A stretch of DNA of 64,000 nt from Alkalimarinus coralli (GTDB taxonomy: Bacteria; Pseudomonadota; Gammaproteobacteria; Pseudomonadales; Oleiphilaceae). The stretch lies in assembly GCF_023650515.1 (NCBI RefSeq), contig NZ_CP096016.1:2256001-2320000 (forward strand), read 5' to 3'. Shown one piece after another: positions 1 to 64,000 of the stretch (position 1 is the first letter of the stretch; each line of letters starts with the position of its first letter). Made by a program: the position numbers and the translations under genes. The notes under the pieces were generated by a model. The model was not told where the DNA came from, searched no databases, and saw nothing but the letters and a program-made list of their open reading frames with translations.

Positions 1-602
1 TCAGTGCTGTTACCGTCCCCGGTATCGTTAACACTAATTTCGATAGCGTTATCAAGGCCCGAGTTCTGTGCAGCAAACACCAACACAAAACCTGAACCTG
101 TATCGATTACACTGGCATTAACTGCCAGGTCTTCTTCGGCATTGATAGCATTCGCAATACCTTCAAGCGTATTGTTGCTACCATCGATCGTAATGTCTTT
201 TGTGACATCTCCAACTTTAATGCTTAGCGTACCTGTACCAAGCCCCGTCAGATTTTTATCCGCAAATGAAGCGGTACTTAACGAGTGAGCCTGAGCAAGC
301 TCGGTAACTTCTAAAGAATATTGACCAACAGCAGCCCCATTAGTCGCGGTTGCAGTTACATTGCTGGAAGATGACTCGGCGTTTAACGCCTGTAGAGCGC
401 TAGGGTTACTCAGCACTCGGGTAGGAAGTCTAAGATCGGTAAGGGCACTTCGAATGCGTCCAACCGCTGAAAGCTCAGCTTGAACCTGCTCTTCTTTACG
501 ATCAAAACGAAGCTCGGTGGGCGCGCGCTCTGCTTCTGCTAATTTGTCTATAAGGTCACTGGTTAAAACACCAGAACCGATACCTATGGATGAAACAGAC
601 AT
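1..602 (-). CDS. fliD: Flagellar hook-associated protein 2 (filament cap), N-terminal part
   Basis: The gene runs off the left edge, so only about 200 N-terminal residues are visible. They begin MSVSSIGIGSGVLTSDLIDK, a typical FliD opening followed by the alpha-helical polymerisation segment (KLAEAERAPTELR). Further in is the repeating phrase LSIKVGDVTKDITIDG...LEGIANAIN, characteristic of the FliD variable domain. FliD caps the growing filament and folds flagellin subunits as they arrive. The gene follows flaG on the same strand, the usual flagellin-flaG-fliD order. A sigma-28-like promoter lies just upstream in the 145-base gap. Identification is firm; the C-terminal half is outside the window. 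Confidence 0.93.
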   Translation of the reverse strand, partial: MSVSSIGIGSGVLTSDLIDKLAEAERAPTELRFDRKEEQVQAELSAVGRIRSALTDLRLPTRVLSNPSALQALNAESSSSNVTATATNGAAVGQYSLEVTELAQAHSLSTASFADKNLTGLGTGTLSIKVGDVTKDITIDGSNNTLEGIANAINAEEDLAVNASVIDTGSGFVLVFAAQNSGLDNAIEISVNDTGDGNST

Positions 603-683
603 AACTATTGCCCCCACTAAACAGTAAAATAAGTCAGCTATTTAACACCGTCAACTACAAAGCGTATAACTGACCTATTTACT

Positions 684-710
684 GTATCGGCAACTACAGG
701 CAAAGTTTTT
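684..710 (-). promoter_or_regulatory. Candidate sigma-28 (FliA) promoter for fliD
   Basis: Read on the minus strand the site is AAAA-N15-GCCGATAC, against the flagellar sigma-28 consensus TAAA-N15-GCCGATAA: two mismatches and exact spacing. It sits about 80 bases upstream of the fliD start. fliD could also be read through from flaG, so the site may be secondary. Confidence 0.5.
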
Positions 711-747
711 CCTTTTTCCTGTAAATAAATGTAACTTGTTGCCGGTT

Positions 748-1152
748 TTACACCTTAATGTTAAATAAACTTAGTGGCTCATCCTGTTGCAAGTCCTGCG
801 CCAACCTCAATGCCACATCATCAGGTATTTGTCTGACTACTTCTGAAGTCTGACGATCAACAACGGTTATCACAGTTTTTCCAGATGAATCGTCCGTCTG
901 AAATTCAAGGTCTCGTTGCACATTCTGAATATAGTCATTCAGCTTGGTCACCGCTCCCTCTAACTGTTTATCCTTTTGCTCCTGACTCTGTTCACCACCC
1001 ACCTTATTAACATTCTCGGCTGATATGGTGTTAACAGAACCATTCGACTTATCGGATACCGTGGCTGCCTGCTGGGGTTCCTGCTGAGGTGAAGACGCAG
1101 ACGACCCAGCCCTGGTGGCCAGATCCAAACTACTTAACTTAACGTCATTCAT
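748..1152 (-). CDS. flaG: FlaG family flagellar protein
   Basis: A 134-residue protein. The first 60 residues are low-complexity (Ser/Gln/Ala-rich). The conserved FlaG part follows at about 65-134: a helix (LEGAVTKLNDYIQNVQRDLEFQTDD) and the signature TVVDRQTSEVVRQIPDDVALRLAQ. FlaG proteins are linked to filament length control, but their mechanism is unclear. The gene lies between a flagellin gene and fliD on the same strand, its standard position in polar-flagellum clusters of gammaproteobacteria. The flagellin terminator precedes it, so it needs read-through or its own promoter; I see none that is convincing. Confidence 0.9.
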   Translation of the reverse strand: MNDVKLSSLDLATRAGSSASSPQQEPQQAATVSDKSNGSVNTISAENVNKVGGEQSQEQKDKQLEGAVTKLNDYIQNVQRDLEFQTDDSSGKTVITVVDRQTSEVVRQIPDDVALRLAQDLQQDEPLSLFNIKV

Positions 1153-1194
1153 AAAACACCTCTACTCTAAGATCTCTAATAACTAAGTGAAACT

Positions 1195-1229
1195 TAAAAT
1201 CCGGCTTTAGCGAAGTGCACTAAAGCCGG
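1195..1229 (-). terminator. Rho-independent terminator of the first flagellin gene
   Basis: A perfect 10-bp inverted repeat, CCGGCTTTAG and CTAAAGCCGG, with a 9-base loop (1201-1229). On the minus strand it is followed by ATTTTAAG. It starts 20 bases beyond the flagellin stop codon, so it probably ends the abundant flagellin transcript and limits read-through into flaG. Confidence 0.8.
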
Positions 1230-1248
1230 TCAAGTTATCGCTTAACTA

Positions 1249-3336
1249 TTATCCCAGTAGTGATAGCACCTGCTGTGGACCAGCATTAGCCTGGGCTAAG
1301 ATTGAAATACCCGCCTGCTGTAGAACCGAAGATCTGGACAGTGCAGCGGTTTCTGCAGCAAAGTCAGCATCCTTGATTCGAGAATTTGCAGCTGACAAGT
1401 TCTCAGAGTTGATCTGGTTTGATGAGATCGTGTTATCAAAGCGGTTTTGGATCGCACCCAAGTTTGCACGCTCGGTGTTAACCTGTGTTAGCGCGTTATC
1501 CACTGCCTGGATAGCAGCATTCGCACCAGCAACCGTACTGATATCAACATCTTTCAGCAACGTACCAGACTCAGAGCCACCGTAAGTGCCGACATTTAGG
1601 CCAACATTTTCAATATCTCCAGTTTCTGTACCTAAGGTAAATGAGCCTGCTGATTTAAGCACCACACTTGCGACATTTACACTATCAACAAAACCTTCAT
1701 CGTTAGCAGCACCACCACCGGTAAGCTCTATATTACGTCCATCTTCAGCTACTAACTTATAGCTGTCACCATCCAACACCTCAGCTCTCACACCAGTCTG
1801 GCCAGACTTCGCATTGATAGCATCAATAGCGTTAGTTACCTTAGTCGCCACATCTGAACCAGCAGCAATATCAATAGTGACGCCATTAATACCTATCTGC
1901 CCAGCTGTGGTTACAGTAATGTCGCCAGAATAAATTGTATTCTCGCCAGCTTCAGCAGTAACTCCTGTGGTATCAGAAATCCGGTTTATCGCTGCAGCTA
2001 CCGAGATAGCACTCGCATCTGAATTTGCGGTCGATGCAGTATCATCTGACGCAAAAGACTGACCTACAGTCGCTCCATTAATTGTTAAATCACCAGAAAC
2101 CAATGCAACACGGCCACTTGCTACCGTATCCGCATCACCAACGACACCACCATTTACTCCACTGAAACTTCCCTCTTCAAAACCAGCATTATCTATATCA
2201 CCCGTTGTAGAGGTAATTTTTATATCTGACCCATCAGCACTCGTAAGTGTGACATTTCCCGTATAGACCTCTTCAGCGCCAGCAGCACCACCGGCAGCCA
2301 TACCAAGAGCAGCGGTAGTTACAGTCGCCTGACCAAGCTCAATGTTTCTTCCATCTGCTGCACTTAAATCGATTCGGAAGCCGTCATCAGTAGTAACTAC
2401 GGACGCAGTTACACCTGTTGCATCGGATTTAGCATTCAAGGCATCGGCCACTTTACCCAGCTCATTGCGCACGCCTTCTCCTGCAGTAGCGGCCCCAACC
2501 TGAATATCGATGGTCACGCCGTTAATAGAGACATTTCCGGCAGCAGCCGTCATATCCGCAGTGATAGAGGTACCTTCAACAGTATTCTCCGCTGCTGTAG
2601 CAGTAACGCCAGTTTGGTCACTTACCGCATTAATAGCAGCAGCCTTAGCAATTGCACTAGATGCCTGCTTAGAAGATGAAGTAGTATCAGCTGCCGCAGA
2701 TGATGCTCCAACTGCCACTCCGTTAATGTTCAAATCACCAGCAACCAGAGCAGTTGTTTCTGCCGCAACACCTACAGTTAAAGCAGCCTTACTGATATTT
2801 GATGTTATACCTGCTGTTTCGGCACTACCTAATGTAGATGTAGTTACTTCCGCAATGTTTACATCAATGGTTTCACCCACGTTTGCACCCACCTGGAAGG
2901 TTTGGGCCTGGAAGTCACCATTTAGCAGCTTAACGCCGTTAAAGTTAGTCTGATCAGAGATACGGCCAATCTCATCAATAATCTGTTTTGCTTCGGCGTT
3001 TAGGGCTTCACGGTCAACATCAGTGTTGGTTGCGTTAGCAGACTGTACCGCCAGCTCACGTAAACGAGATAAGTTAGTGGTAATCGAGTCCAAACCACCT
3101 TCAGCAGTTTGCGCCAGCGATACACCATCACCTGCGTTTCGTGTTGCAACATTCAAACCACTAATCTGTGATTCAAAACGAGTTGATATAGCCAAACCTG
3201 CCGCATCATCTTTTGAACTGTTGATACGTAAACCTGAAGACAAACGATTCAATGCTTGTGCATTATCTGACTGAGCATTGTTCAGATTACGTTGTGCGGT
3301 TAGCGAGTTAATATTGGTATTTATAATTTGTGGCAT
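1249..3336 (-). CDS. Flagellin (filament subunit), long form with duplicated variable region
   Basis: A 695-residue flagellin. The start is placed at MPQIINTNINSLTAQ because AGGAGA lies just before it; an in-frame start 10 codons earlier has no such site. The D0/D1 N-terminus (NRLSSGLRINSSKDDAAGLAIS) and C-terminus (ANSRIKDADFAAETAALSR...QVLSLLG) are canonical. About 450 residues in between carry two copies of a module of some 180 residues, each with GDLxING, INGVTIDI and GRNIEL phrases (flagellin hook-IN-type motifs). Typical flagellins have 280-500 residues. No cysteine is seen. A sigma-28 promoter lies upstream. It is paralogous to the flagellin at 3929-6028 in the opposite orientation. 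Confidence 0.95.
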   Translation of the reverse strand: MPQIINTNINSLTAQRNLNNAQSDNAQALNRLSSGLRINSSKDDAAGLAISTRFESQISGLNVATRNAGDGVSLAQTAEGGLDSITTNLSRLRELAVQSANATNTDVDREALNAEAKQIIDEIGRISDQTNFNGVKLLNGDFQAQTFQVGANVGETIDVNIAEVTTSTLGSAETAGITSNISKAALTVGVAAETTALVAGDLNINGVAVGASSAAADTTSSSKQASSAIAKAAAINAVSDQTGVTATAAENTVEGTSITADMTAAAGNVSINGVTIDIQVGAATAGEGVRNELGKVADALNAKSDATGVTASVVTTDDGFRIDLSAADGRNIELGQATVTTAALGMAAGGAAGAEEVYTGNVTLTSADGSDIKITSTTGDIDNAGFEEGSFSGVNGGVVGDADTVASGRVALVSGDLTINGATVGQSFASDDTASTANSDASAISVAAAINRISDTTGVTAEAGENTIYSGDITVTTAGQIGINGVTIDIAAGSDVATKVTNAIDAINAKSGQTGVRAEVLDGDSYKLVAEDGRNIELTGGGAANDEGFVDSVNVASVVLKSAGSFTLGTETGDIENVGLNVGTYGGSESGTLLKDVDISTVAGANAAIQAVDNALTQVNTERANLGAIQNRFDNTISSNQINSENLSAANSRIKDADFAAETAALSRSSVLQQAGISILAQANAGPQQVLSLLG

Positions 3337-3454
3337 AATGTTTCTCCTAGAACCTTCATCAAACAAGGCGCTCTCGTTATTGAGTTACCATATCTCCGCG
3401 CCACATCATTAAAAACGTAAGCCGTCGAATGGATAGATACTTGCCTTGTGATGT

Positions 3455-3481
3455 TTAACGGCACAAATTTGGCGACCTTTA
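3455..3481 (-). promoter_or_regulatory. Sigma-28 (FliA) promoter of the first flagellin gene
   Basis: On the minus strand the sequence is TAAA-N15-GCCGTTAA, one mismatch from the flagellar sigma-28 consensus TAAA-N15-GCCGATAA with exact spacing. It lies about 120 bases before the flagellin start, leaving a long AT-rich leader. This makes the gene a late-class flagellar gene. Confidence 0.8.
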
Positions 3482-3777
3482 ATTTTTAATGTTACGGAAT
3501 GTAAAAGTAATTGACCCTTGCGTTAAAAACAGCTTTTAAAATAAAAAAAATATCTATAAACCATTGAATTTAAAATATTTAATTACTTTAGTATTTTTAA
3601 AAATATTTCTATTTTTTTACCTATTACTCTAAACACTGCTCACACACAAAAGCGGCAATTCACCGCCAAAAGACCGGCAACTTTTCGTATTTATCAGCCC
3701 TGTCCTCTTCCCCTTTAAGCCACTCACAAAAATATAAACGCTTATTTTTCATACAGATGCATCATTATTTAAGAAAC

Positions 3778-3793
3778 TGGCACACCACATGCT
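3778..3793 (+). promoter_or_regulatory. Sigma-54 type promoter of the second flagellin gene
   Basis: The sequence TGGCACACCACATGCT has the -24 GG and -12 GC elements exactly 12 bases apart and matches TGGCAC-N5-TTGCW closely. It lies about 135 bases before the second flagellin gene, suggesting RpoN plus a FlrC/FleR-type activator. The two head-to-head flagellin genes would then be under different sigma factors. The rest of the 592-base intergenic region is AT-rich with no other gene. Confidence 0.75.
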
Positions 3794-3928
3794 TTAAGGC
3801 TGTTAAGCGCAGATACGGTGTTCTGAACCTTCATCAGTATCGGAATAAAAACTTTAAAGCAGCCGGTAGTTGCTTAACCCATTTAGGGAATGCTGTCCGC
3901 CGGTATAGAAGATAAGCAGGAGGGTATA

Positions 3929-6028
3929 ATGCCTCAAATCATCAATACCAATATTGCGTCTATCAACGCGCAGCGAAACCTGAATAACTCTCAGGGTGAC
4001 TACAATACATCACTTCAACGTCTGTCTTCTGGCTTACGCATTAACAGCGCTAAAGACGATGCGGCGGGGTTGGCAATATCGACTCGTTTTACCTCTCAAA
4101 CCAGAGGGCTAGATGTTGCCATAAGAAACGCGGGCGACGGTGTTTCGCTTTCACAAACAGCAGAAGGCGCTTTGGGCGCAATGACAGATAACTTGCTAAG
4201 AATTCGAGACCTGTCACTTCAGTCTGCCAACGCAACCAATAGTGCAGTTGACCGAGAAGCGCTTAATACCGAAGTTCAGCAGCTAAAAGATGAAATTCAG
4301 CGTATTGCTGAACAGACTAACTTTAACGGCACCAAGCTGTTAGATGGCACCTTTGAAGATGTGACCTTTCAAATTGGCGCAAACGAAGGCGAAAGTCTTA
4401 CCTTTGGCATCGCTCAAACAACTACTGACGTTTTGGGCACCGCCAAAACAGACGGCATTACCTCAAACTCTGAAGTAATACCGACCATAACAGGCACAGC
4501 CCACGCTCTCGCAGCGGGAGACTTAGTGATCAACGGCATCGCAGTGCCAGCATCAACCGGTGTAGATGACAGCTTTTCTAATGTTGATAACGAGAAGAGT
4601 GCCATCGCTAAAGCCGCTGCAATAAACAAAGTCAGTGAACAAACCGGCATTGAGGCGATCGTTAACGAAACCTCCATCAGCGGCACAACAGGTTTCACCA
4701 GCGCTGACCGTGCAGGCACGCTTCAAATAAACGGAATCGATATTGCCGTATCAACTGCTGCGGGGCTTTCAGTCAGTGTAAACCTCGAAAACGTTGCTGC
4801 CGCCATCAATGAAAAGTCTGGCCAAACTGGCGTTGTGGCGACCTTTAATGGCAACCCAACAACAGGAATATCGTTAACTGCAGCGGACGGAAGAAACATT
4901 TCAATAACCGGTGACGGAACAGTCAACTCTAGCGCTTATGGTTTGCCTGCCAGTTTGGGCACAGGTGCAACAACAGATGCAACAAACTCAAACACCTACT
5001 TGGGTACTTACACGCTCGTCTCTTCTGCGGGTAAAGAGATGTCTCTGGATACCAACGCCGACATAGGGAACGCAGGGCTTCAGGTTGGCACGTTTAGTGG
5101 CAACAATAGTGGTGCTATTAGTGAAACCCAGCCATCCAATGCACTGGCCACTGGAGACTTAGTCATCAACGGCGTGCCAGTAGGCCCGAGCCTGAGCTCT
5201 TTCGACACGGCCTCAAGCGTCGGGAATGACTATAGCGCCATCTCTAAGGCTGGCGCGATCAATGAGGTTGCTGATCGAACAGGCGTAACGGCAGAGGTTA
5301 ATGCAGCAATTCTCAATGCTGACGCAGCCATTGCAGGCGTTGGTTCTGCAATAACAGGGTCATTCCAGCTGAACGGTGTACAAGTTAACCTGTCATGGGC
5401 GGCTGCTGATTCAGCGGCTGATGTTCAAGGCTCGATCGTTGACGCGGTAAACAACAAGTCAGGCCAGTCTGGCATTCGTGCAGAAGCCTTTGGAAATAGC
5501 TATAGACTCATTGCCGATGATGGGCGAAATGTCGTGGCAAGTAATTTCACCGGCCTTACCGCTGCCAACATTGGTTTAACCACTAACCAAACCGCAAACG
5601 GGTCAGTTACTTTGCTTTCGGCAGGTAAAATTGAGTTATCGTCCCTAACCGGTGCTATCGCGACCAATTCAGGCTTTGAAGTAGGCTCTTTTGGTTCGGC
5701 CGAAGATGGGCAGTTGATACAAGATATCGATATATCCACTGTTGATGGAGCGATAGCCGCGCTTAACGCGGTTGATAATGCACTCGATCAAATCAACTTT
5801 ACCCGTGCGGATCTGGGTGCGATTCAGAACCGATTTGAATCTACCATCGATAGCCAAGCGATTACTGCCGAGAACCTAACCACAGCTAACTCGCGAATCA
5901 GGGATGCAGATTTTGCAGCGGAAACCGCTGAGCTATCTCGTTCACAGGTTCTTCAGTCAGCTGGTTTGTCAGTTCTTTCTCAGGCAAATGCCGCCCCGCA
6001 GCAGGTACTGCAGCTGCTTCAGGGGTAA
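3929..6028 (+). CDS. Flagellin (filament subunit), second long paralogue
   Basis: A 699-residue flagellin starting MPQIINTNIASINAQ, directly after a strong CAGGAGGG ribosome site; the longer in-frame start 13 codons upstream is unlikely. The N-terminal (LQRLSSGLRINSAKDDAAGLAIS) and C-terminal (TTANSRIRDADFAAETAELSR) coiled-coil domains are standard. The central part again holds two divergent modules with the phrases GDLVINGIAVPAS, INGIDIAVS, GRNISITGDG, GDLVINGVPVGPS and DDGRNVVAS. It aligns over its length with the 695-residue flagellin but has clearly diverged. It is followed by the putative flagellin-modification island, so it is a likely substrate of that island. Confidence 0.95.
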   Translation: MPQIINTNIASINAQRNLNNSQGDYNTSLQRLSSGLRINSAKDDAAGLAISTRFTSQTRGLDVAIRNAGDGVSLSQTAEGALGAMTDNLLRIRDLSLQSANATNSAVDREALNTEVQQLKDEIQRIAEQTNFNGTKLLDGTFEDVTFQIGANEGESLTFGIAQTTTDVLGTAKTDGITSNSEVIPTITGTAHALAAGDLVINGIAVPASTGVDDSFSNVDNEKSAIAKAAAINKVSEQTGIEAIVNETSISGTTGFTSADRAGTLQINGIDIAVSTAAGLSVSVNLENVAAAINEKSGQTGVVATFNGNPTTGISLTAADGRNISITGDGTVNSSAYGLPASLGTGATTDATNSNTYLGTYTLVSSAGKEMSLDTNADIGNAGLQVGTFSGNNSGAISETQPSNALATGDLVINGVPVGPSLSSFDTASSVGNDYSAISKAGAINEVADRTGVTAEVNAAILNADAAIAGVGSAITGSFQLNGVQVNLSWAAADSAADVQGSIVDAVNNKSGQSGIRAEAFGNSYRLIADDGRNVVASNFTGLTAANIGLTTNQTANGSVTLLSAGKIELSSLTGAIATNSGFEVGSFGSAEDGQLIQDIDISTVDGAIAALNAVDNALDQINFTRADLGAIQNRFESTIDSQAITAENLTTANSRIRDADFAAETAELSRSQVLQSAGLSVLSQANAAPQQVLQLLQG

Positions 6029-6042
6029 TTCATTAAACTAGC

Positions 6043-6073
6043 GCCGTGTAAATCTCGTGCGAGTTTACACGGC
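6043..6073 (+). terminator. Hairpin after the second flagellin gene
   Basis: An inverted repeat of GCCGTGTAAA and TTTACACGGC with extra pairing (CTCG/CGAG) inside, starting 15 bases after the flagellin stop. The following bases (CTTGGATAAAC) are not a good T-run, so termination is likely but the type is uncertain. Confidence 0.6.
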
Positions 6074-6201
6074 CTTGGATAAACACTCATCCATATTCCA
6101 AGTCCATCACTATTACACTACCCCGCAATTAGACCCCACATTGAATTATTGTTATAAACAATCTCTCTAAGAAAAAATTTCAATATGTTAAGGACAGCTC
6201 A

Positions 6202-8130
6202 ATGGCCGCTACTCCTCCCCCTCTAAGCTTCACTCTCTTTGACCTTGAAAAAGAAGTCTATCGACGAAACTACAAAAAATATGAGCAGTACCTAATTGAG
6301 TTATGCTCTTATTTGGACAATAAGGGACTCATCGAAGACAGCTATATAGTCAATGATAAAGGGGAGCCTGTAAAGGTTCAAAACGGCCTGCACCCGCTTA
6401 GCGGCATCATGTCCTTTGAGCAAAAAGTTGAGATTTATAACCGTATCGCCTCCTGCATTACCGCATATCTCTCAGATACGACCTATACCCCTAGCGATGA
6501 AGCACTACTTCATTTAATTTTTTTCAAAACAAATATTGCCAGTATTTTTTACATAAGCAGCTTCAACAATATGGACCATATTCTATGGAACAGGGACTTG
6601 CTCACTAATGATTTCCGGCTCAACCTAGCAACAGAACTGGATATTAAATACTTATTAGCCTGCTACACACTTAATAGCAACATTACCATTGATGTCGATA
6701 CGTTAATCAACGCAATTCCCTACTGGGGGGCAAGTTGGTACTTAGGCCTGTTATACCATCATCATCACTGCCTCAACCAGCGTATCCAAGAAAATTTTAA
6801 CAAATTGATTGCCAGCCATAAGCAGTTTGAGAAAGTGTCTTTGGACGTGACCTTAGCCGAGCTAGCCGCCTCCCCTTGGATGAATTGCTCATATTGGGAT
6901 ATCGAGAATCGTCATAGCGTTAAGAAATCAATCAATGTTGCACTGAAAAGGTGGGCAGAGGATGAAATTCAGCCAGGACTAAAGAAGAGAGTTTCGCGAT
7001 ACATCAAAAAAACAGATGGCATTAAACGCATTGTTGTATTGTGCGAAAAGTATTTTTCAAAACATGCGATGTACCGTAGTTACCATCTCCCTATTTCAGT
7101 ATTAAAACAGCATTACGACGTAACCTTGTTTTGTGCAGAGCAAGACTTTGACGATAACTCTGTAAAAGACTTCCATAGAGTTATTACCGTTAAAGATTCT
7201 GCTCAAAACATCGCACATATTGTGAAAGATATTGCTTCCATTGAACCTGACCTTATCCTTTATCCATCTCTGGGTATGGCCAAATGGACGATACCACTGT
7301 GCAACCTGCGCTTGGCCAAATATCAGGTAATGTGTTATGGCCACCCTGCTTCTGCCATGTCAGACGAGATAGACTACGGCTATTCATCTGGGTTTGCGCA
7401 AGGCCCTGACTACCAGTCGTTCTGCATGGAACAGGTAATCCCTGTTTATCATGCAGATCATGAAATCGTTTTTCAGAAGCACTCTCAGTTTGAAGAAATA
7501 GATCGCTCAACACCCGAAGATAATGTCGTCAGAATTGCCATTAACAGCTCTCTGCCCAAAATAAGCAATCGGTTTATTAAACTATGCTCTATTATCAAAT
7601 CACACTCCAGTGTTCCACTAGAGTTTCATTTTTTCGCTGTAGGTAATGCAGGATGTGAACTGACTGCATTTAAGAAGTCACTCCAAGAGCGAATAGGCAC
7701 CTGTATAGTTATCCACCCTCATGCACACTATATAGAGTATATGAAGAATCTAGCCAAGTGCGATTTGGCCATAGGGACATTTCCTTTTGGTAATGCCAAT
7801 ACCAATATAGATCTAGCCGTGCTGGGAATCCCAAAAATATATTATTCTGAAGAGTGCGGTTTAGCATCTTTCACCGATCATGCAACTTTACGGAAATTAA
7901 CACTACCAGATATTCTTAAGCCAACATCTGAAGCAGGCTTGTTGTCCAGTTTAATCTACTTAATCCACAACACCAACGAACGGCAAAGGATCTCTAAAGA
8001 GCTCCGAAATCAAAAACCAACAGAATCACTTACAGAGCGAAAAGAGGATGATTCTACCTTACTCAGGTCAATCCGGTGGATTGAAAACAAGGCGATATTA
8101 ACCATAAACAGAAAAGAAAATCAGAGCTGA
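6202..8130 (+). CDS. HMW1C/GT41-like glycosyltransferase, probable flagellin glycosyltransferase
   Basis: A 642-residue soluble protein. The helical N-terminal half (about 1-260) resembles the all-alpha domain of HMW1C-type enzymes. The C-terminal half looks like a GT-B fold: KRIVVLCEKYFSKHAMYRSYHLP near 274, DLILYPSLGMAKWTIPLCNLRLAKYQVMCYGHP around 350-390, and a donor-site-like segment, GTFPFGNANTNIDLAVLGIP, near 525-545. HMW1C relatives have FPFGNTNG at the last position. HMW1C enzymes add glucose to Asn in N-x-S/T sequons in the cytoplasm, whereas SPINDLY/OGT relatives modify Ser/Thr. Placement right after a flagellin suggests filament glycosylation. The start has AAGGA seven bases upstream. 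The next gene follows after 4 bases. Confidence 0.75.
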   Translation: MAATPPPLSFTLFDLEKEVYRRNYKKYEQYLIELCSYLDNKGLIEDSYIVNDKGEPVKVQNGLHPLSGIMSFEQKVEIYNRIASCITAYLSDTTYTPSDEALLHLIFFKTNIASIFYISSFNNMDHILWNRDLLTNDFRLNLATELDIKYLLACYTLNSNITIDVDTLINAIPYWGASWYLGLLYHHHHCLNQRIQENFNKLIASHKQFEKVSLDVTLAELAASPWMNCSYWDIENRHSVKKSINVALKRWAEDEIQPGLKKRVSRYIKKTDGIKRIVVLCEKYFSKHAMYRSYHLPISVLKQHYDVTLFCAEQDFDDNSVKDFHRVITVKDSAQNIAHIVKDIASIEPDLILYPSLGMAKWTIPLCNLRLAKYQVMCYGHPASAMSDEIDYGYSSGFAQGPDYQSFCMEQVIPVYHADHEIVFQKHSQFEEIDRSTPEDNVVRIAINSSLPKISNRFIKLCSIIKSHSSVPLEFHFFAVGNAGCELTAFKKSLQERIGTCIVIHPHAHYIEYMKNLAKCDLAIGTFPFGNANTNIDLAVLGIPKIYYSEECGLASFTDHATLRKLTLPDILKPTSEAGLLSSLIYLIHNTNERQRISKELRNQKPTESLTERKEDDSTLLRSIRWIENKAILTINRKENQS

Positions 8131-8134
8131 ACAT

Positions 8135-8833
8135 ATGAGGCTAGCAATCATGCAACCTTATTTTCTGCCCTACATCGGATATTGGCAATTGCTAAATAAG
8201 GTGGACAAATTTATAGTTTACGACAATATTCAATATACAAAAAAAGGGTGGATCAACAGAAACAGATTCTTGAAAAACGGGAAAGATGCACTTTTTACCA
8301 TTCCTTTAAAAAAAGACTCGGACACTCTAAATATCAGTGACCGAACGATAGCAAGTACTTATGATAAAGATAAACTCACTAGTCAGTTTAGAAACACTTA
8401 CCTAAGAGCCCCTTATTTTGAAGATGCCTTTCCAGTAATTGAAGAGGTTATTCACTATAATGCCGAAAACCTATTTGACTATATATTAAACTCTATCAAA
8501 AAAATTTGTTCATACTTAAAAATAGACGACTCAAAAATAACGGCATCTTCAAGTATTCCCATCGACCACACACTGAAATCTGAAGAAAAAGTCCTGGCGC
8601 TTTGCCATGCAATGGAAGCTAAGGAGTACTACAATCCGATAGGAGGGGTCGCACTGTACGATAAAGTTCATTTTTCAAACCAAAATATTGACTTGAAGTT
8701 TTTGAAGGCACTACCTATCGAATACAAGCAACATAATAACGAATTCGTTCCCTGGCTTTCTATCGTTGATATTATGATGTTTAGCAACTTGAGCTCAATT
8801 CAAGAAATGCTCACACACTTCACTCTTGAGTAA
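8135..8833 (+). CDS. WbqC-like family protein
   Basis: A 232-residue protein starting MRLAIMQPYFLPYIGYWQLL, the hallmark of the WbqC family. Further family features are DKFIVYDNIQYTKKGWINRNR and, near the C-terminus, YNPIGGVALYDKVHF. WbqC proteins occur in O-antigen and flagellin-glycan clusters, but their reaction is not well established; an acyl or aminoacyl transfer in sugar modification is often proposed. The gene starts 4 bases after the HMW1C-like gene and lacks a clear ribosome site, so it is probably translationally coupled to it. Confidence 0.85.
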   Translation: MRLAIMQPYFLPYIGYWQLLNKVDKFIVYDNIQYTKKGWINRNRFLKNGKDALFTIPLKKDSDTLNISDRTIASTYDKDKLTSQFRNTYLRAPYFEDAFPVIEEVIHYNAENLFDYILNSIKKICSYLKIDDSKITASSSIPIDHTLKSEEKVLALCHAMEAKEYYNPIGGVALYDKVHFSNQNIDLKFLKALPIEYKQHNNEFVPWLSIVDIMMFSNLSSIQEMLTHFTLE

Positions 8834-8886
8834 GTGAGGCCAAATAACAAACTGCAATTACAGTTTAAGGGCTCAATTTTATTTAC

Positions 8887-9852
8887 TTAGCATTCCAACA
8901 AAGCAACACCAAACCCAAATCGTCCAAACTCATTCCCGTTGTACAGCATATACACATTTCCATCACATTCAAACACATGAGGGTACGCCAGCATTTCAGA
9001 GTCCCAGCCACTCTCAGAGACAGTAATGCCTGCACTCAGGTCATCTCTATTCCAGTTAAGTAAATCATCAGAGTAGGCATACCCTATCCGATAACTATTT
9101 TCTTTATTTTTCCTGAAGTCGAAGGGTTGCCTATAGCAAAAAAACATATGATATCTATTGTCGTGCTCAATAACAGTAGGCAACGCTTGACACTCATCTG
9201 GATTCAACTTATCGGCAATTATTTGTTTCCCTTCCTTTTCCCACTCTTTACCGTCTTCAGAAGTTGCGTGTCCAATCTTATATACTCGATCAGGATGCGA
9301 CGACTCCGCACTTTTTATCCATTTTGTCCCATAGATATACCACATGTGATAGGTGTCGCCGTAAATAGAAACAAACGCATCCCCAACTAAAAATGGCTCG
9401 TGCAGAGAGGATGTGAGCACAGGCCCTTTGCCAACCTTTTGAAACGTCATCCCATTATCATTGCTAACGGCCAAACCAACCGATGCATCTACAGAAACAG
9501 ACACCCGTCTATTCCAACCCGTTGTATAAGCAAGTATTCGACTGTGTTTCTTGTCCTTCAAAACATTCATAGGAAAGATCCCGTGCTCATCAAAATCACC
9601 TAATCCTCCAAGCTCAATTACAGAACTGGGTGATATCGCCAATACATTTTTGAAATCTTTGCTCATGTCAACAAAGCAAACATGACTTAAGTATTTGCCT
9701 GAATGGTCTCTTTCTCGGGTCGAGAAATAAATCCGAATAAAATTATCAAAGATGATAGTCTGGGGCGACTGTGCAAATTCACCATTTCCAATGGGCAAGT
9801 CATGCTCCGTCGGGTCAAATATTTTTCCTAGTTTTTTCCACTTCACAACCAC
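8887..9852 (-). CDS. Five-bladed beta-propeller glycosidase-like protein, copy 1
   Basis: A 321-residue protein without a signal peptide. It resembles the GH43/GH32/GH130 beta-propeller superfamily: repeated blades with WYIYG, YKIGHATSEDGKEWE, YRIGYAYSDDLLNWNRDD and GWDSEMLAYPHVFE. It shares an opening (KWKKLGKIFDPTE) and most of its length with the next gene, so the two are a tandem duplication. Both lie in the flagellin-modification island on the strand opposite the glycosyltransferase. The lack of a signal sequence argues for a cytoplasmic role, such as trimming or transferring a glycan precursor, rather than polymer degradation. The exact family and substrate are unknown. Confidence 0.65.
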   Translation of the reverse strand: MVVKWKKLGKIFDPTEHDLPIGNGEFAQSPQTIIFDNFIRIYFSTRERDHSGKYLSHVCFVDMSKDFKNVLAISPSSVIELGGLGDFDEHGIFPMNVLKDKKHSRILAYTTGWNRRVSVSVDASVGLAVSNDNGMTFQKVGKGPVLTSSLHEPFLVGDAFVSIYGDTYHMWYIYGTKWIKSAESSHPDRVYKIGHATSEDGKEWEKEGKQIIADKLNPDECQALPTVIEHDNRYHMFFCYRQPFDFRKNKENSYRIGYAYSDDLLNWNRDDLSAGITVSESGWDSEMLAYPHVFECDGNVYMLYNGNEFGRFGFGVALLEC

Positions 9853-9921
9853 CGATACCTATTCTATTTACGTTCAAACCCAACAATAATGGAGTGGGGT
9901 TAACAATTTAATATCCAGCAA

Positions 9922-10884
9922 CTAAAGTTCGCCCTTCAACTCAGCTAAACCAAACCCGTATTTGCCAATATGATTACCCTGGTAAAGCATGAACACATGA
10001 CTATCCAGCTCAAATAAATGAGGGTAACTAATCATTTCAGAATCCCACCCTGCATCAGACAACCTAATACCTGCCTTATCATCATCTCTAACCCATGTAA
10101 TAAGATCTTTAGAATGCGCATAGCCGATACGATAGCCCTTATCTTTAGTCTTAAAGTCAAAATTAAAGCGGTATGAGAAAAACATATGGTATTTTCCATT
10201 TCTGAAAAACACGTCTGGGCTAGCTTGGCATTCACTATCCCCCAACTTTGACTCAATTAAATCTGAGCCATGTTTGACCCACTTAATTCCATCGAACGAT
10301 GTCGCCATCCTTATTTTATAAATAGGTTCTGGATTTCCATTCTTATTTTCGACCCAGCGTTTGCCTGCTACATACCATAAATACCACTTATCATTGAACT
10401 TTCTTATTCTAGGGCTACCCAATACGAATGGCTCATCAATACTATAAGATAACACTGGTCCATTACCCAGTCGGCTAAAGTTGACCCCATCATCATAACT
10501 AATAGCCACACCCACTGCCGCATTAACAGTGACAGACTCACACCTCGTCCACCCGGCATAATACACGCGGACTTCTTGCCCATGCCTAATTACAGAAGCC
10601 GGGTTAACACCAAATTCGTCAAACGTGCCTAAGGAACCTAATTCCAATACGGGTTTCTTGCAAATGTTAATTACTTCAAACAAATTATCTCTTTTTAAAT
10701 CAGCGTACCCCAAATAACTAACATATTGACCATTGCTATCAGCAGCAGGTCGACAACTGAAAAACACTCTTACAAATTTTTCAAAAATAAGTACTGACGG
10801 CGCTTGTGCAAACTCTTTCATCCACCAGATATTTCTAACTTCTGTGGGATCAAATATTTTTCCCAACTTCTTCCACTCAAACAC
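9922..10884 (-). CDS. Five-bladed beta-propeller glycosidase-like protein, copy 2
   Basis: A 320-residue paralogue of the protein at 8887-9852. Conserved phrases are FEWKKLGKIFDPTE (start), FSCRPAAD, LGTFDEFGVNPASVI, YKIRMATSFDGIKW, YRIGYAHSKDLITWVRDDDKAGI and GWDSEMISYPHLFE. Acidic residues (DE, DD, DSE) sit at equivalent blade positions in both copies, as expected if a carboxylate active site is kept. There is no signal peptide. It is transcribed first and copy 1 follows after 69 bases. Pairs of such proteins are seen in surface-polysaccharide clusters, but I know of no characterised member. Confidence 0.65.
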   Translation of the reverse strand: MFEWKKLGKIFDPTEVRNIWWMKEFAQAPSVLIFEKFVRVFFSCRPAADSNGQYVSYLGYADLKRDNLFEVINICKKPVLELGSLGTFDEFGVNPASVIRHGQEVRVYYAGWTRCESVTVNAAVGVAISYDDGVNFSRLGNGPVLSYSIDEPFVLGSPRIRKFNDKWYLWYVAGKRWVENKNGNPEPIYKIRMATSFDGIKWVKHGSDLIESKLGDSECQASPDVFFRNGKYHMFFSYRFNFDFKTKDKGYRIGYAHSKDLITWVRDDDKAGIRLSDAGWDSEMISYPHLFELDSHVFMLYQGNHIGKYGFGLAELKGEL

Positions 10885-10978
10885 ATATCCCCCTTGGAAG
10901 TTAAGGCACGATAACTACTTTACAAAACAAATGTCGCTTAGAGTCACATCAAGATTCAACTATCGGTTTGAATAAAAC

Positions 10979-11536
10979 TTAATCCCAATAACGATTGCGC
11001 TCCAACAATTCCTGGTAATCCGCTCGTGTGATACCAACTAAAACCTGATCCCAGTAACGTCCTTTTCTAAAATACCAATTTCGTCTTCTTCCTTCTTCTT
11101 TCCAGCCCAACTTGTCACAGTAAAATGTATGCGAAGCCGTATTGTACTCAATCATTGAACCATCGAGCCTTTCAAAGTGCAGCTCATCAAATGCATATCT
11201 CATTGTCGCCATAACAGCATCAATTCCATACCCTTTACCTCTGATATCCGCATCCCCCAACATTACTCCATGCCAAGCCCTGTTATTCCTCCAATCGATG
11301 TTAATGATGCTGGATATACCAATAAGACCAATGTCCGGTGTGTCGATAGCCAACCGCTGATTAAGCTGATCATTTGCTAAACTTTTAAACCAAGACTTGT
11401 GGAACTCCATGGAACTTGGAAAGTGAATCCCCCCCATTATGTCTTGAGTTTCAGGGTTATTTGCCCAACAGTGAAGTAGAGCCAAATCCTCTTCTTCAAT
11501 GGCTCTTAAAATAATTTTTTTCCCTCTTATATTCAT
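10979..11536 (-). CDS. GNAT N-acetyltransferase, RimJ/RimL type
   Basis: A 185-residue protein with the GNAT layout: an N-terminal strand (KKIILRAIEEEDLALLHCWANNPETQ), a central IGISSIINIDWRNNRAWHGVMLGDADIRGKGYGIDAV holding the acetyl-CoA loop (RGKGYG), and SHTFYCDKLGWKEEGRRRNWYFRKGRYWDQVLVGI at the end. It resembles enzymes such as PseH that acetylate amino sugars. With the aminotransferase at 12713-13828, a role in making an acetamido-sugar for flagellin is plausible. It is upstream of and co-directional with the propeller genes. Substrate unproven. Confidence 0.8.
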   Translation of the reverse strand: MNIRGKKIILRAIEEEDLALLHCWANNPETQDIMGGIHFPSSMEFHKSWFKSLANDQLNQRLAIDTPDIGLIGISSIINIDWRNNRAWHGVMLGDADIRGKGYGIDAVMATMRYAFDELHFERLDGSMIEYNTASHTFYCDKLGWKEEGRRRNWYFRKGRYWDQVLVGITRADYQELLERNRYWD

Positions 11537-11730
11537 AGATATACCTTTTTATATTTTCAGTTCCACTAGAAGAAAGCTATTGCTGTATCAAATTAAACCA
11601 ATTAATCCCCCCTCTGGTGAAACACCATAGTTCGATTTTTGCCACTTTCCCAAAGGTAGGAAAGCAGTGTTTTTACATAAACTCGATCTATGCCCCTGCC
11701 TCAACAGGAGTGCCAATGGTTGAACCGATA

Positions 11731-12456
11731 CTAATTACAGCTCTTAATCTCAGCCAGGATTCCACAGCACAGCTCAGGGTATTCAATCCCAACCGTGCAT
11801 AATGCATCAATAATTTTCTGGTCGAGATTTAGAGAAATCATTTGTGAAGTAGTCAATGGCTTCAGATAGATGCCCTCCATTCTTTCTACCATGCAACCGG
11901 CACGCTCTACATCTTCAGTCAGTGTTTTGACTGAGTAATAACGTTTGTGCCCGCACAAGTAATCATGTTCTGACAACTCCTCCATATCAGACAAAATGCC
12001 AGCTTCAAACCCTAACCTCCTATTTAGTACTTCAGAGTTCGGTACAGCCAAAAATATTCTTCCACCGGGTGCCAGAAACTCCTTATATTTGGCCATTATT
12101 TCAACAGGGTTATCTACATGCTCAAGAACGAAGCCTAAAATAACCACATCAAACTTTTCATCAGTCTGAAAACTCTCAAAATACGCCTCCATAATGTTTA
12201 CATTACTCGCAGGAAACAGCATATTAAAATTATTTATTACGGCCTTTGAAGCCTCGACAACAACATATCGTTCAAAGTGATTAGAAAATAAATTCGTGCT
12301 AAAACCGTGCCCCAGCCCAAGTTCCAACATCGACTTCGCACCTGCTGTATGCTGGATCACTCTCTTTGGGTACCAATTGAGCTGTATATTGTTATCAAAA
12401 TCATACAAATTCGTACCTTCATATGCGCCAACATGTGAATCTAAAATGCCATCCAT
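11731..12456 (-). CDS. Class I SAM-dependent methyltransferase, copy 1
   Basis: A 241-residue methyltransferase. Motif I is SMLELGLGHGFSTNLF (about 42-57), the acidic loop is VVVEAS, and DVVILGFVLEHVDNP is the motif IV region. The post-core part (GGRIFLAVPNSEVLNRRLGFEAGIL) and C-terminus (LEHDYLCGHKRYYSVKTLTEDVERAGC) match the methyltransferase at 13888-14625, so the two are paralogues. Such enzymes in glycan loci typically methylate sugar hydroxyls or carboxyls. It faces away from the aminotransferase gene across a 256-base AT-rich divergent region with no other gene visible. The 194 bases downstream, before the acetyltransferase gene, also show no gene. Confidence 0.8.
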   Translation of the reverse strand: MDGILDSHVGAYEGTNLYDFDNNIQLNWYPKRVIQHTAGAKSMLELGLGHGFSTNLFSNHFERYVVVEASKAVINNFNMLFPASNVNIMEAYFESFQTDEKFDVVILGFVLEHVDNPVEIMAKYKEFLAPGGRIFLAVPNSEVLNRRLGFEAGILSDMEELSEHDYLCGHKRYYSVKTLTEDVERAGCMVERMEGIYLKPLTTSQMISLNLDQKIIDALCTVGIEYPELCCGILAEIKSCN

Positions 12457-12712
12457 AAAAACCCTCGTTACATCGTTATCCTTTATTCACCGAATTATAG
12501 TCACATGGTATAAAATGAAGTTCGGCAAAAACTATTAATTTAAATTTAGTATATGAAGAATTAGATAATTTAAACATTCGCAAATGCAAGCCGATATGTT
12601 GTCTATAGTTAAACAATACATCTACTACTAAAAATTGATCTAGCCTTTAAATAAGGCTTGATAATTGCCTTAACAATAGAATCGCATCAAAAAACAATCG
12701 GTGGTAAAAGTT

Positions 12713-13828
12713 ATGATTTCTTATTTGGTTCCAGATATGCCTACTACAGAGAGCCTGGTTCCCTATCTCAAGGAAATCGAGAATAATCGCTGGTACTCAA
12801 ATTTTGGCCCACTTTATTTTGAATTGAGGCAACGTTTTGCCGATAAATGTCTCAATAGAACCGACCCGGATCGCCTCACATTGGTATCTTCCGGCACATC
12901 AGCAATAGAACTTGCCCTGAGAAATCTAAAGCTTCCCAAAAGAGCCAAAGTTCTAACCAGCAGCTTTACTTTCCCAGCGACCGTGCAAGCTATTCTGAAT
13001 GCAGAGCTAACACCCGTTATTGCAGATATACACGAAAAAAACTGGCAACTAACGCCGACAATGGCCGAAAGAAGCATGCTGCTTCATGATATCCAAGCGG
13101 TAGTACCTGTAGCCGCATTTGGTATGCCTGTCTCAAATGAAGCATGGCAACGCTTTAACGAAAAAACCAACCTCCCCATTGTCGTTGATGCCGCCGCCGC
13201 ACTACTCAACCAAGAAGTAAACGATACGTTCACTTATACCTTTAGCCTTCATGCAACCAAACCAATTGGCGTTGGCGAGGGTGGATTAATAGTTAGCCCA
13301 AAAAAAAGTGACTCCATCGCGATCAGAAGAATGGCAAACTTCGGATTTGAAGCCAATCGCTCGATACTTCATGCTGGAACAAATGCGAAAATAAGCGAGT
13401 ATCATTGTGCGGTTGGATTAGCACAACTTGATCGCCTTGAGAAGATTAAGCTGCAGCGCTCTAAGATAATGGAAAAATATATTGAGTTGATTTCAAAAGA
13501 AAAACTACCCGTTACGTTTCAGCAGTGCAGTGAAGAATACGTTCCAGCATCATTATATGTCTTATTTGATCAAGCCGATGCTGGAGAGCTGTTTGAGGGG
13601 CTTCTCGCTCATAAGATAGAGACGCGGAGACTTTACTGGCCCTTAATACAAGGGTTTCCCGCGTTTAACGAACAGGTTTTGCATGCAGGTATCGATTTCA
13701 AGACCGCACAGCACGTATCATGCAACGGGCTGGCTCTTCCTTTTCATAATTTACTTGAGACTACCGATATAGAGCAAACTGTGTGCAAGTTATCTGAGCT
13801 TCTATTCAAACAAGTTTTAAGCAACTAA
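12713..13828 (+). CDS. DegT/DnrJ/EryC1/StrS-family PLP aminotransferase
   Basis: A 371-residue sugar aminotransferase-like protein. Evidence: VSSGTSAIELALRNL (PLP phosphate region), LTSSFTFPATVQAILNAELTPVIADI, IPLP-domain VVDAAAALL, and the lysine in HATKPIGVGEGGLIV that would bind PLP. These enzymes transaminate nucleotide keto-sugars. The annotated start is the ATG (MISYLVPDMP), preceded at normal distance by GGTGG; a GTG four codons earlier lacks a ribosome site. The neighbouring acetyltransferase and methyltransferases suggest synthesis of an N-acylated, O-methylated amino sugar. The usual dehydratase partner is not in the window. Confidence 0.83.
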   Translation: MISYLVPDMPTTESLVPYLKEIENNRWYSNFGPLYFELRQRFADKCLNRTDPDRLTLVSSGTSAIELALRNLKLPKRAKVLTSSFTFPATVQAILNAELTPVIADIHEKNWQLTPTMAERSMLLHDIQAVVPVAAFGMPVSNEAWQRFNEKTNLPIVVDAAAALLNQEVNDTFTYTFSLHATKPIGVGEGGLIVSPKKSDSIAIRRMANFGFEANRSILHAGTNAKISEYHCAVGLAQLDRLEKIKLQRSKIMEKYIELISKEKLPVTFQQCSEEYVPASLYVLFDQADAGELFEGLLAHKIETRRLYWPLIQGFPAFNEQVLHAGIDFKTAQHVSCNGLALPFHNLLETTDIEQTVCKLSELLFKQVLSN

Positions 13829-13887
13829 TTTACTTTTCTTCTAAATATCAACGGACTGGCGAACCAGATACAAAAGGTTTTTGCGGA

Positions 13888-14625
13888 ATGAGTAGAAATT
13901 TTAATAACGAGTTTAAAGATACCAATCACAGCAAATATGCGTACAGCTTCGATTACGACGTTCTACACCCATTCATAATCAGATCATTTGAACCTTTTTT
14001 TAAAGAAGGAAAATTACTTGAGCTGGGTTGTTTTCAAGGTATGTTCACCAAACGACTCCTCCAATATTTCAGCGACATTACCTGCGTAGAAGCGTCAGAT
14101 GCCGCCATTGCCGTAGCGCGAAACAACGTAGAAGGCAATATCACGTTCGTTAATTCAACATTTGAAAAAGTAAAACTTCCAGGGCAGTACAATAACATTG
14201 TGATGACTCATGTATTGGAACATTTGGACGACCCTATTTTAGTTCTTAAGCGAATAAATGATGAATGGCTAGCCGAGGGCGGTCGACTCTTTCTTGTTTG
14301 TCCTAACGCGAATGCGCCCTCACGCCAAATAGCCGTTAAAATGGGACTAATAAGTCATAACGCCTCTGTAACTCCTCAAGAACGCGAACATGGGCATAGA
14401 GTTACATATAGCCTCGATACGCTTGAAAGAGATGCAACCGCCGCAGGTTTAAATGTCGTATATCGGTCAGGTATATTCTTTAAGGCTCTGGCAAATTTTC
14501 AATGGGACAAGCTTTTAGCCACGGACATTATTTCTAAAGAATATCTGGAAGGCTGCTATCAGTTGGGCCAGCAATATCCAGACCTATGCTCGAGTATATT
14601 TTTGATGTGTGAAAAAGGGCGTTAG
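13888..14625 (+). CDS. Class I SAM-dependent methyltransferase, copy 2
   Basis: A 245-residue methyltransferase with motif I KLLELGCFQGMFTKRLLQYF, the acidic VEASDAA loop, and NIVMTHVLEHLDDPILVLKRI in the core. The C-terminus (EREHGHRVTYSLDTLERDATAAG, FFKALANFQWDKLL, YPDLCSSIFLMC) parallels the paralogue at 11731-12456. It follows the aminotransferase after 59 bases on the same strand, so the two are probably co-transcribed. Likely role: methylation of the flagellin glycan. Acceptor unknown. Confidence 0.8.
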   Translation: MSRNFNNEFKDTNHSKYAYSFDYDVLHPFIIRSFEPFFKEGKLLELGCFQGMFTKRLLQYFSDITCVEASDAAIAVARNNVEGNITFVNSTFEKVKLPGQYNNIVMTHVLEHLDDPILVLKRINDEWLAEGGRLFLVCPNANAPSRQIAVKMGLISHNASVTPQEREHGHRVTYSLDTLERDATAAGLNVVYRSGIFFKALANFQWDKLLATDIISKEYLEGCYQLGQQYPDLCSSIFLMCEKGR

Positions 14626-14803
14626 TTACAGGTAAAAGTAACGTCTCAGTAGAGAAACTTGAACACAACAGGGAACAGTTTATTTTATAGATGAAGTTTC
14701 TGTAACTAAACAATTGAGTAGCCCCTCCGATTCAGCTACAGACGTTGATAGCTCTCGTATTTAAAGAGAGTATTGAATATTATTGATTAACCTATCGTCA
14801 CTT

Positions 14804-14819
14804 TGGCATACCCTTCGCA
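14804..14819 (+). promoter_or_regulatory. Candidate sigma-54 promoter before the TPR-methyltransferase gene
   Basis: TGGCATACCCTTCGCA has GG and GC exactly 12 bases apart, as in the sigma-54 -24/-12 consensus, with three mismatches elsewhere. It is 43 bases before the gene start, giving a short leader. With the site before the second flagellin gene it suggests shared flagellar RpoN control. The rest of the 236-base gap holds no gene. Confidence 0.55.
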
Positions 14820-14861
14820 TACTCCCCTTTCAAATACAAAAGCGGAAGAGGCTTGCCTATA

Positions 14862-16856
14862 ATGAATTCAACGACACCTAATCTTCAGCCATCAGTAAAT
14901 GAACTTTCACAAGGTGAGCGTGCAGATACCGCTCGCTTGCTTATCCATGCAAACGATCTTTACCAGATCGCCAATAATGTAGCGACACCGGCTTCAGAAA
15001 GGCAGTCTTCACTGAACAGTGCATTTGAATTGGTGACACAAGTCATTAGTTATGATCCGTCTAACACCCCTGCCATGAACTTGCTGGGGCGTATTGAGCT
15101 GGATCGAGGCAATATCCTATCGGCCAAAGCCCTTTTTAATACCTGTATTGATCGCGCCCCTGAAAATACGCAATATTTAACCAATACCGGCTACCTGTAT
15201 CTTGTAGCAGACGAACCTGAAAAGGCGCTAGAGCTTTTTAACGCATCACTGTCAATTGACAAAAGCTATGTTAACGCCTTTTTGGGCATAGCTCGCGCTC
15301 AACAAGCGTTACGTCATTTTGATATTGCTTATCTACACTACCGAACCCTTGTAAACTATGGCCACAATAATAAAACAATCTTGCAGGGCATGCTCAGTTG
15401 CTGTGAACACATCAAGATTGAACGGTATGAGGCCGCACTGGAAAACGATCTGCTCAATTTGTTTGAACAGGATGACTTGCCTCATGAGCGTTTAAGCCAT
15501 TTTGCAGCGGCACTTATTAATAAAAAGTACGATCTTGAAAACCCCAATGCACCGATTGATTTAATATCGGTCGCTAGCGACCCTCTCATTTTGCATGCAT
15601 TGTTAAAATGTAATCTGCCCAACCCGTTTGTTGAGGAGTTTGTTACCCTGCTTCGGCAAAGCATTCTGTTTGAAGCAGTGGAAACACGCCACCTTCGAGA
15701 TGAACTTCAGCAGCTCACGGTAGCCATTGGCGTTTATGCAGAACGAAGCAACTATGCGCTTATTGTTGACGAAGTAGAAACGACTCACGCCCAACATTTC
15801 GACCAGATTTTAACTAAAACGCTTCAGAGCCACTGGTGCATTGATGATGTTGCCGGTGCATTGATTGTCGTGGGCATGTATCAAGCCTTCTTTTCACAAA
15901 GTTATGCAGTCAACCTAACTGCATTATCGTTATCAGAGTGGCCCATAGCACTCGCTCCACTCATGGCTTCATCGCTCTACAGGCGCGCTGAACGGGAGTC
16001 TTTTAAGCAGCAGTTTCCGGAAAAACAGGATGAGCTTTTAATAGCAAAAGAGGATTTGCCCGCACCATTTCCCCGCTGGAATAACCTTGCATTGTTTAAT
16101 GAGCAATCATTAAAAAAAGATTTGATTCAGAGCTTTGACCTGTCTGCCGAAAGCCTGCCAGAGAAGCTATTGCTTTTGGTTGCGGGCACCGACGCAGCTC
16201 AGAAGGCGTTCGAGTACGCCCGATACTTTACTGATGTTGATGTACTTGCTGTAGAAAACAGCCTTGAGAATCTCGCGGAAAGTCACTTAAAAGCACAAGA
16301 AGAGCAGCTAACGAATATTGCATTTTGGCCTCCATCATTAGCAAAACGGTTCCTGCAAGACGGCAATGAAATTCACTTTGCTTCCATTAGTGGCGATTCT
16401 AAGGTGCTCGATAGTACCTTTATTAAACTCATTCAAAGTAGCTTAAGTAAAAATGGCATATTGAATATTAAGCTAGAAACATCGCCAGATAGTGCGACAA
16501 GCGATATCCAGGCACTCGTCAAAAAACAGGCATTAAGAGCCACATCAGCCAATATACGAGCACTTAGGGCTACCATACTGGCTGACAAATACAGTGATTA
16601 CTGGGCCAGCTTAATCAATGATGATTACTTCTACTCTGTAGATGGGTGTCGTCAATCATGGTTCAGCAACAATGCACAACAAGCCGTGCTTGATTCGGTA
16701 ATCGATCTGTTGGGAACCCCTGACTGGACACTATCCAAAGTACTCAACCACCATAGCAAAGCGGTGGCCACCGCTTTAGCCAAAAAGCATTTGGTTAAGT
16801 TTGCAGAAGGGCAAAATATAGAAAATGAATACTCGGTTTATTTAGTTAAGGGGTAA
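14862..16856 (+). CDS. TPR protein with degenerate methyltransferase-like domain
   Basis: A 664-residue protein. Residues about 20-200 contain TPR-like repeats (ALELFNASLSIDKSYVNAFLGIARAQQAL). The rest resembles the SAM methyltransferase plus regulatory domain of TPR methyltransferases in glycosylation loci: LLLVAGTDAAQKAFEYARYF replaces the usual GCGTGQ motif I, then DVLAVENSLENLAESHLKAQE, and later RALRATILADKY and DDYFYSVDGCRQSWF. The glycine-rich SAM loop is therefore damaged and activity is doubtful. The ATG start is chosen over a TTG three codons earlier because GGAAGAGG lies just before it. Possible role: scaffold or adaptor for flagellin modification. Confidence 0.65.
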   Translation: MNSTTPNLQPSVNELSQGERADTARLLIHANDLYQIANNVATPASERQSSLNSAFELVTQVISYDPSNTPAMNLLGRIELDRGNILSAKALFNTCIDRAPENTQYLTNTGYLYLVADEPEKALELFNASLSIDKSYVNAFLGIARAQQALRHFDIAYLHYRTLVNYGHNNKTILQGMLSCCEHIKIERYEAALENDLLNLFEQDDLPHERLSHFAAALINKKYDLENPNAPIDLISVASDPLILHALLKCNLPNPFVEEFVTLLRQSILFEAVETRHLRDELQQLTVAIGVYAERSNYALIVDEVETTHAQHFDQILTKTLQSHWCIDDVAGALIVVGMYQAFFSQSYAVNLTALSLSEWPIALAPLMASSLYRRAERESFKQQFPEKQDELLIAKEDLPAPFPRWNNLALFNEQSLKKDLIQSFDLSAESLPEKLLLLVAGTDAAQKAFEYARYFTDVDVLAVENSLENLAESHLKAQEEQLTNIAFWPPSLAKRFLQDGNEIHFASISGDSKVLDSTFIKLIQSSLSKNGILNIKLETSPDSATSDIQALVKKQALRATSANIRALRATILADKYSDYWASLINDDYFYSVDGCRQSWFSNNAQQAVLDSVIDLLGTPDWTLSKVLNHHSKAVATALAKKHLVKFAEGQNIENEYSVYLVKG

Positions 16857-16864
16857 ATAGGGGA

Positions 16865-16889
16865 AGGGTAAAAGTTAACCTTTTACCCT
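16865..16889. terminator. Hairpin between convergent genes
   Basis: A perfect 10-bp inverted repeat, AGGGTAAAAG and CTTTTACCCT, with a 5-base loop, lying between the convergent TPR-protein and antitoxin genes. It may stop transcription from both sides, but neither side has a strong T-run. Confidence 0.55.
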
Positions 16890-16905
16890 ATCGGCCAAAT
16901 GGCGA

Positions 16906-17217
16906 TCAGATAGTACCTAACCGTTGAATGGTGTCTGGGTATTTTTCAACCATTTTGATAAGCAGAGCTGCCTGTGAGTTTGGTTTAACTCGGCCTTGCT
17001 CCCAATTTTCTAATGTTCTTTTATTGATTCTTAAAAAATCAGCAAAAACAGCCTGTGATAAGTGCAACCTTTCCCTTAAACTGATTAGCTCCTCGCTAGT
17101 CACCTCAGGCGTTTCTGTCGCCATCACCAAGTGCTGTTTTAGGGTAGTTTTCCCTTCTCTATCATCCTTTAAAGACTGGAACCCTTCACTTAATTCTTCG
17201 AATAAATTACGTTTCAT
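16906..17217 (-). CDS. HigA/NadS-type antitoxin, HTH transcriptional regulator
   Basis: A 103-residue protein with a C-terminal Xre-type helix-turn-helix: SLRERLHLSQAVFADFLRINKRTLENWEQGRVKPNSQAALLI (about 46-87). The N-terminal half is probably the toxin-binding part. It overlaps the end of the upstream toxin gene by 4 bases (ATGA), the toxin-first order typical of higBA systems. It should neutralise the toxin and repress its own promoter, where a palindrome is found at 17603-17621. Confidence 0.85.
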   Translation of the reverse strand: MKRNLFEELSEGFQSLKDDREGKTTLKQHLVMATETPEVTSEELISLRERLHLSQAVFADFLRINKRTLENWEQGRVKPNSQAALLIKMVEKYPDTIQRLGTI

Positions 17218-17558
17218 AATAAGCTTCTCGCTTTAATTTCAAGCTTCAACAAGTCTGCCAATAACTTCAGCTCAGCTTTGGTAAGGTCTGTAACTTCATC
17301 TTTGTCGTAAATGGTAAAAAGCCAAAACTGTGATCCTTCTTTCCACCAATAGTAGATAACCCTAACACCACCACGCTTTCCTTTTCGTCTACGTTCATCC
17401 TTATAACGCACTTTTCGCAGTCCGCAAGTCCCTTTTATTAAATCACCAGATGTAGGATTTTTCAGTATCTCATTTTGAAAATTACGGTAAGCATTGTCAT
17501 CTAAATAGTGCCCTCTATTCCGCTCAAATGGCGGTAACTCTATAAATACTGCCTTCAT
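17214..17558 (-). CDS. HigB/RelE-type toxin
   Basis: A 114-residue basic protein of the RelE/HigB-2 type: MKAVFIELPPFERNRGHYLDDNAYRNFQNEIL, GDLIKGTCGLRKVRYKDERRRKGKRGGVRVIYYWWKEG, and FWLFTIYDKDEVTDLTKAELKLLADLL. The Arg/Lys-rich strand followed by RVIYYW is the usual ribonuclease core. RelE-family toxins cleave ribosome-bound mRNA. It is transcribed first in a two-gene operon with the HTH antitoxin. Located between the glycosylation island and the arsenosugar operon, it may be part of accessory DNA. Confidence 0.85.
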   Translation of the reverse strand: MKAVFIELPPFERNRGHYLDDNAYRNFQNEILKNPTSGDLIKGTCGLRKVRYKDERRRKGKRGGVRVIYYWWKEGSQFWLFTIYDKDEVTDLTKAELKLLADLLKLEIKARSLL

Positions 17559-17602
17559 CTATTTCAGCCATCCTTGCCGAATGTTGAGTTATTGATAATA
17601 AA

Positions 17603-17621
17603 TATACGCTACATGCGTATA
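17603..17621 (-). promoter_or_regulatory. Palindromic operator upstream of the toxin-antitoxin operon
   Basis: TATACGC-TACAT-GCGTATA is a perfect 7-bp inverted repeat with a 5-base spacer, 45 bases before the toxin start and inside an AT-rich promoter-like stretch. The HigA-type antitoxin is the natural candidate to bind it for autoregulation. Confidence 0.6.
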
Positions 17622-17625
17622 CTTG

Positions 17626-18237
17626 TCACTTCTTCCACCGCAAATAATCCTCATACTCATCTACATCCCATGTTGTCTCTAACAGTTGGCAGCTTAAGCC
17701 GAGACGTTTCGCATTATTAATGGTAGATTGAAGCACGTCCCCTTCCCCCCACTTAATACCATCAAGCAAAGACGGTTGTACTTTGCGCGCACCAATCAGC
17801 ACGTAGCCTCCATCTTCCGCTGGGCCAAGCACCAAGTCATTTGTCTGTAACGCTTTAGCCGCCTTTTCTAAATAGGCTTTATTGACCGTTGGGCAGTCGC
17901 TCCCCACGATGATTACACTGCCAAAATTTTCTAAACCTCTCGATAGCCCGTGAAACATCCGCTCACCCAGGTTTTCCCCTTTTTGAAATAAAACGGGGAT
18001 AGACATCTCCTGACAACGCCTCTTTAATACCAGGCTATCAGCATTATCCGCTCGTGACTGGTCGAACCATAACTCAACACTCCCCACGCCTGATGATGTA
18101 AGATTTCGCATAACGGTTTGGGTCAGCTCTATATGGGCGTCATAAGCAGCCTGCTCACCCAGCCTTTTAGCGAGGCGTGTTTTGACCTGTCCTAGCCGGG
18201 GCCATTTGGCAAACTGGATTAATAGTGTGTGAGTCAT
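17626..18237 (-). CDS. TIGR04282-family glycosyltransferase (arsenosugar-type cluster)
   Basis: A 203-residue GT-A-like nucleotidyl/glycosyl transferase of the DUF2064/TIGR04282 family. It opens with LLIQFAKWPRLGQVKTRLAKRLG, then FQKGENLGERMFHGLSRGL, IIVGSDCPTVNKAYLEKAA and LGPAEDGGYVLIGARK. The family travels with radical-SAM ArsS and TIGR04283 enzymes. Its exact donor and acceptor are not established; transfer in arsenosugar assembly is the usual proposal. It is the last gene of the five-gene minus-strand operon, separated from the previous gene by a 112-base gap that holds a palindromic repeat. Confidence 0.87.
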   Translation of the reverse strand: MTHTLLIQFAKWPRLGQVKTRLAKRLGEQAAYDAHIELTQTVMRNLTSSGVGSVELWFDQSRADNADSLVLKRRCQEMSIPVLFQKGENLGERMFHGLSRGLENFGSVIIVGSDCPTVNKAYLEKAAKALQTNDLVLGPAEDGGYVLIGARKVQPSLLDGIKWGEGDVLQSTINNAKRLGLSCQLLETTWDVDEYEDYLRWKK

Positions 18238-18296
18238 AGAAGATAGATATCCGTTTAAGGATGTATGGCACGCACTTAAGCCAAATGGCTCTAATT

Positions 18297-18322
18297 TATA
18301 GGGTGTGTTTGCGCACCCTATA
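18297..18322. repeat. REP-like palindromic repeat
   Basis: A 26-base near-perfect palindrome with the core GGGTGTGTTTGCGCACCC flanked by TATA on both sides. The same core occurs twice in inverted orientation at 51447-51467 and 51533-51553. It lies between two co-directional genes of the arsenosugar-type operon and may act as an attenuator or simply be a dispersed repeat. Confidence 0.7.
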
Positions 18323-18349
18323 ATGTTAGAAAATTACTAACAGGTGCGC

Positions 18350-19030
18350 TTAAGGATAATATTGACGGTGAAGTTTTTGGGCATCAACACCCAACATGTA
18401 TTTAAAACGTAGCGACCACATCAAGAAAATAGTTTTCCAGACGCCATGTTTTTCCCAGCGGCGACTATCTGTCACTACCGGTGTTTTAATGCAGTATGGC
18501 CTACTAATTTTCTTAAGCTTTGCGGTCAACGCAACATCTTCCATTAGCGGCTGTTCGGGGAAGCGCCCCACTCGCTCAAAGTAAGTCTTACGAACAAAAA
18601 TGGCTTGGTCGCCCGTGGCGATACCCGTGAGCTTCGAACGCCAATTCATCATAAGCTCAATCACACGGAACATCTTTTTATCGCCTGACAAACGAACATC
18701 AAATCGCCCCCAGATACTGGTCGACTCAATAAACACTTTGAGCAAATTTACACTGTTGTTAGGCAGCACGGTGTCTGCATGCAGAAATAACATCGCCGAA
18801 TAACGCGCCACCTCAGCGCCACTATTCATTTGAGTCGCCCGTCCTTTTGCTGAGTCCACCCAGCGGTCGACCAAGTTACCGCATTCAGTCTTGGTATTAT
18901 CGGTGCTGCCACCATCTGAAACGATAATTTCAGCGCCGTAAAGCCTCATTAGTTGCAAGGCTTTGAGGGACTTTTTGATTGTTTTCTCTTCATTCAAGGT
19001 AGGGATAATGACACTGATTGGCATAGGCAT
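18350..19030 (-). CDS. TIGR04283-family glycosyltransferase (arsenosugar-type cluster)
   Basis: A 226-residue family-2 glycosyltransferase: ISVIIPTLNEEKTIKKSLKAL at the start, EIIVSDGGSTDNT and MLFLHADTVLP (the DxD-like site), then TGIATGDQAIFVRKTYFERVGRFPEQPLMEDVAL. This GDQA...F...PLMED pattern is diagnostic of the TIGR04283 (rSAM/selenodomain-associated transferase 2) family. The gene starts 6 bases after ArsS, so the two are translated together. Proposed role: glycosyl transfer on the product of ArsS. Confidence 0.88.
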   Translation of the reverse strand: MPMPISVIIPTLNEEKTIKKSLKALQLMRLYGAEIIVSDGGSTDNTKTECGNLVDRWVDSAKGRATQMNSGAEVARYSAMLFLHADTVLPNNSVNLLKVFIESTSIWGRFDVRLSGDKKMFRVIELMMNWRSKLTGIATGDQAIFVRKTYFERVGRFPEQPLMEDVALTAKLKKISRPYCIKTPVVTDSRRWEKHGVWKTIFLMWSLRFKYMLGVDAQKLHRQYYP

Positions 19031-19036
19031 TTTTAG

Positions 19037-20011
19037 TTACTCCAATGCCCCGCCACAACTGCTTCCCTGACCGGCGGTGCAACCATAACAATGGTTAGCA
19101 ACAACAATAGGGTGGCCTTCTATATTCTTCTCCAGCAACTCTGACAAATGAGTTCGATCAGAGGCTATTTGCTGACCGCGATGAACCAGTGGCATCTCAA
19201 GCATCTGATTAAAATCACAATCATACACATACCCTTGCCAATCAATACTAATTAGATTACGGCACATCACCGACTCAAGATTATGCTCTGAGTACGCCCC
19301 TTTCAGAAGATCCATGTAGTTATTAAACTCCCCCTTAGAGAGCAACACACTGCCAAATCGGCTAATCGGCATATTGGTGATAGAAAACAGCTGATTAAAC
19401 TCAATACCAAAACGATCATACAACTCTCGCTTATAGTCGAGCTCTAGCTGTTCTTGTGGAGGGGGAAGAAAAGGACCGCCGGGATTATAAACAAGGTTGA
19501 GCACCAGCTCACTCCCATTAACACCGTAGCCTTTTTGATTAAGCATTTTCAGCGCATCAATGCTGCCATCATAAACTCCTTTGCCTCGCTGTTTATCGAC
19601 ATTCTCTTCGTTGTAGCAGGGCATAGACGCGACAACTTCGACTTGGTTGGCTGCCAGAAAGTCTGCCATATCCTCATACCCTGGCTCAAGCAGTATAGTG
19701 AGGTTACAGCGATCTATTACCGTAACATTTCGTTTTCGCGCTTCGGTCACCAGATAACGAAACTCAGGATTCATTTCCGGTGCCCCACCCGTGAGGTCTA
19801 AGGTCTTGATATTCTGCAAATCAATAAACTGCAGAAAGGTATCAACTGTCTTTCGATCCATCATTTCTGTGCGGTTAGGGCCTGCCGCGACATGGCAATG
19901 AGTACAGCTTAAGTTACATTTATAACCCAGGTTTACTTGAAGGGTGTGAAGCTCCGCTCTTCTGATCTCAGGAAAGTCAGACAACAGCAGCATAGGACGA
20001 GTATCAAGCAT
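19037..20011 (-). CDS. arsS: Radical SAM protein ArsS (arsenosugar biosynthesis)
   Basis: A 324-residue radical SAM enzyme. The 4Fe-4S/SAM motif is CNLSCTHCHVAAGPNRTE (about 32-49). The SAM-binding region is LDLTGGAPEMNPEFRYLV, and the C-terminal DUF3641-like domain carries extra cysteines (CRNLISIDWQGYVYDCDFNQML, CYGCTAGQGSSCGG). ArsS is thought to attach the 5'-deoxyadenosyl group of SAM to methylated arsenic, forming the precursor of arsenosugars. It lies in an operon with rhodanese, a DsbA-like protein and two glycosyltransferases. The usual partner ArsM is not in the window, so the methylated substrate must come from elsewhere. Confidence 0.9.
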   Translation of the reverse strand: MLDTRPMLLLSDFPEIRRAELHTLQVNLGYKCNLSCTHCHVAAGPNRTEMMDRKTVDTFLQFIDLQNIKTLDLTGGAPEMNPEFRYLVTEARKRNVTVIDRCNLTILLEPGYEDMADFLAANQVEVVASMPCYNEENVDKQRGKGVYDGSIDALKMLNQKGYGVNGSELVLNLVYNPGGPFLPPPQEQLELDYKRELYDRFGIEFNQLFSITNMPISRFGSVLLSKGEFNNYMDLLKGAYSEHNLESVMCRNLISIDWQGYVYDCDFNQMLEMPLVHRGQQIASDRTHLSELLEKNIEGHPIVVANHCYGCTAGQGSSCGGALE

Positions 20012-20076
20012 AGCTAACCTTATTGTTATTCCGTTTCTATTTAGTATGCTGTGAGACTACCAGAAATTGAGTTAGT

Positions 20077-20781
20077 TCAACACCATGAAGCCAAGTCACC
20101 GGTCTCATTTTGCATCAACTCAAGTATATTAGCCTCAAGAATTCGGTAACCTACATTGCCATACAATTTTTGGCGTCCCTCATTCAAATAATAGGTAGGG
20201 CTACCTTCAATTCTATAAAGCTCTTTCAGCTCAGCGTCACGACATAATGCAGCGATAGCTTCACCACGCTTAAGCCGTTCATTAATCGCTGTCAACGAAA
20301 GCCCTAATGACTTGGCGATGGTCGTTAGCACATCATAATTCGATATATCTTGGGCGTCACGAAAAAAAGCAAGCCTGACTTGCCAAACAAACTCTTCAAC
20401 CAGTGTTCGCCCATTGAGGCTTTGTTCTGGCTTGCAGCTCACAACCCCCTCTTCCTCAAGTAGCTGAACCGCCTTTATAAAGCAGTGGGTCGATGCAGAA
20501 GACTTAGGTCGACAGTTTTTCCATACATCACGATTAACCTGCACATGAGGAAATTCTTCACACACATGCAGTACATGGTCTGAGAAGCCATCGAATCCAC
20601 CTCGATCTTTCCAGCCATCCCCAATCCGGTTTTCTGTGCACCCAAACAGCGGAATAAAGTGGTGCTTAATAACTACGTCTTCACCAAACTGCTCTCGTAA
20701 CTCATCCAGCCTGATTTGAGCAACATACGCCCAAACACACAACACATCAGAAAAGTGAGACACCAACACGGGCTTTGTCAT
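20077..20781 (-). CDS. DsbA-family thioredoxin-fold protein
   Basis: A protein of about 234 residues related to the FrnE/2-hydroxychromene-carboxylate-isomerase branch of DsbA: VLVSHFSDVLCVWAYVAQIRLDELRE at the start and IEGSPTYYLNEGRQKLYGNVGYRILEANI (cis-Pro loop) near the end. Instead of CxxC the active site reads CVWA, so it keeps a single cysteine and is probably not a normal disulfide oxidase. There is no signal peptide, so it is cytoplasmic. Start at MTKPVL is preferred because GGGAG precedes it; an ATG five codons earlier is possible. It sits between the rhodanese gene and arsS and probably serves the arsenosugar pathway. Confidence 0.8.
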   Translation of the reverse strand: MTKPVLVSHFSDVLCVWAYVAQIRLDELREQFGEDVVIKHHFIPLFGCTENRIGDGWKDRGGFDGFSDHVLHVCEEFPHVQVNRDVWKNCRPKSSASTHCFIKAVQLLEEEGVVSCKPEQSLNGRTLVEEFVWQVRLAFFRDAQDISNYDVLTTIAKSLGLSLTAINERLKRGEAIAALCRDAELKELYRIEGSPTYYLNEGRQKLYGNVGYRILEANILELMQNETGDLASWC

Positions 20782-20798
20782 ACTGCTCCCTGCCATAA

Positions 20799-21152
20799 TT
20801 AGTGATGAAATTGCTTTTTAATATCTTCAAACGACGCGCTAATCAGGTGAACATTCTTATACCCCATATTCCTGAGCGCTTTGGCAGAGAGGGCTGCCCT
20901 CCCCCCGGTTCCGCAGTGCAACAGAATACAGCGATCAGCATCGTCACAAAGCTCGGGCATTTTCATCTCTAAGACACCGCGAGGAATATTGATAAAGCCT
21001 TCCACTGAGTCCAGGTTGTATTCAGCAGGCTCTCTAACATCAATCAATAACGGCTTATCACACTCACCAATGAGCTTTAACGACTCTTCAATCGTCAAAC
21101 AACGTTCACCCACTTTCGCTTCCGCCACAATATCTGATAGCTGTTTTAGCAT
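20799..21152 (-). CDS. Rhodanese-like domain protein
   Basis: A 117-residue single-domain rhodanese: LLIDVREPAEYNLDSVEGFINIPRGVLE, then the active-site loop LLHCGTGGRAALSAKAL with its catalytic cysteine. It is the first gene of the minus-strand arsenosugar-type operon, with the DsbA-like gene close behind. Rhodanese domains carry persulfide sulfur and related oxyanions, and in this context may handle arsenic-thiol chemistry. The 178 bases upstream to the tRNA are AT-rich and probably hold the operon promoter. Confidence 0.87.
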   Translation of the reverse strand: MLKQLSDIVAEAKVGERCLTIEESLKLIGECDKPLLIDVREPAEYNLDSVEGFINIPRGVLEMKMPELCDDADRCILLHCGTGGRAALSAKALRNMGYKNVHLISASFEDIKKQFHH

Positions 21153-21330
21153 ATTAACCTCTTGTAAGTTTTCTATATAACTATATAGATATCATAGCTT
21201 AGTACTAATAGAAAGTACTGGATTTAAAACATAGTAGGAAAATGAGAAATTAATAGTGAACACCGCTAAATAAGGTTCGCTAAGTCCTTGAGAAATAGAA
21301 GACAGAACGATATGATACGCGTTCTTTAGG

Positions 21331-21407
21331 GCCCCGGTGGCACAGCTGGATAGCGCGGCCCCCTCCTAAGGGGCAGGTCAGAGGTTCGAATCCTCTCCGG
21401 GGCACCA
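21331..21407 (+). tRNA. tRNA-Arg (anticodon CCT)
   Basis: A 77-base tRNA with encoded CCA. Acceptor arm GCCCCGG pairs with CCGGGGC, the anticodon stem GCCCC pairs with GGGGC around loop CTCCTAA (anticodon CCT, reading AGG), and the T arm is AGAGG-TTCGAAT-CCTCT. The D arm has one A-C mismatch. The 3' end is partly repeated at 25462, on the far side of the toxin-like module, and tRNA-Arg genes are common integration sites. Confidence 0.97.
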
Positions 21408-21410
21408 TTT
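21401..21410 (+). repeat. Possible attachment site, tRNA-side copy
   Basis: GGCACCATTT at the tRNA-Arg 3' end is repeated exactly at 25462-25471. The two copies enclose the three-gene toxin-like module. The identity is only 10 bases and no integrase is present between them, so this would be an old or passenger element. Confidence 0.35.
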
Positions 21411-21593
21411 ATAAGTTCTAACTAGCTGATACTTAAGTAATTACAACTAAAAAAACAACAAGTTTCACAAGTGTGTCGCATCCACTATCGACCAAATCTC
21501 TAATCCCCCCTAAGCTTTAAGTCCATTGCTTATCAAGCAAAAATAAATAATTCACCGACAACAATTCCATCAACTGCTAAAAAGCTTGCCCCC

Positions 21594-21633
21594 TTGCCCT
21601 ATCACAACGCCAGTTGCCCCTACCACAACGCCA
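21594..21633 (+). repeat. Short imperfect tandem repeat
   Basis: Two 19-20 base units, TTGCCCTATCACAACGCCA and TTGCCCCTACCACAACGCCA, lie side by side in the otherwise featureless 335-base AT-rich region between the tRNA and the toxin-like module. Function unknown; could be a regulatory protein site. Confidence 0.55.
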
Positions 21634-21742
21634 AATTTTCGATAGTAGCCAAGGAAACTTTGATAATGTAGGATTGAATACATGCATGCTGAAAAACACT
21701 AATTAGTGATTATATGAGGCTATAAGCCACGGAGCATATGAA

Positions 21743-23896
21743 ATGTGGAAGAAAGTCGGACTATTTTTCTTTTTTTTCAGCATATCACTCTTCTTCTTGG
21801 CAAATTATCATATTACAAAGGCCAAGAAGCTCCAGCGTCTATTTGAAAGTACAGCCGCCTCTCATGAATGGCTTATACCATACTTAGATACAGTCGAGAC
21901 ACTTCATATTAGAACCGCCGATAAAGGCTTCCAAAAAGTGGTTTCCGACTGGTCTGAGAAAGCATCATTTCTAGACGCTCTTCTCGACAAAGCCCAACTA
22001 TCAGATGGTTTAAGCTCATTAGAAAGCCACCTTTATACCCTCTCTCTCGACTATCATCTTATTCACCCGTCTGTTGCAAGATACCCGGCCAATCGATGGA
22101 TTTATAGATACATCAATGATGTCGACACCGTTAGCAGCGAAGATATTCCCGGATTGGTTATTCATGCTATGTACTCTTTGTCTCAGGGTCTTCATGAGTA
22201 TTCAATCGAAAGACTGAGTGAGTTAATAGATTATAGAAATGCCGTCGTCTTGGCATGTGAAAGCAATGCTTTTAAGGACTGGAAAATAATCAAAGGGAAA
22301 ACCACCTGCTCCCACGTCAAAGCAACCCTGATGGAGAACCACTGGAAAACGTGGTTCGATTATAGCGCTCATAAAAGAGATTATTTGCCTCGACTAATTG
22401 GTAAATATGCTCGTTTATCTACTTTAAAATACGCTTCCCTCGAAGTCTGTAACTTTGCGCCCTATAAAGCACAGTCCATTTTGCAACATGCTACTGAGAA
22501 CGGACTGGTTCAAGTCAATGGCTGGTATCATTTTGATATTGGGGAATGCAAAACTTTTAATAAAAAATTCATCGATACCGAGCCTGAACTCTGGGTTCAC
22601 ATGCAAAATAGTAACCTGGCGAAATTCAACAGGGTTACAAATCAACTCAATGAAATGCTGGCATCTGATACAAATTCTCAAAATGATCATTTAGTACTTA
22701 TCAAAAGTAACGCAAGCCAAAATCTATGGATCGATTCCGTTCAATGTATACCACGCGGAGCGTTCTCGTTCGATTCTGTTGCTGAGTTTCAAGGTATATG
22801 CGATGAAAAAGTTACATCGAAGGTGTCATTCGCCAGAGCCAAGCAGTCGATACAAGAACCTACCAAGTGGTTTTTTTACGCAGAACACCCCAATCTTGTT
22901 ACATTCAGGCCAGACGCCGACATTGATGATGCTTCTGCAAGAGAAGAAGCGTCCAACCGTGCAAAAGTCTTATCTCAGGTTATTGATAGGCAAGAACGCT
23001 TTGAAAACCTTTGGACTGAAAATCAGATTCCGTTCTCACTTGGCGCATCTCCTTACGATGTTAACGGTTCACTATCACAAGGAGTGATGCTCCAAAATGT
23101 TGCTAGTTTAAGCATCGGAGGTGCCTCCATGCCATATCAAAATGGAGATATGTTGGTACTTTTAAATGATGTACCTATTTATGGTATTTCAGACTTGTAT
23201 GGAGAACTAATCAAGCATGGCTTTTCCCTTTCCGCTGGTTATAAAAAACCTCTAAAAGTTGGTATTGAACGGAATGGTGAAGTAAAGATATATAAATCTT
23301 CATATTTCTTTAACGAAAATCATCCCAGTTTTTATGATGTTACTAAAGCTGAAGCAACTGCTTGGGGAATTGGCGATGCAGTTACATTCGGGGCTAGCGA
23401 AGCCACCGAATGTGCCGGGAAAAACATATTGGCTTTAGGGGGAAATACTCTTTCCGGATTTATCGAATTAGGATTTAGCTTTATTGATGATCGAAAATTC
23501 GATAAAAGATCTCTGAAACGATTTGATTATGTGGATTTTGATAAGTGCACTTGGGAATCAGAGCAGCGCAAAGCCATTGCACAGCAACGCTATCAAGATC
23601 TATATATCGATTCACAATGGTTTGCACTGGTCACTCCCTCAGCCGTTCGCCTAGCAGGGCAAAGAGCATTTAGAAAATACACAAGAAAAAACATAGCGAA
23701 AGGAACGCTGGGAGTGGCTATTTCCGATGGTATGCTCGAAGGTATTGAAACAGGGATATGGACTCTTGGCACATCCGCGCCTGAATTGACCTTAGAGGCC
23801 CGCATGAAAAATGTGAGTGAGATGGCACCCTATGGTGCAGGGCTAGGGTTTATTTCTGGATTGGTATTTAGAAATGCAGTGAAGGGAGGAAAATAG
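21743..23896 (+). CDS. Membrane-anchored DUF1036/PDZ-like protein of a toxin-like module
   Basis: A 717-residue protein of unknown function. Residues 5-21 form one hydrophobic anchor, with most of the protein probably periplasmic. Residues about 232-375 resemble DUF1036: ASLEVCNFAPYKAQSIL, then GLVQVNGWYHFDIGECKTF, and a second cysteine pair (VQCIPRGAFSFD...GICDEK). Residues about 446-520 look like a PDZ domain (LSIGGASMPYQNGDMLVLLNDVPIYGISDLYGELIKHG). The last 65 residues are glycine-rich and hydrophobic (AKGTLGVAISDGMLEGIETGIWTLG, YGAGLGFISGLVF), perhaps membrane-active. It leads the operon, and the coiled-coil protein gene starts 5 bases after its stop. A delivery, processing or release role is my inference. 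Confidence 0.6.
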   Translation: MWKKVGLFFFFFSISLFFLANYHITKAKKLQRLFESTAASHEWLIPYLDTVETLHIRTADKGFQKVVSDWSEKASFLDALLDKAQLSDGLSSLESHLYTLSLDYHLIHPSVARYPANRWIYRYINDVDTVSSEDIPGLVIHAMYSLSQGLHEYSIERLSELIDYRNAVVLACESNAFKDWKIIKGKTTCSHVKATLMENHWKTWFDYSAHKRDYLPRLIGKYARLSTLKYASLEVCNFAPYKAQSILQHATENGLVQVNGWYHFDIGECKTFNKKFIDTEPELWVHMQNSNLAKFNRVTNQLNEMLASDTNSQNDHLVLIKSNASQNLWIDSVQCIPRGAFSFDSVAEFQGICDEKVTSKVSFARAKQSIQEPTKWFFYAEHPNLVTFRPDADIDDASAREEASNRAKVLSQVIDRQERFENLWTENQIPFSLGASPYDVNGSLSQGVMLQNVASLSIGGASMPYQNGDMLVLLNDVPIYGISDLYGELIKHGFSLSAGYKKPLKVGIERNGEVKIYKSSYFFNENHPSFYDVTKAEATAWGIGDAVTFGASEATECAGKNILALGGNTLSGFIELGFSFIDDRKFDKRSLKRFDYVDFDKCTWESEQRKAIAQQRYQDLYIDSQWFALVTPSAVRLAGQRAFRKYTRKNIAKGTLGVAISDGMLEGIETGIWTLGTSAPELTLEARMKNVSEMAPYGAGLGFISGLVFRNAVKGGK

Positions 23897-23901
23897 AAAC
23901 G

Positions 23902-24969
23902 ATGAGAAATAAAACACTTATTACCATCCTGTCACTATTGATACTTCTTCCTTCATTGACGAATGCACAAAGTGTTCCTTCTCGCATGAAGGATGACTTT
24001 CTGGATGCGTCTAAGCGTATTGAACGAGAAGCCGCAGAACGAGCCAGGCAAGATGCATTGCAACAAGAGCAAAAGTTAATTGCGGACCGCATGGCAGAAC
24101 AACAACAGCGAGAAGCTGCTAGACAGGCAGCCGAAGCTGAGCGATCTCGAATTGCAAGGGAAGAATTTAACAAGCGGGTTCACGAAGAAGCTATAAGAGC
24201 TAAACGGCTTGAAGCTGAACTCAGCCAAAAAGCCCGCCTTGATAGACTGGCCATCGAAAGTAAAGAGCGTATAGCCCGTGAAGCCGAGGAAAAGAGAAAA
24301 AACATTGAGCGCACAAGGCAGCAAGAAGAAAGGAATATTGCTCGTCAAAATGAACTACGGCAGCAGAACAAAATAAAACTAGAAACGGAGCAGAAACGGC
24401 AGGCAGCGGCAGCTTTAGAAAAAGTCAATCAATCAAGAGCCTCTGTATCACTTGTAAAGAACTCCAGTAATGTTTTAGCTCAGCGTGAACAGCTTACTCG
24501 AGGGGTAGATCAACTTTCGCCTCAAAATCGTGACAAGGTTCTTGGTGCAGCTAAAGACCTTGAAGACAAAGCCGCCGCAGCCAAAGCTCAGGCATTAAAA
24601 AATAGCTCAGTCAGTCATACAAAAATTAATAGCGCTAACAAAGAAGAAATTGTACAAAGAGTACCTGAGCCCGGATACCACGAAGAATTGTACGCAAACA
24701 AACCTCTTAACTCAAAAAATGCGACAGACAAGTGGGATGAATTCTTAGGTCCAGCCCCTTACAATAACAGGCACCCACGAACAGGTGAAATAGACCCTAA
24801 TCGAATAGTTTCGAATGATAGAAAGCGTAGTATCCGCTACGGTGCCCATGAGATGAATAGCAAGCCAACAAAGCATCATTATCATGAAGAGACATGGACT
24901 CATGACCCTGTTAATAATGTAATGAATGTAGACAATACAGTTATCCGTGTACCCTTACCTAAAAATTGA
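23902..24969 (+). CDS. Secreted coiled-coil protein with putative C-terminal toxin domain
   Basis: A 355-residue protein. Residues 1-22 are a clear Sec signal (LLILLPSLTNA then QS). Residues about 30-185 are a long Glu/Arg/Ala/Gln-rich coiled coil, similar in character to colicin receptor-binding or TolA helices. The C-terminal tip (about 280-355) is compact and conserved in appearance: GPAPYNNRHPRTGEIDPNRI, then RSIRYGAHEMNSKPTKHHYH at 309-328 followed by EETW and a strand ending in VIRVPLP. The histidine and acidic residues suggest a metal- or nucleic-acid-active enzyme. The tip recalls C-terminal toxin domains of Rhs/CDI polymorphic toxins from memory, not from a search. A small gene follows immediately, as for immunity proteins. 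Confidence 0.62.
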   Translation: MRNKTLITILSLLILLPSLTNAQSVPSRMKDDFLDASKRIEREAAERARQDALQQEQKLIADRMAEQQQREAARQAAEAERSRIAREEFNKRVHEEAIRAKRLEAELSQKARLDRLAIESKERIAREAEEKRKNIERTRQQEERNIARQNELRQQNKIKLETEQKRQAAAALEKVNQSRASVSLVKNSSNVLAQREQLTRGVDQLSPQNRDKVLGAAKDLEDKAAAAKAQALKNSSVSHTKINSANKEEIVQRVPEPGYHEELYANKPLNSKNATDKWDEFLGPAPYNNRHPRTGEIDPNRIVSNDRKRSIRYGAHEMNSKPTKHHYHEETWTHDPVNNVMNVDNTVIRVPLPKN

Positions 24970-24971
24970 TT

Positions 24972-25355
24972 ATGAAGATAAAGATCGAAAAAACGAACAA
25001 TCAAGGAGATGAGATTCATATTGATTTTCTTTCGGACTATGGCCGCGGCTCTGCGATATGGGCAGGTGAAATCCCAACGCCAGGCGCAATGTATGATGTC
25101 GAGATAGAAATTGATGATGATCTTCTTTGGGGAGAAAATATATCTACGACGACAAAGAATAAACCAACAATAGCGATCGAAAAGGATATGCTTGTAGTTG
25201 CCGGAAAAGTTATAAAACTAGAAAAAAACGGCTGCCTTTCAATAGCAGTTGGAGACAGCATCATTTTACTAGATGTGGAAAGCCCTCCAGAAGAAATTGT
25301 GGGATTAATTGAGTTCCGTGCTTCAGACGTGAAGGTATACTCTACAAACCTATAA
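24972..25355 (+). CDS. Candidate immunity protein
   Basis: A 127-residue acidic, beta-rich protein (MKIKIEKTNNQGDEIHIDFLSDYGRG, YDVEIEIDDDLLWGEN, GCLSIAVGDSIILLDVESPPEEIVGLIEFRASDVKVYS). No signal peptide or membrane segment is seen. Its ATG lies 2 bases after the stop of the putative toxin gene and has no good ribosome site, so translation is probably coupled. Size, acidity and position match immunity proteins of polymorphic toxins, but I do not recognise the family. If the toxin acts in the cytoplasm, a cytoplasmic immunity protein is what one expects. Confidence 0.55.
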   Translation: MKIKIEKTNNQGDEIHIDFLSDYGRGSAIWAGEIPTPGAMYDVEIEIDDDLLWGENISTTTKNKPTIAIEKDMLVVAGKVIKLEKNGCLSIAVGDSIILLDVESPPEEIVGLIEFRASDVKVYSTNL

Positions 25356-25461
25356 TGCAGAATAGTTTAAAGAAAGTAGGCTCCCCCATATTTTAATCTG
25401 TAGTAGTTCAGGCTTGATCTGACAGTTACCGATTTCCAGATTTGGATTTTACCCTTCTAGA

Positions 25462-25471
25462 GGCACCATTT
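25462..25471 (+). repeat. Possible attachment site, distal copy
   Basis: Second copy of GGCACCATTT, 106 bases after the candidate immunity gene. The upstream bases only vaguely resemble the tRNA T arm. The 321-base stretch 25356-25676 is otherwise AT-rich with no gene, ending in the strong ribosome site of the next gene. Confidence 0.35.
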
Positions 25472-25676
25472 TATTTAACGAGTGGTAGCAAAAACTTCCT
25501 AGAATGCGTTTTTCAATAACTCCGCTTATTTTTCTATAGTATTTTAGAATAGATCGCTATACTGATAAGGCTAGTAACGATAAGGCATTTCTAATTATTC
25601 TCGCTACATGCTGTAATTTAAGATTCGGCATCAAACATGTCTTAATTGTAGTGGACTTCATTTTTCAGGAGGAACG

Positions 25677-26246
25677 ATGAACACAAACACTCAAATAACA
25701 GACTCTAAATTACTCAATTTTAAATTCACTGGCACAGGTGAGTCATTTGACAGTTCAGGCCAGCCGTTAGGTAACGGTTCTCAAACCATGTCCCTTGAGT
25801 ACACTATCGACACAAAAGGGCTGGAGGTAAGCACCCGTTCGATCGGCGAACTGTTGGGTGAATTTAACTTTTCAACCAATGCTAAAAGTATATCTTTATC
25901 TATTGGCAACAAGAACTTCGATCAAAATAACTCCAGTGCCGACTTCAATGGGCTCGCAGTTAATGACGAATTAAATTTCTGGGAAAATTCTTTTTCCATT
26001 TCACTGATCAACGCAACCTTTAACGCATCTCAATGGATTCGCCACGGAACTGTTGAGTCCAGCAAATTTGTGACTTCTGAAGGGATCGAAGGCTATTTTA
26101 GTACAGCAACCAGCAATGGCACATGGTATTTTAACGCGCCTGATGGGACAACTGTACGAGGTGTTTTCAGTAACGTGTCTGTTACAGCAATACAAGACAG
26201 TCCAGCACCTAGCGCTCCTGGCTCGATAAATGTAGATGCAAATTAA
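25677..26246 (+). CDS. Hypothetical protein, beta-rich
   Basis: A 189-residue protein that I do not recognise. It has an excellent ribosome site (CAGGAGGAACG before the ATG). It is rich in Asn, Ser, Thr and Gly with alternating hydrophobics (FKFTGTGESFDSSGQPLGNGSQTMSLEYTI, WIRHGTVESSKFVTSEGIEGYF, GTWYFNAPDGTTVRGVFSNVSVTAI), suggesting a beta-sandwich or extracellular fold. It has no cysteine and no signal peptide, so export would need a non-Sec route. It stands alone, closed by a strong hairpin. Confidence 0.7.
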   Translation: MNTNTQITDSKLLNFKFTGTGESFDSSGQPLGNGSQTMSLEYTIDTKGLEVSTRSIGELLGEFNFSTNAKSISLSIGNKNFDQNNSSADFNGLAVNDELNFWENSFSISLINATFNASQWIRHGTVESSKFVTSEGIEGYFSTATSNGTWYFNAPDGTTVRGVFSNVSVTAIQDSPAPSAPGSINVDAN

Positions 26247-26254
26247 ATTTAACG

Positions 26255-26301
26255 AGAGTGAAGCAATGCAAAAAGTAAGCATATCGTTGTTGCTTCACTC
26301 T
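26255..26301. terminator. Bidirectional terminator-like hairpin
   Basis: A perfect 12-bp inverted repeat, AGAGTGAAGCAA and TTGCTTCACTCT, around a 23-base loop, placed exactly between two convergent genes. It ends at the stop codon of the minus-strand gene. No long T-run follows, but the position favours a shared terminator. Confidence 0.55.
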
Positions 26302-26741
26302 TACAGTCGATCCAAGCGAACTAAAGTAGTGTTATCAAACTTTCCTCTATAAAACTTGTCTATAGCGTCCTCAAATATGCCTGAAGCACCTTCAACCTGT
26401 GAAAATAGCGTCATTGATGATTGAAATTTCAAATAATCCGGATACCCAAAAATTTCCTCTATATCACCACCCTCAATATTTAACACTAGCCGGGTAGACT
26501 CTATAAGCCTGCTACCCAATACAGACTCTTTTAGATAAGCGTCGGCTTCAGCGAGTGACGTTATGGCATATTGCTTTGAAGTGGCGCTTCGAGCCAAACC
26601 ATCAATTTGGGGGAAGATATACCACATCCAATGGGTTTGCTTTTTTCCTTTTGTCAGCTCTTCTTTCACTCTCTCGTAGCAACTTTCTTGCGCTTGCACA
26701 AACCTGTGAAGATTGAAGATATCATTTGTCCGCTTTTCCAT
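26301..26741 (-). CDS. DUF1810 family protein
   Basis: A protein of about 146 residues matching the DUF1810 family: NLHRFVQAQESCYERVKEELTKGKKQTHWMWYIFPQIDGLARSATSKQYAI is its signature. Then come EADAYLKESVLGSRLIESTRLVLNI and DIEEIFGYPDYLKFQSSMTLF. The family is cytoplasmic and widespread; its function is not known. The ATG at MEKRTN is preferred, with a GTG six codons upstream as alternative. It is convergent with the preceding hypothetical gene. Confidence 0.9.
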   Translation of the reverse strand: MEKRTNDIFNLHRFVQAQESCYERVKEELTKGKKQTHWMWYIFPQIDGLARSATSKQYAITSLAEADAYLKESVLGSRLIESTRLVLNIEGGDIEEIFGYPDYLKFQSSMTLFSQVEGASGIFEDAIDKFYRGKFDNTTLVRLDRL

Positions 26742-26900
26742 AGTTACTTCACGCTTCACTCACAATTAAGACTCATATCTTGCCGGTTATGTATTCCGCT
26801 ACTCACTTATCAGAATATCTATGTTAATTATAGAAGCCAAAACGCTTATTTCCTGCTACAACTACCTTTTAGCCAATTGAAATAAACATAGGGAATCGTG

Positions 26901-28382
26901 ATGAAGCTAAAAGTTGGCCCTGTTCTAGGGTTTGAATCTGGATCAATCTATACCGTTTGTTTTTCTACTGACAAAAGCGTGCAACAGGCGCAACTCGTAT
27001 TAAATAATGAAACCATTAGCTGTCTTAAGGTAGGTGAAACGCCTTCTTCTAGCGTCTGGCGTGCCGAATGTTCAGTAAGCCCAACGCCTCACGCTCAGGA
27101 ATTTACGTACAAGGTTAAGCTGGATAATACGACTGCGAAATGCCAAAACAATAGAGATCAGTGGACATTTGTTTACCCTGGTAGCAGTGATACCCCCAAT
27201 ATTGCTTACACCTCTTGCAATGGGTTTTCATCGATGGATCTCATGCATAAATCCCAGGCTCCATTTCGACTTTGGGACAAAATGACAAAGCAGCATGCCC
27301 ATAAGCCTGTCTCTCTTATTTTAATGGGGGGTGACCAGTTATATGCCGATGATATTTGGAGCACCATACCCGAGTTAAAAAAATGGAATGCGTTAAATCA
27401 CAAAGATAAAATATCGCGCAAGGCCACTAAAACAATGTGCGATCAAATAGACCGTTTTTATGACCGCATCTATCAAGAGCGCTGGGCGAGTGAATCTATG
27501 AGTTTCATGCTTGCATCAGCGCCGTCTGTCATGATGTGGGATGATCACGATATTTTTGATGGCTGGGGAAGTTTTCCTGATAAGCTTCAGAACTGTGAGG
27601 TGTTCCAGCAGATATTTAAAACAGCTAAGAAGTACTTCGAGCTATTTCAAATTCGCTCAAAGCACAACAAATCCCTGCTTGACTCAGATGCCCAACATTA
27701 TGCGTTTGCGCTTAAGTTCAATAATTACAACATACTGGGGCTGGATAACCGAACCGAACGAACACTGAATCAGGTAATGGGAAACGATACTCAATGGCCA
27801 CTGGTCAACGAATATTTGAGTAACCTGGATGGTGATGGCCATTTACTGGTGATGTCAGCAGTGCCGGTTGTTTACCGTGACTTTTCGTTTTCTGAAAGTG
27901 TATTTGATCAGACCCCTTGGGAAGAGGAGCTCACTGACGACCTTAAAGACCATTGGCGCTCTAAAGAACATCAGGGGGAAAGAGCGCGCCTAATTCACCG
28001 CCTATTAGAAAACGCCCAAAGAAGACGTTCAATAAACCCGGATAGTAAAACCGTTATCCTGTCTGGTGATGTTCATCTTGGCTGTATTGGTGTTATCAAT
28101 GATACGGCTAGACAATGCAAGATTCACCAAGTTGTTTCTTCCGGCATTGTCCACCCTGCTCCCAGTCGGCTACAGTGGATAGGAATCATGGCCGTCACTA
28201 ATGACCGGTGCGAGTATTTAGATGAAGGTCGCAACATCAGAATATCAATGCTCACGCCGTTCTCGTCCGATAAATACATAAGGCAGCGCAACTACGTTAC
28301 TTTAGAATTGGGGAGCGACAAAAAGCTCTGGGTAAATTGGGAAAGCGAGGGGAAAGACAAGCCCAGCTATCCAATTGAGTAA
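26901..28382 (+). CDS. PhoD-like metallophosphatase
   Basis: A 493-residue alkaline phosphatase D-like protein. An N-terminal beta domain (1-90) precedes the metal-binding motifs: AYTSCNGFSS, LILMGGDQLYADDIW, VMMWDDHDIFDGWGSFPDK and VILSGDVHLGCIGVI. No signal peptide is visible, unlike secreted PhoD, so it is probably cytoplasmic, as in the DUF7800-type branch. Likely a phosphodiesterase or phosphatase with Fe/Ca or similar metals; the substrate is unknown. The start at MKLKVG follows AGGGA; a GTG one codon earlier is also possible. Confidence 0.83.
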   Translation: MKLKVGPVLGFESGSIYTVCFSTDKSVQQAQLVLNNETISCLKVGETPSSSVWRAECSVSPTPHAQEFTYKVKLDNTTAKCQNNRDQWTFVYPGSSDTPNIAYTSCNGFSSMDLMHKSQAPFRLWDKMTKQHAHKPVSLILMGGDQLYADDIWSTIPELKKWNALNHKDKISRKATKTMCDQIDRFYDRIYQERWASESMSFMLASAPSVMMWDDHDIFDGWGSFPDKLQNCEVFQQIFKTAKKYFELFQIRSKHNKSLLDSDAQHYAFALKFNNYNILGLDNRTERTLNQVMGNDTQWPLVNEYLSNLDGDGHLLVMSAVPVVYRDFSFSESVFDQTPWEEELTDDLKDHWRSKEHQGERARLIHRLLENAQRRRSINPDSKTVILSGDVHLGCIGVINDTARQCKIHQVVSSGIVHPAPSRLQWIGIMAVTNDRCEYLDEGRNIRISMLTPFSSDKYIRQRNYVTLELGSDKKLWVNWESEGKDKPSYPIE

Positions 28383-28558
28383 GCTCTCGTAAACTAAACG
28401 ATGATCGCAGAATAAATGAAACGCTTAGAATAAATAGCTACCTAGCTACCTTGAACAACATTATGTCAAACGTATGACATCAACACTGTTTAGGGTAGCA
28501 CGCCATCGTTTGGAGCTTCCCGCTATATCTTCGCCACAACCAACCAATATAAACAGCT

Positions 28559-28789
28559 TTACCAATTCCTTGCTCTGCATAGCTCTCGGGCCATTGTTCC
28601 ATTTGCACAGAACGTCCCTTTTTGAGCGCAGTGAGCATACCAGTATAGATCACTCTCAGCTTCACTTTTGCTGTTAAATGGCCCTATTTGAGAGCCCTCC
28701 CGGGTCATGTAATACCACTGGCGACCCGCTTGTACAAAACGGTCACACCGAAACCAGCCCTTTTCTGGCTCATTCACTCGCACCATCAT
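28559..28789 (-). CDS. DUF6316-like small protein
   Basis: A 76-residue protein with the pattern WFRCDRFVQAGRQWYYMTREGSQIGPFNSKSEAESDLYWY, which I recognise from a small protein family of marine gammaproteobacteria (DUF6316-like). The ATG used (MMVRVNEPEKG) follows GGGGG at correct distance. The last 20 residues (CAQKGTFCANGTMARELC) are cysteine-rich and unlike the short tails I remember, so a late frameshift is possible. The upstream gap 28383-28558 holds nothing obvious except short direct repeats of AGAATAAAT. Confidence 0.7.
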   Translation of the reverse strand: MMVRVNEPEKGWFRCDRFVQAGRQWYYMTREGSQIGPFNSKSEAESDLYWYAHCAQKGTFCANGTMARELCRARNW

Positions 28790-28810
28790 AACTACCCCCA
28801 CAAAGTGCAT

Positions 28811-29209
28811 TGCAATAACAAACGATTTGTATTTTTATCATGCTTACTCACTGAGTATAGCGGTCAGGATACGTCATTATTAGATGATAATGACCTATAG
28901 GAATCTCTATTATTCTAATAAGTTACAAACACCCATCGCCTTTAACGCTAGAACTGACTCGCTCTTGCCCCCCTTCCTGAAGTTAAGGAAACGCAGCAAT
29001 AGAGAGTGAGGTATTCGAAGATTGGGTATTTATATGTGAGTCAGGTGTTGCTCAGAATCGCATTACATACGCAAAACAGACGCTGATGCGGCTGAAAAGA
29101 AGGGCTTATCTAATGAGTTAATCGTTAAGCTCTGGTGATTTTGGTTATGATAGGTCAAAGTACAAAGTGCGAAACTGTTTTTTAGCATCGCACTTTGCTG
29201 AGGACTCAG
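28811..29209. other. Intergenic region with possible gene remnant
   Basis: About 400 bases without an intact gene. Around 29048-29142 on the plus strand one frame reads SESHYIRKTDADAAEKKG and then LSNELIVKLW before a stop. This vaguely resembles the H..DA..G.....L tail of carboxymuconolactone-decarboxylase/AhpD-like proteins, but there is no start and upstream stops are close. It may be a decayed gene or chance. Confidence 0.25.
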
Positions 29210-30253
29210 TTAGTGCCCGTATACAAGCATATCAGCTTGTATGACAAAGTCAGTGAAGTATACTTCGCCAATGCTGGGGCGACTTCCAAATTGAACATGA
29301 GGCATGTCCAAATCCATTCTCAAGTCCACATCAGTAATCGCTAACCCAGAGACACCTGTCACATTATTAGTGCCTGCAGCTAATGTTGCAGAGGCGCTAG
29401 CAAAGCCAAAGCTACCGACAGAGTCCATACCCCGTGTGTTGTGAATTTTTAAATCACGCAGCTTCAACCCGGCAAAATTGAACAGCACAATCAAGTTACC
29501 GTTATCCCAATCCATATCTAAGTCATCAACGCGAAAATATGCATCTATTTCCATTTTTGAATCAGATACCGAGAGGTTGCCACTGGCATTGTCTGAGAAA
29601 GTGTTTGTTCCATTTCTTATAACAATATCCGCCGGACCTATATGACCTTGCATGCTTATATCCGAAAACATTGACGACCCCGAAGGTGCATTACTTCCCG
29701 GGGCATATGTGCTTTTGGCATACTCAACAGAACCTACGATTAATTCAAAGTCGGTTGAGTTTGTATAAGCATCAATATTCTGGCTGGAGGTATTTGAGGC
29801 TAACATGCCTGGGTTGGTCGCATCGACATGAATAACCAGGTCTCCGTCATTAAATGCCTTTCCGAATTGCCCGCTACCTTGGTCATATTTAGCGATCGCA
29901 TCAGCAACATCTGCATTCGAGCTGCTTACTAAACCTTGGTCAGCCCATTCAGCCACTCTGGAAAAACCGTGATGAAGTATTTCTCCATCGCTTGCAACGT
30001 CGACGGTTGCCAAGATGTTATCTAAGGCTGTTCCACCAACACCGCCCAGAAACAAGTCCTTGACGAGAAGAAAACCACCATCCTTATAGGCGATTTCACC
30101 AATATTAACCTTAGCTTCTAACTCAATAGATATTCCTGACTGCCCTGTAACGCTGCCCATTGTAGCGTCATCAAGGGATTTCATTTGTGCAAATGCGGGA
30201 TGCGCTACAAGTAATGCAACAGTTACTCCAGCGCAAGCAGTTCGGCGTTTCAT
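29210..30253 (-). CDS. DUF6160-like exported protein
   Basis: A 347-residue exported protein. Signal peptide MKRRTACAGVTVALLVAHPA ends at AFA. The mature start MKSLDDATMGSVTGQSGISIELEAKVNIGEIAYKD is typical of a proteobacterial surface-protein family (DUF6160-like). The remainder is beta-rich with DADFELIVGSVEYA, GPADIVIRNGTNTFSD, DSKMEIDAYFRVDDLDMDWDNGNLIVLFNF and LRMDLDMPHVQFG. Function is unknown; relatives are thought to be cell-surface or filament-like. The start is taken at the ATG preceded by AGGG; the longer open frame upstream lacks a ribosome site. Monocistronic and divergent from the next gene. Confidence 0.72.
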   Translation of the reverse strand: MKRRTACAGVTVALLVAHPAFAQMKSLDDATMGSVTGQSGISIELEAKVNIGEIAYKDGGFLLVKDLFLGGVGGTALDNILATVDVASDGEILHHGFSRVAEWADQGLVSSSNADVADAIAKYDQGSGQFGKAFNDGDLVIHVDATNPGMLASNTSSQNIDAYTNSTDFELIVGSVEYAKSTYAPGSNAPSGSSMFSDISMQGHIGPADIVIRNGTNTFSDNASGNLSVSDSKMEIDAYFRVDDLDMDWDNGNLIVLFNFAGLKLRDLKIHNTRGMDSVGSFGFASASATLAAGTNNVTGVSGLAITDVDLRMDLDMPHVQFGSRPSIGEVYFTDFVIQADMLVYGH

Positions 30254-30494
30254 GAGGTATTCCCTATGGATTTTGTTTTTTATTAGTATATTTTTCGTAC
30301 AAGGATATACCCCATAGAAAAATAAAACTGAGACACAGGTCACTCAAAGTTACATTCTTTAACAATCTGCACGCCATTTATTTGGGCCAATATATACAGG
30401 TTTAATCACCCGTAATATCTAAAGCCAGTTTTTTGGCCTCACTTTTGCTTATTTCACACTTAGCAATTGAAATATACGTATGGAGGCCAAAACT

Positions 30495-31136
30495 ATGTCA
30501 CTGATCAGCAATGAAATTGCGTATCAAATACCTCAAGATCTCTCCCGGTCAACTCTGCTGAACCCGGAGAAGAGTGACGCAAACCAAGCCCCAGGCAACG
30601 ATATACTGTCCGCAGATGCTGTAGAACTGCAGCTCCGAGGCGGGCTTGCGCCAGCCCCCAAAAAGATATTTGTCAATGAGTATAAAGATATCGTGGGGAA
30701 AGATGCTGCCTTTGTAAAAGAGACACTCAGGAACAAACTTGCCGAAGTCGGGATGAACCCGGAAATGAAACTAGAGGTAACCCGGGATTTATTTGGCAAT
30801 TTTCAGACAAAAGGCAATGGCATTCCCGGCGCAATGGAGCAGATGAACAAAGACCTTACTAACAACAAAGCATTTCACGAAGCCTTTAGCCGATTGAGCA
30901 CTAACCAACCTACACTCGATTACGTCGACAACGTCGTAAAGGTAGCCAATGCTTATGGCGTAGACAATAACGTTTTCTCAAGCCTGGTCAGCGCGACACC
31001 CGATAATAATGGTCTGTCCGACATTGCCCACCGCTATGATGCACTCAAAGCCAATACCGTTAACACGCAGAATATTGACGGGCTGGCTGAAGACACCCAA
31101 AACGACGAGCAGTTCCGGTTCGTACTAAATGGGTAA
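30495..31136 (+). CDS. Hypothetical protein
   Basis: A 213-residue protein of unknown family. The ATG (MSLISNEIAYQIPQDLSR) is set by a perfect GGAGG eight bases upstream, which lies inside a longer in-frame reading. The first 55 residues look disordered (NPEKSDANQAPGNDILSADAVELQLRGG). The rest is helical and polar (KDAAFVKETLRNKLAEVGMNPEMKLEVTRDLFGNFQTKG, GVDNNVFSSLVSATPDNNGLSDIAHRYDALKAN). There is no signal peptide or membrane segment and no cysteine. It is divergent from the DUF6160-like gene across a 241-base AT-rich gap. Confidence 0.7.
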   Translation: MSLISNEIAYQIPQDLSRSTLLNPEKSDANQAPGNDILSADAVELQLRGGLAPAPKKIFVNEYKDIVGKDAAFVKETLRNKLAEVGMNPEMKLEVTRDLFGNFQTKGNGIPGAMEQMNKDLTNNKAFHEAFSRLSTNQPTLDYVDNVVKVANAYGVDNNVFSSLVSATPDNNGLSDIAHRYDALKANTVNTQNIDGLAEDTQNDEQFRFVLNG

Positions 31137-31174
31137 TATTGCACGAAATACGGGATAATGTGGCTACAAACCAA

Positions 31175-31798
31175 CTACTCTCTAAACGGCTCTGGATCCC
31201 CCTTCCCTTCACGAATAAGCTGAGGGACATCATCAATCATATTAACGACAGTCGTTGGTTCAAAACCGCAAAAACCGCCATCAATAACCAAATCAACCTC
31301 GTGCTCTAGCATACTCCTGATCTCGTAAGGGTCGGTCATAGGCATATCATCACCAGGCAAGATTAAGGTGGTGCTCATCAAAGGTTCATTGAGTTCCTCC
31401 AGAAGCGCCAAGGCGATATTGTTCTCAGGCACTCGCATGCCAATTTCACGCCTTTTAGGATGCATAAGCCGCCTGGGTACTTCTGCACTGGCGGGCAAAA
31501 TAAACGTATAAGCTCCTGGGGTATTATTTTTAAGTAAGCGATAACTGCTATTGCTGACTTTTGCATATACCCCCAGCTCAGAGAGGTCACGGCAAACCAA
31601 GGTAAAATTATGCTTGTCATCTAACCGGCGAATACGCCTGATTCGATCAACTGCCGCTTTATCTCCGATATGACAACCAAGCGCATAAGCTGAATCAGTC
31701 GGGTAAGCGATAACACCACCAGACTTTACGATATCAACCGCTTGAACAATTAAGCGATGCTGCGGGTTATCCGGGTGTATTTGAAAAAACTGACTCAT
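31175..31798 (-). CDS. yciO: YciO/Sua5/YrdC family protein
   Basis: A 207-residue member of the YrdC-fold family, YciO branch: GGVIAYPTDSAYALGCHIGDKAAVDRIRRIRRLDDKHNFTLVCRDLSELG holds the nucleotide/threonine-binding core, then PGAYTFILPASAEVPRRLMHPKRREIGMRVP. Family members (TsaC/Sua5) make threonylcarbamoyl-AMP for tRNA t6A modification. YciO is a weaker or alternative paralogue. Its start overlaps the end of bolA by 4 bases, so the two form an operon. Confidence 0.88.
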   Translation of the reverse strand: MSQFFQIHPDNPQHRLIVQAVDIVKSGGVIAYPTDSAYALGCHIGDKAAVDRIRRIRRLDDKHNFTLVCRDLSELGVYAKVSNSSYRLLKNNTPGAYTFILPASAEVPRRLMHPKRREIGMRVPENNIALALLEELNEPLMSTTLILPGDDMPMTDPYEIRSMLEHEVDLVIDGGFCGFEPTTVVNMIDDVPQLIREGKGDPEPFRE

Positions 31799-32130
31799 AA
31801 GCCTTCTCCTTTAGTGCCATCCCCTTTCGAACCGCCCATGCAATTTGGAGAGGCTGGAACCTCATTTTTTTCCTGCCACTCAGCTTCGTTGTATATGTGC
31901 AGTGCCAGCGCATGAACGCCACTTTTCATCGCACTATCCAACGCCTTGTATACCTGCTGATGCCTTGCAACCTTTCTTATGTCATTAAAGTCAGGGCTAA
32001 CCAGAATAACTTTAAAGTGAGTCTCTGAATTCGGTGGCACACTATGCATATGACTTTCATTTAAGACGTCCAGGTGAACCACTTCAAATGAGGCAGATAA
32101 TGTTTCTTCGATCAGTTTTTGTACGCGCAT
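31795..32130 (-). CDS. bolA: BolA family protein
   Basis: A 111-residue BolA protein: IEETLSASFEVVHLDVLNESHMHSVPPNSETHFKVILVSPDF, then RHQQVYKALDSAMKSGVHALALHIYNEAEW with the family's conserved histidine (ALHIYN). BolA proteins pair with monothiol glutaredoxins in Fe-S handling and affect cell shape and motility. The C-terminal tail (ASPNCMGGSKGDGTKGEG) is low-complexity. It is first in an operon with yciO. Confidence 0.9.
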   Translation of the reverse strand: MRVQKLIEETLSASFEVVHLDVLNESHMHSVPPNSETHFKVILVSPDFNDIRKVARHQQVYKALDSAMKSGVHALALHIYNEAEWQEKNEVPASPNCMGGSKGDGTKGEGL

Positions 32131-32164
32131 TACTCAAGACCTTAATATAGAGCAGGAGGTTAAT

Positions 32165-32263
32165 ATGAGTAAATTCTACTATCACTACAATGATTTAGCA
32201 TTAGAATATCTACCAAATATTATTTTTACCGCAGCACACTTTTTTGGCATAGTATTCGATTAG
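32165..32263 (+). CDS. Small 32-residue protein with strong ribosome site
   Basis: A short open frame encoding MSKFYYHYNDLALEYLPNII and then a hydrophobic FTAAHFFGIVF tail ending in D. It has a textbook ribosome site, AGGAGG with a 5-base spacer before ATG. A 10-bp hairpin with a T-run starts only 10 bases after the TAG stop. This start-stop-terminator set indicates a genuine small gene rather than chance. The aromatic N-terminus and hydrophobic C-terminus suggest a small membrane-associated peptide. I do not recognise the family. It lies between the divergent bolA and topB genes. Confidence 0.6.
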   Translation: MSKFYYHYNDLALEYLPNIIFTAAHFFGIVFD

Positions 32264-32272
32264 GCGTAAACA

Positions 32273-32307
32273 CGGGATATTTTAAGATCTAAATATCCCG
32301 CGCTTTT
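32273..32307 (+). terminator. Rho-independent terminator of the 32-residue gene
   Basis: A perfect 10-bp stem, CGGGATATTT and AAATATCCCG, with an 8-base loop, followed by CGCTTTTTGC. It can only end a plus-strand transcript that includes the small gene, since bolA is divergent and topB begins 50 bases further on. Confidence 0.75.
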
Positions 32308-32358
32308 TGCTCTATGACCTGTTTCACACTCATTCTTGACTTGGTGTAACTACATTCC

Positions 32359-34605
32359 ATGCAGTTAATCATAGCAGAAAAGCCCAGCTTAGCTCGTGCC
32401 ATTGCACAGGCATTGCCAACCCCACACGTTGCAAAGCACGGTTATATCGAGTGTGGTGACACGACCCGCATTACCTGGTGCACCGGTCACTTACTGGAAC
32501 CCTGCGCGCCTGAAGCCTACCAACCGCAATATGCCAAATGGAATCTCACTGATCTGCCCATTGCACCTGAAAACTGGAAACTCTCTCCGCGCAGCAACAC
32601 GATGGATCATTTTCGGCTTATTGGCTCACTACTGGAAGAGGCTACAGAAGTGATACACGCAGGTGACCCAGACCGGGAAGGTCAGTTGATGGTGGATGAG
32701 GTACTCCAGTATTACAGTGTAGAGCTTCAGGTTAAGCGCCTACTCATAGATAACCTCACGCCGCAGGCGATCAAGATTGCGTTCAGTCAGATGAAGTTGA
32801 ACTCAGACTTCCGCAGTTTATCACTCTCGGCACAATGTCGGCAGAGAGCCGACTGGCTATATGGTATTAACCTAACCAGAGCGATAACCCTCGTGGAACG
32901 GGACAAAGGCAGAGAAGGCGTATTTTCTGTCGGCCGGGTACAAACCCCTGTGCTCGGTCTAATCGTTAAACGGGATCTTGAAATAGAGCAATTTGAAGCA
33001 ACAAGACACTTCACCATCGAAGCCTCTTTTAAACCACCTACAGGTAATGAAAGCATAAATGCGGAAGTAGACGCGGAGATAAATGCGGAAATAGTCGCAG
33101 TCTGGCAAACGCCCCCGTCAAGAGAAATGCATTGCGATGAGCAAGGAAGGCTTCTTAACCGAAAAATTGCAGAAAGGGTGATACGAACACTTACGGCAGC
33201 GGGCACAAATACAGCAAACCAACCCAGCGAAGCGCTTTTAGGCCGAATCGTCAAAATAATCGATAAGCGATGTCACAAGCCCGCACCACTTCCGTTTTCC
33301 TTATCAACATTACAAATTGAGGCAGCTAAACGCTTCGGTTATAGCCCTCAGTTTGTACTGGATGGTTGCCAGATACTTTATGATAAATACAAGCTAATCA
33401 CCTACCCTAAATCTGATAGCAGATATTTACCCGAGCCTTACTTTGATCAACGAACAAGTCTACTCAATACAATCATCTTAAACGCGCCACAACTTGTCGA
33501 GTCGATCCATAACTGCAACTCACTGTTAAAGTCTCAGGCATGGAATAACCAAAAAACCGGCCCCCATCACGCCATTATCCCTACCGAGCAGCAGTTTGAT
33601 ATCAATACGCTTCATGAGCGGGAGCAAAAGCTATATCAACTCATCTGCCTGAACTACATTGCGCAATTTTACCCAGAGCAAGTGACAGATGAGTCAACCA
33701 TTCATCTGTCAATAGCCGATGAGCTATTCATTGGCGCAACAAGCGCCGTTTGCCAAAATGGCTGGGGAGCCCTGTTCGATTCTGGTATCGAAGCCCCCTT
33801 CTCTGAGAGCCACCCGTTCTCTTCTATCAAAGAAGGTGACACTATAAGCTGCCATTCAGTCAATATAATCGCTCATAAAACCGCACCGCCGGATCGTTTT
33901 AACGATGCCACCCTGCTCTCTGCGATGACCAATATTGCGCAGTTCGTTGAAGACCCACATATCAGAAAGACCTTGCGTGAGCATGATGGACTGGGCACAG
34001 AAGCAACACGAGCGGCCATTATTGAGACGCTATACCGCCGCGAGTACATCGTAAAAAACGGCCGCGAAATTCTCTCAACTCAAAAAGGAAGGGAGCTAGC
34101 GGCCAACCTGCCAAAACGCTGCATCACTCCTGATACGACGGCCGTTTGGGAAGCCACACTGAATACCATTAGCTCATCCAGTACGAAGCCTGAAGAGTTT
34201 ATTGAAAGGGTTACTGAAGACATCCGTCATTTAGTTGAAGAGTTAACAGGCATCGCAGCGCCACTTAGAGGTTCGCTGCGACCCACAGTGGCACAAGCAC
34301 CATCGTGCCCCAAATGCCAATCTGAAATGATCGAAAGAACCGGAAGATACGGAAAGTTCTGGGCTTGCAGCCAATTCCCTTCGTGCAAAGCCTCACTTCC
34401 CTGGCGGCTCAATACCACCCAAAAAGCCAAAGCAGTAAAAACGGGCGACTCACCTCCTATTCCCTGCCCTAACTGTCATGCACCATTAGTGCTGCGTAAT
34501 AGCACCAGAGGAAGTTTTTGGGGCTGTAGTAACTACCCGTCTTGCCGAAAAACATTTCAAGACGACGGCGGGAAACCTCTAGTTCCAATTAACCCGAGAC
34601 CTTGA
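32359..34605 (+). CDS. topB: DNA topoisomerase III
   Basis: A 748-residue type IA topoisomerase. The Toprim domain opens with MQLIIAEKPSLARAIAQALP and has the acidic site HAGDPDREGQLMVDEV. SVGRVQTPVLGLIVKRD and LITYPKSDSRYLPE follow, the latter holding the catalytic tyrosine. Then come GPHHAIIPTEQ and LGTEATRAAIIETLYRREYI. The C-terminus has two zinc-finger repeats: CPKCQSEMIERTGRYGKFWAC...CK and CPNCHAPLVLRNSTRGSFWGC...CR. TopB decatenates replication and recombination intermediates in the cytoplasm. The length is somewhat above the E. coli enzyme because of the fingers. It stands alone; the 283 bases after it hold no clear gene. Confidence 0.95.
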   Translation: MQLIIAEKPSLARAIAQALPTPHVAKHGYIECGDTTRITWCTGHLLEPCAPEAYQPQYAKWNLTDLPIAPENWKLSPRSNTMDHFRLIGSLLEEATEVIHAGDPDREGQLMVDEVLQYYSVELQVKRLLIDNLTPQAIKIAFSQMKLNSDFRSLSLSAQCRQRADWLYGINLTRAITLVERDKGREGVFSVGRVQTPVLGLIVKRDLEIEQFEATRHFTIEASFKPPTGNESINAEVDAEINAEIVAVWQTPPSREMHCDEQGRLLNRKIAERVIRTLTAAGTNTANQPSEALLGRIVKIIDKRCHKPAPLPFSLSTLQIEAAKRFGYSPQFVLDGCQILYDKYKLITYPKSDSRYLPEPYFDQRTSLLNTIILNAPQLVESIHNCNSLLKSQAWNNQKTGPHHAIIPTEQQFDINTLHEREQKLYQLICLNYIAQFYPEQVTDESTIHLSIADELFIGATSAVCQNGWGALFDSGIEAPFSESHPFSSIKEGDTISCHSVNIIAHKTAPPDRFNDATLLSAMTNIAQFVEDPHIRKTLREHDGLGTEATRAAIIETLYRREYIVKNGREILSTQKGRELAANLPKRCITPDTTAVWEATLNTISSSSTKPEEFIERVTEDIRHLVEELTGIAAPLRGSLRPTVAQAPSCPKCQSEMIERTGRYGKFWACSQFPSCKASLPWRLNTTQKAKAVKTGDSPPIPCPNCHAPLVLRNSTRGSFWGCSNYPSCRKTFQDDGGKPLVPINPRP

Positions 34606-34888
34606 GCAGCAATCAATACAGCCAGCATGAGCCTCGCAAAGCACCGAAATGGAAACACCTGCGCTGAAACAATCAAATAACTAATGTAACGAAGTCGAAC
34701 AACTTAAATAATGACGCCAATGGTTTTCTCTGGCAGAATCATTGTCTAATCACAAAAAGATAAAAATAATGATATTGCCGCTTCTTACTGTTGATAAAAA
34801 CAACGTTCACCATTAACAATCAATTGACCAAATAATAAAGCGGCGGCAAACGACTCAATCAGCCATTGAAGGCACCAGGGGATAGATA

Positions 34889-35581
34889 ATGAAAATTGGA
34901 CTACTTGAAGACGAAGTAGAACAAGCACGAAACTTAAGTGACGCATTGATAGAAAAAGGACACACCTGTGAATTTTTCCACAATGGTCAATCTTTTCTAT
35001 ATGCCGTCACACACAATAGTTATGACCTTCTCATAATGGACTGGCAGCTGCCAGATATGGAAGGGACAGAAGCATTAAGAGATGTTCGCAAAGAGCTTAA
35101 TTGGAAAATTCCAGTTATCTTTCTTACTCAAAGAGACAGCGAAGAAGATATTATCACCGCGCTGGAAGCAGGTGCTGATGACTATCTTGTAAAGCCCGCC
35201 CGAATTGGGGAATTAGTAGCAAGAATAAGCGCACTCTCCCGCAGAACATCAACTGAAGAGGAGAGCAAAAGCGAAACGTTTACACAAGGTCCTTTCGAAA
35301 TAGATATGCACGCCCGGACTATTCAGTGTAACGGAGAGCCGGTCCCGATGACTGACAAAGATTTCGAACTGGCTGTATTTATGTTCCAGAATGTCGGCCG
35401 GCTACTTTCAAGAAACTATTTGCTTGAGAGAGTCTGGGGAGTATCAAGCGACCTGAACACCCGAACAGTCGATACTCACGTCAGCCGGCTAAGACGTAAA
35501 CTTGGCATTAAACCAGAAAATGGATTTCGCATAAAAACAATTTATCAACATGGTTACCGCCTGGAAACTGTCGCGGAATGA
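34889..35581 (+). CDS. OmpR/PhoB-family response regulator
   Basis: A 230-residue two-component regulator. The receiver domain (1-120) has the phospho-acceptor D51 in DLLIMDWQLPD and K102 in YLVKPAR. The winged-helix DNA-binding domain (about 135-227) has VPMTDKDFELAVFMFQNVGRLLSRNYLLERVWG and TRTVDTHVSRLRRKLG. The ribosome site AGGGGA precedes the ATG. It is followed by the LysM-FecR gene and the CHASE2 histidine kinase, its likely partner. Confidence 0.92.
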   Translation: MKIGLLEDEVEQARNLSDALIEKGHTCEFFHNGQSFLYAVTHNSYDLLIMDWQLPDMEGTEALRDVRKELNWKIPVIFLTQRDSEEDIITALEAGADDYLVKPARIGELVARISALSRRTSTEEESKSETFTQGPFEIDMHARTIQCNGEPVPMTDKDFELAVFMFQNVGRLLSRNYLLERVWGVSSDLNTRTVDTHVSRLRRKLGIKPENGFRIKTIYQHGYRLETVAE

Positions 35582-35784
35582 CAGTCCTTGCGGCGCATCA
35601 TGTGCGATACAGCTCATAGTATGTCAACTTGCACGAGCTAACTCGTACGGAGTCAACTCATACAGTGGCAAGTGGCATAGCGTATATGTATTAACGGTTA
35701 CAGGCCCTTTAACACGTCTGTTTAAAGATTAATGTAGCCCAATAGCGAGAGGTTTTTTAGAAGGTTTCATTTTCTAATTTTGCT

Positions 35785-37392
35785 ATGAAGTTATTGTGCT
35801 TTCCAAACAGATTTATTTTTTGCCTACTGTATTGCCTGCTTGCAGGCAATACCAGCGTGCAAGCACAGGGGGCAGGGTCACAACTATCCCCCATCGAGTG
35901 GCACTACACCATCAGGCCTAAAGATAATATCTGGGCCATAGGGGAAGAGTTTCTCAACAGCGCTCATAGCTGGGCAGACATTATTCGACACAATAAAATC
36001 GACAAGCCCAAAACGCTAACAGCAGGCACGGTGTTAAAAATCCCCGTTGACTGGCTTAAGCATCAGCCTGAGCCAGCAATGGCTGCCTCAGTGTCAGGCA
36101 GGGCGATGCTACGGCGCCACCTGGATAGCCACTTCTCTAATCTTACAAAAAATAGCGAGCTTCGAGTAGGTGATGAAATTACCACTTATGATGGCTCTGT
36201 TTTGATCCGCTTTGCCGATAGCTCCATCCTCAGGCTGGCATCCAATTCAAATCTGGTATTTAACCGGCTGACCCGATACGGCAAAACGGGCATGGCTGAT
36301 ACTCGCATGAGACTTCAGAAAGGCAGATTGTCAACTCATGTTACCCCTTTGAATGGTCGTGGCTCTCGATATGAAATAAACACACCTTCCGCCGTGGCTG
36401 CGGTCAGAGGCACTGCATTCAGACTTGCGACAAGTAAAGGCGCCACCCAGTTAGAGGTAACAGAAGGAGCAGTTAACTTCAGCAATAACACCCAATCAGT
36501 TATGCTGAAAACAGGACAAGGCACGGCCTTTCAAAGTGGCATGGTTCGCCCTTCAGTCGTTGATCTACCGAAAGCGCCAACACCTAAATCAATTATTACC
36601 AGCACTCAGCAACTGCCCGTTACATTTAGCTGGCTGGAACAGCAGGACATAACGACCTACTACTATCAGCTTTATAAAGGCTCAGACCAGGGCGAGTTGC
36701 TCGATGCCAGCTTTTTATCGAAGCCAGAAGTCACTTTGGATCACCTCACTAACGGCACTTACCTCGTTGCCATGAGAGCCGTCGATAGACAAGGTTTTAA
36801 TGGACTGGATCATCAGGTAAGCGTTGTTATTGGAATGGTTGCCAAAGCAGCCACACTGCTACAACCATCTAACGATTTGCTGGTGGACAATGACATGCCG
36901 GAGTTTACCTGGCAGTACAATAGTAAAAACGAACTATCACAGTTAGAGTTAGCTCGGGACTTCGAATTTACAGATATCATAAGCGCATCAGAGTATGCGC
37001 CCGACAACACGGCCCTGCCCAATAATAAGCTTCTTCCTGGCGAATATTACTGGCGAGTTAAAACACTGGCTGGCGGCGATAGCATTGCTTACAGCGATGT
37101 AAGAAGATTAAGAGTTCGAGGCATGTTACCTCCTAGCCGAATTATCAGCGTAAGCTACGTGGATAACAGAGCAAAGATATTCTGGAATAGTGTTCCTCAA
37201 GCGGATCACTACGTGCTGCAACTTGCCGAAGACTTTGAGTTTAAGAATGTTCTGTATGAAGACACCCTGACAAAGTCCAGTGCAAGTATTAAATTGTCTA
37301 AAGGCAAGCGATATTTTGCCCGAGTTAAAGGGGTTGGCAATGAACTGTTCAAATCAGAATTTAGCACCGGAAAAGAACTAAAAATAGAATAA
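35785..37392 (+). CDS. Exported LysM-FecR domain protein
   Basis: A 535-residue exported protein. A signal peptide (IFCLLYCLLAGNTSVQA) is followed by a LysM-like domain (WHYTIRPKDNIWAIGEEFLNS...LTAGTVLKIP, about 39-85) that should bind peptidoglycan. A FecR domain follows (VGDEITTYDGSVLIRFADSSILRLASNSNLVFNRL through YEINTPSAVAAVRGTAFRLAT, about 128-230). The rest has two or three fibronectin-like beta units (FSWLEQQDITTYYYQLYKG, PEFTWQYNSKNELSQLELARDFEFTD). It lies between the response regulator and the CHASE2 kinase and may be a periplasmic ligand or accessory of that kinase. The 203 bases upstream contain only small inverted repeats. Confidence 0.88.
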   Translation: MKLLCFPNRFIFCLLYCLLAGNTSVQAQGAGSQLSPIEWHYTIRPKDNIWAIGEEFLNSAHSWADIIRHNKIDKPKTLTAGTVLKIPVDWLKHQPEPAMAASVSGRAMLRRHLDSHFSNLTKNSELRVGDEITTYDGSVLIRFADSSILRLASNSNLVFNRLTRYGKTGMADTRMRLQKGRLSTHVTPLNGRGSRYEINTPSAVAAVRGTAFRLATSKGATQLEVTEGAVNFSNNTQSVMLKTGQGTAFQSGMVRPSVVDLPKAPTPKSIITSTQQLPVTFSWLEQQDITTYYYQLYKGSDQGELLDASFLSKPEVTLDHLTNGTYLVAMRAVDRQGFNGLDHQVSVVIGMVAKAATLLQPSNDLLVDNDMPEFTWQYNSKNELSQLELARDFEFTDIISASEYAPDNTALPNNKLLPGEYYWRVKTLAGGDSIAYSDVRRLRVRGMLPPSRIISVSYVDNRAKIFWNSVPQADHYVLQLAEDFEFKNVLYEDTLTKSSASIKLSKGKRYFARVKGVGNELFKSEFSTGKELKIE

Positions 37393-37456
37393 ATAGCGGC
37401 ATCAGCCGATAAAAATTAATCAAGGCACCTCGCTGTCTGACCGGGTTCAGCTTTTA

Positions 37457-40099
37457 ATGACTAGGGATAACACGCTTAATTTCCGTTCCTTTGAACAGTA
37501 TGTTCTTGCGCTCACTCTCGTCGCGCTGAGTGGCGTACTCATCTATACCCAGCTCCCTGAACGCCTGAATCTCATTGTTTATGACTTTGCCATTCGCTTA
37601 TCACCTCAGACTGTTGGGGAAAATACCGCCATTATCGCGGTCGACGAGAAAAGCCTTGACGCCTTGGGCCAGTGGCCTTGGAGACGGTCAACCCACGCAA
37701 AACTTATTGATCGCCTTTCAGACGCGGAAACCAAAGCCGTCGCCTTTGATATAATTTTTGCAGAGCCTGACTTAAATCACCCAGAAGATGATGCCGCTTT
37801 TGCCGAGGCAATAGCGCGCAATCGCAACGTATTTCTTCCGCTGCATATTCACCCCAGAAGCTATGAGACAACACTCTCAGAAGTCATACCGATCCCCGAA
37901 CTGACAGCGGCAGCAAAAAATCTCGGACACATACATGTTGAGCTGGACATTGATGGTATAGCAAGGGGGTTCTATTTAAAAGAAGGGCTTGGGGAGGCCT
38001 ATTGGCCAAGCATGTCTCTCGCTCTGGCTCAATCCACACACCCCGCAATTGCATTGCAGCTTGACCCGGTCGAAGACAATATGGAAGACATTGCAGCATT
38101 TGTTAATGTCCGTGAAGGCTACACCATGATCCCCTTCGCAGGTGTCGCTGGAACATTCCCAACATTCTCATATATTGATGTACTAAACGGAGACGTTTCA
38201 GAAGCGCAATTAAAAAACAAAGTCGTCCTTATCGGGGCGACGGCTGCGGGCTTAAGTGATGTGTTACCTACCCCTGTTTCAGGCCTTGCTTCCCCGATGC
38301 CAGGCGTTGAGATTCACGCCAATGCATATTCGGCACTAATTCAACAGGCAACAATACAACCACTTCAACAGCTGTGGGTTTATCTGTTAACCTTCGCTTT
38401 TGTGTTGATACCTGTACTGGTTCTTCCACGACTCTCTCCCGAGCAGGCACTTCCAGCGACATTGCTGCTAATCACTGGCGTTATTCTTTTTAGTCTGGCC
38501 GTACTATTTGTTGATCGACACTGGTACCCGCCTGCAGCCGCCGTTATCGGGCTCATCACCGCCTACCCTCTATGGAGTTGGCAGCGACTCTCGCAACTCA
38601 ATAAGTTTTTAAACAATGAGCTGGAGCGACTTCATCAGGAACCCGCCCTAACAGTGCGAAACTTGGCAGAAAGGCCCGTCAAGCAACTACTGTCAGCATT
38701 AACAACAATGCTAAAACCAGATGCTTATCTGCTATCAGCCGATGACACTGTGATCCAGAGCCACAATCAAAGCCAGTTGGTACACCCAAAAAAATTGACG
38801 CCTAATCACTGGTTTCACACGGCAAGCAGCAGCTGGATTAAGTTCTACCGAGGTCGAGATATTTATGAAATGGCACTTTATTGGGACGACACCCGGGATA
38901 TCGATAAAAAAAGAGCCTTTCTTCATCGCTTGAAAATGAATGATATCGCAAGAAAGCACGCCAGCGCATTTAAGCGATATGAGAAAATTGCCTCTCGAAT
39001 CGCTCAGGTGAGACTAGCGATAGACTCTATGGGCGACATGCGGCGCTTTATCTCAGACGGCTTTGAGAATATGCCCGATGGCGTTATTGTGACAGACCCG
39101 CTAGGCATTGTGCTTTTTATCAATAGCCATATAGAACAGTGGCTTAAATTGCCTAAACAGTCTGTTGAGGGACAGCCTATCTTAAATGTGCTTAAGCTTT
39201 CCCATGCTAACACCATGACTGAATCGCATTCGGGACACAACCAACGCGAACCCGACTGGGAAGCAATTATTCAGAAGGTACTGATCAATGGTGACCCCAG
39301 TATTGCAGAATCAACCTTAGGCGACAGAGATCTGATGTTTCACTTTGTACCTTCATTTGCATCAACTCCTGGTGGCGCAGGAATGATCATCAACCTGTCT
39401 GATGTAACATCGATAAAACAACAGCAGAGAGAACGAAACGAATTAGTTAGCTTTTTATCTCATGACGTAAGATCACCATTAGTCTCTCAGCTAGCGATGA
39501 TTGACGGATTAAAAAGCGGTAGGATTACCCTGGAAAGCGACACCTTCGACAAGATTGCTCACCATGCTCACCGAAGCCTCCACCTCGCGGAGCAGTTTCT
39601 ACAGCTAAACCGTGCCGAACAAGTCAACGATACACAGTTCTATGAGTGCGACCTGTTAACCATTATTGAAAACAGCGTTGATAGCATCGCCCACCAGGCT
39701 AACGATAAAGGCATTAAACTCTCTATCGAAGATGAAGATGAGCTCTGGATAAACGGAAATGCAGAGCTACTCGAAAGAGTACTAATCAACTTGCTATCCA
39801 ACTCAGTAAAATACAGTTACTCGGAAACCGAGGTCAACATCGCGCTTACTGAGACCGATAACCAGGCGGTATTGTCAATTCAGGATCAGGGTTTTGGTAT
39901 CGACGAAGAAGAACTCCCCTATATATTTGATCGATTCCGTCGCCAAAAAACATCAGAAAACAGCGGCCCGAAAGGGGCTGGTCTGGGCCTCAACTTTGTC
40001 AGTATTGTCATTGAAAAGCATCACGGCACTATCGATGTACAAAGCAAGTTAGGCGAAGGCACAACATTTATAATTAAACTGCCAATAAACCAGGGATGA
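37457..40099 (+). CDS. CHASE2-domain sensor histidine kinase
   Basis: An 880-residue sensor. An N-terminal membrane segment (14-34) precedes the periplasmic CHASE2 domain (about 35-290: DFAIRLSPQTVGENTAIIAVDEKSLDALGQWPWRRSTHAKLIDRL, VVLIGATAAGLSDVLPTPVSG). Three membrane helices (about 294-365) are next, then a linker, a PAS domain (about 530-650: NMPDGVIVTDPLGIVLFINSHIEQWL), HisKA with phospho-acceptor H669 in SFLSHDVRSP, and the HATPase domain (NLLSNSVKYS, DQGFGIDEEELPYIFDRFRR, GAGLGLNFV). It is last in the response regulator/LysM-FecR/kinase set, which looks like one signalling system. The input signal is unknown. Confidence 0.93.
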   Translation: MTRDNTLNFRSFEQYVLALTLVALSGVLIYTQLPERLNLIVYDFAIRLSPQTVGENTAIIAVDEKSLDALGQWPWRRSTHAKLIDRLSDAETKAVAFDIIFAEPDLNHPEDDAAFAEAIARNRNVFLPLHIHPRSYETTLSEVIPIPELTAAAKNLGHIHVELDIDGIARGFYLKEGLGEAYWPSMSLALAQSTHPAIALQLDPVEDNMEDIAAFVNVREGYTMIPFAGVAGTFPTFSYIDVLNGDVSEAQLKNKVVLIGATAAGLSDVLPTPVSGLASPMPGVEIHANAYSALIQQATIQPLQQLWVYLLTFAFVLIPVLVLPRLSPEQALPATLLLITGVILFSLAVLFVDRHWYPPAAAVIGLITAYPLWSWQRLSQLNKFLNNELERLHQEPALTVRNLAERPVKQLLSALTTMLKPDAYLLSADDTVIQSHNQSQLVHPKKLTPNHWFHTASSSWIKFYRGRDIYEMALYWDDTRDIDKKRAFLHRLKMNDIARKHASAFKRYEKIASRIAQVRLAIDSMGDMRRFISDGFENMPDGVIVTDPLGIVLFINSHIEQWLKLPKQSVEGQPILNVLKLSHANTMTESHSGHNQREPDWEAIIQKVLINGDPSIAESTLGDRDLMFHFVPSFASTPGGAGMIINLSDVTSIKQQQRERNELVSFLSHDVRSPLVSQLAMIDGLKSGRITLESDTFDKIAHHAHRSLHLAEQFLQLNRAEQVNDTQFYECDLLTIIENSVDSIAHQANDKGIKLSIEDEDELWINGNAELLERVLINLLSNSVKYSYSETEVNIALTETDNQAVLSIQDQGFGIDEEELPYIFDRFRRQKTSENSGPKGAGLGLNFVSIVIEKHHGTIDVQSKLGEGTTFIIKLPINQG

Positions 40100-40106
40100 C
40101 TTAATC

Positions 40107-40646
40107 ATGCTCGCACTCGTAAAGAACGCAAAAGAGACCGGTATTGAGTTTCTTCATAGAACCGCATCTGCGGAATATAACAACCTTATCGGTAAGACCG
40201 CACAAAAAGGGGCACTTCTGGCGGTCAATAAAATACTCGGTTTGGCCATTCCTTTCGCCACTAGAAACCACTTTGAAGTAATAGAGCTGGGTAACGGCTA
40301 CCTTAAAGCCAAGATACCCATCAAAGGCAACAAAAACCACATTGGAACCATGTACGCAGGGGCTCTGTTTACGGTTGCAGAGCTGCCAGGGGGAATCCTC
40401 TCAATCTTCAATTTTGATTCGAGCTACTACCCCATTCTTAAAGAGCTCAAAATGACCTATTTAAAGGTGGCCAAAAGCGATGTCACCGTTGAATTCCTGC
40501 TATCAGAAGACGAAATTGCACGAATTGAAAAAGAGTCATCGGCAACGGGTAAAAGCCCCTTTACCCTGAGAGGCAAGCTCATCGATGCAGATGGGGTTGT
40601 GGTCGCGGAATCGGAAGCCCATTACCAGGTCAGAAAGCAGCAGTAA
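40107..40646 (+). CDS. Hotdog-fold thioesterase-like protein (DUF4442/PaaI type)
   Basis: A 179-residue hotdog-fold protein: FATRNHFEVIELGNGYLKAKIPIKGNKNHIGTMYAGALFTVAELPGGILSIFNFD contains the helix-and-strand core, and VTVEFLLSEDEIARIEK and RGKLIDADGVVVAESEAHYQVRK the outer strands. Likely an acyl-CoA or similar thioesterase. It follows the histidine kinase by 7 bases, so it could be co-transcribed, but functional linkage is not obvious. Confidence 0.82.
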   Translation: MLALVKNAKETGIEFLHRTASAEYNNLIGKTAQKGALLAVNKILGLAIPFATRNHFEVIELGNGYLKAKIPIKGNKNHIGTMYAGALFTVAELPGGILSIFNFDSSYYPILKELKMTYLKVAKSDVTVEFLLSEDEIARIEKESSATGKSPFTLRGKLIDADGVVVAESEAHYQVRKQQ

Positions 40647-40831
40647 CAAGTCAGAAAACAGCAATAGCAAAGCATTGTTCAAAAACGCGAACCAGTGTTG
40701 AAGCAAAAGGCTGAAACCTTAGATGATAATCGCTACACTGCGTAAAGCAGCAAGTGCGTCTAATTGATAACAAGCACCCTAACAATAGAATATAAGCAAA
40801 TCCAATTAAAAACATAATGAGTCGGAAAGAT

Positions 40832-41830
40832 ATGTCCAAATACCACGTTTACGGCATCGGTAATGCCTTGGTTGATAAAGAGTTTGAAGTTGAAGAGCGT
40901 TTTTTGAAGTCAGCTAACATTGACAAAGGCCTAATGACGCTGGTCGAGCAGGATCGTTTAGTTGATATTCTCGATAAGCTTAAGTCAACCTATGGCCTTA
41001 AAAAGCGTGCCAGCGGTGGTTCAGCTGCAAACACTATCATTGCTGTAAGCTACTTTGGTGGCAAGACCTTCTATTCATGTAATGTTGCCAATGACGAAAC
41101 CGGCGACTTCTACGTCAAAGATCTAAAAGCTGCGGGTGTTGACACCAACTTGGGGGATAACAGGGAAGAAGGCACAACTGGAAAGTGCCTTGTAATGATT
41201 ACTCCTGATGCAGAGCGCACGATGAACACCTATCTCGGCATTACTGCTGACCTTGCATCCAGGCACTTGGATGAAGACGCCATTAACGCATCCGAGTATC
41301 TTTATATTGAAGGCTATCTTGTCTCCTCAGACAGCGCACGATCTGCTGCAATTGAAGCTAAAAAAGTAGCTGAAGCCAACGGCGTAAAAACAGCATTCAC
41401 GTTTTCAGACCCTGCAATGGTGCAGTTCTTTAAAGATGGCTTGGTTGAAATGATTGGAGATGGCGTCGACCTTCTCTTCTGTAATGAAGCTGAAGCACTC
41501 AACTTCAGTGACACAGATAATCTGGCAGATGCCGTCGAGCACCTTAAGCGTATTGCCAAGCGGTTTGCTATTACATTGGGCAGTAAAGGCGCGCTGGTTT
41601 TTGACGGTGAAAAACAGCTTAATATTGCACCACACAGCATCAAAGCGGTGGACTCCAATGGCGCTGGCGACATGTTTGCAGGTGCATTCCTCTATGCCAT
41701 TACCCATGGCTACAGTTATCAGCAAGCAGGTGATTTGGCAAGTCTGGCTTCCGCAGAAGTTGTATCAAACTTCGGGCCTAGACTAGAGTCAGAAAAGCAT
41801 CAGCAGATTAAAGAAAACGTACTGGGGTAA
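40832..41830 (+). CDS. Adenosine kinase, PfkB family
   Basis: A 332-residue sugar kinase of the adenosine kinase type: MSKYHVYGIGNALVDKEFEV at the start, KKRASGGSAANTIIAVSYFGGKTFYSCNVANDETGDFY, then the PfkB signature VDSNGAGDMFAGAFLY near the end with the catalytic Asp. It phosphorylates adenosine (or a related nucleoside) in purine salvage. The second ATG is used because that start fits the family and is preceded by GGAA; the first ATG five codons upstream has none. It stands alone and is followed by a good terminator. Confidence 0.88.
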   Translation: MSKYHVYGIGNALVDKEFEVEERFLKSANIDKGLMTLVEQDRLVDILDKLKSTYGLKKRASGGSAANTIIAVSYFGGKTFYSCNVANDETGDFYVKDLKAAGVDTNLGDNREEGTTGKCLVMITPDAERTMNTYLGITADLASRHLDEDAINASEYLYIEGYLVSSDSARSAAIEAKKVAEANGVKTAFTFSDPAMVQFFKDGLVEMIGDGVDLLFCNEAEALNFSDTDNLADAVEHLKRIAKRFAITLGSKGALVFDGEKQLNIAPHSIKAVDSNGAGDMFAGAFLYAITHGYSYQQAGDLASLASAEVVSNFGPRLESEKHQQIKENVLG

Positions 41831-41844
41831 CCCTGCTCAGAGAG

Positions 41845-41869
41845 TGGCCCTCTCGCACAAAGAGGGCCA
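41845..41869 (+). terminator. Terminator hairpin after the adenosine kinase gene
   Basis: Stem TGGCCCTCT and AGAGGGCCA with a 7-base loop, followed by TAGTTTAC, 15 bases after the stop codon. Confidence 0.7.
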
Positions 41870-41934
41870 TAGTTTACAAAGGGCCTGCTTCAACCAACGC
41901 AATCTTATCCTTTATCGTCGGCTAATATAGCCAG

Positions 41935-42123
41935 CTAAGCTTTTTTACCCAAGTTGATATGCCTTGGGCCAGACACACTTTCCTGGCCACTCACACCTGA
42001 ATTAATATGCTCAATTTGGCCTCCAGCCTCTAAAAAAGCAGCAGTTTGTTCTTCAATAGATTGCGAAGTGGCGGTTGCCGCTGAAGGCTTCTTTTTTGTC
42101 GTTGTTTTGGGCTTAGCAGTCAT
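41935..42123 (-). CDS. Small conserved hypothetical protein
   Basis: A 62-residue protein: a basic Lys/Thr/Ala-rich N-terminus (MTAKPKTTTKKKPSAATATS) and a conserved-looking tail with SIEEQTAAFLEAGG, QIEHINSGVSGQ and GPRHINLGKK. I recall similar small proteins in Marinobacter-like genomes, all of unknown function. The ribosome site is weak. The 313 bases upstream, to hisC, show no gene. Confidence 0.55.
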   Translation of the reverse strand: MTAKPKTTTKKKPSAATATSQSIEEQTAAFLEAGGQIEHINSGVSGQESVSGPRHINLGKKA

Positions 42124-42436
42124 AAGTAAGGTTCAATATAAGAAATGAGTTCCCCATTGTACATGAATCAGCCAGCATTACTTGATTCAGTAACAAATTA
42201 GTTTCTCCAAGCAGGTCATGAGATGGTTGAATTGCAGCGAGAAGCGAGGGTTATGAGAGAAATATATTTTCTTTCATTTAGATTTAAGTCACTCAACACT
42301 ATAATGGCCTACAGCGACAGCTATCCCCTAACTCGGAAACCCAGTCAGAACTTATAACCGGTCTTTAGGTTCAGATTGGGATGAGCAACATTTAGCACCA
42401 TCCATTTATTAGGCATAAAAAACAGAGATTTGAATT

Positions 42437-43495
42437 ATGAGCCGCTTCTGGAGCACAAAAGTAAACGAATTAACCCCTTATGTCCCTGGGGAGCAGCCCA
42501 AAGTATCTAACCTGATAAAACTTAACACCAACGAAAACCCTTACGGTCCTTCGCCGAAGGTGCTAGAGGCTCTGAAGGCAGAAGCAGCAGACACCCTGCG
42601 ACTCTACCCTGACCCTAACTCAGAGCAGTTAAAGAAGGCGGTAGCAGATTATTACGATGTTACCCAGGCACACGTTTTTGTCGGCAATGGCTCAGATGAA
42701 GTGCTAGCCCATACTTTTCAAGGACTCCTTAAGCAAGACAAGCCTCTACTCTTTCCTGATATCACCTACAGCTTTTACCCGGTTTATTGTGGTTTGTACG
42801 ATATTGAATACCAGACTCAGCCACTAACGGATTCGTTTGAAATCGACTTGTCTAGCTACCCAACTGAAAACGGCGGCATTATATTTCCAAACCCCAATGC
42901 GCCAACAGGGCGAGTACTGGCACTCAGTGAAATTGAATCCCTACTCAAGCAAAACACCCACTCTGTGGTTGTCGTCGACGAAGCCTATATAGACTTTGGC
43001 GGAGAGAGTGCTGTTCCTCTGGTAAAACAGTATCCAAATTTATTGGTGATTCAAACACTATCCAAGTCTCGCTCGCTGGCGGGTCTAAGGGTTGGCTTTG
43101 CCGTTGGCAGCCCAGAACTTATTGAAGGACTTGAAAGAGTTAAAAACAGCTTTAACTCTTACCCGCTTGACCGTTTTGCTATTAGTGGTTCAGTTGCCGC
43201 GCTTAAAGATCAGGCATACTTTCAGCAGACCTGTGCAGCGATCATTAATAGCCGTAACACATTGGTTGAACACCTCAACCAAATGCAATTCAATGTCCTG
43301 CCTTCAGCAACCAATTTCGTTTTTGCTGAGCACCCCGAACAATGTGCAACGGATCTCGCAGCCAAGCTTAGAGAGAGATCGATTATCGTCAGGCACTTTA
43401 AACAAGAAAGAATAAAGAACTTTTTGCGCATCACCGTTGGCACCGAGGAAGAGTGCCAGACACTTGTTAATGCGTTGAAGGAAATCCTGACATGA
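42437..43495 (+). CDS. hisC: Histidinol-phosphate aminotransferase
   Basis: A 352-residue class I/II aminotransferase of the HisC family: [78 protein letters not shown], and the PLP-binding lysine in [18 protein letters not shown]. It converts imidazole-acetol phosphate to histidinol phosphate in histidine synthesis. It stands outside any his operon here and overlaps the following SDR gene by 4 bases (ATGA), suggesting co-translation. Confidence 0.93.
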
Positions 43496-44313
43496 AAACG
43501 GTTGTCATTACAGGTGCATCAACCGGCATTGGCTATGCCTGTGTGGAAGCAAGCTTGAATGCCGGACATAGAGTGATTGCAACCGCGCGCAAAGAAGAAG
43601 ATCTGAAACAGCTCTCTAAAATGGGCGCAGAGGCCATCCACCTCGAATTGCTAAGCGAAGAGAGCGTTAACCGTGCCGCTGCAACAATACTGGAAATGAC
43701 AGACAGCCGCATTGATACCTTATTCAATAATGCCGGTTATGGTTTTCAGGTGGCCATGGAAGACTCAACCTGGCGAGGACTCAATGATCAGCATACAGCC
43801 AACGTAATAGGCCCTGTTATGCTGACTAACCAATTGCTGCCGGCATTGAGGGAGAATAGTCAACTAATATTCAATGGTTCCATACTAGGCGTTATAACGG
43901 TCGCCTTCCGTGGCCCTTACTGCATGTCAAAGCACGCGCTGGAAGCAGCAGTAGATGCCTATCGCTTAGAGCTGGAACCAAAAGGTGTATCGGTTCACAT
44001 GATTCAGCCTGGCCCTATTGAGGCCAGTTTCCGCTCCAACACGTTGGCGGTTTTAAACCAAACACTGAAGGGTAAAAAAACACGCCTTGACTACAGTAAT
44101 CACCTGGCTCGGCTTAATTCCCGTATAAACACCAAAGGCACACTGCCTGCATCGAGTGTGGCCGAGGTTTACTTAGGCATCGTCAATGGTAGGTATAGAA
44201 AGCCGAGATATCTGGTCACGCAGACAGCAAAATCTGCGGCCTTCTTTAAACGGCTATTAGGCTCAGCGTTTCATCGTATCGCTAAAAAAGCCGAACCCGT
44301 GATAGAACAATAG
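43492..44313 (+). CDS. Short-chain dehydrogenase/reductase
   Basis: A 273-residue SDR: the cofactor loop [23 protein letters not shown] (probably NADP(H)), LFNNAGYGF, the active-site serine in [10 protein letters not shown] and the YxxxK in [21 protein letters not shown]. The C-terminus is basic ([19 protein letters not shown]). Substrate unknown. Translationally coupled to hisC, but the association need not be functional. Confidence 0.88.
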
Positions 44314-44349
44314 GTTTAAGCAAACAACAGCGAATAATTCGATTAAGAC

Positions 44350-44610
44350 TTAGAGCTCTTCGATATCTTCAGGCCATGCCGCAACCAGGCTAAGTGAAAG
44401 CACTTCTACGCTCACAACCCCCCCTGATGCAGCAAGGTCTGATAATAAGCCTTGCTCGGTCAGGTCATCATTGTTAAGCGACATAGCAACATAAATTCTG
44501 TGACTTTGGTCTGTGGTGTCCCCCCCATAGAGCGCAGTCCGCTCCATACCAAACTCTTCAAATTTTAACCAAGTATCGCCAAACTTCTCAATAATCTGCT
44601 CTAGTGTCAT
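44350..44610 (-). CDS. Hypothetical protein
   Basis: An 86-residue acidic protein: MTLEQIIEKFGDTWLKFEEFG, then MERTALYGGDTTDQSHRIYVAMSLNNDDLTEQGLLSDLAASGGVVSVEVLSLSLVAAWPEDIEEL. No signal or membrane segment. I do not recognise the family. Convergent with the SDR gene. Confidence 0.6.
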   Translation of the reverse strand: MTLEQIIEKFGDTWLKFEEFGMERTALYGGDTTDQSHRIYVAMSLNNDDLTEQGLLSDLAASGGVVSVEVLSLSLVAAWPEDIEEL

Positions 44611-44727
44611 TGGTTCTGCCTACATAATTGAGTGAGAACAGCATTATAGTACTGTATAACCCGTATTCGATAGCATTTAGAGACTAAGATAAGGTAGAGA
44701 GTGTTTGAAGGCTATGGAGATCAGGAA

Positions 44728-44760
44728 ATCTCAAGCTTTCACAATGTGAACGCTTGAGAT
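44728..44760. repeat. Long hairpin in intergenic region
   Basis: ATCTCAAGC and GCTTGAGAT (9 bp) enclose an inner TTCACA/TGTGAA pair with one mismatch between the stems. It lies downstream of the START-domain gene (minus strand) and may end that transcript. There is no strong T-run. Confidence 0.5.
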
Positions 44761-44841
44761 AAATTGGCAACCGTTATCACTTACGTCTTTAATTTACAGC
44801 CCTGCATTTTTAAGGCGGTTATGCCAATTAATTATTAAACT

Positions 44842-45543
44842 TTATTCCACTCCAGTAATTCGGCGATCTTTACCATAAATGAACTGAGCAGACCGATAGT
44901 CAGGCTTATTGGCAACGTCTTCAAGACGAGTCAATGAGTAAAAAGGAATATCTATCAACAGCATGTTAACTAACCAGTCGGGAATATTACCACCGGGCTC
45001 TGTATGCTGAACCCAAGTAATTTTGGTTTCAAACTGGTTGATTGGCTTCAGAAAATAGCGGATCGTCATTTTCTTTAGCCGAACATTGTCTGATTCGGGA
45101 ACATACCCCTCAACCGCATCCAAAAATATACTGATTTCACCGGTCTCAGCATTTTCAATGGTCGAAACATGATTAACATAATCACGATCATCAGCAGGCC
45201 AAGGCAGATCATTAACACCATATTGAAATGCTTCCTGAAAGGTTTCCCCTTCCAGCGTTTCAGCATTAATACACCCCTGAACCCAGTCAGCACAGGTTCG
45301 CTCATCTTTCATAACTTTAACGATGCTACTGACCGAAGCCGACATAACTGTCTGCCCCATAAATGCTTTGATGTCCGACCCTTCAACATCCTTAAAATAG
45401 ACTTGAATATCGTCCTGATCTTTCTGCAGCTCCCATTCAGGATCATTAGGATCAAGCACAACATCAGCTCCAACACATGAATAACTTGCCAGCGAAAAAA
45501 CCACGGCTAGAGCCAAAGAAGAAATAACGTGAACCCGTTTCAT
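44842..45543 (-). CDS. Exported START-domain protein
   Basis: A protein of about 233 residues with a signal peptide (MKRVHVISSLALAVVFSLAS ending near CVGA). A START lipid-binding-type domain follows: WELQKDQDDIQVYFKDVEGSDIKAFMGQTVMSASVSSIVKVMKDERTCADWVQGC, DYVNHVSTIENAETGEISIFLDAVEGYVPESDNVRL, TKITWVQHTEPGGNIPDWLVNMLLIDIPFYSLTRL. Probably a periplasmic lipid-binding protein. The start at MKRVHV is set by AAGGGG six bases upstream. It is monocistronic. A MITE-like repeat lies immediately upstream. Confidence 0.83.
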   Translation of the reverse strand: MKRVHVISSLALAVVFSLASYSCVGADVVLDPNDPEWELQKDQDDIQVYFKDVEGSDIKAFMGQTVMSASVSSIVKVMKDERTCADWVQGCINAETLEGETFQEAFQYGVNDLPWPADDRDYVNHVSTIENAETGEISIFLDAVEGYVPESDNVRLKKMTIRYFLKPINQFETKITWVQHTEPGGNIPDWLVNMLLIDIPFYSLTRLEDVANKPDYRSAQFIYGKDRRITGVE

Positions 45544-45557
45544 TAACACCCCTTACA

Positions 45558-45709
45558 TTTAAAGAGAGTTTTGCACGACTACTGCGCTTACAAATACAGC
45601 GTTAAAAAATGACTCAAAATGCTCATTTATAGATCATAAACTGCGCTTTTTCGTCATGTTTTGCCTTGTCTTTGATTCGCTCATAACGTCGTGCAAAGCT
45701 CTCTTAAAG
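45558..45709. repeat. MITE-like element with ~20-bp imperfect terminal inverted repeats
   Basis: The left arm contains GAGAGTTTTGCACGAC and the right arm, read on the opposite strand, contains GAGAGCTTTGCACGAC; each is preceded by a TTTAA(A) stretch. The interior of about 108 bases is AT-rich with no open frame and has the sub-repeat ACTGCGCTT twice. Size and structure resemble a small non-autonomous transposable element. It also takes up most of the 356-base gap between the START and HDOD genes, and the remaining ~190 bases show nothing else. Confidence 0.5.
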
Positions 45710-45899
45710 ATTAAAAGATCACTCTCAGTCCAGCCAAAGACCCATCGTAACTATTGGTACAATCTAACACATAATGACGGTATATTGACGAAAATGACAC
45801 CTATAGTGTTAACTTGATTCTGAATTATGATGCTAAAGGCCGGATAAATTAGCTAAACTATTGTGTAAGCAGCAGACCCACTTCACCGAGACATTATTG

Positions 45900-46811
45900 A
45901 TGCCAATAAACCGCGACCAATTGATCGAAATGGTCGATAAAATCCCCACATTTCAAGAGAGCGTTCATCGCATACTGGCGTTAACCACAAGCCCTGACTG
46001 CGCGGCAAAAGACTTGGTGCAAGTGATTGAGCATGACCCGATACTCACCATAAAAGTGTTGAAGCTTGTAAATTCAGCCTACTTTGGATTATCTCAAGAA
46101 GTCACATCAGTCAATCATTCGGTCGTCTACGTCGGCATTAATACAATAAAGAACGTAGCGATTAGCGTGGCTACGACAGGGGCACTGCCCAAAAATAACA
46201 AGGCTGGCTTAAATATGAACCGCTTTTGGGCTCATTCCCTGGCTGTAGGTGTTATTGCAAAGCTACTGGCTGAAAATAAAGGCGTTGGAAAAAACGAGCA
46301 GGCAAATTACTTTGTTGGCGGGTTACTCCACGATATCGGCAAAGTACTTTTCGCTCACTTTATCCCCGCAGAGTATCAAGCGGTACTGCATAAAGCGGAG
46401 TCGGAGAATATATCACTGCATCTGGCTGAAAAGGAGCTACTGGGCTTCGACCATAGCGAGATTGGAGCCATGGTAGCCCAGAAATGGCAATTGCCAGCCG
46501 ACCTCATCGACAGTATTAAGAGCCATCACAGATTAGGAAAACAAGATAGCCAACACTGCCCGCTTTCGCTCGCCATCTATGCAGCAAACCAAACGGCCCA
46601 CTATATTGAACTGACAAAAGAGGCCTCAGAAAGTGAGGCTGAAAATTTACTTGCTCAGGCAGCAAAAATTGACCATGAGTTACCAGAGGCGGTCAAAGAG
46701 TGGCTAGGCTGGCCGTTATCTGAAGTCTGCAAATGGCTATCAAATTTGGACGATGAAATTGAAAAAGCACTTGCCTTTATCGACTTAAGCGAGGGGGAAC
46801 CCACTTCATGA
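45900..46811 (+). CDS. HDOD domain protein
   Basis: A protein of about 303 residues (MPINRDQLIEMVDKIPTFQESVHRILALT start). It carries an HDOD domain: VIEHDPILTIKVLKLVNSAYFGLSQEVTSVNHSVVYVGINTIKNVAISVAT, FWAHSLAVGVIAKLLAE, VGGLLHDIGKVLFAHFIP, LGFDHSEIGAMVAQKWQLP. The HD residues are present (HDIGK), but HDOD proteins generally lack the full metal site. They act as signalling or adaptor modules, often linked to c-di-GMP and motility. It overlaps the following MBL gene by 4 bases. The start is chosen from the family pattern since the ribosome site is weak. Confidence 0.87.
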   Translation: MPINRDQLIEMVDKIPTFQESVHRILALTTSPDCAAKDLVQVIEHDPILTIKVLKLVNSAYFGLSQEVTSVNHSVVYVGINTIKNVAISVATTGALPKNNKAGLNMNRFWAHSLAVGVIAKLLAENKGVGKNEQANYFVGGLLHDIGKVLFAHFIPAEYQAVLHKAESENISLHLAEKELLGFDHSEIGAMVAQKWQLPADLIDSIKSHHRLGKQDSQHCPLSLAIYAANQTAHYIELTKEASESEAENLLAQAAKIDHELPEAVKEWLGWPLSEVCKWLSNLDDEIEKALAFIDLSEGEPTS

Positions 46812-47689
46812 TTATTAACCTGCGTGGAGTAAGAGGTTCAATTCCGGTGCCAGGCAAGGACACCGTCAAATATGGCGGAAACACAACCTGTATCGAAATC
46901 ACAACCGACGAAGGTGACAAAATAATCATTGATGGCGGCAGTGGCATCCGCCCTCTTGGCAACGAGCTAATGAAACAGTTACCAGTTAGTTGCTCTATTT
47001 TTATAACCCATACCCACTGGGACCATATTCAAGGGCTACCATTTTTCCTGCCGCTATTCGTGCCTGGCAACAACATCGATATTTATGGATCGTTTGACCC
47101 GGTGTATATGAAGGATTTAAAAACCATCCTGGCACAGCAAATGGAGTATTGTTACTTTCCAGTTAGAGAAAGTGAGTTAAATGCCAACATTAGCTACAAC
47201 AACCTTAAAGAGGGAGAAGCAATAACCGTTGGCTCAGCGATAGTTACACCATTGCTTATAAACCACCCTGTTTTAAACTTTGGCTATAAAGTGGAATCTA
47301 ACGGCAAAAGTTTCTTTTTTACTGGCGACTACGAGCCGCCCCTGAATATTTATGAGCCGGAAGACGAAGCTTATGCAGAGTACCAGCGTCTTGTCGACCA
47401 GCAAAAGAAAATTCTGACTGACTTTATTCAAGGGGTCGACGTTGTGGTAGCCGATTGTCAGTACACCCGCGATGAATACCCAAGCAAGAAAGGTTGGGGA
47501 CACGGCACCCATGACTCATGCATTGAAATGGCGCGAGATGCAAACCTCGGCGCGCTCTACTTCACACACCATGACCCAACAAGAACAGATCAGGAGCTTG
47601 ATAGCATCTATGATGATGTGATGAGCAGAAGCGACCTCCCACCGACGAAGTTTTTTATCGCAATGGAAGGCACCGAGATTAAGCTCTAG
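46808..47689 (+). CDS. MBL-fold metallohydrolase
   Basis: A 293-residue metallo-beta-lactamase-fold protein: IINLRGVRGSIPVPGKDTVKYGGNTTCIEI at the start, metal site HTHWDHIQG, further ligands in LLINHPVLNFGYK, FFTGDYEPP, DVVVADCQYTRDEY, GHGTHDSCIEMA and LYFTHHDP. It resembles cyclic-nucleotide phosphodiesterase-like MBL proteins. Overlap with the HDOD gene suggests a two-protein signalling unit. Confidence 0.87.
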   Translation: MIINLRGVRGSIPVPGKDTVKYGGNTTCIEITTDEGDKIIIDGGSGIRPLGNELMKQLPVSCSIFITHTHWDHIQGLPFFLPLFVPGNNIDIYGSFDPVYMKDLKTILAQQMEYCYFPVRESELNANISYNNLKEGEAITVGSAIVTPLLINHPVLNFGYKVESNGKSFFFTGDYEPPLNIYEPEDEAYAEYQRLVDQQKKILTDFIQGVDVVVADCQYTRDEYPSKKGWGHGTHDSCIEMARDANLGALYFTHHDPTRTDQELDSIYDDVMSRSDLPPTKFFIAMEGTEIKL

Positions 47690-47744
47690 TCAATACGCCC
47701 TGTTAACGCAACCCATAGGCTACAATGCTCCACGCGACTGAGTA

Positions 47745-47793
47745 CTCCACCCTCTTGAATCCTCCACCCTCTTGAATCCTCCACCCTATTGAT
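47745..47793 (+). repeat. 17-bp tandem repeat, about three units
   Basis: CTCCACCCTCTTGAATC is present at 47745 and 47762, and a third diverged copy (CTCCACCCTATTGAT) begins at 47779. It lies 63 bases before the GST gene. Too short and regular for CRISPR; probably slippage-derived. Confidence 0.85.
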
Positions 47794-47855
47794 AGAAGCG
47801 TGAGATATAGCCTAGACTCTATTGGTCAGTCTGATAAACCTCAAAGGACTATTAT

Positions 47856-48485
47856 ATGATTACGGTATACGGCTACCCCCAAACACGTACCACCCGAGTA
47901 ACCTGGATGTTGGAAGAACTGGGACTCGACTATCAATTTAATTTTATCGACCTCATGAAAGGTGAAGGACGCTCAGCCTCATTCAGGGCAATAAACCCCG
48001 CAGGAAAGGTGCCTGCAATGTCAGATGACGATTTGGTCCTAACGGAGTCCGCTGCCATTTTAAGTTACTTGGGAGACAAATATGGCAGCGCACCACTGAT
48101 GCCAAGCCCTGGCAGCAAAGAGCGAGGCCATCATGACCAATGGGCATACTTTTCGATAGCTGAACTGGAACAGCCGTTGTGGGTCATCGGAAAGCACAAG
48201 TTCGCCTTGCCCAAAGAACGCAGAGTCGTAGAGATATTTGATACTGCTGCGTGGGAGTTTCAACAAGCACTAAAACTCCTTAGCCATGGTTTAGCGGATA
48301 AGGACTATATCTTAGGCTCAGATTTTAGTGCCGCCGATATATTAATTGGACATACACTATTCTGGGCGATCAGTTTTAAGCAACCTATCGAGCAGGAAAA
48401 CCTGAAGGCCTATATCGAGCGGTTGAAAGTTAGGCCTGCCAGGCTTGCAGCCATCGAGAAAGAGAGCGCTCTGGTAGCGCGTTAA
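47856..48485 (+). CDS. Glutathione S-transferase family protein
   Basis: A 209-residue GST: the thioredoxin-like N-terminal domain MITVYGYPQTRTTRVTWMLEELGLDYQFNFIDL with INPAGKVPAMSDDDLVLTESAAILSYLGDKYG, and the helical C-terminal domain (SFSIAELEQPLW-like stretch, ILGSDFSAADILIGHTLFWA). Likely detoxification or stress function. The ribosome site AAAGGA precedes the ATG. Monocistronic. Confidence 0.9.
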   Translation: MITVYGYPQTRTTRVTWMLEELGLDYQFNFIDLMKGEGRSASFRAINPAGKVPAMSDDDLVLTESAAILSYLGDKYGSAPLMPSPGSKERGHHDQWAYFSIAELEQPLWVIGKHKFALPKERRVVEIFDTAAWEFQQALKLLSHGLADKDYILGSDFSAADILIGHTLFWAISFKQPIEQENLKAYIERLKVRPARLAAIEKESALVAR

Positions 48486-48523
48486 TGGCGGCTAGCCAAA
48501 ATGCAGGTAAACATCAGCCTTCT

Positions 48524-48550
48524 TGCATAGGGAGGGGTACTCCCTGTGCA
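48524..48550. terminator. Hairpin between the GST and norF genes
   Basis: TGCA-T-AGGGAG and CTCCCT-G-TGCA pair with one mismatch around a 5-base loop, between two convergent genes. It may terminate the GST transcript; the plus-strand downstream sequence is TTAAAAG. Confidence 0.55.
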
Positions 48551-48566
48551 TTAAAAGTCAGAGTGC

Positions 48567-48824
48567 CTACAAAACCAGTGAAGCACCTACCGCAATAACG
48601 ATAAACAGTGTATAGCACTGCATCAACCCTCGCCAAAGCAACGGTGCGTTTTTCATTTCCATAAATATATCGATAATTTGCTGGTTCTTAATGAGTACGG
48701 TTAGCAGTACAAGAAAAACCAACAGCCCTTGTGGTAGCTGCAATGACCCCAGCCCTGCTGAGGTTAGTGTTAGCAAAATTAACAACAACCATGTTCCTGT
48801 TAGTTTTCGGTTGCTTAGCTGCAT
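48567..48824 (-). CDS. norF: NorF-like small membrane protein
   Basis: An 85-residue protein with two or three hydrophobic segments (LTGTWLLLILLTLTSAGLGSL, GLLVFLVLLTVLIKNQQIIDIFMEMKNAPLLWRGLM, YTLFIVIAVGASLVL), in the pattern of prokaryotic cytochrome oxidase subunit IV/NorF proteins. NorE and NorF are accessory proteins for full NO-reductase activity. The start at MQLSNRKL is set by GGAG five bases upstream and overlaps nothing essential; norE ends 11 bases before it. Confidence 0.8.
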   Translation of the reverse strand: MQLSNRKLTGTWLLLILLTLTSAGLGSLQLPQGLLVFLVLLTVLIKNQQIIDIFMEMKNAPLLWRGLMQCYTLFIVIAVGASLVL

Positions 48825-48835
48825 CGTTACTCCAA

Positions 48836-49408
48836 TCACTTAATCACGTAAATCAACGGAAATAGAACAACCCACACCATATCCACCATGTGCCAATAAG
48901 ACGCACCGGTTTCAACGCCCGTTATATCGTCGCTATAACCACCTTTTTTAGCTTTATTAGCAACCACAATAAGTATCACGATCCCCATCAAGACATGCAT
49001 AAAGTGGAAAAAAGTAATGAAGAAATAAAGGGTATAAAAAAGGTTTGTTCTCAGGTTGTAACCCAGTGCCATTAAGTCCTGATATTCCAGAAGCTTAGTA
49101 ACAATATAGATTGAGGCCACCGCTATACCCATCCATATCCACTGGGCAGATTTTGCCAATTCCCCCTTCGACGCAAAGAACACAGCCCTGGCAACAAAGT
49201 AACTACTGGTAATCAACGATATTGTATTGATTAACCCCATTAATGGGTGCAGGGTCTTCTGCCCTTCTGCAAACATCTCCACGTTCATTGTCTTGGAAAT
49301 CGAGAAGACTAAAAAGAGCGCTGCGAATACCGTTAATTCGGCCAATATAAAAATCCAGATCGCCAAATCACCGGGAAGCCGTTTTTGACTAGCTACAATA
49401 TTACTCAA
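48836..49408 (-). CDS. norE: NorE-like cytochrome c oxidase subunit III family protein
   Basis: A 190-residue membrane protein with five hydrophobic segments in the cytochrome oxidase subunit III/NorE pattern: LPGDLAIWIFILAELTVFAALFLVFSI, MGLINTISLITSSYFVARAVFFA, WIWMGIAVASIYIVTKLLEY, NLFYTLYFFITFFHFMHVLMGIVILIVV, GASYWHMVDMVWVVLFPLIYVIK. It is an accessory protein for NO reductase. It is followed directly by norF and forms a two-gene operon. The 154 bases upstream contain a palindromic repeat fragment. Confidence 0.87.
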   Translation of the reverse strand: MSNIVASQKRLPGDLAIWIFILAELTVFAALFLVFSISKTMNVEMFAEGQKTLHPLMGLINTISLITSSYFVARAVFFASKGELAKSAQWIWMGIAVASIYIVTKLLEYQDLMALGYNLRTNLFYTLYFFITFFHFMHVLMGIVILIVVANKAKKGGYSDDITGVETGASYWHMVDMVWVVLFPLIYVIK

Positions 49409-49483
49409 TCAAACCTCCTAAAATAAAAACACTCACCCATAATAGCCTGTTCCTAACGAAAGACCACCCAGAAAAGTCACGAT

Positions 49484-49509
49484 GTCATCCTCGCGAAGGC
49501 GGGAATGAC
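49484..49509. repeat. Dispersed palindromic repeat (GTCAT...ATGAC type)
   Basis: A 26-base imperfect palindrome with arms GTCATCCTCGC and GCGGGAATGAC, matching the well-known bacterial intergenic repeat built on GTCATTCCCGC. It lies between norE and norD. Confidence 0.7.
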
Positions 49510-49562
49510 TACGGAGCCGATATCTATCTGTTTCTTAACATATTGTACGTTGCGCCTAACCA

Positions 49563-51392
49563 CTACTGAGTTAAATTAACATACAGCCGAGGGAGTTCAT
49601 TCGGAAGCTGCTGCGGGTCCTTTATAACGACAAATGCGTTGTTGCCGAATATATAAGGTAAGTACTCATCCGCTTCATCATCAATCGTGACGCAGAAAGG
49701 CTGCAATCCAAGGCGCTTCGCTTCAATGATCGCCATACGAGTATCTTCAATACCGTAACGCCCTTCATAACAGTCAAGATCATTTGGTTTACCGTCAGTC
49801 AGAATCAGCAGCACGCGTTGATGACTTTTCTCTACTGATAGTACCTTCGTGGCCTGGCGAATCGCCGTCCCCATTCGAGTATAGTAGCCGGGTTTAAGTG
49901 CCTGAATTCGCCCTCGCACAGTGTCTCCATATCGCTCATTAAAGTTCTTGATCATATTAAACCGCACATGATCTCTACGGCGAGAGGAGAATCCATATAG
50001 CGCAAACCGGTCTCCTGTCGACGAAAGCGCCTCTGAAAAAAGCTGCAAACTGTCATGTATTACATCAATAACGCGCTGCTCATTGTTGATGTAAGTGTCC
50101 GTTGAAAGCGACAAGTCAGCCAACATCAAGCACGACAAATCTCTGACCTGAGCTGAAAAGGAGCGATACAATCGAGGGTCGGCATTAACCTGTCCCTGAC
50201 TGCGCATGCTACAAAAGTCTTGCCACGCATCCATATCAACTTCTTCACCATCCACCTGACGATTTAGCCAGCTTCTCACGGGCTTTAAGTTACTAAATTG
50301 CCGGCGCAACTTAACAGCACTCGACCTTAAATGAGTGGGCAGTTCAGCGGGCGTGGCATCATCTGCAATCACTGGCAGCAGGCAACAGTGGTTATCAAAA
50401 TACCGGTTTTTGCGATAGTCCCACTCGGGCAGCAATATGCCATCACCCAAAATAAGATCATCACTGTCAGCTGATGGCAGATCCAAGTCAAACTTAATAC
50501 TGGACGACGCCGCCTTTCGATCCCTCGATAAGCTCAGAACATCCAGGTCGTCCGCAACGCTTTCTGCATCATCCTCTTTTGTGTCATCACCGGCCCTGTC
50601 AACCGGCACAAACTCAGACCATGAAAACAGGTTCTCTAACCTGAAAACCATTAATCCGCTATTCTTGTTGTAGGCATCCTGCCTTTCCGCCTTTTTACGC
50701 TTGCTCTTGCGTTTACCGGATTTACTATCGGAACTATCAGCATCGGGGTCATCAGCAATCATCCCTTCCGTTTCACCTCCAACACCCCCAGATGGGTACA
50801 ACCAGAGATAAACCGGCATTGGTGCATATTTGGCAGGCGGTAAAAGCCTTTCGCAACCAGGATCAAGTATTGCGCGCTGTATTGCCTTTTCTTGGGTGGC
50901 ATCTGCCGTAGATAGCTGTTCCGGCCTTGGTCTCAGGCGGATAAAAGCCTTGGCCAACTCATGATAAATGGTATTAAGTCCACGAAACCTGGCAAGTACC
51001 GAGGCTGTGAGCCGTTGGTTATCGACAAACCAGCTTTCAAATTCATCACTCTGTTGCGATGCCAAAGCACTAAGCCAAATATAAAGCTTCCGGTTTAACT
51101 CTTTGTCAGGAAACAACGCCAAGCGCTCTGGCAGGCGCAAAGTTTCGCCGTCTTTCCAAGCTAGCTCCACTTGGTTATGGGCACTGGCGACCTTTTGTAG
51201 AAAACTTCGGCGAGTGTAGTAATCTCGCGGTGTTGCAGCTTCGATTCGCAGCCCAGGGTCTCCCCCTAGAGCACGAAAGAGAATGCTAATAGTGAGTTGC
51301 TGCTCCTTTAAATAAACGGCTGCATCAGGAAAATCTGTACGGGCCTTGCGAGTAATAAACTCATGCCACTTAATACCTACATACTCTTCCAT
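49563..51392 (-). CDS. norD: NorD, VWA-domain protein for NO reductase activation
   Basis: A 609-residue protein. It begins MEEYVGIKWHEFITRKARTDFPDAAVYLKEQQLTIS, as in NorD. A highly charged low-complexity insert (about 215-250, KSGKRKSKRKKAERQ) follows. The C-terminal von Willebrand factor A domain (about 395-609) has the metal site in LADLSLSTDTY and continues with GYYTRMGTAIRQATKVLSVEKSHQRVLLILTDGKPND. NorD works with the AAA ATPase NorQ/NirQ to insert the non-haem iron of NorB. No norQ is found in the window. It is separated from the Fe-S gene by 265 bases. Confidence 0.92.
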   Translation of the reverse strand: MEEYVGIKWHEFITRKARTDFPDAAVYLKEQQLTISILFRALGGDPGLRIEAATPRDYYTRRSFLQKVASAHNQVELAWKDGETLRLPERLALFPDKELNRKLYIWLSALASQQSDEFESWFVDNQRLTASVLARFRGLNTIYHELAKAFIRLRPRPEQLSTADATQEKAIQRAILDPGCERLLPPAKYAPMPVYLWLYPSGGVGGETEGMIADDPDADSSDSKSGKRKSKRKKAERQDAYNKNSGLMVFRLENLFSWSEFVPVDRAGDDTKEDDAESVADDLDVLSLSRDRKAASSSIKFDLDLPSADSDDLILGDGILLPEWDYRKNRYFDNHCCLLPVIADDATPAELPTHLRSSAVKLRRQFSNLKPVRSWLNRQVDGEEVDMDAWQDFCSMRSQGQVNADPRLYRSFSAQVRDLSCLMLADLSLSTDTYINNEQRVIDVIHDSLQLFSEALSSTGDRFALYGFSSRRRDHVRFNMIKNFNERYGDTVRGRIQALKPGYYTRMGTAIRQATKVLSVEKSHQRVLLILTDGKPNDLDCYEGRYGIEDTRMAIIEAKRLGLQPFCVTIDDEADEYLPYIFGNNAFVVIKDPQQLPNELPRLYVNLTQ

Positions 51393-51446
51393 CTACGTTA
51401 CCTGACCCGTTTATACATAACATTATTTTGAAGAACGACTAACACT

Positions 51447-51553
51447 TATAGGGTGTGCTTGCGCACCATTCGTTCACTTACATCACTACTAAACTGTTAA
51501 GTGAGTATCTTACAGGAGTTTGAACACAAGCCGGTGCGCAAGCGCACCCTATA
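51447..51553. repeat. Paired inverted REP-like repeat (BIME-like)
   Basis: The core GGGTGTGCTTGCGCACC at 51451 and its inverted, nearly identical copy GGTGCGCAAGCGCACCC at 51533 (each flanked by TATA) enclose 65 bases. A second nested inverted pair, TCACTTA (51474) and TAAGTGA (51498), lies inside. The same core is at 18297. The pair occupies most of the 265-base gap upstream of norD; no gene is visible. Confidence 0.72.
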
Positions 51554-51657
51554 CAAAACACGGGTAATTGGATAATCACAAACATTGGGCGTAATTTGTC
51601 ATTTTTAGCCCAAAATATCCTTGATTTAAGACAGGCTCTGCTATCAATGTGATTGGA

Positions 51658-52581
51658 CTATTTTTTTGATTTTGATGTTTCAATCGAAACCATGGGAATC
51701 AGCGACGTCTGTTTGGTTTTTTCACCTTCGTCCCACGCTAACAGACTGCCATCAGGGTTATCTTTTTGAACCTCGACACACGCACTAATACACTGTGCAC
51801 ACTGCGTGCAGGTAAATTTGCTTCTTTTAAAGCTGCGCACAGGTAAGCGCATGGGGCATGCTTCTTCGCAATCTTTATCGCAACCTTTACAGAGTGAGGC
51901 CCGCTCGCGATCAAACTCCACGACCATAGACTTTGGATTCATCATCCAAAACAAACTCTGAAACACACCAACTGCACAGCCATATTTGCAGAACAGGTGC
52001 CTGGCAAAAACAAAGTCAATGGTAAACGCTAACGTCGCTACGCATAGAAAAATAGTCTCCCCACGAGATAAATCAAAATTCACCAAATCAATATAGAGAA
52101 GGATGGGTGGAAGCAAATACGAAAGCAGCCCTAGCGCCCATGAAAATGCAATAGTGACACTCACCAGAACAATTAACGACCAATCGGCAACAGTACCTTT
52201 AGCGGACTCAGGCTTGGCCTTTTCCCATATCGTAACCTTACCGGTGCGCTTATGCATTAGGTCATTAATGGTCTCTACCACCGAAAAGTGAGGGCACAAC
52301 CATCCACAGTATATTCTTCCCCACTTCCAGAAAATGAAAATACCGATGGAAATAATCGCTATAAGCGGCAATACGAATCTAAAGAGTATTCTTAAACCTG
52401 TGTCGAGTGGCGTGCCACTTAGCACCCAGCTCTTAGTAATATCGAGACTTAACGCCTGTCCTAAGATAACAAAATGAGTTTCAGTAAGGTCAAAGCGGAA
52501 GATATCCAACACAGGAGCCAGCAAAAACAGAAAAAAGAATGCTGTACGGGTAATAAGACGGTTACGTTGAAGATTTTTCAT
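51658..52581 (-). CDS. NapH/CcoG-like membrane 4Fe-4S protein of the nor cluster
   Basis: A 307-residue membrane protein with about five membrane segments. Cysteine motifs are CGWLCPHFSVVETIND, CKYGCAVGVFQS and, near the C-terminus, a double ferredoxin-like set (CKGCDKDCEEACP and CTQCAQCISAC). It resembles NapH and the Fe-S halves of NosR/CcoG, which carry electrons or help metal-site assembly. It lies between norB and norD, where norQ would often be. Function in NO reduction is inferred from position. Confidence 0.85.
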   Translation of the reverse strand: MKNLQRNRLITRTAFFFLFLLAPVLDIFRFDLTETHFVILGQALSLDITKSWVLSGTPLDTGLRILFRFVLPLIAIISIGIFIFWKWGRIYCGWLCPHFSVVETINDLMHKRTGKVTIWEKAKPESAKGTVADWSLIVLVSVTIAFSWALGLLSYLLPPILLYIDLVNFDLSRGETIFLCVATLAFTIDFVFARHLFCKYGCAVGVFQSLFWMMNPKSMVVEFDRERASLCKGCDKDCEEACPMRLPVRSFKRSKFTCTQCAQCISACVEVQKDNPDGSLLAWDEGEKTKQTSLIPMVSIETSKSKK

Positions 52582-52631
52582 CTATCCACCCTATTCCGGT
52601 AAGATGAAGCCTTTACATTAAAAATAGAACG

Positions 52632-52723
52632 AAAAAGGCGACCTTCAAACCTTGGTTTTTAAGCCGCCTTTTTTGGTAACAGGGCTGTTTCGCCGCCCTT
52701 TCAGGCTATTTGACTGAAAGGGC
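52632..52723. terminator. Two hairpins after norB
   Basis: Hairpin one, 52632-52674, pairs AAAAAGGCG with CGCCTTTTT and carries a T-run on both strands, so it works bidirectionally. Hairpin two, 52695-52723, pairs GCCCTTTCAG with CTGAAAGGGC around a 9-base loop but lacks a T-run. Together they should end the norCB transcript before the Fe-S gene. Confidence 0.7.
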
Positions 52724-52753
52724 AAAAACCCCAACAGCCATGCCTGGACTATT

Positions 52754-54602
<1,849 letters not shown>

Positions 54603-54684
54603 TTCGATGCTCTCCTTCGTTATTAGCAATTGTTGTCAGCAATTGAGTGCACGCTAAAGGTACGCGTCCACAGATTTAAAACCC

Positions 54685-54698
54685 TTGATTTTGGTCAA
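54685..54698 (-). promoter_or_regulatory. FNR/DNR-type box before norC
   Basis: The plus strand reads TTGATTTTGGTCAA, i.e. TTGAT-N4-GTCAA, one base from the FNR/DNR palindrome TTGAT-N4-ATCAA. Its centre is about 90 bases before the norC start, which fits a -41.5 activator position with a short leader. The bound regulator is probably a DNR/NnrR-type NO sensor or FNR. Confidence 0.75.
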
Positions 54699-54881
54699 CC
54701 TTATAATTTTAAAAAAAGTTTTTTTCACAAAAACCACCTCCCGATACTTACTTCTATCTAATCAAACACAAGACATACTTATTTATAGGTATTAGCAACT
54801 TATATTCAAAAACACATAAACCATAACCCAGATCAATCTTTTATCAATTAGGTTTTTGATTTTTAACTCTCATTATTTCTC

Positions 54882-54895
54882 TTGATGAGAGTCAA
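54882..54895 (+). promoter_or_regulatory. FNR/DNR-type box before nirS
   Basis: TTGATGAGAGTCAA has exactly the same TTGAT-N4-GTCAA form as the norC box. Its centre is 73 bases before the nirS start, consistent with a -41.5 activator site. The rest of the 359-base divergent norC-nirS region is AT-rich and holds no gene. Confidence 0.8.
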
Positions 54896-54961
54896 GGTTT
54901 GTAATTCCTTAGAGGCATAACTTTACTTCCGACAATTAGTCCTTGAAGGGAGACGTCATCA

Positions 54962-56605
54962 ATGAGAAAAACTCTAAAATTAGGAAAGCTAGCGGCAGCA
55001 GTCACCCTGACTACAGCAGCTCTTTCTGGAAGCACTGGAGCGTTTGCTGCAGCTGCTGCAAAACCCACTCTTAGCGAAGCTGACTTTGAAACAGCAAAGA
55101 CACTTTACTTCCAGCGTTGTGCAGGTTGCCACGGTGTTTTGCGTAAGGGTGCAACAGGTAAAAACCTTGAACCTAAAGAGACCCTGAAGAAAGGCCAGAA
55201 GCGTTTAGAGAAAATCATCGCTTACGGTACTGAAGGCGGCATGAACAACTTTGACGATATCTTTAGTAAAAAAGAGATCTCAATGCTTGCTACCTATATC
55301 CAGATGGAACCACCTGTTCCACCTGAAATGTCTCTAGAAATGATGAAGAAACATACCAAAGAGTATGTTGCTCCAAAAGATTACCCAACCAAGCCATTAC
55401 ACGGCCGCAACTGGGAAAACTTTTTCGTAGTAATCGAGCGTGACGCAGGTAAAGCCGCTATTGTCGATGGCGACAAGCATGAGATCGTTGCTCACATCGA
55501 TACTGGCTACGCGGTACACGTAATCAAAGGTTCAGAGCACCACAAAACACAACATCCTAAAGATGCTGTAGGACGTTTCTGGTACACCATCGGTCGCGAC
55601 GGTAAAGTCAACAAGATCGATTTGTGGCAGACTCCAGAGAAGATGCTTGTAGCTGAAACCAAGATGGCATATGACGCTCGAGATATCGCGGTATCTGGTG
55701 ACGGTAAATATGTTATTGCTGGCGGTTACTGGCCTCCACACTTCGTAATCATGGACGCAGAAACACTTGAGCCTCTGAAAGTCGTTTCTTCTCGTGGTAT
55801 CAACGTTGACGGTGAGTACGTAAACGAAGCACGTGTTGCGGCAATCTACACCACACCTAACGAGCCAACCTGGATGGTTGCTATTAAAGAGCTAGGCCAA
55901 ATGTGGCAGGTTGATTACAGCGACATCGACAACCTACGTATCGAGCAAATGGATACAGCCAAATTCCTGCATGATGGCTTCTTCGACCCAACAGGTCGTT
56001 ACTTCCAGATCGCAGCAAACGCATCTAACAAGATGGTTGTTGTAGATACTAAAGAGCGTAAGCTTGAGAAGATGATCGACGTTGCTTCACTTCCACACCC
56101 AGGACCAGGTGCTAACTGGACTGATAAGAAGTGCGGCCCTGTTGGCGCAACCACTCACCTTGGTAAAGGCGAAGTTTCTGTTTGGGGCAACGACCCAATC
56201 GGGCACCCAGATCAAGCGTGGAAAATGTGTTACACCGTTGAAACTGATGGTGCTGGCGTATTCATCCGAACTCACCCTGACTCACAATACGTTTGGGCTG
56301 ATCAGTTGAAGCACCCAGAGCCAGAAGTACAGCAAAGCGTTCAGGTTTTCGACAAAGATACACATGAGATTGTTAAAACTATCCGTGTAACTGAAGAAGA
56401 AGGCAAAGCTGCACTTCACATGGAGTTCAACCAAGACGGCACAGAAGTTTGGGTTTCAGTTTGGAACCGTGCTGACGCGAAGAACCCAACCGGTGAAATC
56501 GTAGTTTATGACGCGAAGACACTTAAAGAGAAGACTCGCATCAAAGGTCTAACCACACCTACTGGTAAGTTCAACGTATTTAACCGTGCGAACCACAAAA
56601 CCTAG
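54962..56605 (+). CDS. nirS: Cytochrome cd1 nitrite reductase
   Basis: A 547-residue periplasmic enzyme. A signal peptide (about 1-30, ending GAFA) precedes the heme c domain with CAGCH at 53-57. The eight-bladed d1 propeller follows, with HGRNWENFFVVIERDAGKAAIVDGD, HVIKGSEHHKTQHPKDAVGRFWYTIGRDGKV and ARDIAVSGDGKYVIAGGYWPPHFVIMDAETLEP. HPGPGANW and GATTHLGKGEVSVWGND are further NirS signatures. It reduces nitrite to nitric oxide. Divergent from norCB, with its own FNR/DNR box and a strong terminator behind it. Confidence 0.97.
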   Translation: MRKTLKLGKLAAAVTLTTAALSGSTGAFAAAAAKPTLSEADFETAKTLYFQRCAGCHGVLRKGATGKNLEPKETLKKGQKRLEKIIAYGTEGGMNNFDDIFSKKEISMLATYIQMEPPVPPEMSLEMMKKHTKEYVAPKDYPTKPLHGRNWENFFVVIERDAGKAAIVDGDKHEIVAHIDTGYAVHVIKGSEHHKTQHPKDAVGRFWYTIGRDGKVNKIDLWQTPEKMLVAETKMAYDARDIAVSGDGKYVIAGGYWPPHFVIMDAETLEPLKVVSSRGINVDGEYVNEARVAAIYTTPNEPTWMVAIKELGQMWQVDYSDIDNLRIEQMDTAKFLHDGFFDPTGRYFQIAANASNKMVVVDTKERKLEKMIDVASLPHPGPGANWTDKKCGPVGATTHLGKGEVSVWGNDPIGHPDQAWKMCYTVETDGAGVFIRTHPDSQYVWADQLKHPEPEVQQSVQVFDKDTHEIVKTIRVTEEEGKAALHMEFNQDGTEVWVSVWNRADAKNPTGEIVVYDAKTLKEKTRIKGLTTPTGKFNVFNRANHKT

Positions 56606-56623
56606 TAGTTGTAGCAAAACCAA

Positions 56624-56655
56624 GGAGGACATTGTATTCAATGTCCTCCATTTTG
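56624..56655 (+). terminator. Strong rho-independent terminator after nirS
   Basis: A perfect 11-bp stem, GGAGGACATTG and CAATGTCCTCC, with a 4-base loop and trailing ATTTTG. It starts 19 bases after the nirS stop, so the next gene needs its own promoter in the following 230 bases, where no clear FNR box is seen. Confidence 0.88.
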
Positions 56656-56882
56656 CCGTACGGCATCGAGCAAACCTGGCCGATAACGTAAGGCACATAG
56701 TGCAAAAAACATAAAAGAACTTTATTTCCTTCTCGTACCATCTACATGATGCGGTACACCTGGGAAATAACGTCAATAAAAGAATCAGGTTATAAATCTG
56801 TAAAAGAAAAGACGACAGGGCTTGCCACAAGCAATAACTCCGTTGTCTTCTCCTATTCGAGCAGCCTGGGTGGAGCAAAGCA

Positions 56883-58652
56883 ATGAAGAATAAGTCCTGG
56901 TTACAGGAACTTTTATCCAAAAAGATAATTCTGGGTACCACTATCGGAACCTCCCTGATATTCATGGCAATAGGTGTCATCTTCTGGGGTGGTTTTAACT
57001 GGTCTCTGGAAATGACTAACACCGAAGAATTTTGTATCTCATGCCATGAAATGGAAGAGAACGTTTATGTAGAATACAAAGAAACCATTCACTACAGTAA
57101 CCGCTCCGGTGTTCGTGCAACCTGCCCTGATTGCCACGTACCGAAAGACTGGATACACAAAATCCAGCGCAAGATTCAAGCGTCGAATGAAGTACTTCAT
57201 AAAATTTTGGGCACTATCGATACGCCTGAAAAATTTGATGCCAAACGCCTGGAACTTGCTAAAAATGAATGGAAACGAATGAAAGAGTCGGACTCCCGCG
57301 AGTGCCGAAACTGCCACAACTTCGAATCCATGCACCAGAATTCGCAAAAGCCACGCGCACTTAAGCAGCACACGGCGGCAATCCAACAGGGTAATACCTG
57401 TATTGACTGCCACAAAGGCATTGCACACAAGAGCGTTCGTCACCTGCTAACAGACGAAGAACTGGAAGAACTTGAAGCGCCAGACCCTGAAATGGCTAAA
57501 CCTGACGCGACTCTCCATTTATTCCAGCGTGATATCGAAGCTGCAGAGCAGGCCAAACTAGACGCTGAAGCAGAAAAGGTTCGCAAAGAAGAGGAAAAAG
57601 CACGTAAAAAAGCCGAAGCGGCTAAAAAAGCTGAAGAAGCAGCAGCTTCAGGTGCCTCGACTGCAAAGGCAACCCCAGCAACGGCTGGTGCAACCAGCGG
57701 TGTTAACTGGGATTCCGTTCCATCCAGAGATATTACTCTGTTCTTCCCTGGAACTGCATCAATTGAGTGGATTCACGGCAGAGAGCACGGCGGAAAGAGA
57801 GCATTCACTAAAGGTGATCGGTGCGTAGAGTGTCACGACGCTGAAACAATGGATATGGGTGCCAAAATCGTAACCGGCGAGAAACTTGAAGAGTCAGTAA
57901 TTCCTGGTAAGCGCGGCAGCATCCCGGTGACTGTTCAGGCGACTTACGACGCAGAGAACCTGTACATGAAGTTTAGCTGGCCAGAAGGTGAACATGCTGC
58001 AATTCCTTTCGCTGATGGCGGTAAAATGGATCCAGATAACCAGGTTAAGCTTGCCATGATGTTTGGTAGCGATGATGTCGAGTTTGCTGATCGGTCAGGC
58101 TGCTGGGGAAGCTGTCATGATGATGTCAAGAACATGCCTGGCGAAGTGGATGACGCAACCATTAAGGCATATGCAGACTCATCAAGACTTGATACATCTG
58201 GCGGCATTACCAAATATATCGCTGAAAGCCGCACCAAAGTTGAATACAAAGGACGACGCGGTAAAAAACTCGGTGGCTGGGATAAGCTGAAGTCAGAAGA
58301 CGAGATCAAAGCTGAACTTGAGGGCAAGAACTTCCTGGACCTGATCCGCTATGAAATTGGAACGGGAAAAGTTGAAGACGGTTACCTCTTGGAAGAACGT
58401 AAGATGAGCGGCGGGCAAGGTGCAACATTTACGTCTAACCTGACGGATGGCATCTGGACTGTAGAAATGACTCGTAAACTGGCTTCAGATAAGCCTGGGG
58501 ATGTAAGCTTTGATACAGCCAACGTTTATAACTTCGGTTTTGCAATTCATGATGATTTTAGTGACTCACGCTTCCATCATGTATCTCTGGGCTACCGTCT
58601 AGGTTTCGACAAAGACGAGGAAGGCATAGAGATAAACGCAACCAAGCAATAA
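56883..58652 (+). CDS. NirT/NapC-type multiheme cytochrome fused to an ethylbenzene-dehydrogenase-like heme domain
   Basis: A 589-residue protein. A membrane anchor (15-37) is followed by a NapC/NirT-like tetraheme domain with CISCH (51-55), CPDCH (81-85), CRNCH (141-145) and CIDCH (173-177). A charged Ala/Lys/Glu linker spans about 215-260. The second domain (about 275-589) resembles the heme-binding gamma subunit of ethylbenzene dehydrogenase. It has CVECH at 314-318 and an unusual CWGSCH (407-412, a CX3CH spacing), plus HGREHGG and [19 protein letters not shown]. NirT-type proteins pass quinol electrons to periplasmic reductases, so donation to NirS is likely. Confidence 0.82.
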
Positions 58653-58686
58653 TCCTCCTCTTGGTAGGTTCGCCTACCAGACCCTC

Positions 58687-58712
58687 AAGCCACCCATTTG
58701 GGTGGCTTTTTT
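58687..58712 (+). terminator. Strong rho-independent terminator after the multiheme gene
   Basis: Stem AAGCCACCC and GGGTGGCTT with a 4-base loop and a run of six T. A second small hairpin (58662-58679, GGTAGG/CCTACC) precedes it. Together they close the multiheme gene. Confidence 0.93.
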
Positions 58713-58948
58713 ATATCTCCCACACTGGAAAGTAGTCCACTTTTCTTCCTTCTCTTCCTTATGCATTGAGCCCTTTTTTCTTCTTTCACAGGTTCGTCAA
58801 TATAATTTACACCCTTTAGAATATGTATATTTTTTAAACACTCAATCTACCTGATTATTGGTCAATAAATAAACTGTGGCCCATCAATTGCCTTAGCCCG
58901 TGGGCGAACAATAATTATCGCAATACAACATTACCTGGGAGATATAGA

Positions 58949-59593
58949 ATGAAAACAAGATATATATTTAAGGTATTGATGACAGCCCTACTCGTCACAT
59001 GGGGTTTTTCCGCCAACTTGCAAGCTATGCCACAACTTAATTTTGATGTTGACAGTGGCGGCTCCTCTGTTAATACCGCAGGGTAAAGCCTTTGCAGTGG
59101 TTGTTCCAGCAGTTTTAGCCTTGCTTCGGGGCTGGACAGTGAAATATTCAGTTTAGCTGCTGGTGACAGCTACACATTTGATTTCTTTGATATAGAAATA
59201 TACGGCCCACCCAGCGGGTTTGGTGCCATAGGAGGATTTGTAGAGGCAACTCTCGCATTCGACCAGCCCGAAACAACATCCGCAACAGGGACAGGCCTAG
59301 GGGGTGCCCTTTGGGGATTTGACTTACTCTTCACATTTGACTGGTTTGGTGCAGGAGGACTAACATTCGGGCCAGGCGGACAACCAGGCAATGTAATGCT
59401 AACTGACGGTTCAGTATTTGGTGTCGAATTCTCAACAGTTGGCGACGCCTGCGGAGACAGGGGTTGCACACTTTATCAAACTGTCGAGGCAACGGTCACC
59501 GCATACAAAGTCGCTGACGTGCCAGAACCAAGCTCCATTGCGCTCATCGCTCTCGGTCTGGTTGCATTGAGTCTTTCACGCCGTCACGCATAA
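58949..59593 (+). pseudogene. PEP-CTERM protein gene with an in-frame stop
   Basis: The start (MKTRYIFKVLMTALLVTWGF then SANLQAMPQLNFDV) has GGGAG upstream and encodes a signal peptide. The frame then meets TAA at 59084-59086 after 45 codons and continues unbroken in the same frame to 59593. That part contains GDSYTFDFFDIEIYG, GGPG-rich segments, a paired CGDRGC, and a classic PEP-CTERM end VPEPSSIALIALGLVALSLS-RRHA. Without the stop it would be about 214 residues. PEP-CTERM proteins are sorted by exosortase for envelope or exopolysaccharide surfaces. The cleanest reading is one nonsense mutation or a sequencing error. The 296-base gap before it holds the previous terminators and nothing else visible. 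Confidence 0.75.
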
Positions 59594-59676
59594 CGGCGTC
59601 ACACATAGACCATTTAAAAACAGGCTGTAAAACATAGGCCCTTCAAACATAGCTCTCCAGCTATAGTTAAACAGGT

Positions 59677-59701
59677 GTGCTGACGACCTGGCCGTCAGCA
59701 C
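59677..59701. terminator. Hairpin between convergent genes
   Basis: A perfect 9-bp stem, GTGCTGACG and CGTCAGCAC, around a 7-base loop, directly after the minus-strand gene's stop. It likely serves as a shared terminator for the PEP-CTERM and binding-protein-like genes. No strong T-run. Confidence 0.55.
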
Positions 59702-60460
59702 TCACTGAAACCCTTCTACCCAGGCAGGAAATATATTCATTCGCTTGTCCCGTCGGGTAGTTCGTTTCAGGTCAACAAATGCTGATTCGCATAACGTCTT
59801 TTGGGCTTCAGAAAGTGCCTTTTTGATTAACATGCCCCCTATATCAAGCGGCTCACTCTCTGCAATAATATTCAGGTTATTAGCTTTTTCCCAGCGCCTG
59901 GCCAACGGCCCCGGCACCGCAGCAACAAAGACATCCCCATGGAGCAATAAGGTGATTGCGCCTTCATAATGCTGTGTTAGATAGATATTTTCATCGTCTA
60001 AAACAACCCCTTCATCATTATAAAGCTTCCTAACTTGTTCCCCTCCCAGATAGGATGTTTCAGAAATAATGCTAAGCCTCTCCCCTGCGACACTACTTAA
60101 GTCAGAGACGCCTGTACTTGCTTTAATGATAATCGCTGTCGTCAATGGGAAATTTTTATACGTTTTCACACGATTGAGCGTTTCGTAGTCTCTCACTTCC
60201 TGGCCCAACGAGGCTTGAGGTGCCGCCGAAAAGTAAATATCTCCTGCTACACCCCCTTCTTTGAACTTAAGGTCAACTGAGCACTCTCGTTTCAGCATGT
60301 ATTGCTTGAAACTTTCAATTGATCGTGATGTTTGGCTACCACCCTCCCCGAGTGGCAGAACGAGTTCGAGCGGCGCAGAAAATACCTTTATAGATATAAT
60401 AAAACTAAACAACACTATCACTATTGAAGTATAACGTTTCAATTTCATTTCCTGGGCCAT
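59702..60460 (-). CDS. Periplasmic substrate-binding-like protein (phosphonate-type fold)
   Basis: A 252-residue exported protein (start MAQEMKLKRYTS; ATG at 60448 is the alternative). The signal peptide ends near KVFSA and the mature part looks like a PhnD-type binding-protein fold: PLELVLPLGEGGSQTSRSIESFKQYM, SDLSSVAGERLSIISETSYLGGEQVRKLY, HGDVFVAAVPGPLARRWEKANNLNIIAESEPLDIGGMLIKKALSEAQ. No transporter genes are adjacent. It may bind a small anion, or act as a sensor for denitrification, since it lies inside the nir locus with an FNR/DNR box just upstream. The assignment is by fold impression only. Confidence 0.6.
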   Translation of the reverse strand: MAQEMKLKRYTSIVIVLFSFIISIKVFSAPLELVLPLGEGGSQTSRSIESFKQYMLKRECSVDLKFKEGGVAGDIYFSAAPQASLGQEVRDYETLNRVKTYKNFPLTTAIIIKASTGVSDLSSVAGERLSIISETSYLGGEQVRKLYNDEGVVLDDENIYLTQHYEGAITLLLHGDVFVAAVPGPLARRWEKANNLNIIAESEPLDIGGMLIKKALSEAQKTLCESAFVDLKRTTRRDKRMNIFPAWVEGFQ

Positions 60461-60507
60461 TCAATTATTGAGTTCAGTCAAAGTAGCTCAAAGACCTTTA
60501 AGCTATG

Positions 60508-60521
60508 TTGACTACCATCAA
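60508..60521 (+). promoter_or_regulatory. FNR/DNR-type box before the cupredoxin-nirC-nirF operon
   Basis: TTGACTACCATCAA is TTGAC-N4-ATCAA, the reverse orientation of the TTGAT-N4-GTCAA boxes of norC and nirS. It is 117 bases before the cupredoxin ATG and 48 bases from the start of the opposing binding-protein-like gene, so it could control either or both. Confidence 0.75.
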
Positions 60522-60637
60522 GCAACGACGGTTAATGCTGTGACAGTATCAACACCACAGATGGGTTAATCAAGGTGTAGAAACCCAATCAGGCACTAAA
60601 CTTATAAGTGTTTATAAAAACATAAAAGGAGCGGGCA

Positions 60638-60958
60638 ATGTTTAATAAAGTCATCTTAGCTTTTATGGCTTTGATTATTTCATTCACAGTGAACGCAGGT
60701 GACGTAGCGGACGTTAGCATTAAAAAGTTTGAGTTTATCCCCAAAGAAATCACCGTAAAAAAAGGAACCAAGATTCGCTGGACAAACAATGAAAAACGTC
60801 AGTATCACAGCGTCTGGTTTGAAGAGCGTGGCGACCCAGAGCCTGACTACTTCTTTCCTGAAGAAACATTCGAACTTGAGTTTAACGAAGTGGGTACTTT
60901 TCCATATCGTTGCGGCCCGCACCCCGAAATGCTGGGTACTGTCATAGTTACAGAATAG
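60638..60958 (+). CDS. Periplasmic cupredoxin (plastocyanin/azurin family)
   Basis: A 106-residue exported blue-copper-type protein. A signal peptide (MFNKVILAFMALIISFTVNA) precedes a cupredoxin domain with ligands H57 (RQYHSVWF), C92, H95 and M98 (RCGPHPEMLGTV). The N-terminal strand VSIKKFEFIPKEITVKKGTKIRW is typical. It may carry electrons to NirS, replacing or aiding cytochrome c551 or azurin. It starts an operon-like run with nirC, nirF, nirD, nirL and nirG, with ribosome site GGAGCGG. Confidence 0.9.
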   Translation: MFNKVILAFMALIISFTVNAGDVADVSIKKFEFIPKEITVKKGTKIRWTNNEKRQYHSVWFEERGDPEPDYFFPEETFELEFNEVGTFPYRCGPHPEMLGTVIVTE

Positions 60959-61002
60959 CCACACTCACAGAGTAACCATTAAACATCAGTGGTAGACCCT
61001 AT

Positions 61003-61374
61003 ATGTCTAAAACCGCATCACCTAAAAAGTTGGCTATTCAACTTACCGTAGTAATCGCCATCATTGTACTAGCCGTCATTGCCAAAAGAGCCGTTGCGAG
61101 TGAGACCGACGGTGAAATATCCGCTGATCGCGCAGCAGAGCTTACACATATGCTTAAACACGATTGTGGCTCATGCCACGGTATGACACTTAAGGGTGGA
61201 CTGGGGCCTTCCTTGTTGCCTGAAGAGTTCAAGGGCAAAAACATCGAATATATTAAGTTGACGATCCTTCACGGAAGAAGCGGAACCGCCATGCCACCCT
61301 GGAAATCAATCATCAGTGAGCGTGATGCTGAGTGGATAGCAGAGTATCTATACTCAGGCCAAATCAACAAATAA
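61003..61374 (+). CDS. nirC: NirC-like cytochrome c
   Basis: A 123-residue cytochrome with an N-terminal membrane/signal segment (KKLAIQLTVVIAIIVLAVIAKRAVA) and heme motif CGSCH at 55-59. A methionine near KGGLGPSLL...GTAMPPWKS is a candidate axial ligand. The short cytochrome c55x type fits NirC, which donates electrons to or helps mature NirS. It starts 44 bases after the cupredoxin and is followed by nirF after 32 bases. Confidence 0.85.
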   Translation: MSKTASPKKLAIQLTVVIAIIVLAVIAKRAVASETDGEISADRAAELTHMLKHDCGSCHGMTLKGGLGPSLLPEEFKGKNIEYIKLTILHGRSGTAMPPWKSIISERDAEWIAEYLYSGQINK

Positions 61375-61406
61375 ACCCAACACTATACCGCTTTGGAACC
61401 AAGAAA

Positions 61407-62642
61407 ATGCCAAGCCAAAATAAACTGAAGCTTAAAGCAGCCATACTAACGACCACTCTATCATTTGCAACACTATTGGGTGGATGTGCATCAACGACTG
61501 TCACGCAATACAAGGCAAGTGGTGATTTGGGCACTATTATTGAGAGAGCCGACGGAGCTGTTTCGATAGTCAATACGTCTGATAGAGCGGTGGAAGGACG
61601 AATCGAAGGGTTGGGAGACCTGTCTCATGCCTCAATCGTATATTCCAGAGATGAGCAATATGCATATGTTTTTGGTCGCGATGGAGGGCTGACCAAAGTA
61701 GATATTCTCAATCAGAATATTGCGAAGCGCGTATTGCAAGCAGGTAACAGCATTGGGGGTGCGATATCTCAAGATGGAAAACTTATTGCGGTATCAAACT
61801 ATACACCAGGCGGCGTAAAAGTATTTGATGCTGAAACCCTTGAACTCGTTGCCGACATTCCAGCCATATATACCGACGAAAATGGCGAACAGAAGCAGTC
61901 AAAAACCGTTGGATTGGTCGACGCGCCAGGGCAAAGGTTTGTATTTAGTCTGTTTGAAGGGAACGAAACCTGGATCGCAGACTTCTCCGATGCAAGTTCA
62001 GCAGAAGGCACGGCACCCAAGATTACAAAATTAAAAAGTGTTGGAAAGCAACCTTACGATGCCTTGATATCTCCAGATGGTCGTTACTATATTGCCGGAT
62101 TGTTTGGTCAGGATGGCTTAGCACTTATTGACCTATGGCATCCGGAAAAAGGATCCAAACTGATTCTACCCGATTACGGCAAAGGCCAGGAAAGACTGCC
62201 AGTCTACAAAATGCCTCACCTCGAAGGCTGGGCTGTTGCCGGCAATTATGCGTTTGTGCCAGCAGTAGGTCGTCACGAGGTACTGGTTGTTGATATGAAT
62301 AGCTGGACTCAAGTGGGAGAAATTCCCGTGTATGGTCAGCCGGTATTCGTCATGTCGCGCCCTGATGCTCGCGAAATCTGGGTCAATTTTGCCTTTCCCA
62401 AAAATGACACACTGCAAATGATCGATGCCGAGTCTTTTGAGCTTAAAAAGACATTAAAACCAGGCAAAGCAGTGCTTCATATGGAGTTTACTCCACGCGG
62501 CGAAGAGGTTTGGGTCTCTGTTCGCGACGAAGATACAGTAAGAATCTATAACACCACGACTTACGAAGAAATAACCTCGCTTAAAGCGCTTAAGCCAAGC
62601 GGGATATTTTTTACTTCTCGAGCGCACAGGATAGGCCTTTAA
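61407..62642 (+). CDS. nirF: NirF, heme d1 biosynthesis
   Basis: A 411-residue protein that starts MPSQNKLKLKAAILTTTL, with a lipoprotein signal and cleavage cysteine in LLGGCAS. The rest is a propeller like the d1 domain of NirS: SGDLGTIIERADGAVSIVNTSDRAVEGRIEGLGDLSHASIVYSRD, AYVFGRDGGLTKVDI, ISQDGKLIAVSNYTPGGVKVFD and GKAVLHMEFTPRGEEVWVSVRDEDTV. NirF is required for heme d1 maturation. The shorter start is chosen because the 25-codon longer frame would overlap nirC, and GGAA precedes the ATG used. Confidence 0.93.
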   Translation: MPSQNKLKLKAAILTTTLSFATLLGGCASTTVTQYKASGDLGTIIERADGAVSIVNTSDRAVEGRIEGLGDLSHASIVYSRDEQYAYVFGRDGGLTKVDILNQNIAKRVLQAGNSIGGAISQDGKLIAVSNYTPGGVKVFDAETLELVADIPAIYTDENGEQKQSKTVGLVDAPGQRFVFSLFEGNETWIADFSDASSAEGTAPKITKLKSVGKQPYDALISPDGRYYIAGLFGQDGLALIDLWHPEKGSKLILPDYGKGQERLPVYKMPHLEGWAVAGNYAFVPAVGRHEVLVVDMNSWTQVGEIPVYGQPVFVMSRPDAREIWVNFAFPKNDTLQMIDAESFELKKTLKPGKAVLHMEFTPRGEEVWVSVRDEDTVRIYNTTTYEEITSLKALKPSGIFFTSRAHRIGL

Positions 62643-62653
62643 ACCGGAATCTG

Positions 62654-63118
62654 ATGATGAGTATAGCTGTAGATGCATTAGGTCAAAAAATTATTGACCG
62701 CTACCAAAAAGGGTTTCCCCTATCCGCCACTCCTTTTAAAGACATAGCCGATGAGCTGGGGGTACTGGAACAAGACGTTATCGATTGCGTTTCGTCACTG
62801 CAGCAAACTGATGTCGTGTCACGAGTTGGCCCGGTTTTCAATCACAAAAAAGCAGGCGATAGTACATTGGCTGCCATATCTGTGCCTGAAGAGCTGCTGA
62901 GTGAAGTCGCTGAAATGGTCAACCAGTTCGACGAAGTGAATCACAACTACGCCCGTGAGCACAAATATAATCTCTGGTTTGTCGTTACCGCGACAGATCA
63001 ACAGCACCTAAAGAAAACACTACAGGCAATAGAAAACAAAACTGGCTATCCCATACTAAACTTACCGATGGAACAGGCCTACCATATTGACCTAGGGTTC
63101 AAGTTGAATTGGAGTTAA
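62654..63118 (+). CDS. nirD: NirD-like siroheme decarboxylase subunit (AsnC/Lrp type)
   Basis: A 154-residue AsnC/Lrp-like protein: LGQKIIDRYQKGFPLSATPFKDIADELGVLEQDVIDCVSSL, then VVSRVGPVFNHKKAGDSTLAAISVPEEL, and the signature VNHNYAREHKYNLWFVVTA. NirD/NirL/NirG/NirH proteins decarboxylate siroheme to didecarboxysiroheme in heme d1 synthesis; this one has the NirD/NirG-type His. nirL follows 6 bases later. Confidence 0.88.
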   Translation: MMSIAVDALGQKIIDRYQKGFPLSATPFKDIADELGVLEQDVIDCVSSLQQTDVVSRVGPVFNHKKAGDSTLAAISVPEELLSEVAEMVNQFDEVNHNYAREHKYNLWFVVTATDQQHLKKTLQAIENKTGYPILNLPMEQAYHIDLGFKLNWS

Positions 63119-63124
63119 ATCAAC

Positions 63125-63682
63125 ATGACTGAGTTAAACGATATTCAACAACAAGCGCTGAAGTGCGCTATTCAAGAAGGGCTCCCAGTTGACCCGCGCC
63201 CTTATCAGGTATTGGCTGATATTATCGGAAGCAGCGAGCAAGAAGTTATTAGCTGTATTGAAAAATGGATCAATAGTGGCCTGATTAAACGGTTTGGACT
63301 GGTGATAAAGCACCATAAACTCGGCTATAACGCTAATGCCATGGTCGTCTGGAATGTTAGCGATGAGCTTGTTGATGACATAGGTGAACGCATCAAGCAG
63401 TCCGGTTTGGTTACTCTTTGCTATCGTCGGCCGCGCAGGCTGCCAAACTGGAACTATAACCTCTTTTGTATGATACACGGTAAAGACCGCAGCCAGGTGC
63501 TTGAGCAGCTTGAACAACTAAGGGAAGTTTGCCAACTCAACGAAATTGAGCATGACGTCCTATTTAGCTACAAGCAATTTAAGCAGTGCGGAGGCCGCTT
63601 TCATAAGCAGCACCCATCCTCCCCTAGCACGCCATCAACATACCAGTGGAATATTGAGAAAAAGGCTGTAAATCATGGATGA
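63125..63682 (+). CDS. nirL: NirL/NirH-like siroheme decarboxylase subunit
   Basis: A 185-residue AsnC/Lrp-like protein of the NirL/NirH type: DIQQQALKCAIQEGLPVDPRPYQVLADIIGSSEQEVISCIEKWINSGLIKRFGLVIKHHKLGYNANAMVVWNVSDELV, then VTLCYRRPRRLPNWNYNLFCMIHGKDR. It should pair with the NirD-type protein. The C-terminal 25 residues are a Pro/Ser-rich tail (HPSSPSTPSTYQWN). It overlaps the next gene by 8 bases. Confidence 0.88.
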   Translation: MTELNDIQQQALKCAIQEGLPVDPRPYQVLADIIGSSEQEVISCIEKWINSGLIKRFGLVIKHHKLGYNANAMVVWNVSDELVDDIGERIKQSGLVTLCYRRPRRLPNWNYNLFCMIHGKDRSQVLEQLEQLREVCQLNEIEHDVLFSYKQFKQCGGRFHKQHPSSPSTPSTYQWNIEKKAVNHG

Positions 63683-64000
63683 AATTGATCGCAAAATAAT
63701 AAATCAACTGCAACGAGGCTTTCCTATTTGTCCCCGCCCTTACGAGGAAGCAGCCAAGCCACTCGGCATTACTGAGGCAGAGCTTATTCAGAGAATTGAG
63801 TCGTTGCTCGAAAACAAGACCCTGACTCGTTTTGGCCCGATGTATCAAATCGAAAAAGCTGGCGGGGCGTTTACTCTCGCCGCCATGAGCATTCCCGAAG
63901 ATGAGTTTGACAAAGTAGCTGAACAGGTCAATCAATTTCCTGAGATTGCGCATAACTATGAGCGTGACCATAAGCTAAATATGTGGTTTGTTTTGGGTAC
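63675..64000 (+). CDS. nirG: NirG-like siroheme decarboxylase subunit, N-terminal part
   Basis: About 108 residues are visible, starting MDEIDRKIINQLQRGFPICP. The rest is NirD/NirG-like: LTRFGPMYQIEKAGGAFTLAAMSIPEDEF, then VAEQVNQFPEIAHNYERDHKLNMWFVLGT. Cut off by the right edge. By order nirF-D-L-G it is probably nirG, with nirH and nirJ expected beyond it. Confidence 0.87.
   Translation, partial: MDEIDRKIINQLQRGFPICPRPYEEAAKPLGITEAELIQRIESLLENKTLTRFGPMYQIEKAGGAFTLAAMSIPEDEFDKVAEQVNQFPEIAHNYERDHKLNMWFVLG

Follow-up and report, generated by a model that had tools for sequence, protein, structure and literature searches.

An HMW1C-fold Glycosyltransferase Gene in a Putative Flagellin Glycosylation Island of Alkalimarinus coralli and Related Pseudomonadales

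The Locus and Its Gene Content

The window analysed here, a stretch of 64,000 nucleotides of the Alkalimarinus coralli genome, contains two divergent flagellin genes, a gene for an HMW1C-like glycosyltransferase, and a cassette of genes for sugar synthesis and modification that ends at a gene for a tetratricopeptide repeat (TPR) protein (Table 1). The open reading frame (ORF) of the enzyme begins 173 bp after flaB and stops 4 bp before the WbqC-like gene. The neighbors named in the earlier note, a flagellin gene upstream, a wbqC gene downstream and a second flagellin gene nearby, were all confirmed. Among the cassette proteins scanned, which represent part of the ORFs of the window and of two related loci (L017 and L020), the enzyme is the sole recognized glycosyltransferase fold. 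A scan for promoters and terminators gave matches at chance level.

Table 1. Features of the flagellin locus in the window
Feature	Position	Strand	Evidence or remark
FlaG	748..1152	-	PF03646, E 2.4e-18
Flagellin FlaA, 705 aa, presumed acceptor	1249..3366	-	PF00669/PF00700; divergent
Flagellin FlaB, 712 aa, presumed acceptor, directly upstream of enzyme	3890..6028	+	PF00669/PF00700
HMW1C-fold glycosyltransferase (predicted)	6202..8130	+	ATG start, 642 aa
WbqC-like protein, glycan cassette	8135..8833	+	PF08889, E 2.2e-66
GH130/GH32-like cassette protein	8887..9852	-	Domain scan; 64% identical homologues in L171, L172
Second GH130/GH32-like protein	9922..10884	-	By similarity; 62.5% identical homologues in L171, L172
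GNAT acetyltransferase, weakly PseH-like	10979..11536	-	PseH 53.3 bits, below the 93.1 cut-off
Methyltransferase-like protein	11731..12456	-	By eye and BLAST to relatives
DegT-type sugar aminotransferase (PseC/VioA-like)	12701..13828	+	PF01041, E 3.6e-56
Methyltransferase	13888..14625	+	PF13489, E 1e-19; 68-69% identical homologues in L171, L172
TPR protein, 667 aa, right border of island	14853..16856	+	Directly after flagellin where the cassette is absent

The borders of the cassette become visible in comparison with a congener (G001), in which FlaB is 93% identical and the TPR gene lies about 216 bp downstream of it. In the window, about 8.8 kb separate flaB from the TPR gene, and about 8.6 kb of this is extra relative to the congener. 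The inserted genes have a G+C content of 35.6-43.5%; FlaG-FlaB stands at 46.4% and the remainder of the window at 44.8%. The TPR gene was also found in 20 of 24 fetched flagellin pieces that have no HMW1C-like gene, and a homologous gene stands beside flagellin in most of the Marinobacter-type genomes sampled. Upstream of it, in both the window and G001, is a TTGGCA...TTCGCA box, which we take to be sigma-54-like; the TPR protein is probably flagellin-related. Further along the window, two small reverse-strand ORFs (16906-17558) resemble, by eye, a toxin-antitoxin pair with an HTH antitoxin and a RelE/HigB-like partner, and two glycosyltransferase-like ORFs with a radical SAM ORF (17626-20011) have the likeness, again by eye, of an arsenosugar-type cluster.

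The enzyme gene is absent from two congeners (G001 and G004), and the flagellin locus of a third (G003, piece L057) carries a gene for a 711-aa Maf protein together with PseC-like and PseH-like genes. In other words, glycosylation modules are swapped within one genus. Besides the window itself, 11 of 16 flagellar carrier pieces encode a DegT aminotransferase of PseC/VioA type, as do one of 24 flagellin pieces without the enzyme gene and three of nine other HMW1C-like loci. Homologues of WbqC are present at five of the 16 flagellar carrier loci and were found at none of the 24 flagellin loci without the gene and none of the nine other HMW1C-like loci. Two carriers (G1339 and G1356) have, beside the enzyme, homologues (50-69% identity) of WbqC, both GH130-like proteins and the second methyltransferase; because four cassette proteins of the window recur there, we argue for a shared module. 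Marinobacter-type cassettes add RmlA-like and RmlB-like proteins, an oxidoreductase, a hexapeptide acyltransferase and an FkbM methyltransferase, and the cassette of G002 adds an AMP ligase and an acyl carrier protein. The locus thus has the make-up of a flagellin glycosylation island: a transferase and sugar genes at a flagellin locus, variable between relatives.

Several neighbors of HMW1C-like genes elsewhere should also be mentioned. At three of the nine non-flagellar loci (L124, L127 and L128) the HMW1C-like gene adjoins a gene for a PseC-like aminotransferase, a hint that divergent HMW1C enzymes may use an amino-sugar donor. A TPR-sulfotransferase fusion (L126, 7794-9479) adjoins a very divergent HMW1C-like gene, and in G1186 (L168, 5521-8745) a 1074-aa protein with a lactonase-propeller match is encoded between flagellin and the HMW1C-like gene.

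Domains and Predicted Fold of the Enzyme

A Pfam scan of the 642-aa protein found the all-alpha HMW1C_N domain (PF18071; E 4.7e-13, 49.7 bits, cut-off 27), and the HMw1_D2 family scored only 15.2 bits, under its cut-off of 26.2. The NCBIfam model NGTferase (NF049992) covers residues 13-604 (E 1.5e-54), at 185.6 bits and so well under the equivalog cut-off of 1000, and phmmer aligns the protein with HMW1C of A. pleuropneumoniae (3q3e; E 5.2e-42). The same Pfam scan reported no TPR family at E values up to 1 and no match to PF01973 (Maf). An AlphaFold model was built from nine sequences (pLDDT 78, pTM 0.79). Its top structural matches are 3q3e_B (Z 32.2, rmsd 3.1, 574 aligned residues) and AaNGT with peptide, 8p0q_A (Z 32.0), the NGT chains aligning over 574-599 residues; OGT/SPINDLY chains rank next, at Z 17-21, which points to a related fold with the NGTs nearer. 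The HMW1C_N domain, the alignment with the NGT model and the matches to NGT structures together indicate that the assignment to the HMW1C family made in the earlier note is right, and the structure modelling proposed there as a check on a different GT family likewise placed NGT structures nearest. On the predicted model, then, the product is a full-length HMW1C-fold (GT41) glycosyltransferase.

The FPFGNANTN motif of this protein aligns with FPFGNTNG of the NGTs. Together with the position of the gene, it had been read as pointing to flagellin as the target; it is part of the donor site and is uninformative on the acceptor.

Association with Flagellar Loci across Relatives

Among 196 related genomes, 12 have a match to the enzyme at E 0.001, and nine of these matches, including that of the window's own genome, are strong. 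We fetched 20 kb around the gene in each of the eight strong carriers besides the window. In seven of them (36-49% identity) the gene immediately adjoins a flagellin gene, six times downstream on the same strand and once divergently (G028); in the divergent case the called ORF overlaps the flagellin start, and the true start is probably further in. That genome (piece L050), labelled as a Vreelandella utahensis assembly, groups by kinship with the window and Marinobacter in one family and is perhaps mislabelled. Zooshikella ganghwensis (L054) is a further carrier with the gene next to flagellin. In the clade of the window, therefore, all nine genes lie next to a flagellin gene, eight downstream on the same strand and one divergently. 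The eighth fetched carrier (G147) has a different arrangement, in the order flagellin, FlaG, FliD, FliS, a 108-aa ORF, a PseC-like gene and the HMW1C-like gene.

A second, larger search, through 332 genomes of the order at E 1e-20, gave 13 carriers, nine of which had not been among the matches of the first (one of them Z. ganghwensis). Seven of the new carriers fall in the same family as G147. The fetched pieces of six of these have a flagellin gene no more than about 4-6 kb away, and the piece of the seventh has FliD and FliS at the contig end. In this second clade, the gene is thus in the flagellar locus, in the flagellin-FliD-FliS region, in all eight members. The remaining carrier, G1345 from another family, has the gene outside the flagellar locus. 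Altogether, 17 of the 18 Pseudomonadales carrier genomes have it in a flagellar locus; these 18 have no joint denominator, because the 196- and 332-genome searches partly overlap. Such conserved synteny rules out a chance neighborhood of enzyme and flagellin.

In these counts, three weak partial matches of the 196-genome search (G011, G021 and G128) were left out, the 20-kb pieces of G021 and G128 having no flagellin, as were matches under about 150 bits. A scan of named genomes with a single protein found nothing, and with alignment A2 it gave six loci, that of Z. ganghwensis and five from genomes already sampled.

In the tree, the clade of the window (nine members) and the second clade (eight members) are each supported at 100/99 and lie apart, so the flagellar link is either old or has arisen twice. 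The second clade tends to group with the classical NGTs (94/94, not starred). Three of the sequences with matches under about 150 bits (L129-L131, from G316, G372 and G282) stood apart as a group of their own in the first tree and were dropped from the second, which also omits G257 and G398 (long branches). Outside the order, none of nine fetched loci with related HMW1C-like genes (one of them only 3.7 kb long) has flagellin nearby; together with the single non-flagellar case among 18 in the order, this limits the flagellar link to these clades in our sample. Of the HMW1C_N loci in 295 Enterobacterales genomes, none has a flagellin gene closer than 1.5 kb. Many of the carriers there belong to one family (f214) that is Pasteurellaceae-like, and Pasteurellaceae are as a rule without flagella; for this reason the lack of flagellin neighbors in the Enterobacterales is weak evidence.

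The usual flagellin transferase is Maf. A profile search for it (PF01973) gave matches in 51 of the 196 related genomes, none of them among the nine strong carriers, the window genome included. Given 49 Maf carriers (counted by eye) among 171 flagellin-bearing genomes, the chance of finding none in nine is 0.044, a generous figure, since relatedness among the carriers weakens it. The absence of Maf in carriers is consistent with its replacement by the HMW1C-like enzyme.

Donor Site and Acceptor Dyad

Seven residues of the donor site (H276, R280, H370, K440, Y500, N520 and D524 in AaNGT numbering) are kept in all 17 flagellar members; of two other donor-site positions, G369 is kept in 16 and H494 in three. 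The acceptor side is different. As described for AaNGT (PMC10507012), Arg177 and Asp215 recognize the +2 Ser/Thr of the sequon, and the R177A and D215A mutants are inactive. In our alignment neither residue is kept in any of the 17 flagellar members, and the window protein has His and Ser. Position 177 reads H,H,K,E,E,N,E,E,N in the clade of the window and N,L,L,Q,T,T,L,L in the second clade; position 215 reads S,S,P,N,N,N,N,N,N and P,I,I,V,P,P,P,S, respectively. The alignment at 215 is anchored by an adjoining ungapped W-M motif; that at 177 stands beside a one-residue gap and is less sure.

R, H and D are kept in all 20 readable loci among the 23 NGT loci of the Enterobacterales (L148, L150 and L152 have no readable motif), and also in G376 and G236. 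All divergent HMW1C-like proteins, flagellar or not, are without the dyad. Its loss is therefore not a signature of flagellin; judged from the alignment, the dyad marks the classical NGT clade.

Sequons in the Flagellins

If flagellin were modified at Asn-X-Ser/Thr, one might look for an excess of such sequons. In the window, FlaA and FlaB have three and nine core sequons, compared with 6.2 and 8.7 expected; the total of 12 compared with about 14-15 expected from composition is no excess. The sequon count proposed in the earlier note thus came out at or below the compositional expectation for both proteins. Only one of the 12 is shared with the nearest carrier (G002), whereas the degree to which other N and S/T are conserved would predict about four. 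Two congeners free of the NGT gene retain six and seven of the nine sequons of FlaB. Moreover, FlaB of the window is 92-93% identical to FlaB of congeners without the enzyme gene and so shows no adaptation to the enzyme.

The broader comparison is flat. In the carriers, 29 flagellins from 16 genomes have 152 core sequons versus 157.7 expected from shuffling; in the non-carriers, 43 flagellins from 22 genomes have 228 versus 220.1. Sequon density per genome is 1.44 per 100 in carriers and 1.53 in non-carriers (p 0.54). Under the stricter flagellin filter, G040 gave no flagellin and G030, G043 and Z. ganghwensis each lost one. A first, looser test gave p 0.88; its 51 control rows included four from NGT-positive genomes (L047 and L049), a few short ORFs and at least two rows of FlgL size.

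The Marinobacter-type carriers behave differently. In four genomes, eight flagellins have 70 sequons versus 42.7 expected, and the reversed motif occurs 36 times. Their densities (2.44-3.65) are at or near the top of those of 31 NGT-negative Marinobacter-type genomes (0.97-2.76), with per-genome p values of 0.0003 on density and 0.003 on the ratio of seen to expected. These p values are too small, because the excess was noticed post hoc, after the overall test (it was tested with 11 and then 31 control genomes), and because the eight flagellins form only two lineages, 63-94% identical and at most 53% identical to any of the nearest sampled non-carriers. Between G025 and G048, the FlaA-like flagellin keeps six of 10 sequons (5.5 expected) and the FlaB-like one five of six (2.5 expected). 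That flagellin core and enzyme travel together in the Marinobacter type is a sign of a working pair, and in this subgroup, which has Glu at 177 and Asn at 215, N-linkage to Asn-X-Thr appears possible from these sequences.

What the Enzyme May Modify

From the genomic context, flagellin is well supported as the target of the enzyme. The proposal that flagellin is modified through N-x-S/T accordingly divides in two: the target stands, on the flagellar synteny in 17 of 18 genomes, and N-linked glucosylation in this genome does not, given the lack of a sequon excess and the loss of the dyad. The reading that we consider somewhat probable is that the protein is a flagellin-dedicated HMW1C-fold transferase with changed acceptor recognition, situated in a mobile flagellin glycosylation island. 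An HMW1C-type enzyme, soluble, cytoplasmic and of the GT-B type, would have been recruited to flagellin, its island of about 8.6 kb being inserted between flaB and the TPR-protein gene. Most likely, it would take a sugar from a nucleotide donor and attach it directly to flagellin ahead of export, and so fill the role that Maf plays elsewhere. The sugar is probably an amino/deoxy sugar, with the DegT aminotransferase taking part in its synthesis and with acetylation or methylation added, because the gene content of the cassette resembles that of the Pseudomonas viosamine islands. Acceptor recognition would have shifted away from reading Asn-X-Ser/Thr, and the modified residue would therefore probably be Ser/Thr, or Asn outside the canonical sequon.

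Three other explanations have to be weighed against this reading. Classical N-linked glucosylation of flagellin at Asn-X-Ser/Thr would suit the full HMW1C fold, the intact donor site and the sequon excess of the Marinobacter-type carriers, in which the reversed motif is not in excess; we nevertheless think it unlikely, since the comparison of carriers with non-carriers is flat, the sequons of the window are few, little shared with G002 and largely retained in gene-free congeners, the dyad whose Ala mutants are inactive in AaNGT is absent, and the Marinobacter excess is a post hoc observation on two flagellin lineages. Alternatively, the enzyme may extend a glycan begun on flagellin by another transferase. 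ApHMW1C also makes hexose-hexose bonds, and the cassettes are rich in sugar-modifying genes. A comparable role is proposed for Fgi-1 of Aeromonas, namely addition to a pseudaminic acid derivative already bound to flagellin (PMC7874193). However, Maf was not found in the nine carriers, and the cassette proteins scanned yielded no second transferase fold; an initiating enzyme is thus not evident, and such an extension seems quite improbable. It is very improbable that the acceptor is something else altogether (an adhesin, LPS or capsule) and that the flagellin locus is merely a hot spot for glycan islands: the low G+C of the cassette relative to FlaG-FlaB and the non-flagellar settings of HMW1C-like genes elsewhere would fit, but two separate clades have the gene in flagellar loci, in 17 of 18 genomes, with differing cassette contents.

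A bolder generalization, which we put forward tentatively and regard as doubtful, is that HMW1C-type enzymes form a further class of Maf-independent cytoplasmic flagellin glycosyltransferases in the Pseudomonadales, sequon-guided and N-linked in the Marinobacter type and sequon-independent in the lineage of the window. If true, the Marinobacter-type case would be bacterial flagellin N-glycosylation without an oligosaccharyltransferase.

Adhesins are the substrates for which the HMW1C/NGT enzymes are known, and the short Asn sequon that these enzymes recognize is the reason for their use in glycoengineering. A natural branch without the sequon-reading residues, tied to one abundant and easily purified protein, would show how the acceptor of this fold changes. 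If the favored reading is true, flagellin-modifying enzymes would have a new class besides Maf and FlmG.

Comparison with Known Systems

The window protein shares with the HMW1C/NGT enzymes (ApNGT, 3q3e; AaNGT, 8p0q) an N-terminal HMW1C_N domain, a GT-B domain, a full-length structural match and the donor-site residues. In contrast, it is only 20-23% identical to them, scores below the NCBIfam equivalog cut-off and has lost the Arg177/Asp215 dyad, and its gene stands beside flagellin, not beside an adhesin gene or rimO. The GT41 enzymes of the OGT/SPINDLY kind differ in their TPR N-terminal domain, which was not reported in the window protein.

GT41 enzymes in flagellin islands are already known. 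The flagellin glycosylation islands of the Enterobacteriaceae, as described by De Maayer and Cowan (2016, PMC4875605), encode GT41 enzymes that carry a SPINDLY/COG3914 domain and, in most cases, a fused methyltransferase domain. What they have in common with our locus is a flagellin glycosylation island in which a GT41 transferase is accompanied by DegT and methyltransferases; that description, with its SPINDLY-type and mostly fused enzymes, sets them apart from ours. An HMW1C-type enzyme acting on flagellin is apparently unreported, as a survey of the open-licence literature, mostly at title level, found no report with flagellin as the substrate of such an enzyme.

The cassettes of L017 and L020 resemble the viosamine island of P. 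syringae and the PAK glycosylation island (PMC3927599) in a VioA-type aminotransferase, an acyl carrier protein, an acyltransferase and a methyltransferase, and the transferases of those islands are Fgt1, Fgt2 and VioT, which are apparently not described there as HMW1C-like. Maf (PF01973) is similar in that its gene lies at a flagellin locus with sugar-synthesis genes, as in G003 of the same genus, but the window protein has no PF01973 domain and Maf was not found in the nine HMW1C-like carriers searched. Caulobacter FlmG (PMC7591256) is likewise a soluble GT-B enzyme that acts on flagellin in a Maf-free genome; it differs in having a TPR N-terminal domain and in using a pseudaminic acid donor.
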